Part shown: piece by piece, positions 1-64,000 of the stretch | Position numbering within the stretch: position 1 is the stretch's first letter | How the letters are laid out: each line of letters begins with the position of its first letter | Source of the DNA: Cephalotus follicularis | Lineage: Eukaryota; Streptophyta; Magnoliopsida; Oxalidales; Cephalotaceae | Reading direction: 5' to 3' | Assembly (NCBI GenBank): GCA_001972305.1 | Contig: BDDD01000170.1 | Coordinates: 388,044 to 452,043, forward strand | DNA length: 64,000 nucleotides | Program-made: the position numbers and the translations under genes | The notes under the pieces: generated by a model | The model's database searches: none | Told to the model about the DNA's origin: nothing | Seen by the model: only the letters and a program-made list of their open reading frames with translations

Positions 1-332
1 CGGTTTATTGGGCGTTTTCAACCAATCGATCGATCGTTAGCTCAAATTTTGAAGCTTCAGTGATAGGTAGGGCTTCCTTACTGAATTGCCCACTGTTTTA
101 TTGATTGATTGATTGAACTGCATGATTGAATTGAATGATTGAGTGATTGGATTGGGGTTTTTAGGGTTTATAGCAAACCCTTGACCTAATTGCTAAATTG
201 AATGATTGAAATTGTATTTGGAAGGTTGTAACTAGTCTTACTAACCTCAAATGATTGATTGTAAACTTTGGTTTTCAAAGAATGTCTTTTAATTGGATTT
301 TTGGCTTGAGATTGGCCCATTTTCTACCAGAA

Positions 333-690
333 AAGTCGACCCTGCCAGGAAAGACGTCGACCCTTAGCCCAAAGGCTTCAATGTCTTTCTCATACGAGTG
401 CAACATCCTTGATTCTGTAGCAAAGACATCGACGTCTTTCTAAAGACGTCGACATCTTTGCCTTGAGATGTCTCTCCCCTGGAAAGACGTAGATGCCGAA
501 CATCGATGCGCACTCCCAGGTTATTTTAATTGAAAAACCTCGACGCCTTTCTCAAAGGACGTCGACGTCTTTGGCCAATGCTCTACATGAACAAGGAAAG
601 ACATCGACGTCTTTATAAAGACATCGATGTCTTTCCTCCATTTTAAAGAGGAGTCGACGTCTTTCATTAAGGACATCGACGCCTAATGTA
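333..690 (+). repeat. Cluster of GTCGAC-centred palindromes in E1 left LTR
   Basis: About a dozen degenerate copies of AAAGACGTCGACGTCTTT lie within some 360 bp, separated by unrelated sequence. Clear examples are a perfect 18-bp palindrome AAAGACATCGATGTCTTT at 617-634 and the perfect 12-bp palindrome GACGTCGACGTC at 558-569. Half-copies such as GTCGACGTCTTTC occur between them. The copies are dispersed modules, not one head-to-tail tandem array. The position is inside the transcribed leader. Function unknown; protein binding, CG methylation targeting or RNA-RNA pairing are all possible. Confidence 0.85.
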
Positions 691-1284
691 CTGAAAGGAG
701 TTTTGACTGTTTTAAAGCTAGTTTTCTACTTCTTTTCACATAAGCCACTTGTCCGAAACCTCACTTGAGGTGTTCAAGTGTTTGAAAACAGTTTTAATGA
801 TTGCACTGACCGATTGATTGCTTGGTTCATGAGTGTTGCTGCGAGTCTAAGTCGATAAAATGGATGCACGTTCCCATCCCTCTGTTAGGCACCACCACTT
901 ATTGCTTTGCTTCGACGTTGAATTGGTACATCGATCGATTGCTTGAGTCGTGAGTGTTGTTGCGAGCCTAAGTCGGTACGATGGACGTACGTTCCCATTT
1001 CTCCATTAGACACCATGACTTATTGACTTTACCCAATATTGTATTGAATTGATTGATTGATTGATTGTATTGTATGGATCCTATAGAGCGACCTTATGAT
1101 TCGTGTCGGTACGTTAGGGCATTGACTCTGTCCGCCTATTCCGCCGATCGTTTCATTTATTGTATTGACCCGCAGACGAGCGGTATTGATTATTGCTCCC
1201 TTTGTGGTCGAGCTTACCGATTGTTTCTCCCTGACGATCGAGCTTACCGATCGCTCCCTTTATGGTTGAGCTTACCGTATTGAC

Positions 1285-1385
1285 CCAGCCATAGGCTGGA
1301 AGATCTATGAGTTCCAGACCTGATCAATCTGGAAACCGTAGGTAGATCTCCCACCCTTTTTGAAGGACTATCTTCCGTGGGATTG
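1285..1385 (+). other. Hairpin series I in E1 left LTR
   Basis: Three potential stem-loops follow each other closely: CCAGCC-ATA-GGCTGG at 1285-1299; TTCCAGA with a 9-nt loop and TCTGGAA at 1312-1334; then a TCCCAC/GTGGGA stem enclosing a small GAAGG-ACTA-(C/T)CTTC hairpin. All are also present in the right LTR (8218-8315). They lie about 650-750 bases before the LTR 3' end, close to the relative place where the other LTR families here carry their paired hairpins. RNA structure is inferred from inverted repeats only. Confidence 0.6.
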
Positions 1386-1675
1386 ATCACCACTGACAGA
1401 TTGACATTGTATTTACCTGGTCGCATGCTCTATAGGATATTGATTGATTGATTGGGTGTTTCATACACCACCAATAAGTGTCTGCCATTGATTGATTGTT
1501 ATAGATCCTATCCGTATGCTCTTTTGGGCCATTGTCATACGGATAGTCTGATCGCCAATTGTACATGTACATTTTCCATGTCATGCATTGATATTGTACA
1601 CCACACATTGTTATTGTATAAATTGTCACCGATATTGCACATTGTACATGCATACATTCTGCATGGGGTTTCTTC

Positions 1676-1712
1676 TTAGCCAGTGTGGCTAACCCCATCC
1701 TTCGGGGTGGGG
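1676..1712 (+). other. Hairpin series II in E1 left LTR, with cUUCGg tetraloop
   Basis: Two back-to-back stems. TTAGCCA-GTG-TGGCTAA (1676-1692) has perfect 7-bp arms. It is followed at once by CCCCATCC-TTCG-GGGTGGGG (1693-1712), an 8-bp stem with one U-G wobble closed by C(UUCG)G. The cUUCGg tetraloop is a well-known exceptionally stable RNA cap. The tetraloop stem is unchanged in the right LTR (8509-8528). Confidence 0.65.
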
Positions 1713-2034
1713 CTGTGTTGTACCTTTGTGTGCTGCGTAGGTAGGGCAGCAGGTAGCAATGTACAGAAAGACTGAGGACCGTTGATCGCATGACTACTTG
1801 GACACTGAGGAGTTGGTTGTGAGAGATTGGAGTGTAATGTATTGAAAAGACTTGTATTGTAAAGGAATTGTATTGTATGTGTGGATCAATGTATTGTTTC
1901 TTCCGCAACTGATATATATATTGCAAAGTTTTAAGTTTTTCCGCATTTTATACTGCTAGTCCCGACCTTTGTATTGTATATTGGACTGAGCGTAATGCCA
2001 CGTGTCCGCCCTGTGGGCGCGGGGTGTTACAGTA

Positions 2035-2046
2035 TGGTATCAGAGA
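2035..2046 (+). other. E1 primer binding site (initiator tRNA-Met)
   Basis: TGGTATCAGAGA lies 3 bases after the left LTR end and matches the plant retrotransposon primer site complementary to the 3' end of initiator tRNA-Met (usual form TGGTATCAGAGC). It would prime minus-strand DNA synthesis. The same site occurs at the equivalent place in E3. Confidence 0.9.
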
Positions 2047-2211
2047 CATTGGTCGGCTTGCTAGCTAGGTATATAAATGCATTGATTAAGATTGACTGAA
2101 TTGATTTGCATGATATGTGTTCTTGCTATTCATGCTATTGTTATTGGAAAAGAGATTGATATTGGAATTGAAAGTGTTTGCATCAGATCATCCCATTGTC
2201 TTCTCTTATAG

Positions 2212-3560
2212 TAATGGAAAACAGAGGAAGGCGTGACCGAGGGGTGGAAGGAATGTTCCTGCCCTTGCTCCTGCCCCTGTTCCTGTTGATGATGAACCGG
2301 CTCCTGGTAATGGTTTTCAAGAGTATGATCCTAATGCTCCACCAGCGGGTGCTGACCCTGAGGTTTGGAGACAATTGTGTGCCACTATGGCACAGATGCA
2401 TACTCTAATGGGACGCCAACAGGCTAGAGTGGAACGTAGACTAAAGAGGGAAGACATGTTGAGCCGATTCTTAAAGTTTCAGCCTCCAACATTTGTAGGA
2501 CTCCCTGATCCTACCCTTGCTGAGTCTTGGCTAATCCATCTGGAAAAGATCTTTGAAGTCATGGGATGTGATGATGAACAGAGATTGGTATTGGCAATGT
2601 ATATGCTCCAAGGAGAAGCTGAGCACTGGTGGGCTATGGTTAATACAGATTGGACAAGGAATGGTACAGTCCGCTCTTGGGATGCCTTCAAAGGAGAATT
2701 CAATGCAAGGTACTACCCTCAAGTAGAGACAGACAGAAGGGAGATTGAATTTGCTAACTTGGTACAAGGAAGCATGACAGTTGCTGAGTATGAGGCAAGA
2801 TTCATGCAGTTAGCCCGATCTGCTCCATACTTAGTGGAAGGCCAAGAGCGTAGAGCAAAGAAGTTCCTTCGGGGACTGAGATTGGATTTGAGGAGGCAAT
2901 TGACTCCCTTGGGGTTGACCTCCATACCAGATATTTCTTCTCGAGCTATGCAGCTTGAGGATATTACAGCTGAGGCTAGACTGATGAGGAATGTAGCCCG
3001 CACCAGGCCTACTCCTTCTTCTTGGCAGAGTGGTAGTGACAGTGGCAGTGCTAAATCACAGAAGACAGATAGTAGCCCCTCACTTGGTTCTCAGGGTAGC
3101 AATCAGGATAGCGGGAATCTATCCCGTTCCCAGAGGAAAGGCAGATCGAGGAATGCACGTCGAGGAGGCCGATCTTCAGCACCTAGTCAGGGTACACCCT
3201 CCACACTTTCTGAGAGCGGTAATCAGAGTGCTACGGTTCCTTGTGCACATTGTCAGAAGACCAACCATACTTCTGAGAATTGTAGATGGTTCTTGGGCCA
3301 TTGCTTGGTTTGTGGTGGTCCCGACCATATTGCTAGAGATTGTCCTCGGAGTTCTCGCTCTAGGGGATTTGATCAGACACAGCGGGCACCGCCTCCACCA
3401 GGACCGACAGCCAGTGTACCGTCTTCTTCCCGTGGGGCTTCGCAGTCCAGGGGGAAGCAGTCTATGGGTTCTGCTCCGACAGTTCAGGCTAGAGTGTTTG
3501 CTATGGAACCGAGCGCTGCAGCAGGGTCAGATGTTGTGATGGAGGTACCATTCGACTCTT
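2212..3560 (+). pseudogene. gag: E1 gag (capsid/nucleocapsid), broken
   Basis: Gag would form the cytoplasmic virus-like particle. The retrotransposon gag domain is seen around 2480-2960, with the usual W-x(2-3)-H-x-E-K-I-F and E-A-x-x-W-W signatures. It is followed by a Ser/Arg/Gln-rich basic linker and two adjacent CCHC zinc knuckles, CAHCQKTNHTSENC at 3242-3283 and CLVCGGPDHIARDC at 3302-3343, typical of nucleocapsid. The start near 2212 is a guess from the first Met after the primer site. Fossil; broken. Confidence 0.82.
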
Positions 3561-3880
3561 TCAGCTTCCAGCATGGGTTCTTATTGATCCGGGTTCATCT
3601 CATTCATTCATTGCATTGCATTTTGTCTCCCATGTTGGTTTGAGGCCCGAGTACCTTCCTTTCTTTATGGAGGTATCCACACCTCTCGGTGAGTCAGCGA
3701 CCACCGATCGAGTGTGTAGAGATTGTATTGTTGAGATTGATGATCGTTGCTTGTTAGCCGATCTTATTGTTTTACCGATGGATTGCCTAGATGTGATTCT
3801 TGGCATGGATTGGTTGTCTGCTAGTTTTGCTCAGGTAGATTGTTATCGAAAAGTAGTGGCTTTTAGTCCTCCGGGACGAC
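3560..3880 (+). pseudogene. E1 protease region, broken
   Basis: This is a retropepsin-like aspartic protease remnant. The region between the zinc knuckles and reverse transcriptase carries the family's D-x-G-S-S-H-S active-site type sequence at its start and the closing ILGMDWL signature near 3797-3817. It would cut the Gag-Pol polyprotein. Fossil; broken. Confidence 0.7.
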
Positions 3881-4159
3881 CACCTTTTCGGTTTCTTGGC
3901 ACCTTAGAGCCAGTGTTTGTTCCGATGATTTCGGCTTTACATGCAGACAGATTGTTGCGACAGGGATGTCAGGGATTTCTGGCACATGTGCTCGATATTG
4001 ACAGATGGCGGCCGGAACTGGAGGATATTCCAGTGGTTTGCGAGTTCGAAGATGTTTTTCCTCAGGATTTGACGTCGTTGCCGCCAGACAGAGAAATAGA
4101 ATTTGTGATTGATCTAATACCAGGGACTGCACCGATTTCTTGAGCACCGTACCGAATGG

Positions 4160-4800
4160 CACCGATAGAATTGAAAGAGTTAAAGATACAGTTACAGAAC
4201 CTTCTCGACAAAGGTTTTATCAGACCTAATGCTTCAACCTGGGGAGCACCTGTTCTTTTTGTCAAGAAGAAAGATGGATCGCTCCGTATGTGTATTGACT
4301 ATCGACGACTCAATAAAGTTACAGTGAAGAACAAGTACCCTCTACCGCATAGTGATGAGCTGTTTGATCAGCTTAGAGGAGCGACAGTGTTATCCAAGCT
4401 CGACTTGAGATCGGGCTATCACCAGTTGAAAGTCAGACCAGAGGATGTTCCGAAGACGGCTTTCAGATCGAGATATGGCCATTATGAGTTCTTAGTTATG
4501 CCTTTTGGTGTGACTAATACTCCAGTGGCTTTTATGGACCTGATGAACCGAGTGTTCAGATAGTATTTGGATCAGTTCATCGTAGTGTTCATTGATGACC
4601 TCTTGGTTTATTTTAGGACCGATGAGGAGCATGCCCAGCACCTCTACATCGTATTGCAAACTTTGAGAGATCATCGACTGTATGCCAAATTTGACAAGTG
4701 CGAGTTTTGGCTATCAGAGGTTTCTTTTCTAGGGCATATTGTTTCTGGTAACGGTTTATCAGTGGACCCATCGAAAGTAGAGGCAGTGAAAGATTGGAAA
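4160..4800 (+). pseudogene. pol: E1 reverse transcriptase, broken
   Basis: RNA-directed DNA polymerase of Ty3/gypsy type. Motifs in order are [20 protein letters not shown] near 4255-4315, LDLRSGYHQ near 4400-4430, FLVMPFG, and the catalytic FIDD at 4588-4599 (the gypsy form of YxDD), then the CEFW and FLGHIVS signatures. Upstream (3880-4150) is the usual protease-RT linker. Fossil; broken. Confidence 0.9.
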
Positions 4801-4989
4801 TGACCGACGAATGCTTCCGAAGTTCGCAGCTTCTTGGGCTTAGTGGGGTATTATCGTCGGTTTGTTGAGGGATTTTCCCGTATTGCAACACTGTTGACCA
4901 GATTGACACAGAAGAGCGCTGCCTTTGTATGGGATAGTGATTGTGAAAGAAGTTTTCAAGAGTTGAAAGACAGATTGATTTCCGCTCCT

Positions 4990-5345
4990 GTCCTAGCTTT
5001 GCCAGACGGGAACGAAGACTTTGTTGTATACGCTGATGCTTCTGGAAAGGGGATTGGTTGTGTTCTTATGCAATACGGAAAAGTGATTGCTTATGCATCG
5101 AGGAAGATCAAACCACATGAGGAAAACTACCCTGTGCATGACTTGGAGCTGGCGGCCATTGTCTTTGCTCTTGGAAAATGGCGCCACTACCTTTATGGGA
5201 CCAAGTTTATAGTTTTCACTGATCATAAGAGTTTGAGATATCTCTTTTCACAGAAGGAATTGAACATGAGACAGAGAAGGTGGTTTGAGCTCCTTAATGA
5301 TTATGATTGTGACATTGAATACCATCATGGGAAAGCAAATGTCGT
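4990..5345 (+). pseudogene. E1 RNase H, broken
   Basis: Gypsy-type RNase H joined to the end of the RT connection domain. Visible signatures are [10 protein letters not shown] near 5029-5058, the acidic D-L-E-L-A-A segment, [11 protein letters not shown] near 5215-5245 and the [19 protein letters not shown] stretch. It would degrade the RNA strand of the RNA-DNA hybrid. Fossil; broken. Confidence 0.87.
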
Positions 5346-5349
5346 TGTC

Positions 5350-6290
5350 TGTTCACCCAGGGAGTACGAAGATGTATCGTGACCTAAAACTTAGCTATTG
5401 GTGGATTGGCATGAAGAGAGAAATCGCAGAGTTTGTATCGAGATGCCTCACTTGTCAGCAAGTTAAGGCAGAGCACCAGAGACCGACAGGCTTGCTTCAG
5501 CCTTTGCTCATTCCGGAGTGGAAATGGGAGCATATTACCATGGATTTCGTGTCTGGGTTGCCTCTGACCCGTGATAGACATGATGGTATTTGGGTTGTGG
5601 TTGATCGACTCACGAAGTCGGCCCACTTTCTACCGATTCGGATGACTTATTCTAGAGATAAGTTGTCTAGATTGTTCATGAAGGAGATTGTTAAAGCACA
5701 TGGAGCTCCTGTCAGCATTGTTTCAGACCGAGACTCTCACTTCACTTCCGGGTTCTGGAGGAAGTTACAGGTAGCTATTGGTACAAAATTGAGTTTCAGC
5801 ACTGCTTTTCATCCCCAAACAGATGGTTTGTCCGAAAGGACCATTCAGACATTGGAGGACATGCTTCAAGCATGTGTGCTCAACTTTGGAGGTAGTTGGG
5901 ATGACTACTTGCATTTGATTGAGTTCTCATATAACAACAGTTATCACGAGAGCATACAGATGGCTCCCTATGAAGCCCTATATGGTAGGAAGTGCCGATC
6001 ACCAGTTTGTTGGGATCAGGTCGGTGAAAAGAGTATCTTGGGGCCAGAGATTGTACAGATCACCGCAGAGAAAGTGAAATTGATAAGAGACCGACTGATC
6101 GTTGCACAGAGTAGACAGAAAAGCTATGCGGATGTTCATCGCAGAGGCTTGGAGTTTAGTGTTGGTGACCATGTTTTCCTCAAAGTGTCGCCCACTAAAG
6201 GAGTCATGAGATTCGGGAAGAAAGGAAAGCTTTCTCCTCCTTTCATTGGACCCTTTGAGGTATTGGATCGGATTGGCTGACTTGCTTATA
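5350..6290 (+). pseudogene. E1 integrase, broken
   Basis: Integrase with an N-terminal zinc-binding remnant (CLTCQQVKAEH near 5450-5480) and a DDE core: [12 protein letters not shown] carries the first Asp (near 5600), SDRDSHF the second (near 5730), and the Q-T-D-G-L-S-E-R segment the Glu (near 5820). It ends in the GPF/Y-type module GPFEVLDRIG near 6250, a feature of gypsy integrases. Fossil; broken. Confidence 0.88.
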
Positions 6291-6429
6291 GGCTTGCTTT
6301 GCCTCCAGCATTGTCGGGAGTGCATGATGTGTTCCATGTTTCCCAGTTGAGGAGATATGTTCGGGATCCTTCACACATCATTGAGTATGGTCAGATTCAG
6401 CTGGAACCTGACTTATCGTTTACAGAGAC

Positions 6430-6600
6430 TCCTATACAGATTGTTGACCGATAGACCAGAGTATTGAGGAACAAGACCATCCCTTTGGTCAGTGTTCTAT
6501 GGCAGTATCATGGTTCTTTGGAGCGCACCTGGGAGCGCGAGGACGATATGAGAGAGACATATCCTTTCCTATTCGATTGATTGATCATTTGACCGATGAA
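6430..6600 (+). pseudogene. E1 C-terminal chromodomain remnant
   Basis: The tail after integrase shows the plant chromoviral pattern: an R-V-L-R-N-K-T-I-P-L stretch, then VSVLWQYHG and E-R-T-W-E-R-E-D-D-M-R, near 6450-6570. In chromoviruses this domain is thought to steer integration by reading heterochromatic histone marks, which fits the satellite surroundings. Fossil; broken. Confidence 0.75.
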
Positions 6601-6620
6601 TCTGGGGACCAGATTCTTTT

Positions 6621-6633
6621 AAGGAGGGGAGAA
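6621..6633 (+). other. E1 polypurine tract
   Basis: AAGGAGGGGAGAA lies directly before the right LTR start TGTGACG at 6634. It is the expected primer for plus-strand synthesis and fixes the LTR boundary. Confidence 0.9.
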
Positions 6634-6792
6634 TGTGACGACCAAATTCCCTTGGTACTATTCATGCATACATTGTACCATATTGGACCGTACTGAAGCG
6701 TATTGTATTTAGGTATTCTTATACCTATTGATATTGTATTGGTTATATGCATGTACAGTCGGGATTTTGGGCCGAGTTTCGGAGAGTTGATC

Positions 6793-6815
6793 GAATTGAC
6801 TATTTAAGTCAATTC
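6793..6815 (+). promoter_or_regulatory. TATA-like box inside a perfect inverted repeat, E1 LTR
   Basis: GAATTGAC-TATTTAA-GTCAATTC: two perfect 8-bp arms flank TATTTAA(G), the best TATA candidate in this LTR. A pyrimidine tract follows at once, as at many plant start sites. It would place transcription start near 6830-6850. No experimental support is visible. Confidence 0.6.
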
Positions 6816-6889
6816 TCTCTCTTTTCTCTCATTATTCACATTTCCTCTCTCTCTCTCTCTATCCTTCTCTCTCTCTCTCTCTCCCTCTA
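6811..6889 (+). repeat. CT-rich tract (TC microsatellite) downstream of TATA-like box
   Basis: Almost pure pyrimidine with long (CT)n runs. Comparable tracts occur in the promoter-proximal third of the E3 LTRs (about 23756-23856) and, on the minus strand, in the solo LTR at 47170-47338. It is likely a start-site or leader feature. Confidence 0.75.
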
Positions 6890-7329
6890 ATTGGAGCCTC
6901 CATATTCCTCCCTTGCAGTTGGAATTGCATCCCCATCGACAAGGAAAGTGATTACAAGTGGTGTCTTACCGATTGAACAAGAAAGTAGCGGTTTATTGGG
7001 CGTTTTCAACCGATCGATCGATCGTTAGCTCAAATTTTGAAGCTTCAGTGAAAGGTAGGACTTCCTTACTGAATTGCCCACTGTTTTATTGATTGATTGA
7101 TTGAACTGCATGATTGAATTGAATGATTGAGTGATTGGATTGGGGTTTTTAGGGTTTATAGCAAACCCTTGACCTAATTGCTAAATTGAATGATTGAAAT
7201 TGTATTTGGAAGGTTGTAACTAGTCTTACTAACCTCAAATGATTGATTGTAAACTTTGGTTTTCAAAGAATGTCTTTTAATTGGATTTTTGGCTTGAGAT
7301 TGGCCCGTTTCTACCAGAAAAATTGACCC

Positions 7330-7655
7330 TGCCAGGAAAGACGTCGACCCTTAGCCCAAAGGCGTCGATGTCTTTCTCATACGAGTGAAACATCCTTGAT
7401 TCTGCAGCAAAGACATCAACGTCTTTCTAAAGACGCCGACGTCTTTGCCTCGAGATGTCTCTCCCCTGGAAAGATGTCGATGTCGAACAGCGATGCGCAT
7501 TCTCAGGTTATTTTTATTGAAAAACGTCGACGCCTTTCTCAAAGGACATCGACGTCTTTGGCCAATCCTCTACATGAACAAGGAAAGACATCGACGTCTT
7601 TCCTCCATTTTAAAGAGGAGTCGACGTCTTTCATTAAAAACATCGACGCCTAATG
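7330..7655 (+). repeat. Cluster of GTCGAC-centred palindromes in E1 right LTR
   Basis: Right-LTR copy of the palindrome cluster, again with many AAAGACGTCGACGTCTTT-like modules in different states of decay. Several modules that are perfect in one LTR are imperfect in the other, so both copies are drifting. Confidence 0.82.
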
Positions 7656-8217
7656 TACTGAAAGGAGTTTTGACTGTTTTAAAGCTAGTTTGCTACTTCT
7701 TTTCCCATAAGCCACTTGACCAGAACCTCACTTGAGGTGTTCAAGTGTTTGAAAACAGTTTTAATGATTGCACTGACCGATTGATTGCTTAGGTCATGAG
7801 TGTTGCTGCGAGTCTAAGTCGGTAAAATGGATGCACGTTCCCATCCCTCCATTAGGCAATACCACTTATTGCTTTGCTTCGACGTTGTATTGGTACATCG
7901 ATCTATTGCTTGAGTCGTGAGTGTTGTTGCGAGCCTAAGTCGGTACGATGGAAGCACGTTCCCATTTCTCCATTAGACACCACCACTTATTGACTTTACC
8001 CAATATTGTATTGACTTGATTGATTGTATTGTATGGATCCTATAGAGCGACCTTATGATTCGTGTCGGCATCTTAGGGTGTTGACTCATCTGCCTATTCC
8101 GCCGATCGTTTCATTTATTGTATTGTATTGACCCGCTGACGAGTGGTATTGATTGTTGCTCCCTTTATGGTTGAGCTTACCGATCGCTCCCTTTGTGGTT
8201 GAGCTTACCGTATTGAC

Positions 8218-8315
8218 CCAGCCATAGGCTGGAAGATCTATGAGTTCCAGACCTGATCAATCTGGAATCCGTAGGTAGATCTCCCACCCTTTTTGAAGGA
8301 CTACCTTCCGTGGGA
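8218..8315 (+). other. Hairpin series I in E1 right LTR
   Basis: CCAGCC-ATA-GGCTGG (8218-8232), TTCCAGA-9 nt-TCTGGAA (8245-8267), and TCCCAC (8282-8287)/GTGGGA (8310-8315) enclosing GAAGG-ACTA-CCTTC (8295-8308). The stems match those of the left LTR. The inner hairpin is fully Watson-Crick here and has one G-U pair in the left copy. Confidence 0.6.
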
Positions 8316-8508
8316 TTGATCACCACTGACCGATTGACATTGTATTTACCCGGTCGCATGCTCTATAGCATATTGATTGATTGATTGGGTGTTTCATACA
8401 CCACCAATGAGTGTCTGCCATTGATTGATTGTTATAGATCCTATCCGTATGCTCTGTTGGGCCATTGTCATTCGGATAGTGGGGTTTCTGCTTATCCAGT
8501 GTGGCTAA

Positions 8509-8528
8509 CCCCATCCTTCGGGGTGGGG
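8509..8528 (+). other. cUUCGg tetraloop hairpin in E1 right LTR
   Basis: CCCCATCC-TTCG-GGGTGGGG, the same as 1693-1712. The preceding TTAGCCA hairpin of the left LTR has one arm changed here. Confidence 0.6.
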
Positions 8529-8849
8529 CTGTGTTGTACCTTTGTGTGCTGCATAGGTAGGGCAGCAGGTAGCAGTGGAGACAAGGACTGAGGACCGTTG
8601 ATCGCATGACTGCTTGGACACCGAGGAGTTGGTTGTGAGAGATTGGAGTGTAATGTATTGAAAAGACTTGTATTGTAAAGGAATTGTATCGTATGTGTGG
8701 ATCAATGTATTGTTTCTTCCGCAACTGATATATATATATTGTAAAGTTTTAAGTTTTTCCGCATTTTATACTGCTAGTCCTGACCTTTGTATTGTATATT
8801 GGACTGAGCGTAATGCCACGTGTCCGCCCTGCGGGCGCGGGGTGTTACA

Positions 8850-11800
8850 CTTCCTAAGTGAAAAACATACGAACCTTTGCTCTTGGAAGGCCAAATGACC
8901 TTGATATGTACCTAAGGGTAAATGTTTGAGTTGAGGAATGGTCAAATCTCCATCCTACGTGCCAATCATGAGGCTCTTGGCTTATGGGAGGTCAAATACC
9001 CTTATTATTTGCCTTGGTAAAAGTTTGACTTAAGTAATGCTTAAATTTCCTTCCTAAGTACCAGCTTCCAGAAGGCTAAATGACCTTCTTATGTGCCAAG
9101 GGTGAAGTGTTTGACTGAATGAAGGCTTAAATTGACTTTCTAGACACCAAAGTTGAGTCCTTTGGTCTCTAGAAGGCCAAACCACTTATATGTGCCACGA
9201 TTTAAGTTTTTGACTGAACGAAGGCACATACTTCCTTCCTAAGTGCAAAACATAGGGGCCTTGGCTCCTAGAAGGCCAAATGACTGTCATATGTGCTAAG
9301 GGTGAAGTGTTTGAGTTAATGAATAGTCAAATTACCATCCTAAGTGCCAAACATGAGGCTCTTGGCGTCTGGGAGGCGAAATGGCCTTCTTATGTGCCCT
9401 GGTAAAGAGTTTGACTAAAGAAAAGCTTAAATTACCTTCCTAAGTACCAAAAATGATGTCATGGCTTCCAGACGGCCAAATGACCTTCTTATGTGCCATG
9501 GTTTAAGTGTTTGTCTCAACGCGGGAACATATTACCATCCTAAGTGCAAAACATAAGGACTTTGGCTCCTTGAACGCAAACGACCATCATATGTGCCAAG
9601 GGTGAAGTTTTTGAGTTAGCGAATGCTCAAATTTCCATCATAAGTGACAAACATGAGGCTCTTAGCTTCTGTGAGGCCAAATTCCCTTCTTATGTTCCTC
9701 GATAAAGAGTCTGACTTAAGAAATTCTGAAATTGCCTTCCTAAGTGCAGAAAATGAGGCCATGGCTTCCGAAAGGCTAAATGACATTCATTTGTGCGGAC
9801 GGTGAAGTGTTTGATCGAATGAAAGCTTAAATTGACTTTCTAGACACCAAAGATGAGTCCTTTGGTCTCTAGCAGGCCAAATCACTTATATGTGCCACGA
9901 TTTAAGTATATGACTTAACAAAGGCACATATTTCCTTCCTAAGAGAAAAACATAAGCCCCTTGGCTCCTGGAAGGCCAAATGAGTTTCATGTGTGCCAAT
10001 GGTGAAGTGTTTGAGTTAAGAAATTGTCAAATTGCCATCCTAAGTACCAAACATGAGGATCTTGGCTTCTGGGAGACTAAAGGCCCTTCTTATGTGCCTT
10101 GGCAAAGAGTTTGACAGAAGAAATGCCTAAATTACCTTCCTAAGTCCTAAAAATAAGGCCATGGCTTCCTGAAGGCTAAATGACCTTCTTATGTGCCAAG
10201 GGTGAAGTGTTTGACTGAATGAAGGCTTAAATTGACATTCTAGACACCAAAGACGAGTCCTTTGGTCTCTAGCAGGTCAAATTTCTAATATGTGCCAAGG
10301 TTTCTGTGTTTGACTTAACAAAGGCACATATTTCCTTCCTAAGTGTAAAACATAAGGACCTTGGTTCCTGTCAGGCCAAGTGACTTTCATATGTGCCAAG
10401 AGTAAAGTGTTTGAGTTATGGAATTTTCAAATTGCCATGCTAAGTGCCAAACATGAGGCTCTTGGCTTTCGGGAGGGCAAATGCCCTTTTTATGTGCCTT
10501 CGTAAAAAGTTTGACTTAAGAAATGCTTAAATTGACTTTCTCAGCACAAAAAATGAGTCCATGACTTATAGAAGGCTAAATGACCTTCTTGTGGACGAAG
10601 GGTGAAGTGTTTGACTGAATGAAGGCTTAAATTGACTTTCTAGACACCAAGGATGAGTCCTTTGATCTCCAGCAGGCAAAATCACTTATATGTGCCACGG
10701 TTTAAGTGTTTTACTTAAATAAAGCACATATTTCTATCATAAGTGTAAAACATAAGGATCTTGGCTCTTTGAAGGCCAAATGACTTTCATATGTGCCAAG
10801 GGTGAAGTGTTTGAGTTAAGGAATGGTCAAATTTCCATTCTAAGTGCTAAACATGAGGTTCTTGGCTTCCGGGAGGTCCAATGCCCTTCTTATGTGCATT
10901 TGTAAGGAGTTTGACATAAGAACTACTTAAATTTCCTTCCTAAGTGCCATAAATGGGTCATGGCTTCCAAAAGGCTAAATGACCTTCTTATGTGCCAAGG
11001 GTGAAATGTTTGACCGAATGAAGTCTTCAATTGACTTTCTAGACACTCGAGATGACTCCTTTGGTATCTAACAGTCCAAATCACTTATATGTGTCATGGT
11101 TTAAGTGTTTGAGTGAACGAAGGCATATATATCCTTCACAAGACCAAAATATAAGGACCTTGACCCCTCGAAGGCCAAATGACTTTCATATGTGCCAAGT
11201 ATGATGTGTTTGCATTAACGAATGGTCAAATTGCCATCCTAAGTGCCAAACATAAGGGACTTGGCTTTCGGGAGGCCAAATGCCCTTCTTATGTGCCTTG
11301 GTAAAGAGTTAAGAAATGCTTAAATTGCCTTCCTAAGTGCCAAAAATGAGGTCGTGGCTTCTATAAGGCTAAATGACCTTCTTATGTGCCAAGGGTGAAG
11401 TGTTTGACTGAATGAAGGCTTAAATTGACTTTTTGGGCACCAAAGATGAGTGCTTTGGTCTCTTGTAGGCCAAATCACTTATATCTACCATGGTTTAACG
11501 AAGGCACATATTTCCTTCATAAGTGCTAAAACATAAGGACCTTGGTTCTTGGAAGGCCAAATGACCTTCATATGTGCCAAAGATTAATAGTTTGAATTAA
11601 GGAATGGTCAAATTGCCATCCTAAGTGTGAAACATGAGGCTCTTAGCTTCCGGGAGGCCAAATTCCCTTCTTATGTGCTTTTGTAAGGTGAGAGACTTAA
11701 GAAATGTTTAAATTACCTTCCTAAGTGCCAAAAATAAGATAATGGCTTCCACAATGCTAAATGACCTTCTTATATGTCAATGGTGAAGTGTTTGACCGGA

Positions 11801-14800
11801 TGATGGCTTAAATTGACTTTCTAGATACCAAAGATGAGTCCTATAGTCTCTAGAAGGCTAAATCACTTATATGTGTCACGGTTTAAGTGTTTGACTTAAC
11901 GCGGCACATATTACCTTCCTAAGTGCACTACATAAGAACATTGGCTCCTTGAAGGACAAATGACCTTCATATGTGCCATGGGTGAAGTGTTTGAGTTAAG
12001 AAATGGTCAAATTGTCATCCTAAGTGCCAAACATTCAGCTCTTAGCTTTTGGGAGGACAAATGCCCTTTCTATGTGCCTTGGTTAAGAGTTTGACTTAAG
12101 AAATGCTTAAATTGCCTTTCTAACTGCCAAAAATGAGGTCATGCCTTCAGGAGGGCTAAATGACCTTCTTATGTGCAAATGGTGAAGTGTTTGACTAAAT
12201 GAAGGATTAAATTCACTTTCTAGACACCAAAGATGAGTCATTTGGTCTGTAGTAGGCCAAATCACTTATATGTGCCACGTAAGTGTTTGACTTAACGAAA
12301 GCACATATTTCCTTCATAAGGGGAAAACATAAGGACCTTGGTTCTTGGAAGGCCAAGATACTTTCATATGTGCTAAGGGTGAAGTCTTTGAGTTAAGGAA
12401 TGCTCAAATTACCATCCTAAGTGCCAAACATGAGGCTCTTCGCTTTCGAGAGGCCAAATGCCCTTCTTATGTGCCTTGGTAAAGAATTTGACTTAAGAAA
12501 TGCTTAAATTGTCTTCGTGAGTGGCAAAAAAGAGGCCTTGGCTTCTGGAAGGCTAAATGTCTTTCTTATGTACCAAGGGTGAAGTGTTTGTCTGAATGAA
12601 GGCTTAAATTTACTTTCTAGACACCAAAGATGAGTCCTTTGGTCCCTAGCAGGCCAAATCACATATATGTGCCACAGTTTAAGTTTTTGACTTAACGAAG
12701 GACCATATTTCCTTCCTAAGGGAGAAAAATAAGGGCCTTGGCTCCTCGAAGGCCAAATTACTTTCATATGTGCCAAATGAATTTCATATGCACCAAGGGT
12801 GAAGTGTTTGAGTTAAGGAATGGTCAAATTGACATCCTAAGTACTAGACATGAGGCTTTTGACTTTCGGGAGGCCAAATGCCCTTCTTATATGCCTTGGT
12901 AAAGAGTTTGACTTAAGAAATGCTTAAATCTCCTTCCTGAGTGCCAAAATAAGGCCATGGATTCTACAAGGATAAATGACCCCATTATGTGCCAAGGGTG
13001 AAGTGTTTGCTTGAATAAAGGCTTAAATTGACTTTCTAGACACCAAAGATTAGTGCTTTGGTCTCTAGTAGGCCAAATCACTTATATGTGTCAAGGTTTA
13101 AGTGTTTGACTTAATGTCGTCACATATTTTCTTCCTAAGTGAAAAACATAAGGACCTTGGCTCCTGGAAGGCCAATTGACTTTCATCTGTGCCAAGGGTG
13201 AAGTGTTTGAGTTAAGAAATGGTCAAATTACCATCCTAAGTGCCAAACATGAGGCTCTTGGCTTCTAGGAGGCCAAATGCCCTTCTTTTGTGCCTTAGTA
13301 AAGAGTTTGACTTAAGAACTTCTTTAATTGCCTTCCTAAGTGTCAAAAATCAGGTCACGCCTTCCAGAAGGCTGAATGAACTTCTTATGTGTAAAGGGTG
13401 AACTGTTTGACTGAATGAAGGCTTAAATTAACTTTCTTGACACCAAAGATGAGTCATTTGGTGTCTAGCAGGCCAAATCACTTATATGTGCCACGGTTTA
13501 AGTGTTTGGCTTAACGAAGGTCACATGTTACCTTGCTAAGTGCAAAACATAAGGACCATTGCTCCTGGAAGGCCAAATGACCTTCATATGTGCCAAATCT
13601 GAAGGGTTTGAGTTAAGGAATAGTAAAATTGCCATCCTAAGTGCCAAACATGAGGCTCTTGCCTTGATAATGAGTTTTGACTGTAGAAATTCTTCAATTG
13701 CCTTCCTAAGTGCAAAATATGAGGTCATGGCTTCCAGAAGGCTAAATGAGATTCTTATGTGCCAATGGGGAAGTGTTTGACTGAATGAAGGCTTAAATTG
13801 ACTTTCTACTCACCAAAGATGAGTCCTATGGTCTCTAGTAGGCCTAATCACTTATATGTGCCACAGTTTAAGGGTTCAACTTAACGAAGGCAAATATTTT
13901 CTTCCTAAGTGCAAAACATGAGGACTTTTGCTCCTGGAAGGCCAAATGACTTTCATATATGCTAAGGGTGAATTGTTTGGGTTAAGGAATTATCAAAATG
14001 CCATACTAAGTGCTAAACATGAGGCTCTTCGCTTCCGGGAGGCCAAATTCCCTTTTTATGTTCCTTGGTAAAGAGTTTGGCTTAAGAAATGCATAAATTA
14101 CCTTCCTAAGTGCCAAAATTGAGGTTATGGCTTCAAGAAGGCTAAATGACCTTCTTATGTGCCAATGGTGGAATGATTGACTGGATGAAGGCTTAAATTG
14201 ACTTTCTCGACACGAAACATTAGTCATTTGGCCTCTAGTCGGTAAAATCACTTATATGTGCCACAATTTAAGTATTTGACTAAATGCAGGCACGTATTAC
14301 CTTCTTAAATGCAAAACATAAGGACCTTTGCTCCTAGAAGGCCAAATGACCTCCATATGTGCCAAGGGTAAAGTTTTTTAGTTAATGAATTCTGAAATTG
14401 CCATCCTAAATGCCAAACATGAGGCTCTTGGCTTCTGGGAGGCCAAATGCATTTCTTATGTGCCTTGGTAAATAGTATGACTTAAGAAATGCTTAAATTG
14501 CCATCCTAAGTGCCAAAAATGAGTTCATGGCTTCTAGAATGCTAAATGTTCTTCTTATGTGTGAAGGGTGAAGTGTTTGACTGAATGAAGTCATAAATTG
14601 ACTTTCTAGACACCAAAGATGAGTACTTTGGTCTCTAGCACGCCAAATAACTTATATGTATCTCGGTTTAAGTGTTTGAGTTAACGAAGGCACATATATC
14701 TATCCTAAGTGCTAAAACATAAGGACCTTGGCTCCTGGAAGGCCAATTGACTTTCATATGTGCGAAAGGGTGAAGTGTTTGAGTTAAGGAATGGTCAAAT

Positions 14801-17302
14801 TTCCATCCTAAGTGCAGGATATGAGGCTCTTTGCTTCTGAGAAGCCAAATGCCCTTCTTATGTGCCTAGGTAAAGAGTATGACTAAAGAAATGCTTAAAT
14901 TACCTTCCTAATTGCCAAAAGTTAGGCGTTGGCTTCTAGAAGGCTAAATGACCTTCTTATGTGCCAATGGTGAAGTGTTTAACTGAATCGAGGCTTAAAT
15001 TGACTTTCAAGACACCAAACATGAGTCCTTTGGCCTCTAGCAGGCCAAATAACTTATATGTGCACTGTTTAAGTGTTTCACTTAATGAAGGCACATATTT
15101 CCTTCCTAAGTGCAAAATATAAGGAACTTGGTTCCTGGAAGGCTAAGTGACTTTCATATGTTCCAAGGGTGAAGTGTTTGAGTTAAGGAATGGTCAAATT
15201 GCCATCCTAAGTGCCAAAAATGAGGCTCTCGGTTTTCGAGAGGCCAAATGCCCTTCTTATGTGCCTTGGTAAAGAGTTTGGCTTAAGAAATGCTTTAATT
15301 ACCTTCCTATGTGCCAAAAATGAGGCATTGGCTTCTACAAGGCTAAATGACCTTCTTATGTGCCAATGGTGAAGTGTTTGACTGAATGAAGGCTTAAATT
15401 GACTTTCTAGACACCAAAGATGGGTCATTTGGTCTCTAGCAGGCCAAATCACTTATATGTACCACGGTTTAAGTGTTTGAGTCAACGAAGGCACATATTT
15501 CCTTCCTAAGTGCTAAAACACAAGGACCTTTGCTCCTGGAAAGCCAATTGACTTCCTTATATGCCAAGGGTGAAGTGTTTGAGTTAAGGAATCATCAAAT
15601 TGCCATCCTAAGTGCCAAACATGAGGCTCATAGTTTCCGAGAGGCCAAATGCCCTTCTTATGTGCCTTGGTAAGGAGTTTGACTTAAGAAATGCTTAAAT
15701 TGCCTTCCTAATTGCCAAAAATTTTGCCTTGGCTTCTAGAAGGCTAAATGACCTTTTATGTGCAAATGGTGAAGTGTTTTACTGAATGAAGGCTTAATTT
15801 GACTTTGTAGACACCAAAGATGAGTCATTTGGTCTCTAGCAGGAGAAATCACGTATATGTGCCATGGTTTAAGTGTTTGACTTAACGAAGGCACATATCG
15901 ACTTCCTAAGTGTAAAACATAAGGACCTTGGCTCTTGGAAGGCCAAATGACCTCCATATGTTGCAAGGGTGAAGTTTTTCAGTTAAGGAATGCACAAATT
16001 GCCATCCTAAATGCCAAACATGAGGCTCTTTGCTTCCGGGAGGTCAAATGCCATTCTTATGTGCCTTGGTATAGATTTTGACTTAAGAAATGCTTAAATT
16101 GCCTTCCTAATTGCCAAAAATTAGGCTTGGTTTCTAGAAGGCTAAATGACTTTCTTATGTGCAAATAGTGAAGTGTTTCACTGAATGAAGGCTTAAAAGC
16201 ACTTTCTAGACACCAAACATGATTCATTTGGTCTCTAGTAGGCGAAATCACTTATATGTGCCACAGTTTAAGGGTTTGACTTAACGAAGGCACATATTAC
16301 CTTGCTAAGTGCAAAACATAAGGACCTTCTCCTAGAAGGCCAAATGACTATCAGATGTGCCAAGGGTGAAGTGTTTGAGTTAAGGAATGGTCAAATTGCC
16401 ATCCTAAATTTCAAACATGAGGCTCTTGGCTTTTGGGAAACCATATGCCCCTCTTATGTGCCTTGGTAAAGATTTTACTTAAGAAATGCTTAAACTACCT
16501 TCGTAAGTGCCAAAACTGAGGTCATAGCTTCCAGAAGGCTAGATGACCTTCTTATGTGCCAATGGTGAAGTGTTTGACTGAATCAAGGCTTCAATTGACT
16601 TTCTAGACACCGAAATGAGTCCTCTGGCCTTTAATAGGCCAACATCACTTATATGTGCCACAGTTTATATGTTTGGCAGAATGAAGGCACATATTACCTT
16701 CCTAAGTGCAAAACATAAGGACCCTAGCTCGTCGAAGACTAAATGACCTTCATATGCACCAAGGGTGTAGTGTTTCAGTTAAGCAATGGTCAAATTACCA
16801 TCCTAGGTGCCAAACATGAGGCTATTGGCTTTTGGGAGGCGAAATGCCCTTCTTATGTCCCTTGGTAAAGAGTTTGACTTAAGACATGATTAAATTGCCT
16901 TCCTAAGTCCCAAAAATGATGCCATGGCTTCCATAAAGCTAAATGACCTTCTGATGTGGCAATGGTGAAGTGTTTGACTAAATAAAGGCTTAAATTGACT
17001 TTCTAGACACCAAACATTAGTCCTTTGGCCTCTAGCAGGCCAAATCACTTATAAGTGCCATGATTTAAGTTTTTGACTTAACGAATGCTCATCTTTCCTT
17101 CCTAAGTACAAAACATAAGGACCTTGGCTCCTAGAAGGTCAAATGAATTTCATATGAGCCAAGGGTGAAATGTTTGAGTTAAGGAATGGTCAAATTGCCA
17201 TCCTAAATTTCAAACATAAGGCTTTTGGCTTATGGGAGGCCACATGCCCCTCTTATGTGCCTTGATAAAGAGTTTGACATAAGAAATGCTTAAATTGCCT
17301 TC
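8850..17302 (+). repeat. Satellite block 1: 400-bp repeat of four ~100-bp subunits, ~21 copies
   Basis: Head-to-tail array. Each 400-bp unit is A (cacatatTaccttcctaag..., ~101 bp), B (gtcaaattgccatcctaag..., ~100), C (cttaaattgccttcctaag..., ~100) and D (cttaaattgactttctagac..., ~99). The four share a common plan, with an AGG-CCAAATG-like centre and a GTGTTTGA-like end, so the 400-bp unit arose from a 100-bp ancestor. Copies differ by point changes and small indels. The long minus-strand frames in it are by-products of the repeat. I see no gene. It ends abruptly in a C subunit where E2 begins. Confidence 0.95.
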
Positions 17303-18240
17303 GTGCAGCTAGGGGAGCTAGGGACCATCCTAATACTCTAGTTTATGTATGCCTGGTGAGGTTCCAAAAACAGAGACCGCGATCCTTTAGTTCGGCGCCA
17401 ACACCAGTGGAGGCTGAGAATTAGATTGCTCATTTGGAGAAGATTTTCGATGTGCTGGGATGTGGCGATGATCAGAAGGTTAAGTTGGCCGCGTATAAAC
17501 TGGAGGGCGATGCCTAGACGTGGTGGAAGACCTTGAAGACAGCTAAGGGTGGAGGTTTTGTTGAGACTTTGTCTTGGTCTGATTTTTGTGAAGTCTTTTA
17601 TCAGTAGTATTTTCCCACTGCTGATAAATAGGTTTATGCAAGGGAGTTTCTAATGACGAGACAGAAGGAAGGTGAATCTGATACTGTGTTTTTGGCCCGG
17701 TTTACCAGGTTGGAGGGTTTTGCGGGACCTGCAGTGGGCTTAGCACCGGAGCAGGCAGAAAAGTTTAAATGGAAGTTGCACTATCAGCTTAAGGGTAAGC
17801 TGATTAACTCGAGGTTCGCTAACGTTTCAGAGGTTGCAAACGCCGCAAAGAACATAGAAATGGAAAGGTTGGATTTTCAGGCTGCTCGATTAGAAGGAGA
17901 AAAGAAAAGAAATAGGGGAGATTCTTAGGGCCAAAACTCGGGACAGCAGGGTAAGGGCCAAAATGGTAAACAGCAAAAGAAAAATAATAACAGAGGAGGC
18001 GGACAGGCCGGAAATGATAAAAGGCAGAATCAAGGAGCTACTGGTGGGGGTAACCCCAATGTTCAGATTGCACAGTGCGAGACTTGTGGAGAGAGGCATC
18101 CGGTTGGGAATTGTTACAAGGCTTCAGGAGCATGCTTTGTGTGCGTATAGCAGGGCCATCATTTTAAGGATTGCATAGACCCTCGAGCAAAGGAGAGGAA
18201 AGGTAATGGCGGTGACGCGGGACAGCGCAATGTAGGTGGC
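17303..18240 (+). pseudogene. gag: E2 gag (5'-truncated), broken
   Basis: Aligns with E3 gag from about 26570 onward, starting mid-gene. It shows the gag capsid region (ARFTRLEGFAGPA, FKWKLHYQLKGKLINSRF, EVANAAKNIEMERLDFQAAR) and a decayed zinc-knuckle region near 18080-18180. Fossil; broken. Confidence 0.85.
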
Positions 18241-18289
18241 CGAGTTTTTGCTTTGACTACTCATCAGGCAGCGGGTGCTCCAGGTACTG

Positions 18290-18570
18290 TTTTGGGTTAT
18301 GTATTTGTTTGTAATCAGATGGCTTATGTTTTGTATGATACTGGATCGACTCACTCTGTAGTAGCGAGGTCTTTTGTTCGGCATCTTGGGGTGCCATCTA
18401 TATCTTTGGATCCAGTTTTGGTTCTTTCGATGTGATATCTGAATGTTTTCGTTCTTGTCCTATCGCTTTTGATGATCGTGTTCGAGATGCGGATCTTTTC
18501 CCGATAGATATGTATGACTTTGACATTATTATTGGCATGGATTGGTTAGATCGCCATCGTGCCACGATTA
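18290..18570 (+). pseudogene. E2 protease, broken
   Basis: Retropepsin-like. The catalytic DTGS is at 18337-18348 within [14 protein letters not shown], and the closing signature IIGMDWLDRHRA is near 18528-18563. Fossil; broken. Confidence 0.85.
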
Positions 18571-18829
18571 ACTGTCACACTCAGAGGGTTCTGTTTGGGG
18601 ATGTGGATAGGCCTGATTTCATTTATCTGGGTTCAGAGCCGAGAAAAAGAGTTAAGGTTATTTCTGCTTTGAAGGCTCGAAAGTCGGTAGCTAAGCGTGC
18701 TGAGGGTTACCTAGATATTGTAAAAGACGTCTCTAAGGATGAGCCTCGCCTTGAGGACTATCTGGTTGTTAGAGAGTTTTCAGATGTGTTTCCGGAGGAG
18801 TTACTAGGTTTGCCACAGCAATGGGAAGT

Positions 18830-19480
18830 GGAGTTTACCATCGAGCTTATTCCCGGAGCGGCACCGATATCTAAAGTACCTTACAGAATGGCACCATTAG
18901 AATTGCAATAATTGAAGGAGCAATTGCAAGAGTTGTTGGATTAGGGTTTTATCTGGCCTAGTGTTTCACCGTGGGGAGCTTTTGTTCTTTTTGTCAGGAA
19001 GAAGGATGGGTCCATGAGGTTGTGCATAGACTACAGAGAGCTAAATCAGATTACCATCAAAAATAAATACCCTTTGCCTAGGATTGATGACCTTTTTGAT
19101 CAACTCCAAGGTGTACGGTATTTTTCTAACATCAGTTTGAGATCTGGTTATCATCAGCTATGGGTGAAAGATGAGGATATAGCTAAGATTGCTTTTCATA
19201 CACGGTACGGGCATTATGAGTTTCTAGTGATGCCATTTGGACTTACAAATGCACCGGTAGTCTTTATGGATCTAATGAATCGGGTGTTTCATGAATACTT
19301 AGACAAGTTTGTGATTGTGTTCATTGATGACATCCTTGTGTATTCCAAGTCAGGAGAAGAACATGAAGCTCAACTTCGTATAGTGCTAGCAAGAATCAGC
19401 TTTATGCGAAGTTTTTGAAATGTGAATTTTGGTTGGAGCAGGTGACATTCTTATGCCATGTGGTTGTGGATCCTGCTAAG
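18830..19480 (+). pseudogene. pol: E2 reverse transcriptase, broken
   Basis: Gypsy RT with [17 protein letters not shown] near 19000-19045, [20 protein letters not shown] and catalytic FIDD at 19320-19331. It is highly similar to E3 RT. Fossil; broken. Confidence 0.9.
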
Positions 19481-19699
19481 TTTGTGGCTATTACCAAATG
19501 GCTGAGGCCTACTACAGTAACTAAAGTTAGGAGCTTTTTGGGTCTGGCTGTCTACTATAGGCGGTTTGTGGAAGGCTTATCCTCCATAGCCTTGCCACTA
19601 ACGCAGCTTTTAAGAAAAGGAGCCAAGTTTGTGTGGAATGAAAAAAGGGAAGCAAGCTTTGAGAAATTGAAGAATGGTCTAGTTTCTGTACCAATTCTT

Positions 19700-20070
19700 C
19701 AGTTACTGTCTGGGTCAGGGGATACCAGATTTACAGTGATGCTTCCAAGAAGGGTTTGGGATGTGTTCTAATGCAGCACGGTCAAGTGATAGCTTAAGCT
19801 TCAAGACAGTTCAAGCCTTATGAAGTAAACTACCCTACACATGATCTGGAGTGAGCAACTGTGGTTTTTGCGTTGAAGATTTTGAGGCACTATTTGTACG
19901 GAGAAAATTGTGATGTTTTCACTGATCACAAGAGTCTCAAGTACATTTTGACGCAAAAGGAGTTGAACATGCGGCAGAGGAGGTGGTTGGAGCTTTTGAA
20001 AGACTATGACCTGAATATTCAATACCACCCTGGTAAAGCAAATGTGGTAGCTGATGCTTTGAGTAGGAAG
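19700..20070 (+). pseudogene. E2 RNase H, broken
   Basis: Recognised by similarity to E3 and by [17 protein letters not shown] near 19918-19965, [19 protein letters not shown] and the end signature ADALSRK near 20050-20070. Fossil; broken. Confidence 0.85.
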
Positions 20071-20369
20071 AGTTTGGGTAATGTAGCGGCTTTGCTTACT
20101 CTGCCGCAGTTGATAGCAGATATGGAGCGGTTAGACGTGAACTTATTTGTTCAAGGTTCTGGAGGTTATATGGATGGCATGAGTATAGAGCCTACTCTTA
20201 TATCTCGGATTAAGGCGGCTCAGAGTGATGATGGTGAACTATGGGCCTTTGTCCAGAATGTTGATGAGGGTAAACAGTCAGAGTTCCGGGTGGATGATCA
20301 TGGAGTGATCTGGTTGGGTAGTCGGTTGTGTGTACCGACGGATACTACTATCAGGGATGCTATTTTGTC

Positions 20370-21280
20370 TGAGGCACACAGCTCTCCGTTCTCTATACAT
20401 CCAGGTTCTACGAAAATGTATAGGGACTTGAAGCGAAACTTCTGGTAGAATGGAATGAAGAGGTATGTAGCCGAGTATGTTGGGAGATGTTTGGTCTGTT
20501 AGCAGGTTAAGATTGAGCACCACCGAGCCAGTGGGTTGTTACAGCCTTCGAGGCTCCAGTTTGGAAATGGGAGAGCTTAGCGATGGACTTTGTTATAGGA
20601 TTGCCAAGGACGTTCAAGAGGAATGATGCCATCTGGGTAGTGGTGGATCGGTTGACTAAATCGGCACATTTCTTGGCTATCCAGCGAGAGATTGTGAGAC
20701 TTCACGGGACACCTGTATCCATTATTTCGGATAGGGATCCTCGTTTCACGTCTAGATTTTGGAAAGGATTTCAGAAGGCTTGGGGAACACGACTCAATTA
20801 CAGTACAACTTTTCACCCACAAACAGATGGACAGTCAGAGAGGACCATCCAGACTTTAGAGGACATGCTGAGGTCTTGTGCATTAGAGTGGACTGGAAAC
20901 TGGGATGAGTATTTGAGCTTGGTGGAGTTTGCATATAATAATAGTTGGCATGCTAGCATTCGAATGGCTCCATTTGATGCTTTGTATGGGAGGAAATGTC
21001 GAGCTCTGACATGTTGGGACAAGGTCAGAGAGAGAGTTATCGAGGGACCTGAGCTAGTTCAGATCACTACGGAGAAAGTGACTGTATCTAGGGAAAGACT
21101 GAAAGCAGCTCAATCCCGACAAAAGAGTTATGCGGACAAACATCGAAGGGAATTGGAGTTTAGAGGTCGTGAACACATGTTTCTGAAAGTTTCACCATGG
21201 AAAGGAGCCCGAAGATAAGGGCTGAAGGGAAATTTGAGTCCACGGTTTATCGGACCGTTTGAAGTTGTAGAGAAGGTTGG
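20370..21280 (+). pseudogene. E2 integrase, broken
   Basis: An N-terminal His/Cys zinc-binding region (H-P-G-S-T-K-M-Y...) is near 20395-20520. The DDE core has [13 protein letters not shown] (near 20638), SDRDPRFTS (near 20728) and QTDGQSERTIQ (near 20820). [11 protein letters not shown] module lies near 21250. Fossil; broken. Confidence 0.87.
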
Positions 21281-21419
21281 GGTGGTTGCTTACCGGTTAG
21301 CTTTGCCTCCACAGTTATCTCACGTCCATAACATGTTCCATGTGTCTATGTTAAGGGGTTATCAGTACCATTCCTTGCACGTGGTTCACTACCCTTTTGA
21401 TAGCATTCGTGAGGACTTG

Positions 21420-21584
21420 TCTTATGATGAGGAGGCTGAGGCTATTCTGGATAGACAGGAGAGGGTTACTCGTAGTAAGACCATCCCTTTTGTAAAAGTC
21501 TTATGGAAGAATCATCCAGAAAGCGAAGCTACTTGGGAGTTGGAGGAGCATATTCAGGAAGAATATCCTCGCCTTTTTGAATAA
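21420..21584 (+). pseudogene. E2 chromodomain remnant
   Basis: [20 protein letters not shown], then [17 protein letters not shown] and [13 protein letters not shown], the typical C-terminal tail of plant Tekay/Del chromoviruses. It is likely a reader of heterochromatic histone marks that guided integration. Confidence 0.85.
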
Positions 21585-21624
21585 GGTATGTGTATGGTTA
21601 TGATTTCAGGACGAAATCCTTTTT

Positions 21625-21637
21625 AAGGAGGGGTGGA
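21625..21637 (+). other. E2 polypurine tract
   Basis: AAGGAGGGGTGGA directly before the LTR start TGTAATATCCC at 21638, preceded by the GACGAAAT word that plant chromoviruses usually carry just upstream. Confidence 0.9.
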
Positions 21638-21769
21638 TGTAATATCCCGTTTTGATACTTATGTGATTATCGTTTTATGTTGGGTTTATACCTTTTGGTG
21701 TATGGTATGGTTTGTGAACTCTTTGATATTATTTTGAATTTCTTTTATTTTTGGATTCTGGGCACAAAG

Positions 21770-22805
21770 CACCAACGCTTTGTTTAGAACCATCGATGCT
21801 TTGGCAATACTGTTGGGCACGTGGACGCCTAAACATGTGACTTTGACGCATTTTGTATTTAAGTGTTTAACCTTCGACGCTTTTTGAGAAACTGTCGACG
21901 CTTTAGTCGTCCTTCCTATACCAGTTTTGGACGGTGGGTTGTTTAAGGAAAAGGGGGTTTTTGCCATTTTTGTTGATCCGATTTTCCTTCTTCGTTTGAA
22001 ACCGAATCTGCATGAAAGGAAACTCTTTAGTTTCACGATTTTACCTTCAATTTCACTCGTTTTTCTGGTTTTAGAAAAGGTGAGTATTATTTTGAAAGAA
22101 AACAATCTACACATTTCTTACAAACACGAACAACAACTTCATCAGTCTTGATCGCTGTCAAAACGACGTTTTTTGAAGGTATTTTCAAAACGAAAATTGT
22201 AGTTTATACTATGTAGTTTCGATATCACCCTTTGATTTGTATTAAAAACGGACTAGAATTTATTTTCAGCATGATTTAAGAGGCATGTTGAAAGTAATTT
22301 TCTGTTGTTCTTAATTTGTTCATATACGAAATTTATGTGCATATTTTGTTATACTGGTATTCTAATCAAATAAATTACGCTATAGATATGTATATGTTAT
22401 TGTTTTATACTCTGGGAAACAAAAATCACATTATAGAACAAGGTTTTTGCGTAAGTGTTCATGTACCAGAAAATTATGTTTCAAAATGTGTTTTATATTT
22501 TACAAGATATCATAGGCTTGTTTTGAAATTTTTTTCGAACTTGTATAACATGTCATAGAGCTTGCATGTTGTTATTTATGCTCATTGTTTATGAAAAATC
22601 GGATTTACTCATGTTTTGCAACTGATTTTCTGCAACTGGTATTCTGTGTTCGACGCAAACCGTCGACGCTTATTTCTTGAGCATCGCCGCTTTGTACTGT
22701 TTTATGCTGTGTTTAGTAGACGCTTTGCTTAGCGCTTTGTCCTTTTATGCCTTTAACCATCAATGCTTGGGTAGTGTGTTAAAGTTAACCGTCGACGCTT
22801 TCTCT
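21770..22805 (+). repeat. GTCGAC-centred palindromic modules in E2 LTR
   Basis: Two groups (about 21770-21905 and 22650-22805) of modules related to AAGCGTCGACGCTT: for example ACTGTCGACGCTTTAG near 21890, AACCGTCGACGCTTTC near 22785, ACCATCGATGCTTTGG near 21790. They share the GTCGAC/ATCGAT core with E1's and E3's clusters but have different flanks. Confidence 0.75.
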
Positions 22806-23412
22806 GGTAGTTTTGATAATTGCTTCTTTTCACGATATGTGATGTTTGGGCTTATATGTCTAGGTCTTGATATCATCCGTGGTGGAGATTAGGACACTCC
22901 TAGCGTGCTTTTGTTTGGTATTCGTGTTTATTTAGATTTTTTGACCAGCTAAGGTACGAATTCTTCGTTCTTGGATATCTCCTTGATTAAATTGAAATAA
23001 AGTCAATTTTTACTGTTTGATGATTATGTACGGATACATCATTCTTTGAAATACTCCTATTGACTGTTAAAGTAAATCGGATTTATGCCTTTATGATTTT
23101 GCTCCAGATTTTAATTGAAATAAAATTTATAATTTAATTTTGATACGGACATTCTCATTTTGATAAAAATCTTATTGAAATGGATTTTAATATTGTCACA
23201 TCGGATATTTATTTTAATATGCATGTTTTCCGCTATCGAAATTATGTTATTTTTTTCAGACATGGCTTTCACTTTAGGAAGTATGTTAAACTTCAGTTAC
23301 GAATCGGATTATGATTTCAGATACGAAGGTATGTTTATGATATGGAAGTATGTTTTAAGTTGTTTTCAAATAAACAATGTTTTGGTATAATAACATACAG
23401 AGAAAAACCCTA

Positions 23413-23487
23413 CCTATGAGGTATCATAGGCATGTCCTTTGGCACGGAGGATATGACACCTATCGTGGCGGTGTGATCGGTCTACGA
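23413..23487 (+). other. Paired hairpin module (H1, H2) in E2 LTR
   Basis: H1: CCTATGA-GGTA-TCATAGG (23413-23430), perfect 7-bp arms. A linker with GGCACGGAGG and ATGACAC follows. H2: TCGTGG (23463-23468), 13-nt loop CGGTGTGATCGGT, CTACGA (23482-23487), a 6-bp stem with one G-U pair that forms only in plus-sense RNA. Both stems differ from their E3 counterparts by paired, compensating changes. Confidence 0.7.
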
Positions 23488-23491
23488 CGTC
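23487..23491 (+). repeat. Left target-site duplication of E3 (ACGTC)
   Basis: ACGTC directly before the E3 left LTR, repeated at 33714-33718 directly after the right LTR. This confirms integration into the E2 LTR. Confidence 0.95.
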
Positions 23492-24628
23492 GGTAATGCC
23501 CTGCCTATTTGTACGTAATTTTCTTACGGGTTTTAATTGTTTCGTTTATGTATTTGTCCGTTGTATGTTGGGTTTACGTTTTGGGCTTACTGATACCGGC
23601 CTAAATTCTTGGGTTTGTTAGTATGGGCTTTTGGACTTTGGTAAATTAGTTATATTAGTATTATTATTAATTCCCTAAATCAATTTTAAAAGCATTTTTA
23701 AAATACCACATTTTAAATTTAATATTTCCTTTTCTTTATTTTCCTTTTCTTTTATCTTTCCTTTTTATTTCCTCTCACATTCTCTCTCTGCCTCTCACGA
23801 CATCTCTCCCTCTCTCAACACTCTCTCCCGAATCTTCTTCTTCTTCATAATTGTTACACGGCAATAATCCCATCCTTCCATAACAATATGATTGTGTCCC
23901 ATTATTTCCTTATTCCTTCCCCAATCTCCTCTTCTTTTCTGTTTTGGATTAGTCTGCTATATATATGGGTGTCAAGCCTTCGTTTTGTCACATCTCCTTG
24001 CTGCCGAATCTGCCATTGGAAGAGTCACTGTGTTCCTTGTGTTTTGCTTCATTAATCAGGTTAGTCTTCATGGTTTCTATGTAAGAATCGTTTTTGCAAA
24101 GTTAGCATTATTGGCAGGCTTGAATTTTTATGTCCTTCTCTCGTTTTTCCTTTGTGATCAGCCACTGTGTCATTCAATTGGTATTCCTACAACCGTTCTT
24201 GACATCCAACCGGTTGGTTTTCTATATGGTTATACCCTAGTGATTTGTTTTTGGATCATTGTCATGTTTAAGTTGTCATTGAAGGAGTAGTTTTGGTTTC
24301 CATTCTTCTTTGGTTTCTGTCAAGTGGACAAGTGTTTAGAGATTACTGTAGACGTCTAGGATGTGTAAATAATCTGTTGTTAATGCATATGATCATTATA
24401 ATTGGACAGAATTAAGATTTTGAATTGGCATGCCATGGTTTAAAATCCTTACCACATGGGAATAATTTTCTGTCAAAGGGATTCTGTCAAATTCAGTGAT
24501 ATAATGTGGTTGTACATGTCACATAAAGTTGTTCTTAATGTTGGTAAACGCCTGGTATTGAAGGAGTTGAGTTTGGGTAGCAAAATTGCATCAAATCTGC
24601 CATATTTCTGGTTTCTGTCGAGCAAGGC

Positions 24629-24844
24629 AGTCGGCTGCCCTGTGAATGCAGTCGACTGGTTGTCCTGTTTATTCGGCTGGATACCCTGTTTCAGTCGACT
24701 GTCTACAAATCCAGGTTGTGTAGTCGGCTCGATACCCTGTTTCAGTCGACTGTCTGCAAATCCAGGTTGTGTCGTCGACTGGTTCTGTTATGCAGTTGAC
24801 TGCCACCCATTGTTAGTCGACTGGGTCCTCCAAACAGTCGACTG
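24629..24844 (+). repeat. CAGTCGACTG palindrome cluster in E3 left LTR
   Basis: About nine copies of the 10-bp palindrome CAGTCGACTG or one- to two-base variants, with perfect copies at 24649-24658, 24692-24701, 24743-24752 and 24835-24844. Part of the cluster is a 51-bp near-tandem duplication (about 24680-24730 and 24731-24780), but the outer copies sit in unrelated sequence, so the palindrome itself is the conserved unit. Confidence 0.85.
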
Positions 24845-25033
24845 GTTTGTCCTGTTAATTTCTGTTTTCGTCCGCTTATTTTTCCGATGATCCGGGTTTA
24901 ATTATGAACATCTTTGTGATTCTATTTTATGTTCAAAATGGATTTTAGACCCTTATATGAATGTTTTTGTATTGAATAGATTTGTGTACTACGTGGGACA
25001 TTTAAATTATTCGTAAGCTTAGTTGTGATCGCA

Positions 25034-25042
25034 CAAGGTACG
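25034..25042 (+). promoter_or_regulatory. Candidate leader splice donor, CAAG|GTACG
   Basis: Fits the AG|GTA core of plant donors and lies in a conserved context (GTACGGATTCTTCGTTC). Equivalent AG|GTA sites with partly conserved surroundings occur in E2 (cut after 22953), the solo LTRs (after 55817 plus; 46204 and 49990 minus), the last LTR (after 63606) and, more weakly, E1 (after 66 and 7054). Splicing is inferred, not shown. Confidence 0.4.
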
Positions 25043-25420
25043 GATTCTTCGTTCCTTGGTTCATTCTTATTGTTTTGAATTCTGTTGAGATTTAAATACA
25101 GATTCTGGTTTTGATGTTACTCGGTTTTTGAGCATGCTTACTTTGGTTTATGAACTCCGTATGTTTAGGTTTTTGAAAATAAAGTCCTTTGATATTTTGT
25201 GAAGTAAATATCCTGACTTTCCGAAATCAGTTATAATGTATTTAAGAAATGATATGTAATCATCTAATTATTGTGAAATTAGATTAGTGGATTTTACTAA
25301 ATATGAAAGTATGTGAAACTTCGTTTGAATACGAATTTTGGTAATGGTTTGGGAAACGTTTTTAATGATTTAGTGAAATCATATTTTTGAAAATGATGAA
25401 ATACTGAGCTATTATATCCA

Positions 25421-25499
25421 CCTATGGGGGTACCATAGGCATGCTGTGGGCCTGGCACGGGGGCATGACACTTTCCGTAACGGTGTGATTCGTTTACGG
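25421..25499 (+). other. Paired hairpin module (H1, H2) in E3 left LTR
   Basis: H1: CCTATGG-GGGTA-CCATAGG (25421-25439). H2: CCGTAA (25475-25480), 13-nt loop CGGTGTGATTCGT, TTACGG (25494-25499). Arms are perfect. Compared with E2's LTR, the closing pair of H1 changes from A-U to G-C, and in H2 two pairs change on both sides (U-A to C-G, G-C to A-U) while G-U becomes A-U. Confidence 0.75.
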
Positions 25500-25861
25500 C
25501 GTCTCTCAGGGATATCCGTAGATCGGATTTGGGATAGAGGCGTATAGATCGATCTTAGTTATATGTTATTGGGATATGTTTGGGATATAGGGATTGTATG
25601 TGTAGTGCCGTATACTGTAATTCCATTGGCAATGTGGGTGTCGCGAAACTCCTTGCTACTATATGATATGTTTTGGTTTTGGTGCTCAGTTTATTGATCC
25701 TATGTTTTGGAAAGGTATATTTTATGGTTATATGTTTTGCCATGGGCATTTATAAAACATGTTGAAATTATTTTATTGCTTAAGATTTTAGTTTTTAATG
25801 TACTTTTAGAAATCTTCCTGCTTTAAAAATATTGTTTACTGTTTTATGTTCTATATCCGTA

Positions 25862-25903
25862 CTGAGGTTTGCTCAGCCGCGTTTTTGTTTCCATGCGGCA
25901 GGT
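25862..25903 (+). other. H3/H4 block with acceptor-like GCAG|GT, E3 left LTR
   Basis: H3: CTGAG-GTTTG-CTCAG (25862-25876). H4: CCGC (25877-25880) with GCGG (25895-25898) around a T-rich loop. The block ends CATGCGGCAG|GTTACC at 25901/25902, which looks like a plant splice acceptor after a T-rich tract. It is strongly conserved in E2 (34101-34142), the plus-strand solo LTR (about 56711-56754) and the first minus-strand solo LTR (44868-44910). Confidence 0.55.
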
Positions 25904-26205
25904 TACCAGGAGCAAAGGGGCAATGTGTGATGAGAGTGACTCCCATCCTTATCCGAGGATTGTCTAGTAGCTGATCCTTTATGTTATGTGGTCGTAGTGG
26001 AACCAGTTACTTAAACATTATGTTATTTCAGTTTATGACATTTGGATTATGTTTAAGTTTCCGATATTATCAGTTTTATATGTTATGCATATGTTTTAAA
26101 CCACCACGATTTTAATAAAGATGAACTATTTAATATGATTTGATCTGTTTAGTTTTGGTATTATGCACTATGGCGACTCCCACGTCTCGGGGGTGTTACA
26201 GTTTA

Positions 26206-26217
26206 TGGTATCAGAGA
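26206..26217 (+). other. E3 primer binding site (initiator tRNA-Met)
   Basis: TGGTATCAGAGA five bases after the left LTR, identical to E1's site. Confidence 0.92.
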
Positions 26218-26374
26218 ATAGGTTTTGTTTCCTTAGGAGACCTGACTAGGTTTGACCTGTGAGCTTGGGTAGACTTGGGTTAGGATTGTTCTGTTATGAT
26301 TCGGTCTTTCTGATATGTTTTCTGTTTTGATTTTGTGTTTCGGTTTGATATCATGTGTTCGGTTTCTTTCGTAG

Positions 26375-27500
26375 ATGGTATGCACAAGAAACGTTCCTCA
26401 GAGAACTGCACCAGCTGGAGCTCGAAACGAAGCTAGAAACGAGCCTTCTGTGGAAGAATTGGTTCGACAGGCAGTTGCTCAGGAAGTGAGTCAAGTTATG
26501 CGACAGCAACAGAACCGGGAACAAGTTGTTGAAGAGAATGCTCCGGCAAAGGTTAAAGCGGGTGTAGAAGCTGGAAACAGGCATGGTACACCTACTCATG
26601 TTTGGCTTGAGCGGTTTCAGAAACAGAGGCCGCAGTCTTTTAGTTCGGCTGTGACACCAGTGGAAGCTGAACACTGGATAGCACATATGGAGAAGATCTT
26701 CAATGTTCTGAGATGTGATGATCAGCAGAAAGTAAGGTTGGCGACTTACAAATTGGAAGGGGATGCCCAGAAATGGTGGAATACTCTGAATTCGGCCAAG
26801 GGTGATGGTTATGCTGATGCTCTGTCATGGTTTGAGTTTCGGGATGTCTTCTATCAGCAGTATTTCCCCACTGCTGATAAGGAGGCCTACGCTAGAGAGT
26901 TCGTAAAGACCATGCAGAAAGATGGAGAGATAGTTTCGGAGTTCTTGGCCCGTTTCACTAGATTGGCTGGGTTTGCTGGATCCGCGGCTGGGTCAGCATC
27001 CGAGCAAGATGAAAAATTCAAGTGGAAGCTGCATTACCAGTTTCGGGGAAAGCTGATTAACTCTAGGTTTTCGGATGTAGCTGAGGTTGCCAATGCCGCG
27101 AAGAATATTGAATTAGAGAGATTGGATTTTCAGGCAGCACGTCTGGAAGGAGATAAGAAGCGGAATAGGAGTGAACAAGGTTCTGGAGAGCAGAACAAGG
27201 GTCAAGGCAGTTCATGGAACAGGGGCAGAGGAGGTAAGCAGCATAAGAAAGATCACAAGCAGAATAGAGATGGTAATCAACAGCGTCAGCAAGGAAATGA
27301 CCAGAAATATGCACAAGGAGCTGATGGGGGTAACCCCGATGTTCAGATTGCTAAGTGTGACGCTTGTGGTAGGTATCATCCAGTCGGTACCTATTATAAA
27401 GTCAGTGGGGCTTGTTTCGTATGTGGGCAGATGGGACACTTCGCGAAGGATTGTCAGGATCCTCGTGCTAAGGAAAGGAAGGGTAATGGTGCAAATGCTG
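26375..27500 (+). pseudogene. gag: E3 gag (capsid/nucleocapsid)
   Basis: Reads from ATG at 26375 for about 375 residues. An N-terminal Gln/Glu-rich segment is followed by the retrotransposon gag domain (about residues 85-230, with WIAHMEKIFNVLRCDD and AQKWWNTL), a Gly/Gln/Lys-rich linker, a partly altered first knuckle, and one clear CCHC knuckle CFVCGQMGHFAKDC at 27413-27454. This is the usual size and layout of Tekay/Del Gag. In this clade gag and pol normally form a single frame; here the continuity is broken. Confidence 0.88.
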
Positions 27501-27599
27501 GGTAGCGCAATGTTGGAGGCCGAGTCTTCGCAATTACGGCTCATCAGGCAACTAATGCTCCAGGTACGGTTTCGGGTTTTATTTCTGTTGGTAACCGTA

Positions 27600-27860
27600 G
27601 AGCTTATGTGTTATATGATACTGGATCGACACACTCGGTTGTGGCGAGATCTTTTGTTTGGCATCTTGGTATGCCTTCACAGTTGTTTGATCTTGCTCTG
27701 GTTCTTTCTACCCCTATGGGGACATATGTTGTGATATCTGAGTGTTTTTGTGATTGCCCTACTGTTTTTGATGATCGGATTCGTGATGCGAATCTTTTTC
27801 CTATGGACATGTATGATTTCGATGTGATTTTGGGGATGGATTGGTTGGAGCGCCATCGGG
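27600..27860 (+). pseudogene. E3 protease
   Basis: Aspartic protease with catalytic DTGS at 27617-27628 ([14 protein letters not shown]) and [13 protein letters not shown] near 27827-27865. It would release the mature Gag and Pol proteins. Confidence 0.9.
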
Positions 27861-28109
27861 CTACGATTGATTGTCATGCTCGGAGGATTCTGTTCGGAGA
27901 TGTGGATCGACCTGATTTTATTTATCAAGGTTCACGGACTATGAAAGATGTTAAGATCATATCTGTTATAAAAGCTCAGAAGTTAGTAGCTAAGGGCGCC
28001 GAAGTGTTTCTGGCTGTTGTGAAGGATGTCTCAAGGGCCGAGCCTCGCCTTGAAGACTATCCTGTGGTTAGAGAGTTTTCCGATGTGTTTTCGGAGGATT
28101 TACCGGGTT

Positions 28110-28780
28110 TTCCACCGCAACGGGAAGTGGAGTTTACCATCGAACTCATTCCTGGGGCGGCACCTATATCTAAAGCACCTTATAGGATGGCACCGCTTGA
28201 GTGGCAAGAGCTGAAGGAGCAGTTGCAAGAGTTGTTAGATCGGGGTTTTATCCAGCCAAGTGTTTCGCCGTGGGGAGCTCCGGTTTTGTTTGTTAAGAAG
28301 AAGGACGGATCTATGAGACTGTGTATTGACTATAGAGAACTGAATCGAATCATTGTTCGTAATAAATACCCTTTGCCTAGGATTGATGACCTGTTTAATC
28401 AACTCCAAGGTGCACGGTATTTTTCTAAGATCGATTTGAGGTCTGGATATCATCAGTTACGAATAAAGGATGAGGATGTGCCTAAGACCGCTTTCCGCAC
28501 ACGGTATGGGCATTATGAATTTCTAGTGATGCCGTTTGGGCTTACGAATGCACCGGCAGTTTTCATGGACCTAATGAATCAGGTTTTTCATGAATTTATG
28601 GATCGCTTTGTGATTGTGTTTATTGATGATATTCTTGTGTATTCGAAATCGAAGGAAGAACATGAAGAGCAACTTCGTATAGTGCTTGGTATTCTGAGGA
28701 AGAATCAACTATACGCAAAGTTTTCGAAATGTGAGTTCTGGTTGGAACAGGTGGCATTTTTAGGCCATGCGGTTACTGCG
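28110..28780 (+). pseudogene. pol: E3 reverse transcriptase
   Basis: Ty3/gypsy [22 protein letters not shown] marks the start; [20 protein letters not shown] is near 28287-28345, [13 protein letters not shown] near 28421-28460, [15 protein letters not shown] near 28520-28565 and catalytic FIDD at 28619-28630. The thumb region with [13 protein letters not shown] follows. All catalytic Asp residues are visible. Confidence 0.95.
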
Positions 28781-29039
28781 GAAGGGATTTCTGTAGATCC
28801 TGCTAAGGTTGAATCTTTTACTAAATGGCCGAGACCTACTACAGTATTGGAAGTTAGGAGCTTTTTGGGTCTGGCTGGTTACTATAGGCGGTTCGTGGAA
28901 GGCTTCTCCTCTATAGCCTTGCCACTGACTCAGCTTATGAGGAAAGGAGCGAAATTTCTGTGGAATGATGAACGGGAAGCAAGTTTCGTGAAGCTGAAGA
29001 ACGGGCTTGTGTCCGCACCGATTCTTCGATTACCGTCTG

Positions 29040-29400
29040 GGTCGGGAGGATACCAGATTTATAGTGATGCTTCTAAAAAGGGTTTGGGTTGTGTTCTAAT
29101 GCAGCATGTTCATGTGATAGCATACGCTTCGAGACAGTTGAAGCCTTATGAATTGAATTACCCTACACACGATCTCGAATTGGCGGCAGTTGTGTTTCCG
29201 TTGAAAATTTGGAGGCACTACTTGTATGGAGAAACTTGTGACATCTTTACCGATCATAAGAGTCTCAAGTATATCTTCACGCAAAAGGAGTTGAATATGC
29301 GTCAGAGACGTTGGTTGGAGCTTTTGAAAGATTACGATCTGAATATTCAGTACCACCCTGGTAAAGCAAATGCGGTAGCTGATGCTCTGAGTAGGAAGAG
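29040..29400 (+). pseudogene. E3 RNase H
   Basis: [15 protein letters not shown] near 29058-29102, the DLELAAVVF segment, [17 protein letters not shown] near 29246-29300, and the end motif ADALSRK near 29378-29399. Confidence 0.93.
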
Positions 29401-29689
29401 TTCTGGAAGTGTGGCGGCTCTGGTTACTCAGTCACAATTGATAGCAGACATGGAACGATTGGATTTGAATCTGTTTGTTCGGGGTTCGGATGGATATATG
29501 GCGGGCATGAGTATGGAACCTACCCTTATATCTCGAATTAGGGCAGCTCAAAATGATGACGGTGAACTTTGGGCCTTGGTTCAGAATGTTGAAGAGGGTA
29601 AACAGTCAGAGTTCCGTGTGGATGAGCATGGAGTGATCTGGTTGGGTAGTCGGTTGTGTGTTCCGACAGATGCTTCTATCAGAAATGCT

Positions 29690-30650
29690 GTTTTATCTGA
29701 AGCGCATAGCTCTTCGTTCTCTATTCATCCAGGTTCTACAAAAATGTATAGGGACTTAAAGGAGAATTTCTGGTGGAGCGGAATGAAGAGGGATGTAGCA
29801 GAATTTGTCGGGAGGTGTTTGGTCTGTCAACAGGTTAAGATCGAACACCAGCGTGCTAGTGGTTTGTTACAACACTTGGAAGTTCCGGTATGGAAATGGG
29901 AGAATATTGCAATGGATTTTGTTACAGGCTTGCCGAGAACTTATAGAAGAAACGATGCTATTTGGGTTGTTGTGGATCGGTTGACCAAATCAGCTCATTT
30001 CTTGGCAATCCGAGAAGACTTTTCTGTGGATCGCTTGGCAGAGATTTTCTAGCGGGAGATCGTGAGACTTCATGGGACTCCTGTATCTATTGTTTCGGAT
30101 AGGGATCCTCGTCTCACTTCACGGTTTTGGAAGGGATTTCAGAAGGCATGGGGTACTAGACTAAATTTCAGTACAGCTTTCCATCCATAGACAGATGGAC
30201 AAACAGAGAGGACCATTCAAACTTTGGAAGACATGTTGAGGTCTTGTGCTTTGGACTGGACTAGGAGCTAGGACGAGTATTTGAGTCTAGTGGAGTTCGC
30301 CTACAATAACAGTTGGCATGCTAGTATTCATATGGATCCGTTTGAAGCTCTCTATGGGAGGAAATGTAGGGCTCCGACATGTTGGGATGAGGTCGGGGGA
30401 GGAGTTATCGAGGGACCAGAGCTAGTACGAATTACTACTGAGAAAGTGGCAATCGCAAGGGAGAGATTGAAGACAGCTCAATCTCGACAGAAGAGTTATG
30501 CGGATAAACATCGAAGAGATTTAGAGTTCAAAGTGGGTGAACATGTGTTCTTAAAAGTTTCACCTTGGAAAGGCGTCCGACGGTTTGGACTGAAGGGAAA
30601 GTTGAGTCCTCGGTTTATAGGACCCTTTGAGATTCTGGAGAAGGTTGGCA
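29690..30650 (+). pseudogene. E3 integrase, broken
   Basis: An N-terminal HHCC zinc-binding domain has the His pair near 29700-29730 and CLVCQQVK near 29815-29840. In the DDE core, [17 protein letters not shown] carries Asp 1 (near 29965) and SDRDPR Asp 2 (near 30096), and the Glu region is near 30195-30220. A GPFEILEKVGTVAYRL module lies near 30619-30670. Fossil; broken. Confidence 0.9.
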
Positions 30651-30789
30651 CAGTTGCATATCGGTTAGCTTTGCCTCCACAGTTATCTCATGTTCATGAT
30701 GTGTTCCATGTGTCCTTGTTGAGGGATTATCAGTATCATCCCCTACACGTGGTCCACTATCCTTTGGACAGCATTCGTGAGGATTTGTC

Positions 30790-30952
30790 TTATGATGAAG
30801 AGGCGGAAGCTATTCTGGATCGACAGGAGCGGATTACAAGTAGAAAGACAGTTCCGTTTGTGAAGGTGTTATGGAGGAACCATCCCGAAAGTGAGGCTAC
30901 TTGGGAGATGGAGGAGCACATTCGGGAAAGATACCCTCGTTTGTTCGATTAA
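30790..30952 (+). pseudogene. E3 C-terminal chromodomain
   Basis: [15 protein letters not shown], then [20 protein letters not shown] and EEHIRERYPRLFD closing the frame. It is a chromoviral chromodomain of the variant type lacking some classical aromatic cage residues, as is usual in Tekay/Del. It is expected to tether integrase to heterochromatin. Confidence 0.88.
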
Positions 30953-30993
30953 GGTATGTGTATGTTTAGATTTCGGGACGAAATCTTCTTTTT

Positions 30994-31005
30994 AGGGGGG
31001 GTGGA
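30994..31005 (+). other. E3 polypurine tract
   Basis: AGGGGGGGTGGA directly before the right LTR start TGTAATACCC at 31006, with the GACGAAAT word upstream. Confidence 0.9.
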
Positions 31006-32140
31006 TGTAATACCCTGCCTATCTGTACGTAATTTTCTTACGGGTTTTAATTGTTTCGTTTATGTATTTGTCCGTTGTATGTTGGGTTTACGTTTTGGGC
31101 TGACTGATACCGGCCTAAATTCTTGGGTTTGTTAGTATGGGCTTTTGGACTTTGGTAAATTAGTTATATTAGTATTATTATTAATTCCCTAAATCAATTT
31201 TAAAAGCATTTTTAAAATACCACATTTTAAATTTAATATTTCCTTTTCTTTATTTTCCTTTTCTTTTATCTTTCCTTTTTATTTCCTCTCACATTCTCTC
31301 TCTCCCTCTCACGACATCTCTCCCTCTCTCAACACTCTCTCCCGAATCTTCTTCTTCTTCATAATTGTTACACGGCAATAATCCCATCCTTCCATAACAA
31401 TATGATTGTGTCCCATTATTTCCTTATTCCTTCCCCAAACTCCTCTTCTTTTCTGTTTTGGATTAGTATGCTATATATATGGGTATCAAGCCTTCGTTTT
31501 GACACATCTCCTTGCTGCCGAATCTGCCATTGGAAGAGTCACTATGTTCCTTGTGTTTTGCTTCATTAATCAGGTTAGTCTTCATGGTTTCTATGTAAGA
31601 TTCGTTTTTGCAAAGTTAGCATTATTGGCAGGCTTGAATTTTTATGTCCTTCTCTCGTTTTTCCTTTGTGATCAGCCACTGTGTCATTCAATTGGTATTC
31701 CTACAACCGTTCTTGACATCCAACAGGTTGGTTTTCTATATGGTTATACCCTAGTGATTTGTTTTTGGATCATTGTCATGTTTAAGTTGTCATTGAAGGA
31801 GTAGTTTTGGTTTCCATTCTTCTTTGGTTTCTGTCAAATGGACAAGTGTTTAGAGATAACTGTAGACGTCTAGGATGTGTAAATAATCTGTTGTTAATGC
31901 ATATGATCATTATAATTGGACAGAATTAAAATTTTGAATTGGCATGCCATGGTTTAAAATCCTTACCACATGGGAATAATTTTCTGTCAAAGGGATTCTG
32001 TCAAATTCAGTGATATAATGTGGTTTTACATGTCACATAAAGTTGTTCTTAATGTTGGTAAACGCCTGGTATTGAAGGAGTTGAGTTTGGGTAGCAAAAT
32101 TGCATCAAACTGCCATATTTCTGGTTTCTGTCGAGCAAGG

Positions 32141-32357
32141 CAGTCAGCTGCCCTGTGAATGCAGTCGACTGGTTGTCCTGTTTAGTCGGATGGATACCCT
32201 GTTTCAGTCGACTGTCTACAAATCCAGGTTGTGTAGCCGGTTGGATACCCTGTTTCAGTCGACTGTCTGCAAATCCAGGTTGTGTAGTCGACTGGTTCTG
32301 TTATGCAGTGGACTACCACCCATTGTTAGTCGACTGGATCCTCCAAACAGTCGACTA
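32141..32357 (+). repeat. CAGTCGACTG palindrome cluster in E3 right LTR
   Basis: Right-LTR copy of 24629-24844 with the same order of modules and about a dozen base differences, several falling inside palindromes. Confidence 0.83.
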
Positions 32358-32933
32358 GTTTGTCCTGTTAATTTCTGTTTTCGTCCGTTTATTTTTTCGA
32401 TGATCCGGGTTTAATTATGAACATCTTTGTGATGCTGTTTTATGTTCAAAAAGGATTTTAGACCCTTATATGAATGTTTTTGTATTGAATAGATTTGTGT
32501 ACTACGTGGGACCTTTAAATTATTCGTAAGCTTATTTGTGATCGCACAAGGTACGAATTCTTCGTTCCTTGGTACATTCTTATTGTTTTGAATTCCGTTG
32601 AGATTTAAATACAGATTCTGGTTTTGATGTTACTCGGTTTATGAGTATGCTTACTTTGGTTTATGAACTCCGTATGTTTAGGTTTTTGAAAATAAAATCC
32701 TTTGATATTTTGTGAAGTAAATATCCTGACTTTCCGAAATCAGTTATAATGTATTTACGAAATGATATGTAATCATCTAATTATTGTGAAATTAGATGAG
32801 TGGATTTTACTAAATATGAAAGTATGTGAAACTTTGTTTGAATACGAATTTTGGTAATGGTTTGGGAAACGTTTTTAATGATTTAATGAAATCATATTTT
32901 TGAAAATGATGAAATACTGAGCTATTATATCCA

Positions 32934-33012
32934 CCTATGGGGGTACCATAGGCATGCTGTGGGCCTGGCACGGGGGCATGACACTTTCCGTAACGGTGTG
33001 ATTCGTTTACAG
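32934..33012 (+). other. Paired hairpin module (H1, H2) in E3 right LTR
   Basis: H1 CCTATGG-GGGTA-CCATAGG (32934-32952) is intact. H2 (32988-33012) has the same 13-nt loop, but one base of its 3' arm differs from the left LTR. Confidence 0.7.
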
Positions 33013-33713
33013 CGTCTCTTAGGGATATCCGTAGATCGGATTTGGGATAGAGGCGTATAGATCGATCTTAGTTATATGTTATTGGGATATGTTCGGGATA
33101 TGGGGATTGTATGTGTAGTGCCGTATACTGCAATTCCATTGGCAATGTGGGTGTCGCGAAACTCCTTGCTACTATATGATATGTTTTGGTTTTGGTGCTC
33201 AGTTTATTGATCCTATGTTTTGGAAAGGTATATTTTATGGTTATATGTTTTGCCATGGGCATTTATAAAACATGTTGAAATTATTTTATTGCTTAAGATT
33301 TCAGTTTTTAATGTACTTTTAGAAATCTTCCTGCTTTAAAAATATTGTTTACTGTTTTATGTTCTATATCCATACTGAGGTTTGCTCAGCCGCGTTTTTG
33401 TTTCCATGCGGCAGGTTACCAGGAGCAAAGGGGCAATGTGTGATGAGAGTGACTCCCATCCTTATGTGAGGATTGTCTAGTAGCTGATCCTTTATGTTAT
33501 GTGGTCGTAGTGGAACCAGTTACTTAAACATTATGTTATTTCAGTTTATGACATTTGGATTATGTTTAAGTTTCTGATATTATCAGTTTTATATGTTATG
33601 CATATGTTTTAAACCACCACGATTTTAATAAAGATGAACTATTTAATATGATATGATCTGTTTAGTTTTGGTATTATGCACTGTGGCAACTCCCACGTCT
33701 CGGGGGTGTTACA

Positions 33714-33718
33714 ACGTC
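33714..33718 (+). repeat. Right target-site duplication of E3 (ACGTC)
   Basis: Matches 23487-23491. The E2 LTR resumes after it. Confidence 0.95.
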
Positions 33719-34466
33719 TCTTTTAAATATGTATCCTGAGGGTAGGATATGGATCCTTTTGAGGCGTATGAGTCGACTCTAGTTATTATCATAATTCAGT
33801 ATTCAGTATTTGGATTGTTTGTGTAGTGCCGTACACGACTTTTCCGTCCGACCATGTGGGCCTCGCGAACCCCTTGCACTTATATATGCATGTGTGTCAG
33901 AATTCTCTATTATGGAATTATGAAATGAGATAAACTTTTACATTATGATGATATGTTTTCGTAAAGTTATGATGATTTTATAACTGCTCGTTTTTAAATA
34001 TCCTACTTTACATTTTAAAGAATATTTACTATGTTACTTTGCTGAATCTTAAAGTTCAAATTATTTGTTCACCGTTTATTGTTTTACTTCCTTATCCGTA
34101 CTGAGGTTTGCTTAGCCGCGTCTTTGTTTCTATGCGGCAGGTTTTTAGAAGGATGATGAAAATTTGTGATAAGAGTTATCCACTTGTGAGAGGATCATCT
34201 AGGAGTTCGTCCATTGTGTTTTCAGTAGTATTGGTCATGTTTTGGGATAGTGTCAAACTAGTTTCTTGTTAAACAGTCTTTGGATATCGGATTATGGCTT
34301 GTTTTTATTTATGTATTGTTAATGTTTTTGGACTCTGTTCAGTTTTTGTTATAATTTATGTTTTCAGACCACCACGTCCGCTTTGCGTAAAGTTCATGCT
34401 TAGATATTCTATTATGTTTAGATGGTATTATGACCTGTAAGGGCTCCCACCATCGAGGGAGTTACA
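33719..34466 (+). repeat. E2 3' LTR, second part
   Basis: Continues the interrupted E2 LTR with blocks shared by the other LTRs: GTAGTGCCGTACACG and CTCGCGAACCCCTTGCAC near 33820-33880, then H3/H4 at 34101-34137 (CTGAG-GTTTG-CTTAG with one G-U pair; CCGC/GCGG) and GCAG|GT at 34137-34142. Ends GGAGTTACA at 34466 and returns to satellite. Confidence 0.92.
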
Positions 34467-37400
34467 CCTCGGCTCTTGGAAGGCATAATGATCTTCATAT
34501 GTGCCAAGGGTGAAATATTTGAGTTAAGAAATGGTCAAATTTCCCTCCTATGAGTCAACCATGAGGCAATTGGCTTTTGGGAGGCCAAATGCGCTTCATA
34601 TGTGACTTGGTAAGGAGTTAAAAAATGCTTAAATTTCCTTCCTAAGTGCCAAAAATGAAGCCATGGCTTCTAGAAGTCTAAATGACCTTCTTATGTGCCA
34701 AGGGTGAAGTGTTTGACTGAATGAAGGCTTAGATTGACTTCTTGGGTACAAAAGATGAGTCCTTTGGTCTCTAGCAGTCCAAATCACTTATATGTACCAC
34801 GGTTTAAGTGTTTGACTTAACGAAGGCACATATTTCCTTCCTTAGTACTAAAACATATGGACCTTGGCTCCTAGAAGGGTAAATGACTTTCATATGTGCC
34901 AAGGGTGAAGTGTTTGATTGAAGAATGGTCAAATTGCCATCCTAAGTGCCAAACATGAGGCTCTTGGCTTCCAGGAGGCCAAATGCCCTTCTTATGAGCC
35001 TTGGAAAAGACTATGACTTAAGAAATGCTTAAATTGACTTCTTAAATGCCAAAATGAGGCCATGGCTTGTAGAAGCCTAATTAACCCTCTTATGTGCCAA
35101 GGGTGAAGTGTTTGATTGAATGAAGGCTTAAATTGACTCTCTAGACACAAAAGATAAGTCCTATGGTCTCTAGCCGGTGAATAACTTATATGTGCCACGG
35201 TTTAATTGTTTGACTTAACGCAGTCACATATTACCTTCATAAGGGCAAATCATAAGGACCTTGGCTCCTGGAAGGCCAAATGACCTTCATATTGCCACTG
35301 GTGTTGTGTTTGAGTTAGGAAATGGTCAAATTTCCATCCTAAGTGCTAAACATGAGGCTCTTATCTTTTAGGAGGCCAAATGCCCTTCTTATGGGCCTTG
35401 GTAAAGAGTTTAACTTATGAAATGCTTAAATTACCTTCCCAAGTGCCAAAAATGAGGCCATGGCTTCCATAAGCCTAAATGACCTTCTTATGTGCCAATG
35501 GTGAAGTGTTTGACTAAATAAAGGCTTAAATTGACTTTACATACACTAAACATGAGTTCTTTGGCCTCTAGCAGGCCAAATCACTTATATGTGCCACGGT
35601 TTGAGAGTGTGACTTAACGCAGGCACATATTACCATCCTAAGTCAAAAACATAAGGACCTTGGCTCTTGGAAGGCCAAATGACCCTCATATGTGCCAAGG
35701 GTGAAGTGTTCTAGTTAAGGAATGGTAAAACTGTCATCCTAAGTGCCAAACATGAGCCTCTTGGCTTTTGGGAGGCCAAATGCCATTCTTATGTGCCTTG
35801 GTAAAGAGTTTGACTTAAGAAATGCTTAAATTTCCTTCCCAAGTGCTAAGAATGAGGTCATGGCTTCCAGAATGATAAATGACCTTCTTATGTGCCAATG
35901 GTGAAGTGTTGGACTGAATGAAGCCGTAAATTGACTTTCTAGACACCGAACATGAGTCCTTTGGCCTCTAACAGGCGGAATCACTTATATATACCACGGT
36001 TTAAGTGTTTGACTTAATGAAGGCACATATTACCTTCATAAGTGTAAAACATAAGGAGCTTGGCTCTTGGAAGGCCAAATGACCTTCATATGTCTAAACC
36101 CTAAATTGTTTGAGTTAAGGAATTGTAAAATTTCCAACCTAAGTGCCAAACATGAGGCTCTTGGCTTCGGGAGGCCAAATGTCCTTCTTATGTGCCTTGA
36201 TAAAGAGTTTGACTTAAGAAAGGCTTAAATTGTCTTCATAAGTGCCAAAAATGAGGCCATGGCTTCCAGAAGGCTAAATAACTTTCTTATGTGCCAATGG
36301 TGAAGTGTTTGACTGAATAAAGGCTTAAATTGACTTTATATACACCAAACATAAGTCCTTTGGCCTCTAGTAGGCCACATCACTTATATGTGCCACGGTT
36401 TTAGTGTTTGACTTAACGCAGGCACATATTACCTTCCTAAGTGTAAAACATAAGGACCTTGGCTCTTGGAAGGCATAATGACCTTCATATGTGCCAAGGG
36501 TGAAATGTTTGATTTAAGAAATGGTCAAATTGCCATCCTATGAGCCAACCATGAGGCTATTGGCTTTCGGGATGCCAAATGCCCTTCTTATGTGCCTTGG
36601 TAAAGAGTTAAGAAATGCTTAAATTTCCTTCCTAAGTGCCAAAAATGAGGCCATGGCTTCTGGAAGGCTAAATGACCTTCTTATGTGCCAAGGGTGAAGT
36701 GTCTGACTGAATGAAGGCTTAAATTGACTTCTTGAACACCAAAGATGAGTCCTTTGGTCTCTAGTAGGACAAATCACTTATATGTACGACGGTTTAAGTG
36801 TTTGACTTAACGAAGGCACATCTTCCCTTTCTAAGTTCTCAAAACATAAGGACCTTGGCTCCTGGAAGGCCAAATGACCATCATATGTGCGAACGGTGAA
36901 GTGTTTGAGTTGAGGAATGGTCAAATTACCATCCTAAGTGCCAAACATGAGGCTCTTGGCTTACGGGAGGCCAAATTCCCTTCTTATGAGCCTTGGAAAA
37001 GAGTGTGACTTAAGAAATTTTTAAATTGACTTCCTAAATGCCAAAATGAGGCCATGGCTTCTAGAAGGCTAATTGACCTTCTTATGTGCAAAGAGTGAAC
37101 TGTTTGACTGAATGAAGGCTTAAATTGACTCTCTAGACACAAAAGATAAGTCATATGGTCTCTAGCAAGTGAAATAACTTATATGTGCCACAGTTTAAGT
37201 GTTTGACTTAACGCAGACACATATTACCTTCGTAAGTGCAAATCATAAGGACCTTCGCTCTTGGAAGGCCAAACGACCTTCATATTGCCACTGGTGATGT
37301 GTTTGAATTAAGAAATTGTCAAATTTCCATCTTAAGTGACAAACATGAAGCTCTTGTCTTTTGGGAGGCCAATTGCCATTCTTATGGGTCTTGGTAAAGA

Positions 37401-40400
37401 GCTTGACTCAGGAAATGCTTAAATTACCTTCCTAAGTGCCAAAAATGAGGCCATGGCTTCCATAAGGCTATATAACCTTCTTATGTGCCAATGGTGAAGT
37501 GTTTGACTGAATAAAGGTTGAAATTGACTTTACATACACCAAACATCAGTCCTTTGGCCCCTAGCAGGCGAAATCACTTATATGTGCCACGGTTTAAGAG
37601 TTTGACTTAACGCATGCACATATTACCATCCTAAGTGCAAAACATAAGTACCTTGGCTCCTGGAAGGCCAAATGACCCTCATATGTGCCAAGGGTGAAGT
37701 GTTATAGTGAAGGAATTGTAAAATTGTCATCCTAAGTGCCAAACATGAGGCACTTGGCTTCCGGGAGGCCAAATGTCATTCTTATGTGCCTTGGTGAAGA
37801 GTTTGACCTGAGAAATGCTTAAATTGCCTTTCCAAGTGCTAAAAATGAGGTCATGGCTTCCAAAATGATAAATGGCCTTCTTATGTCCCACAGGTGAAGT
37901 GTTGGACTGAATGATGCCTTAAATTGACTTTCTAGACACAAAACATGAGTCCTTTGGCCCCTAGTAGGCGGAATCACTTATATGTGCCACGGTTTAAGTT
38001 TTTCACTTAATGAATTCACATATTTCCTTTCTAAGTAAAAAACATAAGGACCTTGGCTCCATTAAGGCCAAATGAATTTCATATGTGCTAAGGGTCTAGT
38101 GTTTGAGTGAAGGAATAGTCAAATTGCCATCCTAAGTTCCAAACATGATGCTCTTGGCTTCCGGGAGGCCAAATTCCCTTCTTATGTGCCTTGGCAAAGA
38201 GTTCGACTTATGCAATGCTTAAATTGCCTTCATAAGTGCCAACAAGAAGGTCATGGTTTCAAGAAGGCTAAATGACCTTCTTATGTGACAATGGTGAAGT
38301 ATTTGACTGAATGAAGGCTTCAATTGACTTTCTAGAGACCAAACATGAGTCCTTTAAACTTTAGCAGGCCAAATCACTTATATGTGCCACGGTTTAAGTG
38401 TTTGACTTAACACAGACATATATTACCTTCCTTAGTGCAAAACATAAGGTCCTTCGCTCGTAGAAGGCCAAATAACCTTCATATGTGCCAAGGGTGAAGT
38501 GTTTAAGTTAAGAAAAGGTCAAATTTCCATCCTAAGTGCCAAACATACGACTCTTGGATTTTGGGAGGCCAAATGCTCTTCTTATGTGCCTTGGTAAAGA
38601 GATTACTTAATAAATTCTTAAATTGCCTTCCTAAGTGCAAAAAATGAGGCCATGGATTCCATAAGGCTAAATGACCTTCTTATGTGCCAATTGTGAAGTG
38701 TTTGACTGAATAAAGGCTTAAATTGACTTTATATACCCCAAACATGAGTCCTTTGGCCTCTCGTAAGCCACATCACTTATATGTGTCCCAGTTTAAGTGT
38801 TTGACTTAACGCATGCACATATTACCTTCCTAAGAGCAAAACATAAGGACCTTGGCTTTTGGAAGGCATAATGATCTTCATATGTGCCAATGGTGAAATG
38901 TTTGAGTTAATAAATGGTCAAATTGCCATCCTATGAGCCAACCATGAGGCTATTGGCTTTTGAGAGGCCAAATGCCCTTCTTATGTGCCCTGGTAAAGAG
39001 TTAAGAAATGTTTTAATTTCCTTCCTAAGTGCCAAAAATGAGGGCATGGCTTCTAGAAGGCTAAATGACCTTTTGTGCAAAGGGTGAAGTGTGTGATTGA
39101 ATGAAGGCTTAAATTGTGTTCTTGCGCACCAAAGATGAGTCCTTTGGTCTCTAGCAGGCCAAATCACTTATATGTACCACGGTTTAAGTGTTTGACTTAA
39201 CGAAGGCACATATTTCCTTCGTAAGTGCTAAAACATAAGGCCCTTGGCTCCGGGAAAGCGAAATGACCTTCATATGTGGCAAGGGTGAAGTGTTTGAGTT
39301 GAAGAATGGTCAAATTGCCATCCTAAGTGCCAAGCATGAGGCTCTCGGCTTGCAGGAGCCCAAATGCCCTTCTTATGAGCCTTGGAAAATAGTGTGACTT
39401 AAGAAATGCTTAAATTGACTTCCTAAATGCCAAAATGAGGCCATTTCTTCTCGAAGGCTAATTGACCTTCTTATGTGCCAGGGTGAAGTGTTTGACTGAA
39501 TGAAGGCTTAAATTGACTCTCTAGACACAAAAGATAAGTCCTATGGTCTCTAGCAGGTGAAATAACTTATAAGTGTCACGGTTTAAGTGTTTGACTTAAC
39601 GCAGGCACATATCATCTTCCTAAGTGCAAATCATAAGGACCTTGGCTCCTGGTAGGCCAAACGAACATCATATTTCCACTGGTGATGTGTTTAAGATAAG
39701 AAATGGTCAAATTTCCATCCTAAGTGCCAAACATGAGGCTCTTGTCTTTTGGGAGGCCAAATGCCCTTCTTATGGCCCTTGGTAAAGAGTTTGACTTAAG
39801 AAATGCTTAAATTACCTTCCTAAGTGCCATAAATGAGGTCATGCCTTCCATAAGGCTAAATGACCTTCTTATGGGCCGATGGTGAAGTGTTTTACTGAAT
39901 AAAGGCCTAAAGTGACTTTACATACACCAAACATGAGTCCTTTGGCCTCTAGCAGGCCAAATCACTTATATGTGCCATGGTTTAAGAGTTTGACTTAACG
40001 CAGGCACATATTACCATCCTAAGTGCAAAACATAAGGACCTTCGCTCCTGGATGGCCAAATGACCCTCATATGTGCCAAGGGTGAAGTGTTCTAGTTAAG
40101 GAATGGAGAAATCGTCATCCTAAGTGCCAACCATGAGGCTCTTGGCTTCTGGGAGGCCAAATGCCGTTCTTATGTGCCTTGGTGAAGAGTTTGACTTAAG
40201 AAATGCTTAAATTGCCTTTGCAAGTGCTAAAAATGAGGTAACGACTTCCAGAATGATAAATTACCTTCTTATGTGCCAGTGGTGAATTGTTGGATTGAAT
40301 GAAGCCTTAAATTGACTTTCTAGACACCAAACATGAGTCCTTTGGCCTCTAGCAGGCCGAATCACTTATATGTACCACGGTTTAAGTGTTTGACATAATG

Positions 40401-43400
40401 AAGGCACATATTACCTTCATAAGTGCAAAACATAAGGACCTTGGCTCCTAGAAGGCCAAATGACTTTCATATGTCTAAAGTGTAAAGTGTTTGAGTTAAG
40501 GAATGGTCAAATTTCCAACCTAAGTGCCAAACATGAGGCTCTTGGCTTCCGGGAGGCTAGATGCCCTTCTTATGTGCCTTGATAAAGACTTTGACTTAAG
40601 AAAGGCTTAAATTGTCTTCATACGTTCCAAAAATGAGGTCATGGCTTCCAGTAGGCTAAATGACCTTCTTATGTGCCAATGGTGAAGTGTTTGACTGAAT
40701 AAAGGCTTAAAGTGACTTTACATACACCAAACATGAGTCCCTTGGCCTCTAGCAGGCCAAATCACTTATATGTGCAATCGTTTAAGTGTTTGACTTAACA
40801 CATGCACATATTACCTTCCTAAGTGCAAAACATAAGGACATTGGGTTCTAGAAGGCCAACTGACCTTCATATGTGCCAATGGTGAAGTTTTTGAGTTAAT
40901 GAATGGTGAAATTGCCATCCTAAGTGTCAAACATGAGACTCTTGATTCCTGAGAGGCCAAAGGCCTTTCTTACGTGTTGTGGTAAAGAGTTTGACTTACG
41001 AAATGCTTAAATTGCCTCCCTATGGGCCAAAATGTTGCAATGGCTTCCAAAATACTAATTGACCTTCTTATGTGCCAAGGGTAAAGTGTTTGACTGAATG
41101 AAAGCTTAAATTGACTCTCTAGACACCAAAAATGAGTCATTTGGTCTCTAGCAGGGCAAATCACTTATATGTGCCACGGTTTAAGTGTTTGACATAACGC
41201 AGGCACATTTTACCTTCCAAAGTAAAAAACATAAGGACGTTGGCTCCTGGAACGCCAAATGACCTTTATATGTCCCAAGGGTGAAGTGTTTGAGTTAAGA
41301 AATGGTCAAATTACCATCCTAAGTGACAAATGTGAGCCTCTTGGCTTTTGGGAGGCAAATGCCCTTCTTATGTGCCTTGGTAAAGAGTTTGACATAAGAA
41401 ATTCTTAAATTACCTTCCTTATTGCCAAAAATGAGTCCATGGCTTCCAGAAGGCTAAATGACCTTCATATTTCCCAATGGTGAAGTGTTTGACTGAGTGA
41501 AAGCTTAAATTGTCTTTCTAGACACCAAACATGAGTCCTTTGGCCTCTAGCAGGAGAAATCACTTATATGTGCCATGGTTTACGTGTTGACTTAACGAAA
41601 GCACATATTACCGTTTTAAGTGCAAAACATAAGGAACTTGGCTGCTGGAAGGCCAAATATCTACATATGAGTTTGAGTTAAGGAAAGGTCAAATTACCAT
41701 CCTAAGTGTCAAACATGAGGCTCTTGGCTTTCGAGAGGACAAATGCACTTCTTATGTTCCTTGGTAAAGAGTTTGAGTTAAGAAATTCTTAAATTGCCTT
41801 CCTAAGTGCCACAAATGAGGCCATTGCTTCCAGAAGGCTAAATGACCTTCTTATGTGCCAATGGTGAAGTGTTTGACTGAATGAAGGCTTAAATTGACTT
41901 CCTAGACACCAAACATGAGTCCTTTGGCCTCTGGCAGCCCAAATCACTTATATGTGCCACGATTTAAGTGTTTGACTTCACACAGTCACATATTACCTTG
42001 CTAAGTGTAAAACCTAAGACCTTAACTCCTAGAAGGCCAAATGACCTTCATATGTGCCAAGGGTGAAGCGTTTGGGTTAAAGAATGATTAAATTGCCATC
42101 CTAAGTGCAAAACATGAGGCTCTTGGCTTTCGGGAGGCGAAATGCCCTTCTTATGTGCCTTGGTAAAGAGTTTCACTAAATAAATGCTTAAATTGCCTTC
42201 CAAAGTGCTAAAAATGAGGCCTTGATTTCCAGTAGGCTAAATGACCTTCTTATCTGTCAAATGGTGAAGTGTTTGACTAAATGATGGCTTAAATTGACTT
42301 TCTAGACACCAAAGATGAGTCAGTTGGCCTCTAGGAGGCCAAATCAGTTATATGTGCCACGGTTTAAGTGTTTGACATATCGAAGGCACATATTACTTTG
42401 CTAAGTGCAAAACATAAGGACCTTGGCTCCTGGAAGGCCAAATGATTTTCATATGTGCCGAGGGTGAAATGTTTGAGTTAAGGAATAGACAAATTACCAT
42501 CCTAAGTGCCAAACATGAAGCTCGTGGATTCCAAAAGGCCAAATACCCTTCTTATGTGCCTTGGTAAAGAGATTGACTTAAGAAATGCTTCTAATTGCCA
42601 AAAATGAGGCCATTGCCTCCAGAAGGCTAAATGACCATCGTAGTGCCAACGGTGAATTGTTTGATTCAATGATGACTTAAATTGACTCTATAGACACCAA
42701 AGATGAGTCCAATGGTCTCTAGCAGGACATGTCACTTATATGCACCACGGTTTAAGTGTTTGACTTAATGAAGTCCAATATTTCCTTCCTAAGTCCAAAA
42801 CATATGGAGCTTGGCTCCTGGAAGCCAAATGACTTTCATATGTGCCAAGGCTGAAGGGTTTGAGTTAAGGAATGGCCAAATTGCCATCCTAAGTTCCAAA
42901 CATGAGGCTCCCTGCTTCCGGGAGGCCAAATTCCCTTTCTATGCGCCTTGGTAAAGAGTTTGACTTAAGAAATGCTTAAATTTCCTTTCTAAGTGCCAAA
43001 AATGCGGTCATGGCTTTCAAAAGGCTAAATGGCCTTCTTATGTGTCAATGGTGACGTGTCTGATAGAATGAAGGCTTAAATTGACTTTATAGACACCAAG
43101 CATGATTCCTTTGACCTTTAAAAGACCAAATCACTTATATGTGCCATGGTTTAAGTGTGTGACTTATCACAGGCACATATTCCCTTCATAAGTGCAAAAC
43201 GTAAGGACCTTGGATCCTAGAAGGCCAAATGACCAACATATGTGCCAAGGGTGAAGTGTTTGAGTTAAGGAACGGTAGACTTGCCATCCTACGTGCTGAA
43301 CATGAGTCTCTTGGATTCTAGGAGGCCAAATTCCCTTCTTATGTGCCTTGGCAAAGAGTTTGACTTAATAAATGCTCAAATTGCCTTCGTAAGTGCCAAA

Positions 43401-44492
43401 AATATCGTCATGGTTTTAAGAAGGCTAAATAACCTTCTTATGTGCCAATGGTAAAGTGTTTGCTGAATGAAGACTTAAATTGACTTTTTAGACACCAAAC
43501 ATGAGTCCTTTCGCCTCTTGCAGGCCAAATCACTTATATGTGACACGGTTTAAGTGTTTGACTTAACAGAGGCATATATTACCTTCCTAAGTACAAAATA
43601 TAAGGACGTTTGCTCTTGGAAGGCCAAATGACCTTTATATGTGCCAAGGGAGAAGTGCTTGAGTTATAAATGGTCAAATTGACATCCTAAGTGCGAAACG
43701 TGAGCCTCTTGTCTTCCAGGAGGACAAATGGACTTCTTATGGGCCTTGGTAAAGAGTTTGACTTAAGAAATGCTGAAATTGCCTTCCTAAGTGCCAAAAA
43801 TGAGGCCATTGCTTCCAGAATGCTAAATGACATTCTCATGTGCCAATTGTGAAGTGTTTGAATGAATGAAGGCTTAAATTGACTTTCTAGACACCAAACG
43901 TGAGTCTTTTGGCCTCTAGAAGCCCAAATCACTTATATGTGCCACGGTTTAAGTGTTTGACTTCACGCAGGCACATATTTCCTTGCTAAGTGCAAAACGT
44001 AAGGACCTTAGCTCCTAGAAGGCCAAATGACTTTCATATGTGCCAAGGGTGATGTGTTTGGATTGAGGAATGGTCAAATTACCATCCTAAGTGCCAAACA
44101 TGAGGCTCTTGGCTTCCGGGAGGACAAATGCTCTTCTTATGGGTCTTGGTAAAGAGTTTGACTTAAGAAATGCTTAAATTGCGTTCCTAAGTACATAAAA
44201 ATGAGGCCATTGCTTCCACAAGGCTAAATGACCTTCTTACGTGCCAATGGTGAAGTGTTTGACTGAATGAAGGCTTAAATTGACTTTCTAGACACCAAAC
44301 ATGAGTACTTTGGCCTATAGTAGCCCAAATCACTTATATGTACCACGGTTTAAGTGTTTGACTTCACGCAGGCACGTATTACCTTCCTAAGTGCAAATTA
44401 TAAGGACCTTAGCTCCTACAAGGCCACATGACCTTCATATGTACCAAGGGTGACGTGTTTGGGTTAAGGAATCGTCAAATTGCCATCCAAAG
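34467..44492 (+). repeat. Satellite block 2: 400-bp units, ~25 copies, with a 2.0-2.4 kb higher-order repeat
   Basis: Same A-B-C-D 400-bp unit as block 1. Diagnostic variants recur at long spacing: GGCATAATGA at 34482, 36472 and 38865; CTCTCTAGACACAAAAGATAAG near 35137, 37123 and 39513; CATATTGCCACTGGTG (or close) near 35290, 37271 and 39664; GTGTT(C/A)TAGT near 35706, 37696 and 40086. The spacings of ~1.99 and ~2.39 kb equal five and six 400-bp units. It starts in an A subunit after E2 and ends cleanly at the solo LTR. No gene seen. Confidence 0.93.
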
Positions 44493-44867
44493 TGTAACAC
44501 CCCCGAACGGCGGGTGTCGTTGCAGTTTCCTAATCCAAAACTGAACATAACTGATACATATATCAAGGCTCAACTTTATTCCTTTTGTCCAAAATTTTAG
44601 CTTATCTTTTATTCAAATGTGTGATGGTCTAAACATAACATTTATAATTTAAGACATAGTCTGAAACTTTATTCATAAACTTAAAATATAAATATAAACC
44701 AAATTCTTAAACATAATCCTTAAGTCAAATACTGAAATAATAAGTCAAAAGGTACTTATTGTTCATAGACTAATCCTAATAGAAACATAGTAAGATCACA
44801 TTCCTAGATGATCCTCAGAAATGGTGGACATCACTCATCACACGTTTCCTGGATGCTGTCCCGGAAT

Positions 44868-44910
44868 ACCTGCCGTATGGAAAACAAAAACGCGGCTGAG
44901 CAAACCTCAG
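44868..44910 (-). other. H3 block with acceptor-like GCAG|GT in solo LTR C
   Basis: Sense strand: CTGAG-GTTTG-CTCAG (44910 to 44896), then CCGCGTTTTTG and ACGGCAG|GTATT with the cut after 44870. H3 arms are perfect; H4 is weaker here than in E3. Confidence 0.5.
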
Positions 44911-45487
44911 TACGGATATAGAGTCATAAAACATAAAACGATACTTTAAAGAATAGAAAATACCTGAACCTTTAAATATCATATAACTCATGTATAAAAT
45001 AATTTAACATTATTTCGAAAAATGAAGGAAAGTAGTCACATAAACAATTATATCAATTCAAAACCAATATTTGCACTTCAAAATGTTTGACAAATTTTCA
45101 AATCGATATTCAAAGGCAGAATCAGATTTTAAAGCAATATTCAAGTTTCAAATCATAATCCAAGTTTCAAAGCCAAATCTAAATTTCAAAACAGTATCCG
45201 AAACAATATTCAAAATTTCTTTAATATTATCCGAGTTAAAGATTCAAAAATAAAACTTATCCGATTCCAAAATCTCATCACAGAGATCCAAAACTTCATA
45301 CACATGTACATAAGTGCAAGGGGTTTGCAAGGCCCACATGATCCGACGGAAAGATGTGTACGACACTACACAATCAATCCCCAATATCCGAATCCTTAAC
45401 ATATCATAGGATCGACCCATACTCCTCTATCATACATAACGGATCCATAAATCCACCTCATGGGATTGTTCATAACATAGAGAGACG

Positions 45488-45565
45488 CCGTAGTCTAATC
45501 ACACAGCTACGGAAGTGTCATGTCCCCGTGTCAGGCCTACGACATGCCATGGTACCTCCATTGGT
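45488..45565 (-). other. Paired hairpin module in solo LTR C
   Basis: H2 in sense: CCGTAG, 13-nt loop CTGTGTGATTAGA, CTACGG (45512 to 45488), a perfect 6-bp stem. It differs from E3 (CCGTAA/TTACGG) by a compensated pair. H1, near 45547-45565, is degenerate but the GGTACCAT core remains. Confidence 0.65.
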
Positions 45566-46428
45566 AGGAAATATCTCTGTATATCCTTGTTCCAAAAAAA
45601 TTGTTTATTCCAAAACAATTTAAAAACATATTTTCTAATTCATTTTCCAAACATATCATAATCATTAACATACTTCCTAATGTGAAAGTCATGTTCGTTT
45701 AACATACTTTGATATTGGAAATCATGTTCGTTATGAAAATCAGTGTACTTTCTTAATCGGAAATCAAATCATTTATTTTCAAAATAAAGAGACGATTGCA
45801 TAACATTTCGTAAACATTTCGGAGTTGAATTATAAAGCCAGAAAATATTCATTTTCACAAAAATATCATATCGACTTTATTTCTAAACATATCAAAATAC
45901 GTAGCATAATGGGAGTTCATAAAATCGAAGGAATCATATTCATGAAACTTACTTTATTTCAAATAAATCCGATGTCCAAGAAGAGAATTATCCATACATT
46001 TCATTAAAACAACATATTCCAAATTCATTTCAATAAAACCGATAGAGAACCCAAGGAAAGGAAATCAATACCAAATATAGAATCCGAAATTATCTCAAAT
46101 AAAATCAGAAAGATAGCCAAGAAAGAAGGACATCCGTACAAAAAAATATTTGAATTTATTTCAGTAAAACTGAAGGAATAAGCCAAGAACGAAGAATCCG
46201 TACCTTAAGCGATCACAGAAATGACTTACGAATTGATCAACAACTTTCTAATTGTCCCTCGAAGCACAAAAATATAAAAGATGCAATATCATTCATATAA
46301 GGATTCAAAAACCACTTCCGAACATCAAACACCAATTTAACAGTTTCTAAAACAGACTCCAGATCATTAGAAGAACAAACGGATAACAAAACTTGAAACC
46401 AGAAATTTACTGGACAAAACCAGCCGAC

Positions 46429-46632
46429 TGTTACAAAATCCTGTTGACTGTTTGGGGCATGGCAGTCGACTGTATCATATGGCCAGCCGACTACACAAAC
46501 AATGCTACAGCCAGTCGACTGTGATAGGGGTCCAGTCGACTATGCAAGACAAAACAGCTGATTGTTTTACAAGGCGGCCGACTACTCAAAGCCTAACAGT
46601 CGATTGTTTACATAGACAACCGATTGTTCTGG
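46429..46632 (-). repeat. CAGTCGACTG palindrome cluster in solo LTR C
   Basis: About ten modules at 15-30 bp spacing, for example GCAGTCGACTGTA near 46461, CCAGTCGACTGTG near 46512, CCAGTCGACTATG near 46532, with decayed forms such as CAGCCGACTG and CAGTCGATTG. Confidence 0.83.
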
Positions 46633-47344
46633 GTGACAGAACAATAGAAATCTAACAAACCTATGCCAATTTTCTGTCAAAAACAATTTACCACATTACC
46701 AGAGGATCATAAACATTTACATGGGACTTATGTGACACAACAATTGCATTTAAGCACAAAGAAACATGCGATGGTGATCTTACTTTAAGGAGAAGTCTTT
46801 TTCAATTCATTGCATACTTAGGCATATAGCCAATTTATTGTCCAAATTTCTAACCATTTATTATTAACACCTGATTACAGCCTATATAAGACATCTCAGG
46901 ACTTGCTAACAATCTCAGAAACATTAACGGAGCATTCATGTCAGAAATCAAAATTTGAACTCTAACAGTTTATGTATACATACAAACAAAATCATAACAA
47001 AACAGGATATCCACCCAAAACTTAAACCATGATGCATAACGAAAAACAAACCTGATTCGGTGAAGCAAAGAAGAACAAAACAAGTTCCTAATCCTTGGAA
47101 GTTCGGCTACCAGGTGCAAGAAAAATAGTAGAGGCAGAAACATTGAATAATGGCATACATATACCATAAGAAAGAGGTAAAATCGGGTGAGATAAGGAAA
47201 AAGAATCTGAAATCTGAAAGGATAGGGGAAGAGGACAGAAAATATGGGATTGAGAGAGAGAATGAAGGAAGAGAATCAGTTTTGGGAAGGAAGAAGGAAG
47301 AAACGTACGGGAGAGGGAGAGAAGAAAGAGAAAGCAAATAGGTT

Positions 47345-47352
47345 TTTAAATA
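47345..47352 (-). promoter_or_regulatory. TATA-like box of solo LTR C
   Basis: TATTTAAA in sense orientation, followed downstream by a pyrimidine-rich tract (purine-rich on the plus strand, 47170-47338). The arrangement is the same as the TATTTAA plus CT tract of E1's LTR. Confidence 0.45.
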
Positions 47353-47604
47353 GCTAAAAGGATTTATTTTCCAAATAATTTTTTTTTACCATTTTACTAA
47401 TATAAAGACTGTTTTAGAAATTAATTTAAAATACCAAACTATTTATTTTTCTTATCCATAATCATATTCCAAAAAAAAAACATCAAAATCCCAAAGAACA
47501 TATCATATAGCCCAAAACACAAGAGCCCATAAAAAAATAGGTCAACATATAACAAAAAAAATAAAAAGCTCGAACATATGCACACGAATAAACGGGGAAT
47601 TACA

Positions 47605-48563
47605 CTAAGTACCAAACATGATGCTCTTGGCTTTTGGGAGGCGAAATGCCCTTCTTATGTGCCTTGGTAAAGAGTTTGACTGAAAAAATACTTAAATTGC
47701 CTTCCAAAGTGCCAAAAATGATGCCATGGCTTCCAGTAGGCTAAATGACCTCGTTATCTGCCAATGGTGAAGTGTTTGATTGAATGAAGGCTTAAATTGA
47801 CTTTCTAGACACCAAAGATGACTCATTTGGTCTCTAGGAGGCCAAATCATTTATATGTACCACGATTTAAGTGTTTGACTTAACGAAGGCACATATTACT
47901 TTGCTAAGGGTAAAACATAAAGACCTTGGCTCCTGGAAGGCCAAATAACTATCATATGTGCAGAGGGTGAAATGTTTAAGTTAAGAAATAGTCAAATTGT
48001 CATCCTAAGTGCCAAACATAAGGCTCTTGGCTTCCGACAGGCCAAATGCCCTTCTTATGTGCCTTGGTAAAGAGTTTGACTTAAGAAATGCTTAAATTGA
48101 CTTCCTAAGTGCCAAAAATGAGGCCATTGCTTCCAGAAGGCTAAATGACCATCTTATGTGCCAAGGGTGAATTGTTTGACTGAATGAAGGCTTAAATTGA
48201 CTCTCTAGACACCAAAGATGAGTCCAATGGTCTCTAGCAGGCCATGTCGCTTATATGCACCACGGTTTAAGTGTTTGACTTAACGAAGTCCAATATTTCC
48301 TTCCTAAGTGCAAAACATAAGGTCCTTGGCTCCTGGAAGGCCAAATGACTTTCATATGTGCCAAGGGTGAAGGGTTGCCATCCTAAGTGCCAAACATGAG
48401 GTTCTCTGCTTCTGGGAGGCCAGATTCCCTTCCTATGTGCCTTGGTAAAGAGTTTCACTTAAGAAATGCTTAAATTTCCTTCCTAAGTGCCAAAAATGAG
48501 GTCATGGCTTTCAAAAGGCTAAATGGCCTTCTTATGTGTCAATGGTGACGTGTTTGACAAAAT
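47605..48563 (+). repeat. Satellite block 3: ~2.4 units of the 400-bp repeat
   Basis: Resumes the B subunit interrupted at 44492. Variants here (ATTACTTTGCTAAG near 47896; CTTCCAGTAGGC near 47730) match those one higher-order period earlier in block 2 (near 42391 and 42230) once the solo LTR is removed. Confidence 0.93.
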
Positions 48564-49141
48564 TGTCACACCCCGCCTTTCCAATTACGTTTGGGACAAG
48601 CATATGAGGTGATATCAGAAATAAATATAATCCAGCATTTTCATTCAACAATTTAACGATATATAAGCGGAAGCATTTAAAACTGGATTACAAAGTCATC
48701 CGCACGCAGCCCATACTACGTGCGTATACAATCCATCAAATTACCCTTATACATAAGGAAAGGTAAACAATAACATGGAGTGTGAACCGTTCAATACAGT
48801 TACAGTACAACATAAGAATAACAACCTTAATAGAAATAACAACTCTCCAAAAGCCCCAACAGCACCTCCCGTATGTCTTTACTTAATCTGAAATTGTAGG
48901 GGTTAGCCGTTGTCCTCACTTGGCTAAGTAGGAAGATAATGCATGTTAAGGAATATATAAATGCAACATGTATGACATTTCATATTGAAAATAACATAAT
49001 TAAGTATTCCAATTTATAAGCAACCATGCCAAGTGGCCATAGATAATACAATGCAAGAATACCGCACAAGGGTACAATCAATCAGTACAGTGGTTTGGGT
49101 GTCACATATCGCTAACTCCCGGCACCAACTGTGCACCACCT

Positions 49142-49173
49142 ATCTATCACCCTACACTCCGAAGATGATAGAT
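49142..49173 (-). other. Hairpin in solo LTR D
   Basis: In sense, ATCTATCATC (49173 to 49164), a 12-nt loop, then GGTGATAGAT (49151 to 49142): ten pairs, one a U-G wobble that exists only in sense RNA. It lies about 580-610 bases before the LTR 3' end. A separate near-palindrome GTCTGCA-T-TGCAGAC is at 49218-49232. Confidence 0.5.
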
Positions 49174-49797
49174 CAGGTCAGTTACTACCGACATTAGCGG
49201 CCAGTTTAACAATAAAGGTCTGCATTGCAGACAGATTGGGTGGATACTCTAGCCAACTCCTGGCACATAGGACCACCTCCGTAGCCAGTGATGTCTCCTA
49301 TCACTCGACTAACGGAAATAGCATAGACAAACAATTCAATCAATTCTGTAGTAATATTACATAAGTTTTAAAATGTAATATGGTTTGCTTTCCTTTTGAA
49401 ACATTTAACAATTCAGTAATCGTACATCTCCTAGGAGTAAAACGATATTCAGTATAGTAACAATACCTATCATAGGAGGAAAATCAGTAATCGTTTGACA
49501 ATATACATTTCCATTTTGAAAACCGTAAGAAATTCATATTTGTTCTTAAAGCACTAGTTGGTTCAATCATTTGAAAATAAGGGACATTACTGTTAATGAA
49601 CACCCTAAACAGTAAATACTAATTATGACAGTAGCATATACAGCAAACAGTAGGCACAACAATAATCCAAGGTTCAATAAGGTCATTGTATACTCTTGTT
49701 ACTCTTGTAAATTCTCACAAGGAGTATACACATTGTTTAATTTCTGAAATGTAATTATATAAGGCCAGGATTGACTATCGCATGTGTTTGTTCTTAA

Positions 49798-50935
49798 CAG
49801 TCGACTGGTTTGTTTGAGTAGTCAACTGTCATGAAGAACAGTCGACTGCTTTGCCCAGAAATAGCTGGCAGTAGCAGGTTGTACATTTCAATGTCCAATT
49901 ACTAATCCAATAACACATGCAATCAAACAGAAAATTAACCATACATGATATGCATAACATATCTTCCAAAAACATGTCATTACCCCTACCTTAAACGCTA
50001 TCCTGAGATCAATTTGGATTGATCTCTCCCTTTAATGTCCAAAGCTCCTTCACAAATCAATCTTCCAATCTCAACAGAATTTAATCTATATGATGCATGT
50101 TTACGGACACATGCATTAATACCAGTAAGTTTCAGTAATCCTCTCATTACAATTACAAGTTCCAACAATAGTTTATCAATAATCCATTAAGTCTCACTTT
50201 CACATTTTTAGACAATTCCTCATTTTCATCTTAATTTCCAGGTTAAATCATTCATTCTCATGTCAATAGTGGATATATATTACGAACATTAGTACTTTTA
50301 ATCCACTAACAACCTAATATCCAACTAGTAGCTCATCATTAGCTCATCAATTCAACCTTTATTGAACCATTTACCAATTCTATTTCAATTTCAAGAAATT
50401 ATTAACCTTAATCATGTTAACAGAAGATATCTAGCCCTCCTAGCTACATTATGAACATCAGCAGTGAGCTCGGATTGAGTACTTGCCAGGAAGATTCAAG
50501 GTCAACACTCTCTTGAACCTCCAACTTCCAACATGCAAGCTTCAAGAATTCTCCAGCAAGATCTCTCTATCCTCAGTGTTTTCTAACACTCAGTCAGCCC
50601 AGTACAGCTGATATAAGGCTCGGTTAGTGTCATTACTTCCCTTCAACATTTCCTCCATCTCTCTCTCGCATATTCACTTCTTTCTCACCTTTCTCTTCTT
50701 CCCATTTCTGTTTTGCAGGTTGCAGGTCTGCAGAGAACATGCAAGGTACTCCTTTTGCATGCTCTGGTAGCTGGTGACTTTGCCTAACACCTGTCTATCA
50801 TGCAATGCCACAGCTCTGTCTCACATGCATGCACAGACACATGTTCTGTACCGTTCCAGTCGACTGTTTTTAACAGGCAATCGACTGTCACACCTCGCAT
50901 CAGACAGTCGACTGTTACCCTGTGACAGTCGGCTG
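49798..50935 (-). repeat. CAGTCGACTG palindromes in solo LTR D, two groups
   Basis: Perfect CAGTCGACTG at 49798-49807, 49839-49848, 50857-50866 and 50905-50914, with variants (TAGTCAACTG near 49819, CAATCGACTG near 50878, CAGTCGGCTG at 50926-50935). The two groups lie about 1 kb apart on either side of the donor-like AAG|GTAGG (sense cut after 49990). Confidence 0.8.
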
Positions 50936-51105
50936 TTTGAGCTGAATTTAGGTTTCCTTAACTTTGTTTGCCGAATGGTATTTCAAACCAACTCAGGCAT
51001 TCATTAAAAACATAATTATTATAATTGGACAAATAAACTCAATTAAAATGTATATTTTATTTAAAATTGGAACAATATACATTAATTGAAATTGTGGTTA
51101 CTACA

Positions 51106-54100
51106 AAAATGAAGGCTGAAATTGACTTTCTAGACACCAAGCATGATTCCTTTGACCTTTAAAAGGCCAGATCACTTATATGTGCCACGGTTTAAGTGTT
51201 TGACTTAACACAGACACATATTACCTTCCCAAGTGCAAAACGTAAGGACCTTGGCTCCTGGAAGGCCAAAGGACCATCATATGTGCCAAGGGTGAACTGT
51301 TTGAGTTAAGGAACGGTCGAATTGCCATCCTAAGTGCCGAACATGAGGCTCTTGGCTTCTAGGAGGCTAAATTCCCTTCTTATATGCCTTGGTAAAGAGT
51401 TTGACTTAAGAAATGCTTAAATTGCCTTCCTAAGTGCCAAAAATGTCGTCATGGCTTTAAGAAGGCTAAATAACCTTCTTTTGTGCCAATGGTAAAGTGT
51501 TTGACTGAATGAAGGCTTAAATTGACTTTCCAGACAGCAAACATGAGTCCTTTGGCCGCTAGCAGCCCAAACCACTTATATGTGCCACGGTTTAAGTGTT
51601 TGACTTATCGAAGGCACATATTTCCATCATAAGTGCAAAGTATAAGGACCTTGGCTCCTGGAAGGCCAAATGACTTTTATATGTGCCAAGGGTGAAGTTT
51701 TTGAGTGAAGGAATTGTCAAATTGCAAGCCTAAGTTCCAAACATGAGGCTCTTGGCTTTCGAGAGGTCAAATTCCCTTCTTATGAGCCTTGGTAAAGAGT
51801 TTGACTTATGAAATACTTAAATTGCCTTCCTAAGTGCCAAAAATGTGGTCACGGCTTCCAGAAGGCTAAATGACCTTCTTATGTGTCAACAGTGAAGTGT
51901 TTGACTGAATGAAGGTTTAAATTGACTTTCTAGACACCAAAGATGAGTCATTTGGTCTCTAGCAGGCCAAATCACTTATATGTGCCACGGTTTAAGTGTT
52001 TGACTTAACGAAGGCACATATTAACTTGCTAAGTGCAAAACATAAGGACCTTGGCTCCTGGAAGGCCAATTGACTTCCATATGTGCCAAGAGTGAAGTGT
52101 TTGAGTTAAGAAATGGTCAAATTGCCATCCTAGGTGCCAAAATTAGGCTTTTGGCTTCCAGGAGGCAAAATGCCCTTCTTATGTGCCTTGGTAAGGACTT
52201 TGACTTAAGAAATGCTTAAATTGCCTTGCTAATTGCCAAAAAAGAGGTCATGGCTTCCAGAAGGCTAAATGACCTTCTTATGTGCCAATTGTGAAGTGTT
52301 TGACTGAATGAAGTCTTAAATTGACTTTTTAGACACCAAACATGTGTCCTTTGGTCTCTAGGAAACGAAATCACTTATATGTGCCACGGTTTAAGTATTT
52401 GACTTAATGAAGTCACATATTACCTTCCTAAGTGTGAAACATAAGGACCTTGGCTCCTGGAAGGTGAAATGACCTTCATATGTGCCAAGGGTGAAGTGTT
52501 TGATTTAAGGAATAGTCAAATTGCCATCCTAAGCCCCAAACAAGAGGGTCTTGGCTTCCGGGAGGCCAAATGCCCTTCTTATATACCTTGGTAAAGAGTT
52601 TGATTGAAAAAATGCTTAAATTCACTACCTAAGTGCAAAAAAAGAGGCCATGGCTTCGAGAAGACTAATTGACGTTCTTATGTGCCAAGGGTTATGTGTT
52701 TGACTGAATGAATGCTTAAAGTGACTCTCTAGACACAATAGATGAGTCCTATGGTCTCTAGCATGCCAAATCACTTACATGTGCCACGGTTTAAGTTTTT
52801 GACTTAACGAAGGCACATATTTCCTTCCTAAGTACATAACATAAGGACCTTGGCTCCTAGAAGGCCAAATGACTTTCATATGCACGAAGGGTGCAGTGTT
52901 TGAGTTAAGAAATGTTCAAATTGCCATCCTAACTGCCAAACATGAGGCTCTTGGCTTTTGGGAGGCCAAATGCCCTTCTTATGTTTCTTGGTAAAGAGTT
53001 TGACTTAAGTAAAGCTTAAATTCCCTTCCTAAGTGCCAAAAATGAGGTCATGGCTTCCAAAAGGATAAATGATCTTCTTTTGTGCCAATGGTGAAGTGGT
53101 TCACTGAATAAAGGCTTAAATTGAATTTCTAGAAACCAAACATGAGTCCTTTCGCCTCTAGCAGGCCGAATCGCTTATATGTGCCATGGTTTAAGTGTTT
53201 GACTTAACGCAGGCACATAATACCTTCCTAAGTACAAAACATAAGAACCTTGATTCCTAGAAGGCAAATGACTTATATATGTGCCAAGGGTGAAGTGTTT
53301 GAGTTAAGAAATGGTCAAATTGCCATCCTAAGGGACAAATATAAGGCTCTTGGCTTTTGGGAGGCCAAATGCCCTTCTTATTTGCCTTGGTTAAGAGTTT
53401 GACTTAAGAAATGCTTAAATTACCTTCCTCAGTGCCAATAATGAGGCCATGGCTTCAAGAAGGCTAAATGACCTTCGTATGTGCCAATGGTGAATTGTTT
53501 GGCTAAGTGAAAGCTTAAATTGACTTTCTAGACACCAAACATGAGTCCTTTGGCCTCTAGCAGGCGAAATCACTTATATGTACCATGGTTTAAGTGTTGA
53601 CTTAATGAAGGCACATATTACGTTTTAAAGTGTAAAACATAAGGACCTTGGCTGCTGGAAGACCAAATCACCTTCATATGTGCCAAGGGTGAAGATTTTT
53701 AATTAAGGAATGGTCAAATTACCATCGTACGTGCCACACATGAGGCTATTGGCTTCCCGGAGGACAAATGCACTTCTTATGGGCCTTGGTAAAGAGTTTG
53801 ACTGAAGAAATGCTTAAATTGCCTTCCTAAGTGCCAATAATGGGACCATTGCTTCTAGAAGGCTAAATGACCTTTTTATGTGCCAATTGTGAAGTGTTTG
53901 ATTGAATGAAAGCCTAAATTTACTTTCTAGACACCAAACATGAGTCCTTTGGCCTCTAGAAGACCTATCACTTATATGTTCCACGGTTTAAGGATTTGGC
54001 TTCACGCAGGCACATATTACCTTGCTAAGTGCAAAACATAAGGACCTTAGCTCCTAGAAGGCCAAATGACCTTCATATGTGCCAAGGGTGAAGTGTTTGG

Positions 54101-54610
54101 ATTAAGGAATGGTCAAATAGCCAACCTAAGTGCCAAACATGAGGCTATTGGCTTCGGGGAGGCGAAATGCCCTTCTTGTATGCCTTGGTAAATAGTTTGA
54201 CTTAAGAAATGCTTAAATTACCTTCCAAAGTGCCAAAAATGAGGCCATGGTTTTCAATAGGCTAAATGACCTTCTTATGGGCCAACGGTGAAGTGTTTGA
54301 CTGAATGAATGTTTAAATTGACTTTCTAGACACCAAAGATGAGTCATTTGGTCTCTAGCAGGAGAAGTCACTTATATTTGCCATGGTTTAAGTGTTTGAC
54401 TTAACGAAGGCACATATTAACTTGCTAAGTGCAAAACATAAGGACCTTGGCTCCTGGAAGGCCAAATGACTTTCATATGTGCCATGGGTGAAGTATTTGA
54501 GTTAACGAATGGTCAAATTTCCATCATAAGTGCCAAACATGAGGCTCTTGGCTTCTGGAAGGCCAAATGCCCTTGTTATGTGCCTTTGTAAAGAGTTTGA
54601 CGTAAGAAAT
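51106..54610 (+). repeat. Satellite block 4: ~9 units of the 400-bp repeat
   Basis: Resumes at the C/D subunit boundary where solo LTR D inserted. Variants such as GCATGATTCCTTTGACC near 51143 and the AATGTCGTCATGG segment near 51442 match block 2 near 43098 and 43393, again one higher-order period away after removal of the LTRs. No gene seen. Confidence 0.93.
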
Positions 54611-54744
54611 TGTAATATCCCATTCCGTTTTTTATATTTTTAACGTCGTATATTAAGTTTTGTCGGATGCTATATGTTTTATACAATTGGACCATTCGAA
54701 TTTTTTTTTGGAAAACTCTTTTATTTCATTTTGCATTGTGGGCG

Positions 54745-55680
54745 TTAAGCGTCGACCCTTTGCAGTAAGCATCGATGCTTTAGCACGTATGTAAAGCGTT
54801 GACGCGTTGATTTAACCATCGGCGCTTTAAAGGTTAAGTGCCAACTCTTTGTCGTGACCGACGGCGCTTTAGTCATTTTCCATTTTTGTGTTTGGACGGT
54901 GGCTGAGTTTAGAAAGAATGATTTTTACCATATTTAGTTTATCCATTTTTCCTTGTTTGATTGCCGTGTTCTTTGTCTAATTGGTAAACTTTCAATCCAC
55001 CGATTTTGTCATTTAAATCTACACGTTTCTGCCATTTGAAAACCACGATTTCTCTTTTTAAAAACTGCATCACCTGTATCATTTTACAAACCAAGAGGAA
55101 AACGACAATTTTCTTGCACATTTACATCATCTGTTTTCACGTCTTTGAAGGTATGTAGGCTACTGATTTTTTTTTACCGTTTTGATGAATAGAAAGCTTT
55201 TAGATTATTCAAAAGTCCATTGTAATCTATGAAACCTATTTAAAAGCATGTGGATTGAAGAAAAATGTTTTTAAAATTTGCTATGACCTTGTTCAACCTG
55301 TAAAGCAATATGTTATGCATTTTAATTGTTTTGCTGATGTTTCCAAACTGAGAAATCATTGCTGGTATACTACTGTTTTATAATTCACATTAGAGAAACT
55401 GATTTTTGTGCATGCTTGGTAACCCAAAATGTCGACCCCTATGCATATAAAATTGTTTTATCGTTGTTCATGTATTAGAAATGTCGACTGTAATTCGTTT
55501 TTGTCGAAGCTTAGGTCTTAGCCATCGGCTCTTTTCTTTGAGCATCGACACTTATGTCATGTTTTGTAATGTTTTTTGTCGACGCTTTGTCATGCGTTAT
55601 GTGTTAGCATTTGTTTTAAAGCGCCAATGCTTTAATTTTAAACGTCGATGCTTTTGACGAGAACGTCAACGCTTTCCTCT
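54745..55680 (+). repeat. (A/G)TCGA(T/C)-centred palindromes in solo LTR B
   Basis: Two groups (about 54745-54870 and 55485-55680). The best module is a perfect 14-bp palindrome AAGCATCGATGCTT at 54767-54780; others are AAGCGTCGACCCTT near 54747, AACGTCGATGCTT near 55642 and TTTGTCGACGCTTTG near 55575. The pattern is that of the E2 LTR. Confidence 0.75.
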
Positions 55681-56200
55681 ACTGTTTGTGTTTAGCATCT
55701 GATATGTGGTATTTTGGATTTGGTTGATATGTTAGGATTCCAAATCATCTGTCATAACGGTTAGGGTGATTCTGCAAGTAATTTTGATTTGATCTAGTTT
55801 GGGATTGAATGACTGAGGTAAGGATTCTTCATCTTTGATTGTTATCATTCGGTTTTATTGAAAAAGAGTTAGTTTTATTTTATGAATATGGTACGGATTT
55901 CCTTCGTTTTTGGATTTTCCTTCGGTTTAATTGAAATGAATTCAATTATATTTTAGTACGGATTTATTTTTGTTTTCGGATATCTGTTTCGGATTTATTC
56001 CTGATTTTATTACTGTCAACTTTTTAATTATTTGTGGAATTAAATGAGCACGACTTTCAATTACGAAAGTATGTTGATATTTTTACGGATATGATATTAT
56101 TTCGGATATGTTCGGAAAATGTTCAGGAAACCGTTTATGATTTGAATTGTTTTTAGAGTAAAACAAAATTTTGGAATAATGACATACAGAGTTATACCTA

Positions 56201-56275
56201 CCTATGGGGTCCCATAGGCATGTTCTTTGGCATGAAGGACATGACACCATCCGTGGCGGTGTGATTAGCCTACGG
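56201..56275 (+). other. Paired hairpin module (H1, H2) in solo LTR B
   Basis: H1: CCTATGG-GGTC-CCATAGG (56201-56218). H2: CCGTGG (56251-56256), 13-nt loop CGGTGTGATTAGC, CTACGG (56270-56275), with one G-U pair. The linker keeps ATGACACC. Stem lengths and loop size are as in E2 and E3 although the surrounding LTR has diverged strongly. Confidence 0.7.
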
Positions 56276-57033
56276 CGTCTCTCATTGTTTTGATATCATG
56301 TGAATAGGATTTTTGATCACCTGAGTTGGATATTCGGATAGAGGGGTATGGGTAGGCCCTAGGAAAATATTATCGGATTCGAATTTGGAATTGATTATGT
56401 AATGTCGTACATGTCGTTCTGTCGGGCATGTGGAAGTCAGGAACCCCTTGCATATTTATATATATATGTACTTGGATCTCAGTATGTAATTATGAAATTT
56501 GATAAGATTGCGAAATTTTGATGTTCGGAAATTTCAGAAAATTATGACATTCAGAAATCATGAGATTTTATAACTGTCTTATATGAATATTCTGTTTTAC
56601 TTTATGAAAGAATATTTTGTTCATGTTATGCATGAAATTGTTGATTTTAAAGTTCAGAAATTTTTTCTATCTTTTAAAATTAACGTTTATTGTTTTATAT
56701 TCTATATCCGTACAGAGGTTTGCTCAACCGCATTTTTGTTTCCATGTGGCAGGTTATCAGGAGCACCATGGGGATGTGTGATGAGAGGTGTAACCCTATG
56801 TCAGTGGATCATTAGGTGTTTGGTCCTGATGTGTTCTGGTTGTCTGATGGTCATATGTAGACCAGTGTTTTGGAAAACAGTATTTTGATTTTGGAACTTA
56901 TGTTTTGATATTTGGATTATGTAATTTTTTTTTAGTTCGGACTAGCACGTAATGTGAATGAAGTTATGCATATGCTTTGATAAGCTTTGTATTATTTCCT
57001 GCAAGCACTCCCAACCCTTACTAGGGTGTTACA

Positions 57034-60000
57034 GAAATGCTTAAATTGACTTCCTAATTGCAAAAAATGAGGCCATGGCTTTCAGATGGCTAAATGACCT
57101 TCTTATGTGCCAAGGGTGAAGTGTTTGACTGAATGAAGGCCTAAATTGGCTCTGTAGACACCAAAGATGAGTCCTATGGTCTTTAGCATGACAAATCACT
57201 CATATGTGCCACGGTTTAAGTGTTTGACTTAACGAACGCATATATTTCTGCCCTAAGTGCAAAACATAAGGACCCTGGCTCCCAGAAAGCCAACTGACTT
57301 TCATATGTGCCAAGGGTGAAGTGTTTGAGTTAAAGAATAGTCAAATTACCATCCTAAGTGCCAAACATGAGGTTCTTGGCTTTTGGGAGGCCAAATGCCC
57401 TTCTTATGTGCCTTGGTAAAGAGTTTGAATTAAGAAATGCTTAAATTGCCTTCGTAAGTGCCAAAAATGAGGTCATGGCTTTCAGAAGACTAAGTGACCT
57501 TCTTATGTGTCAGTGGTGAAGTGTTTGACTAAATGACGGCTTATAATGACTTTCTAGACACCAAACATGAGTCCTTTGACCTCTAATAGGCGAAATAACT
57601 TATATGTGCGACGGTTTAAGTGTTTGACTTAACGAAGGCACATATTACCTTTTCAAGTGCAAAACATAAGGACCTTGGCTCCTAGAAGGTCAAATGACCT
57701 TCACATTGGCCAAGGGTGAAGTTTTTAAGTTAAGGAATGGACAAATTGCCATCCTAAGTACCAAACATAAGGCTCTTGGCTTCCGAGATGCCAAAAATGC
57801 CCTTCTTATGTGCATTGGTAAAGAGTTTGACTTAAGCAATGCTTAAATTTCCTTCCTAAGGGGCAAAAATCAGGCCATCGCTTCCAAAAGGCTAATTGGC
57901 CTTCTTATGTTCCAAGGGTTAAGTGTTTCACCGAATGAAGGCTTAAATTGACTTTCTAGACACCAAAGATGAGTCCTTTGGTCTCTAGAAGACCAAATCA
58001 CTTATATGTGCCACGGTTTATGTGTTGGACTTAACACAGGCACATATTACCTTCCTAAGTGAATCACATAAGGACCTTGGCTCCTGGAAGGCCAAATGAC
58101 CTTCATATGTGCCGAGGGTGAAGTGTTTGAGTTAAGGAATTGTCAAATTGCCATCCTAAGTGCCAAACATGAGGCTCTTTGCTTCTGGGAGGTCAATTTC
58201 CCTTCTTATGTGCCTTGGTAAAGAGTTTGAGTTATGAAATGATTAAATTGCCTTCTTGAGTGCCAAAAATAAGGCCATGATTTCCAGAAGGCTAAATGAC
58301 CTTTGTACGTGCAAATGGTGAAGTGTTTGACTGAATGAAGGCTTAAATTGACTTTCTAGACACCAAAGTTAAGACCTTTGGTCTCTAGTAGGCAAAATCA
58401 CTTATATGTGCCACGGATTAAGTGTTTGACTTAACGAAGGCACATACTTCCTTCCAAAGTGAAAAACAAAAGGACCTTGGCTCCAAGAAGGCCAAATGAC
58501 TTTCATATGTGCCAAGGGTGAAAGGTTTGAGTTAACGAATGGTCAAATTGCCATCCTAAGTGCCAAACTTGAGGCTCATGGCTTCCGGGAGGCCAAATGA
58601 CCTCCTTATGTGCTTTGGTCAATAGTTTGAATTGAGAAATGCTTAAATTGTCTTCCTAATAGTCAAAAATGAAGCAAAGGCTTCCAAAAGGCTGAATGAC
58701 CTTCTTAGGTGCCAATGGTCAAGTGTTTTACTGAATAAAGGCTTAAATTAACTTTCTAGACACCCAACATGAGTCCTTTGTCCTCTAGTTGGCCAAATCA
58801 CTTTTATGTGCCACGGTTTAAGTGTTTGACTTAATGCTGGCACATATTACCTTCCTAAGTACAAAACTCAAGGACCTTGGTTCCTGGAAGGCCAAATGAC
58901 ATTCATATGCACCAATGGTGAAGTGTTTGAGTTAAGGAATGGTCAAATTGCCATCCTAAGTGCCAAACATGAGGCTCTTGGCTTTCGAGAGGCCAAATGC
59001 CCTTGGTAAATAGTTTGACTTAAGAAATGGTTAAATTGCCTTCCTAAGTTCCAAAAATGAGGTCATGGCTTCCACAAGGCTAAATGACCTTCTTATATGC
59101 CCATGGTGACGTGTTTGACTGAATGAAGGCTTAAATTGACTTTCTAGACACCAAACATGAGTCCTTTATCCTCTAGCAGGCCAGATCACTTATATGTGCC
59201 ATGGTTTAAGTGTTTGACTTAACGCAGGCACATGTTACCTTCTTAAGTGTAAAACATAAGGACCTTGGCTCTTGGAAGGCCAAATGACCTTCATATGTGC
59301 CAAGGGAGAAGTTTTTAAGTTAAGGAATGGTCAAATTACCAACCTAAGTGCAAACCATAAGGCTCTTGTCTTCCGAGAGGCCAAATGCCCTTCTTATGTG
59401 CCTTGGTAAAAAGTCTGACTTAAGAAATGGTTAAATTGCCTTCCTAAGTGCCAAAAACGAGGCCATGGCTTCCTGAACGCTAACTGACCTTCTTATGTGC
59501 CAAGGGTGAAGTGTTTCACTAAATGAAGGCTTAAATTGACTTTCTAGTCACCAAAGAAGAGTCCTTTGGTCTCTAGCCGGCCAAATCACTTATATGTGCC
59601 ACGGTTTAAGTGTATGACTTAACTCAGGAACATATGACCTTCCTAAGTTAAACACATAAGGACCTTGGCTCGTGCAAGGCCGATTGACCTTCATATGTGC
59701 CAAAGGTGAAGCGTTTGAGTTAAGGAATTGTCAAATAGCCATCCGAAGTGCCAAACATGAGGCTCTTTTTTTTCCAGGAGGAAAAAACCTTTCTTATGTG
59801 CCTTGGTAAAGAGTTCGACCTAAGAAATGCTAAAATTGCCTTCCTAAGTGCAAAAGATGAGGTCATGGCTTCCAGAAGGATAAATGACCTCCTTATGTGT
59901 CAATGGTGAAGTGTTTGACTGAATGAAGGTTTAAATTGACTTCTAAACACCAAACATAAGTCCTTTGGCCTCTAACAGGCAAAATCACTTATATGTGCCA

Positions 60001-62175
60001 CGGTTTAAGTGTTTGAGTTAACGAAGGCACATATTACCTTTTTAAGTGCAAAACATAAGCACCTTCACTCTTGGAAGGTCAAATGACCTTCATATGTGCC
60101 AAGGGTGAATTGTTTGAGTTAAGGAATTGTCAAATTTCCATCCTAAGTGCCAAACATAAGGCTCTTGGCTTCCGAGAGGCCAAATGGCCTTCTTATGGGT
60201 AAAGAGTTTCTCATAAGAAATGTTTAAATTGCCTTCCTAAGTGCAAAAAATGAGTCCATGGCGTCCAGAAGGCTAAATGACCTTCTTATGTTCCAAGGGT
60301 GAAGTGTCCCACCGAATGAAGGCTTAAATTGACTTTCTAGATGCAAAAGATGAGTTCTTTGGTCTCTAGAATACTAAATCACTTATATGTGCCACGGTTT
60401 ACGTGTTTGACTTAACGCATGCACATATTACCTTCCTAAGTGACACACATAAGGACCTTGGCTCCTAGAAGACCAAATGACCTTCATATGTGCCGAAGGT
60501 GAAGTGTTTGAGTTAAGGAATTGTCAAATTGCCATCCTAAGTGCCAAACATGAGGCTCTTTGCTTCCGGGAGGCCAAATGCCCTTCTTATGTTCCTTGGT
60601 AAAGAGTTTGACTTAAGAAATGTTTAAATTGCCTTCTTAAGTGCCAAAAATGGGGCCATGGTCCCAGAAGTCTATGACCTTCATATGTGCCAAGGGTGAA
60701 GTGTTTGACTGAATGAACGGTCAAATTAACTTTCCAGACACCAAAGTTGAGTCCTTTGTCCTATAGCTTGCCAAATCACTTATATATGCCACGGATTAAG
60801 GGGTTGAATTAACGAAGGCCCATATTTCCTTCATAAGTGCAAAACATAAGGACCTTGGCTCTTGGAAGGACAAATGACTTTCATATGTGCCAAGGGTTAA
60901 GTGTTTGAGTTAACGAATGGTCAAATTGCCATCCTAAGTGCCAAACATGATGCTCATGGCTTCCGGGAGGCCAAATGACCTTCTTATGTGCCTTGGTAAA
61001 TAGTGTGACTTGAGAAATGCTTAAATTGTCTTTCTAATTGCCAAAAATTAGGCAACGGCTTCCAAAAGGCTAAATGACCTTCTTATGTGCCAATGGTGAA
61101 TTGTTTGACTAAATAAAGGCTTAAATTGACTTTCTAGACACCAAATATGAGTCCATTATCGTCTAGTTGGCCAAATCACTTCTATGTGCCACGGTTTAAG
61201 TCTTTGACTTAACGCAGGCACATATTACCTTCCTCAGTGCAAAATATAAGAACTTTGGCTCCTAGAAGGCCAAATGACATTCATATGTGCCAAGGGTGAA
61301 GTGTTCGAGTAAAGGAATGGTGAAATTGCCATCCTAAGTGCCAAACATGAGACTCTTGGCTTCTGAGAGGCCAAATGCCCTTCTTATGTGCCTTCGTAAA
61401 GAGTTTGACTTAAGAAATGCCTAAATTGCCTTCCTAAGTTCTAAATATGAGGTCATGGCTTCCAGAAGACTAAATGACCTTCTTATGAGCCCATGGTGAA
61501 GTGTTTGACTAAATGAAGGCTTAAATTGACTTTCTAGACACCAAACATGAGTCCTTTGGTTTTGAGCAGGCCAAATCACTTATATGTGCCCCGGTTTAAA
61601 TGTTTGACTTAACACAGACATATATTACCTTCCTAAGTGTGAAACATAAGAACCTTGGCTCCTAGAAGGCCAAATGACTTTCATATGTGCCAAGGGTGAA
61701 GTGTTTGAGTTAAGGAATGATCAAATTGCCATCCTAAGAGCCAAACATGAGACTCTTGGCTTCCGGGAGGCCGAATGCCCTTCTTATGGGCCTTGGTAAA
61801 GACTTTGACTTAAGAAATGCTTAAATATCCTTCCTCAGTGCCAAAAATGAGGCCATGCCTTCCAAAAGGCTAAATGACCTTCTTATGTGCCAAGGGGGAA
61901 GTGTTTGACTAAATGAAGACTTAAATTGACTTCCAAGGCACCAAAGAAGAGTCCTTTGGTTTGTAGAAGGTCAAATCACTTATATGTGCCACGGTTTAAG
62001 TGTTTGACTTAACGAAGGCACATATTTCCTTCCTAAGTGTAAAACATAAGGACCTTTGCTCCTGGAAGGCCAAATGACTTTCATACGTGCGAAGGGTTAA
62101 GTGTTTGAGTTAATAAATGGTCAAATTGCCATCCTAAGTGCCAAACGTGAGGTTCTTGGCTTCCGGGAGGGCAAA
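57034..62175 (+). repeat. Satellite block 5: ~13 units of the 400-bp repeat, ~2.38-kb higher-order repeat
   Basis: Same unit. Diagnostic variants recur about 2.38 kb apart: CACCGAATGAAGG near 57930 and 60310; ACACATAAGGACC near 58065 and 60446; CCACGGATTAAG near 58409 and 60790; GGCTCATGGCTTCC near 58571 and 60953; CTAGTTGGCCAAATCACTT near 58784 and 61164. No gene seen. Confidence 0.93.
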
Positions 62176-64000
62176 TGTAATACCCCATCCGTCTTTGTGT
62201 AAACATTCGTGCTTTTAAGCTATTTGTTTAGTGGTCTACCAATTTTATTTTTGTTTATGTGATTTGGACTGACTCATACAAGCCTTGGCTTATTGGGTAT
62301 ATGTTAGTATGTGCATATGAATACGAAAATTTTATTTTATTATATTTTAACTTATTATAAATCAGTTCTTATTATAAAATTGTTTTATTTAAAACCAAAT
62401 CTTTTAATTTAATTCTTTCCCTCCAACTTCCCCAAAAATCTTCCACTTTTCCTTATCCCTACCGAATTTCTCTCCCCCTTTCTGTTTATGTAAGATGTTA
62501 GCCACACCATCATGCCATCTCTTCCTCTCTTGCCTGGTTATAGTTGATTTGCAAGCTTGGGAAATTCTTGTGTTCTTCTTGAAGTCTCATCTTTTCGATC
62601 AGGTTTGTTCTTTAATGGTTAGACTTATGGATTGTTTTTCTTTGATATGCATAACATTGGCAGACTGTTGAGTCCTTTTGTTTTTCCTTCTCTTTTTCCT
62701 GTTGAACAGCCGTTGTAAGCCTTGGAAATGTGTGTGCCTTCTACGATTTTTATATCGCCATTACAGGTTGTTTTTTTTTTCTGTGATGGTTTATCCTGTT
62801 TCGTTGTGAATCCGATTGTATGTTTATATAGGCTGTTAGAATTTCGTTTTTGATTCCTACCACTCTATGCTTTGTTATTGTTTCTGAGTCTCTTAGCAAG
62901 TCTTTAGACGCCTTATATAGGTTGCTTGCTGGTTTTGGTAACTGGTAGTTGGTATTGTGACAGTAAACTGGTTATATATGTATGTATGCAATGGATTAGA
63001 ATTCACCGCTCTCTTCAAGTATAGCCACTATCTGTAAGCCTCTCTTATTTCCAGTGTTCATTTACTATTTTAATACCATATATGGTCTTATTTAAATGGT
63101 TGTGGCCTTCTAATAATTTGATATCCATATTTTGACAGAAAAATTACATAGGACTGTTATATATTTCTGTTCGATTGTCCAGAACAGTCGGCTGTTTTCT
63201 TGAACAGTCGACTGTTATGCCTTAGGTAGTCAGCTGCCTTCTTTAATAGTCGGCTGCTATGACATGAAAAGTTGACTGGACCCCTGTTCGAGTTAGCTGG
63301 CTGCAGTTCTGCTTGATTAGTCAGCTGGCCATGTTGGGTAGTCGACTGCTATGCTTTGAACAATCGACTGGAGCTCTGTTACAGTCGGCTGGTGAGTCTA
63401 TAAAATTTCTACTTTGAAATTTCCTTATCTGTTTGTCCTTCTCATGAATCGGGGTCTGTTTTAAACGCCGTTTTATTCTGATTTATGTCCGCAGTTAATT
63501 TCAAGTCCTTATATGAACGATTTTATATTTTATAGATTATTGTGCTACCAGGGGCAGTTTAGGAATTTATCGATCAATTCATAAGTTATTTTTGTGATCG
63601 CATAAGGTACGGATATTATCGATTCTTGGCTATCTTAATCTAATTTTATTGAAACGATTCGGTTTTACTTTATGATTAATTTACGGATATATCTCGTTAT
63701 CCTCTAATTCTATTGAAATGATTTTTTTGTTCTAGGATATTCGGTTTTATTTGAATAAAATATTTTTTATTTCTTTATGAATAAAGTTAAATATTACTGA
63801 TTTTATAATTGAGCATGACTTTCACTACGAAAGTATGTTAAACTAGCATGATTTTCACTTTCGAGAGTATATTGATTTTATGATTAGGATATGATTTTGA
63901 TTTCAGATATGTTTGGAAAATTTGTTTATGTTTTCAATTGCTTTTAGAATAAAACAATATTTTGGCATAATCGCGTACAGAGAAAAACTTGCCTATGAGG
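62176..64000 (+). mobile_element. LTR F, 5' part only (cut by window end), chromovirus-type
   Basis: Starts TGTAATACCCCATCCG directly after satellite (GCAAA at 62171-62175 would be the left target duplication). It contains a CAGTCGACTG cluster (63185-63391), a donor-like TAAG|GTACGG (63603-63612) and, in the last ten bases, the first arm of hairpin H1 (CCTATGA). It could be a solo LTR or the left LTR of a longer element. Confidence 0.88.
63185..63391 (+). repeat. CAGTCGACTG palindrome cluster in LTR F
   Basis: About ten modules in 207 bp. Examples are CAGTCGGCTG (63185-63194), CAGTCGACTG (63205-63214), TAGTCGACTG near 63339, and CAGTCGGCTG (63382-63391), with decayed copies between. Confidence 0.83.

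Follow-up and report, generated by a model that had tools for sequence, protein, structure and literature searches.

A conserved LTR hairpin of a Cephalotus follicularis chromovirus lies in a predicted leader intron and may mark unspliced genomic RNA

Introduction

Splicing is known in a number of plant LTR retrotransposons, namely Ogre, EVADE, BARE1, CRR, Bagy2 env and the sunflower elements Tyran and Varan (PMC12786077, PMC6317226, PMC3735527, PMC7730604; accessible parts of each source). According to the same parts, splicing yields distinct RNA pools in these elements, as is proposed for the element discussed below. The introns of Ogre, BARE1 and CRR are described there as lying between or within coding regions, whereas those proposed here lie in the untranslated leader, within and beyond the LTR, and would extend to the gag ATG. 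How one transcript can act both as message and as genome has yet to be settled for plant LTR retrotransposons. In sunflower, Tekay is the largest family and is missing from the expressed set (PMC7730604, accessible part); this silence may be the reason why such introns would go unseen. Among the top-ranked titles and abstract openings of our literature search, no description was found of leader introns in plant chromovirus LTRs or of the hairpin presented here.

The window analysed is a stretch of 64,000 nucleotides from Cephalotus follicularis (contig BDDD01000170.1, positions 388,044 to 452,043, forward strand). A preliminary description of this sequence had reported a 6-bp stem, here called H2, in four LTR families and had placed it in the leader of the genomic RNA. 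We propose that H2 is part of a structured element that marks unspliced genomic RNA, most likely for packaging by Gag, and assign this reading a rough probability of one half.

Element E3 and the H2 hairpin

Element E3 (Table 1) has the features of a Ty3/gypsy chromovirus: a gag with a CCHC motif, a chromodomain near the end of pol, an LTR pair and a PBS-like site. Pfam matches were obtained for PF03732, PF00098 and PF00385. From the long LTRs and the chromodomain we take it to be a member of the Tekay/Del clade. E3 sits within an LTR of element E2 and is flanked by the target duplication ACGTC (23487-23491 and 33714-33718), which adjoins the H2 stem of E2 on its 3' side. An insertion hotspot at H2 was considered and dropped, since this is one case only; a weak palindrome preference of insertion has been reported (PMC6911290, accessible part).

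The TATA-like box of E3 is located 1.5 kb upstream of H2, and transcription is assumed to start at about 23990. AATAAA, the LTR end and the sequence which we take to be the primer-binding site (PBS) all lie downstream of H2. An exact PBS pattern is present in 16 copies, and 11 of these have AATAAA 79-98 nt upstream of it. A similar TATA-like box is found close to the E3 position in loci L114, L115, L116 and L118; in other loci such boxes are scattered, and most of these sequences end before the position of the E3 box. Tandem satellite arrays with a repeat length of about 400 bp occupy much of the space that separates the retrotransposons of the window.

The H2 hairpin is real. When the sequence was re-read, the four hairpins of the preliminary description were all found in place, with the arms as claimed and GTGTGAT in every loop, and the 3' LTR of E3 holds a fifth. 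With up to three mismatches, GGTGTGATNNNNYTACGRCG matches five times in the window against 0.55 expected, and none of 100 shuffles reached five. The genome searched comprises 1.58 Gb, and all genome-wide match counts are lower bounds. The H2 motif with one mismatch permitted gave at least 17,679 matches (44 in the reversed control), a further H2 pattern at least 7,922 (14 in the control), and a pattern bounded by ATGACAC and CGTCTCT, with neither stem nor loop specified, at least 13,460 copies (413 in the reversed control). A pattern scan of IMG/VR for the hairpin motif gave no match. H2 belongs to a row of hairpins in the order H0, H1, H3, H2, H4, and an alternative helix, P1, is mutually exclusive with H2 and H3.

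Table 1. Positions of features in the window. A slash within a splice motif marks the boundary between exon and intron.
Feature	Position	Strand	Remarks
E3 5' LTR	23492-26200	+	Self-comparison (BLAST start 23493); pair at 31007-33713, 97.9% identical; length 2.7 kb
TATA-like box	23958-23966	+	TATATATAT; from sequence
Leader intron 1 (apparent)	24060-24161	+	CAG/GTTAGT ... GATCAG/CC; exactly absent in L114, L115/L116, L118
Leader exon 2	24162-24212	+	Fused to exon 1 in L114, L115/L116, L118
Leader intron 2 (apparent)	24213-24979	+	Exactly absent in L118 only; holds CAGTCGACTG-type palindrome repeats
Leader exon 3	24980-25037	+	ATG-poor across 26 loci
Predicted leader intron 3	25038-26374	+	AAG/GTACGG ... 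TTTCGTAG/ATG; contains H0-H4, core B, LTR end, PBS
H0	25365-25382	+	ATGATTT and AAATCAT in E3; TTGTTTT and AAAACAA in others
H1	25421-25439	+	CCTATGG and CCATAGG
H3	25440-25467	+	CATGC and GCATG in E3
Alternative helix P1	25441-25502	+	25441-25450 with 25493-25502
H2 of E3	25475-25499	+	CCGTAA 25475-25480; loop 25481-25493 with GTGTGAT; TTACGG 25494-25499
H4	25514-25528	+	ATCCG and CGGAT; alignment less sure (both letters in 47-72 of 82 copies)
Core B	25854-25934	+	Conserved TATCCGTACTGAGGTTTGCTCAGCCGCG...GGCAGGTTA, then second GTGTGATGAG; 63 of 82 copies aligned
Primer-binding site (presumed)	26206-26216	+	TGGTATCAGAG; pattern match
gag ORF with CCHC zinc knuckle	26375-27505	+	Pfam match
H2 of E2	23463-23487	+	Arms TCGTGG and CTACGA
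H2 of E3 3' LTR	32988-33012	+	Arms CCGTAA and TTACAG; fifth copy, absent from the preliminary description
H2 of LTR C	45488-45512	-	Arms CCGTAG and CTACGG
H2 of LTR B	56251-56275	+	Arms CCGTGG and CTACGG
Satellite arrays	about 8850-17300, 34470-44490, 47600-48560, 51110-54610, 57030-62175

Pairing and covariation

Covariation was analysed in a set of 82 non-identical copies, 77 of them drawn from 108 loci and five from the window; the first extraction of loci had given 106 matches, 77 of them unique. The sample was drawn from the first contigs of the match lists and anchored on ATGACAC and CGTC, the letters of which are invariant in this set because they served as anchors. As a null, columns were evolved independently on a FastTree tree, each with its own number of changes.

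In the H2 stem 444 of 491 cells are paired (null mean 352, maximum 436; p=0.003), and six branches carry compensatory double changes (null mean 0.75, maximum 4; p=0.003). The covariation score is 1.79 (null 0.75, maximum 2.01; p=0.01). These values are from 300 simulations, and a run with 200 agrees. Shifting the 3' arm by 1-3 columns leaves 19-58% of cells paired instead of 90%. H2 shows stem covariation that exceeds a phylogeny-aware null, the mark of conserved RNA secondary structure, which bears out the covariation proposed for this stem in the preliminary description; an all-pairs scan, with a null that preserves column rates and tree, nevertheless returned none of 149,878 pairs at E<=0.05.

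The pattern of changes is narrower than first described. At pairs 2-6, 390 of 409 cells hold a standard base pair, but two-sided changes in bulk are confined to pair 6 (G-C in 53 copies, A-U in 22). For pair 5 the alternation of A-U (53) and G-U (22) holds, with G-C in a further five copies. The claimed exchange of U-A and C-G at pair 1 is rare, U-A occurring in two of the 82 copies; this pair is formed in 54 copies and broken in 28.

Among the neighbouring hairpins, pairing of H0, H1 and H3 lies above all 200 simulations in each case, as do the double changes and covariation of H4. Double changes of H1 (p=0.095) and H3 (p=0.065) did not exceed the null, nor did the covariation of H1 (p=0.27). 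Minimum-energy folds of the 82 copies contain H1 in 65, H3 in 21 and H2 in 15. In a sliding RNAalifold analysis of 14 E3-like copies several z-scores are meaningless, because the shuffled energies were zero. Core B was rejected as a hairpin structure, being conserved mostly as sequence with a consensus fold of -1.7 kcal/mol.

It was also considered whether P1 is the working helix and the signal of H2 a by-product of the common arms. P1 pairs in 683 of 741 cells (null mean 599, maximum 691; p=0.007) with a covariation p of 0.007, and a P1-like helix was present in four of eight single folds inspected. Position 25499, which breaks pair 1 of H2, often pairs in P1 (U-G in 36, U-A in 24 and C-G in 12 of 82 copies). 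However, P1 shows no compensatory double change, compared with the six of H2. Gaps occur at 25448-25450 in about 25 copies, and 25448-25495 reads A-C in four copies, whereas pair 5 of H2 is there G-C in five. A primary role of P1 is quite improbable, and H2 is retained as the helix of the proposed genomic RNA mark.

The preliminary description had taken the G-U pairs as pointing to RNA rather than to a DNA cruciform. This argument fails for H2, as its one-sided changes show no bias toward G-U (G-U : A-C is 4 : 6 on internal and 13 : 19 on terminal branches). For four helices pooled the ratio is 15 : 9 on internal (p=0.31) and 44 : 44 on terminal branches, which is not significant; H3 alone leans toward G-U. 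As the G-U test leaves the choice between RNA and DNA open for H2, the conserved block could be a DNA element, that is, a bipartite site or an LTR enhancer, with a palindrome for a dimeric factor. Sirevirus LTRs likewise contain conserved palindromes in repeated copies, which were interpreted as transcriptional elements; these motifs are located 5' of the TATA box and differ in sequence from those described here (PMC2829016, accessible part). A DNA element fits poorly with the 13-nt loop of H2, which is strongly conserved and non-palindromic, with a position 1.5 kb downstream of the E3 TATA-like box, and with the internal branches of H3, which change 8 : 0 toward G-U. We regard it as very unlikely and continue with an RNA element that marks the genomic transcript.

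Leader introns

In several families CAG/GTTWGT near the leader start is followed by about 100 nt with a T-rich CAG at the end, and then by a small exon with a second donor behind it. A first donor is also present in LTRs C and B and in loci L009 and L050, where no clear second exon can be recognised. At donor 1, CAG/GTNNGT occurs in 66 of the 100 matches listed, and the GT is kept in 69 of the 72 family-like rows among them. The donor-2 context gave 850 matches against one in the control, and by an uncounted estimate most of the 100 matches listed read AG/GT.

Exact removal at GT-AG sites is seen in genomic copies at three places, for introns 1 and 2 only. L114 (contig C1671) lacks precisely intron 1 and keeps the rest, including H1, H3 and H2. 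L115 and L116 (C2017) both lack intron 1; they lie 7.48 kb apart, with 98.6% identity across 1,197 nt, which would fit a pair of LTRs from a single insertion. In L118 both intron 1 and intron 2 are missing exactly, and H1, H3 and H2 are still present in L119, its continuation, so that H2 is retained in both processed copies read that far (L114 and L118/L119). The loss in L114 could result from a deletion between ATCAG repeats. L115/L116 share only CAG with the intron end of their relatives, and deletion is an unlikely source of the two exact losses in L118. Judged from genomic copies rather than from RNA, introns 1 and 2 appear to be removed by splicing.

Searches for spliced junctions differed in yield. 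Among 134 matches (10 in the control), five were examined, of which C1671, the two at C2017 and C4735 are real; C3367 (L117) was rejected as a processed copy since it proved unrelated on reading, and many of the remaining matches resemble ordinary intron-1 ends. Another search gave 34 matches (3 in the control), and none of the five examined (L109-L113) is a leader copy; a further genome-wide search gave no match. A search for the junction of exons 2 and 3 gave 476 matches (29 in the control), with C4735 as the one examined. A junction of this kind, with one mismatch, occurs at C166:900276 and C166:907068 (genome G000), 6.8 kb apart; this pair could represent another processed element or an ordinary acceptor.

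CAGTCGACTG-type palindromes repeat in leader intron 2 of E3 (24600-24850), in element D (63180-63400) and in L114. Element E1 (2035-6280) apparently represents another Ty3/gypsy lineage with its own gag; it has TTCTCTTATAG just 5' of TAATGG near the gag start, which may reflect a comparable mode of splicing.

Splicing of intron 3 to the gag ATG is inferred from sequence motifs. AG stands directly 5' of the gag ATG in 96 of the 100 matches listed of 1,557, with T at position -3 in 92. T at -3 is not the usual context of a start codon. Five of the 16 loci that extend past the PBS end too early, and YAG/ATG is present in nine of the remaining 11 (L021 and L025 are without it). The donor motif occurs in 37 of 82 copies, and two or more of these have it away from the homologous position. 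Core B, which holds a T-rich stretch and GGCAG/GTTA resembling a splice acceptor, could be the acceptor site rather than the gag ATG. Genome-wide searches for the junction of exon 3 and gag gave 24 matches (10 in the control) in one case and, in the other, 12 matches that each have three mismatches (1 in the control); no copy without intron 3 was recognised among the matches listed. No such copy is expected if fully spliced RNA lacks the PBS and so cannot be reverse transcribed, but the same outcome would be seen without any splicing.

The ATG content of the leader is consistent with this prediction. With the start taken as 23990, the unspliced E3 leader contains 70 ATGs in 2,385 nt and the predicted spliced leader none in 179 nt. 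The latter is modest evidence by itself, because 5.7% of spliced-leader shuffles are also ATG-free; for random leader pieces of the same length the proportion is 0.9%. Likewise, no ATG occurs in the spliced leader of L118 (202 nt) or in L115 and L116 (126 nt), and the predicted spliced leader of element D (about 62.5 kb), for which the start of exon 1 is arbitrary, has four in 248 nt. Exon 3, delimitable in 26 of the 82 copies, contains four ATGs in 1,280 nt, compared with 21.7 (upstream) and 38.0 (downstream) per kb in sampled flanks; as these copies are related, they do not count as independent, and in the E2 type exon 3 is very short and its assignment uncertain.

Discussion

The placement of H2 in leader RNA agrees with the anatomy of E3, but the hairpin, which begins 437 nt into predicted intron 3, would not be present in the leader of every RNA. 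Since it lies within the last predicted intron, H2 is expected in genomic RNA that has not been spliced and should be missing from the spliced message for gag. We propose that H0, H1, H3, H2 and H4 form a structured RNA element that is common to the 5' leaders of a large chromodomain-bearing group of Ty3/gypsy elements in this plant. Splicing of introns 1, 2 and 3 would join a short ATG-free leader to the gag start codon and thus produce the message for protein, whereas RNA that retains intron 3 would keep the hairpins, the PBS and the LTR end and could be reverse transcribed. Because such RNA retains both the hairpins and the PBS, the hairpins would label it as genomic. The most likely function of the fixed loop GGUGUGAU would be to bind the zinc knuckle of Gag, and the inferred role of this contact would be to select genomic RNA for packaging, as psi does in retroviruses.

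Alternatively, the element may govern the fate of intron 3 by means of a host protein, either blocking splicing or exporting the RNA like a constitutive transport element. The hairpins do lie inside predicted intron 3, and mutually exclusive folds, H2 and H3 on one side and P1 on the other, would suit a switch. Yet no known export element was matched in the window: a scan with Rfam 15 at gathering thresholds found no family, and one sub-threshold match was obtained at 25926-25976 (19.8 bits versus 50). For want of an Rfam match in the window, a ribozyme or other known RNA was likewise rejected. We consider control of intron fate by a host protein possible but doubtful, and prefer recognition of the genomic RNA by Gag. 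The two ideas meet in a two-state switch, where H3 and H2 would expose the GGUGUGAU loop to Gag while P1 would hide it and permit splicing of intron 3; this extension is unlikely. If true, such a switch would balance translation against replication within one element of an abundant plant repeat group.

If the proposal is correct, a leader with three introns and an RNA tag carried by an intron would make the question of message and genome directly testable, and annotators would gain a landmark for the leader and the R region in long LTRs.

Two further systems resemble the proposed mark. As in Cer1 of Caenorhabditis elegans, genomic RNA with its introns would have to be exported from the nucleus and meet Gag; Cer1 differs in that it uses a protein of its own, CERV (PMC10309623, accessible part). 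With the retroviral psi the element would share structured hairpins in a leader region that other messages lose by splicing. It differs from psi in that the spliced RNA would be the gag message itself, that the intron lies mostly inside the LTR, and that binding by Gag is putative.
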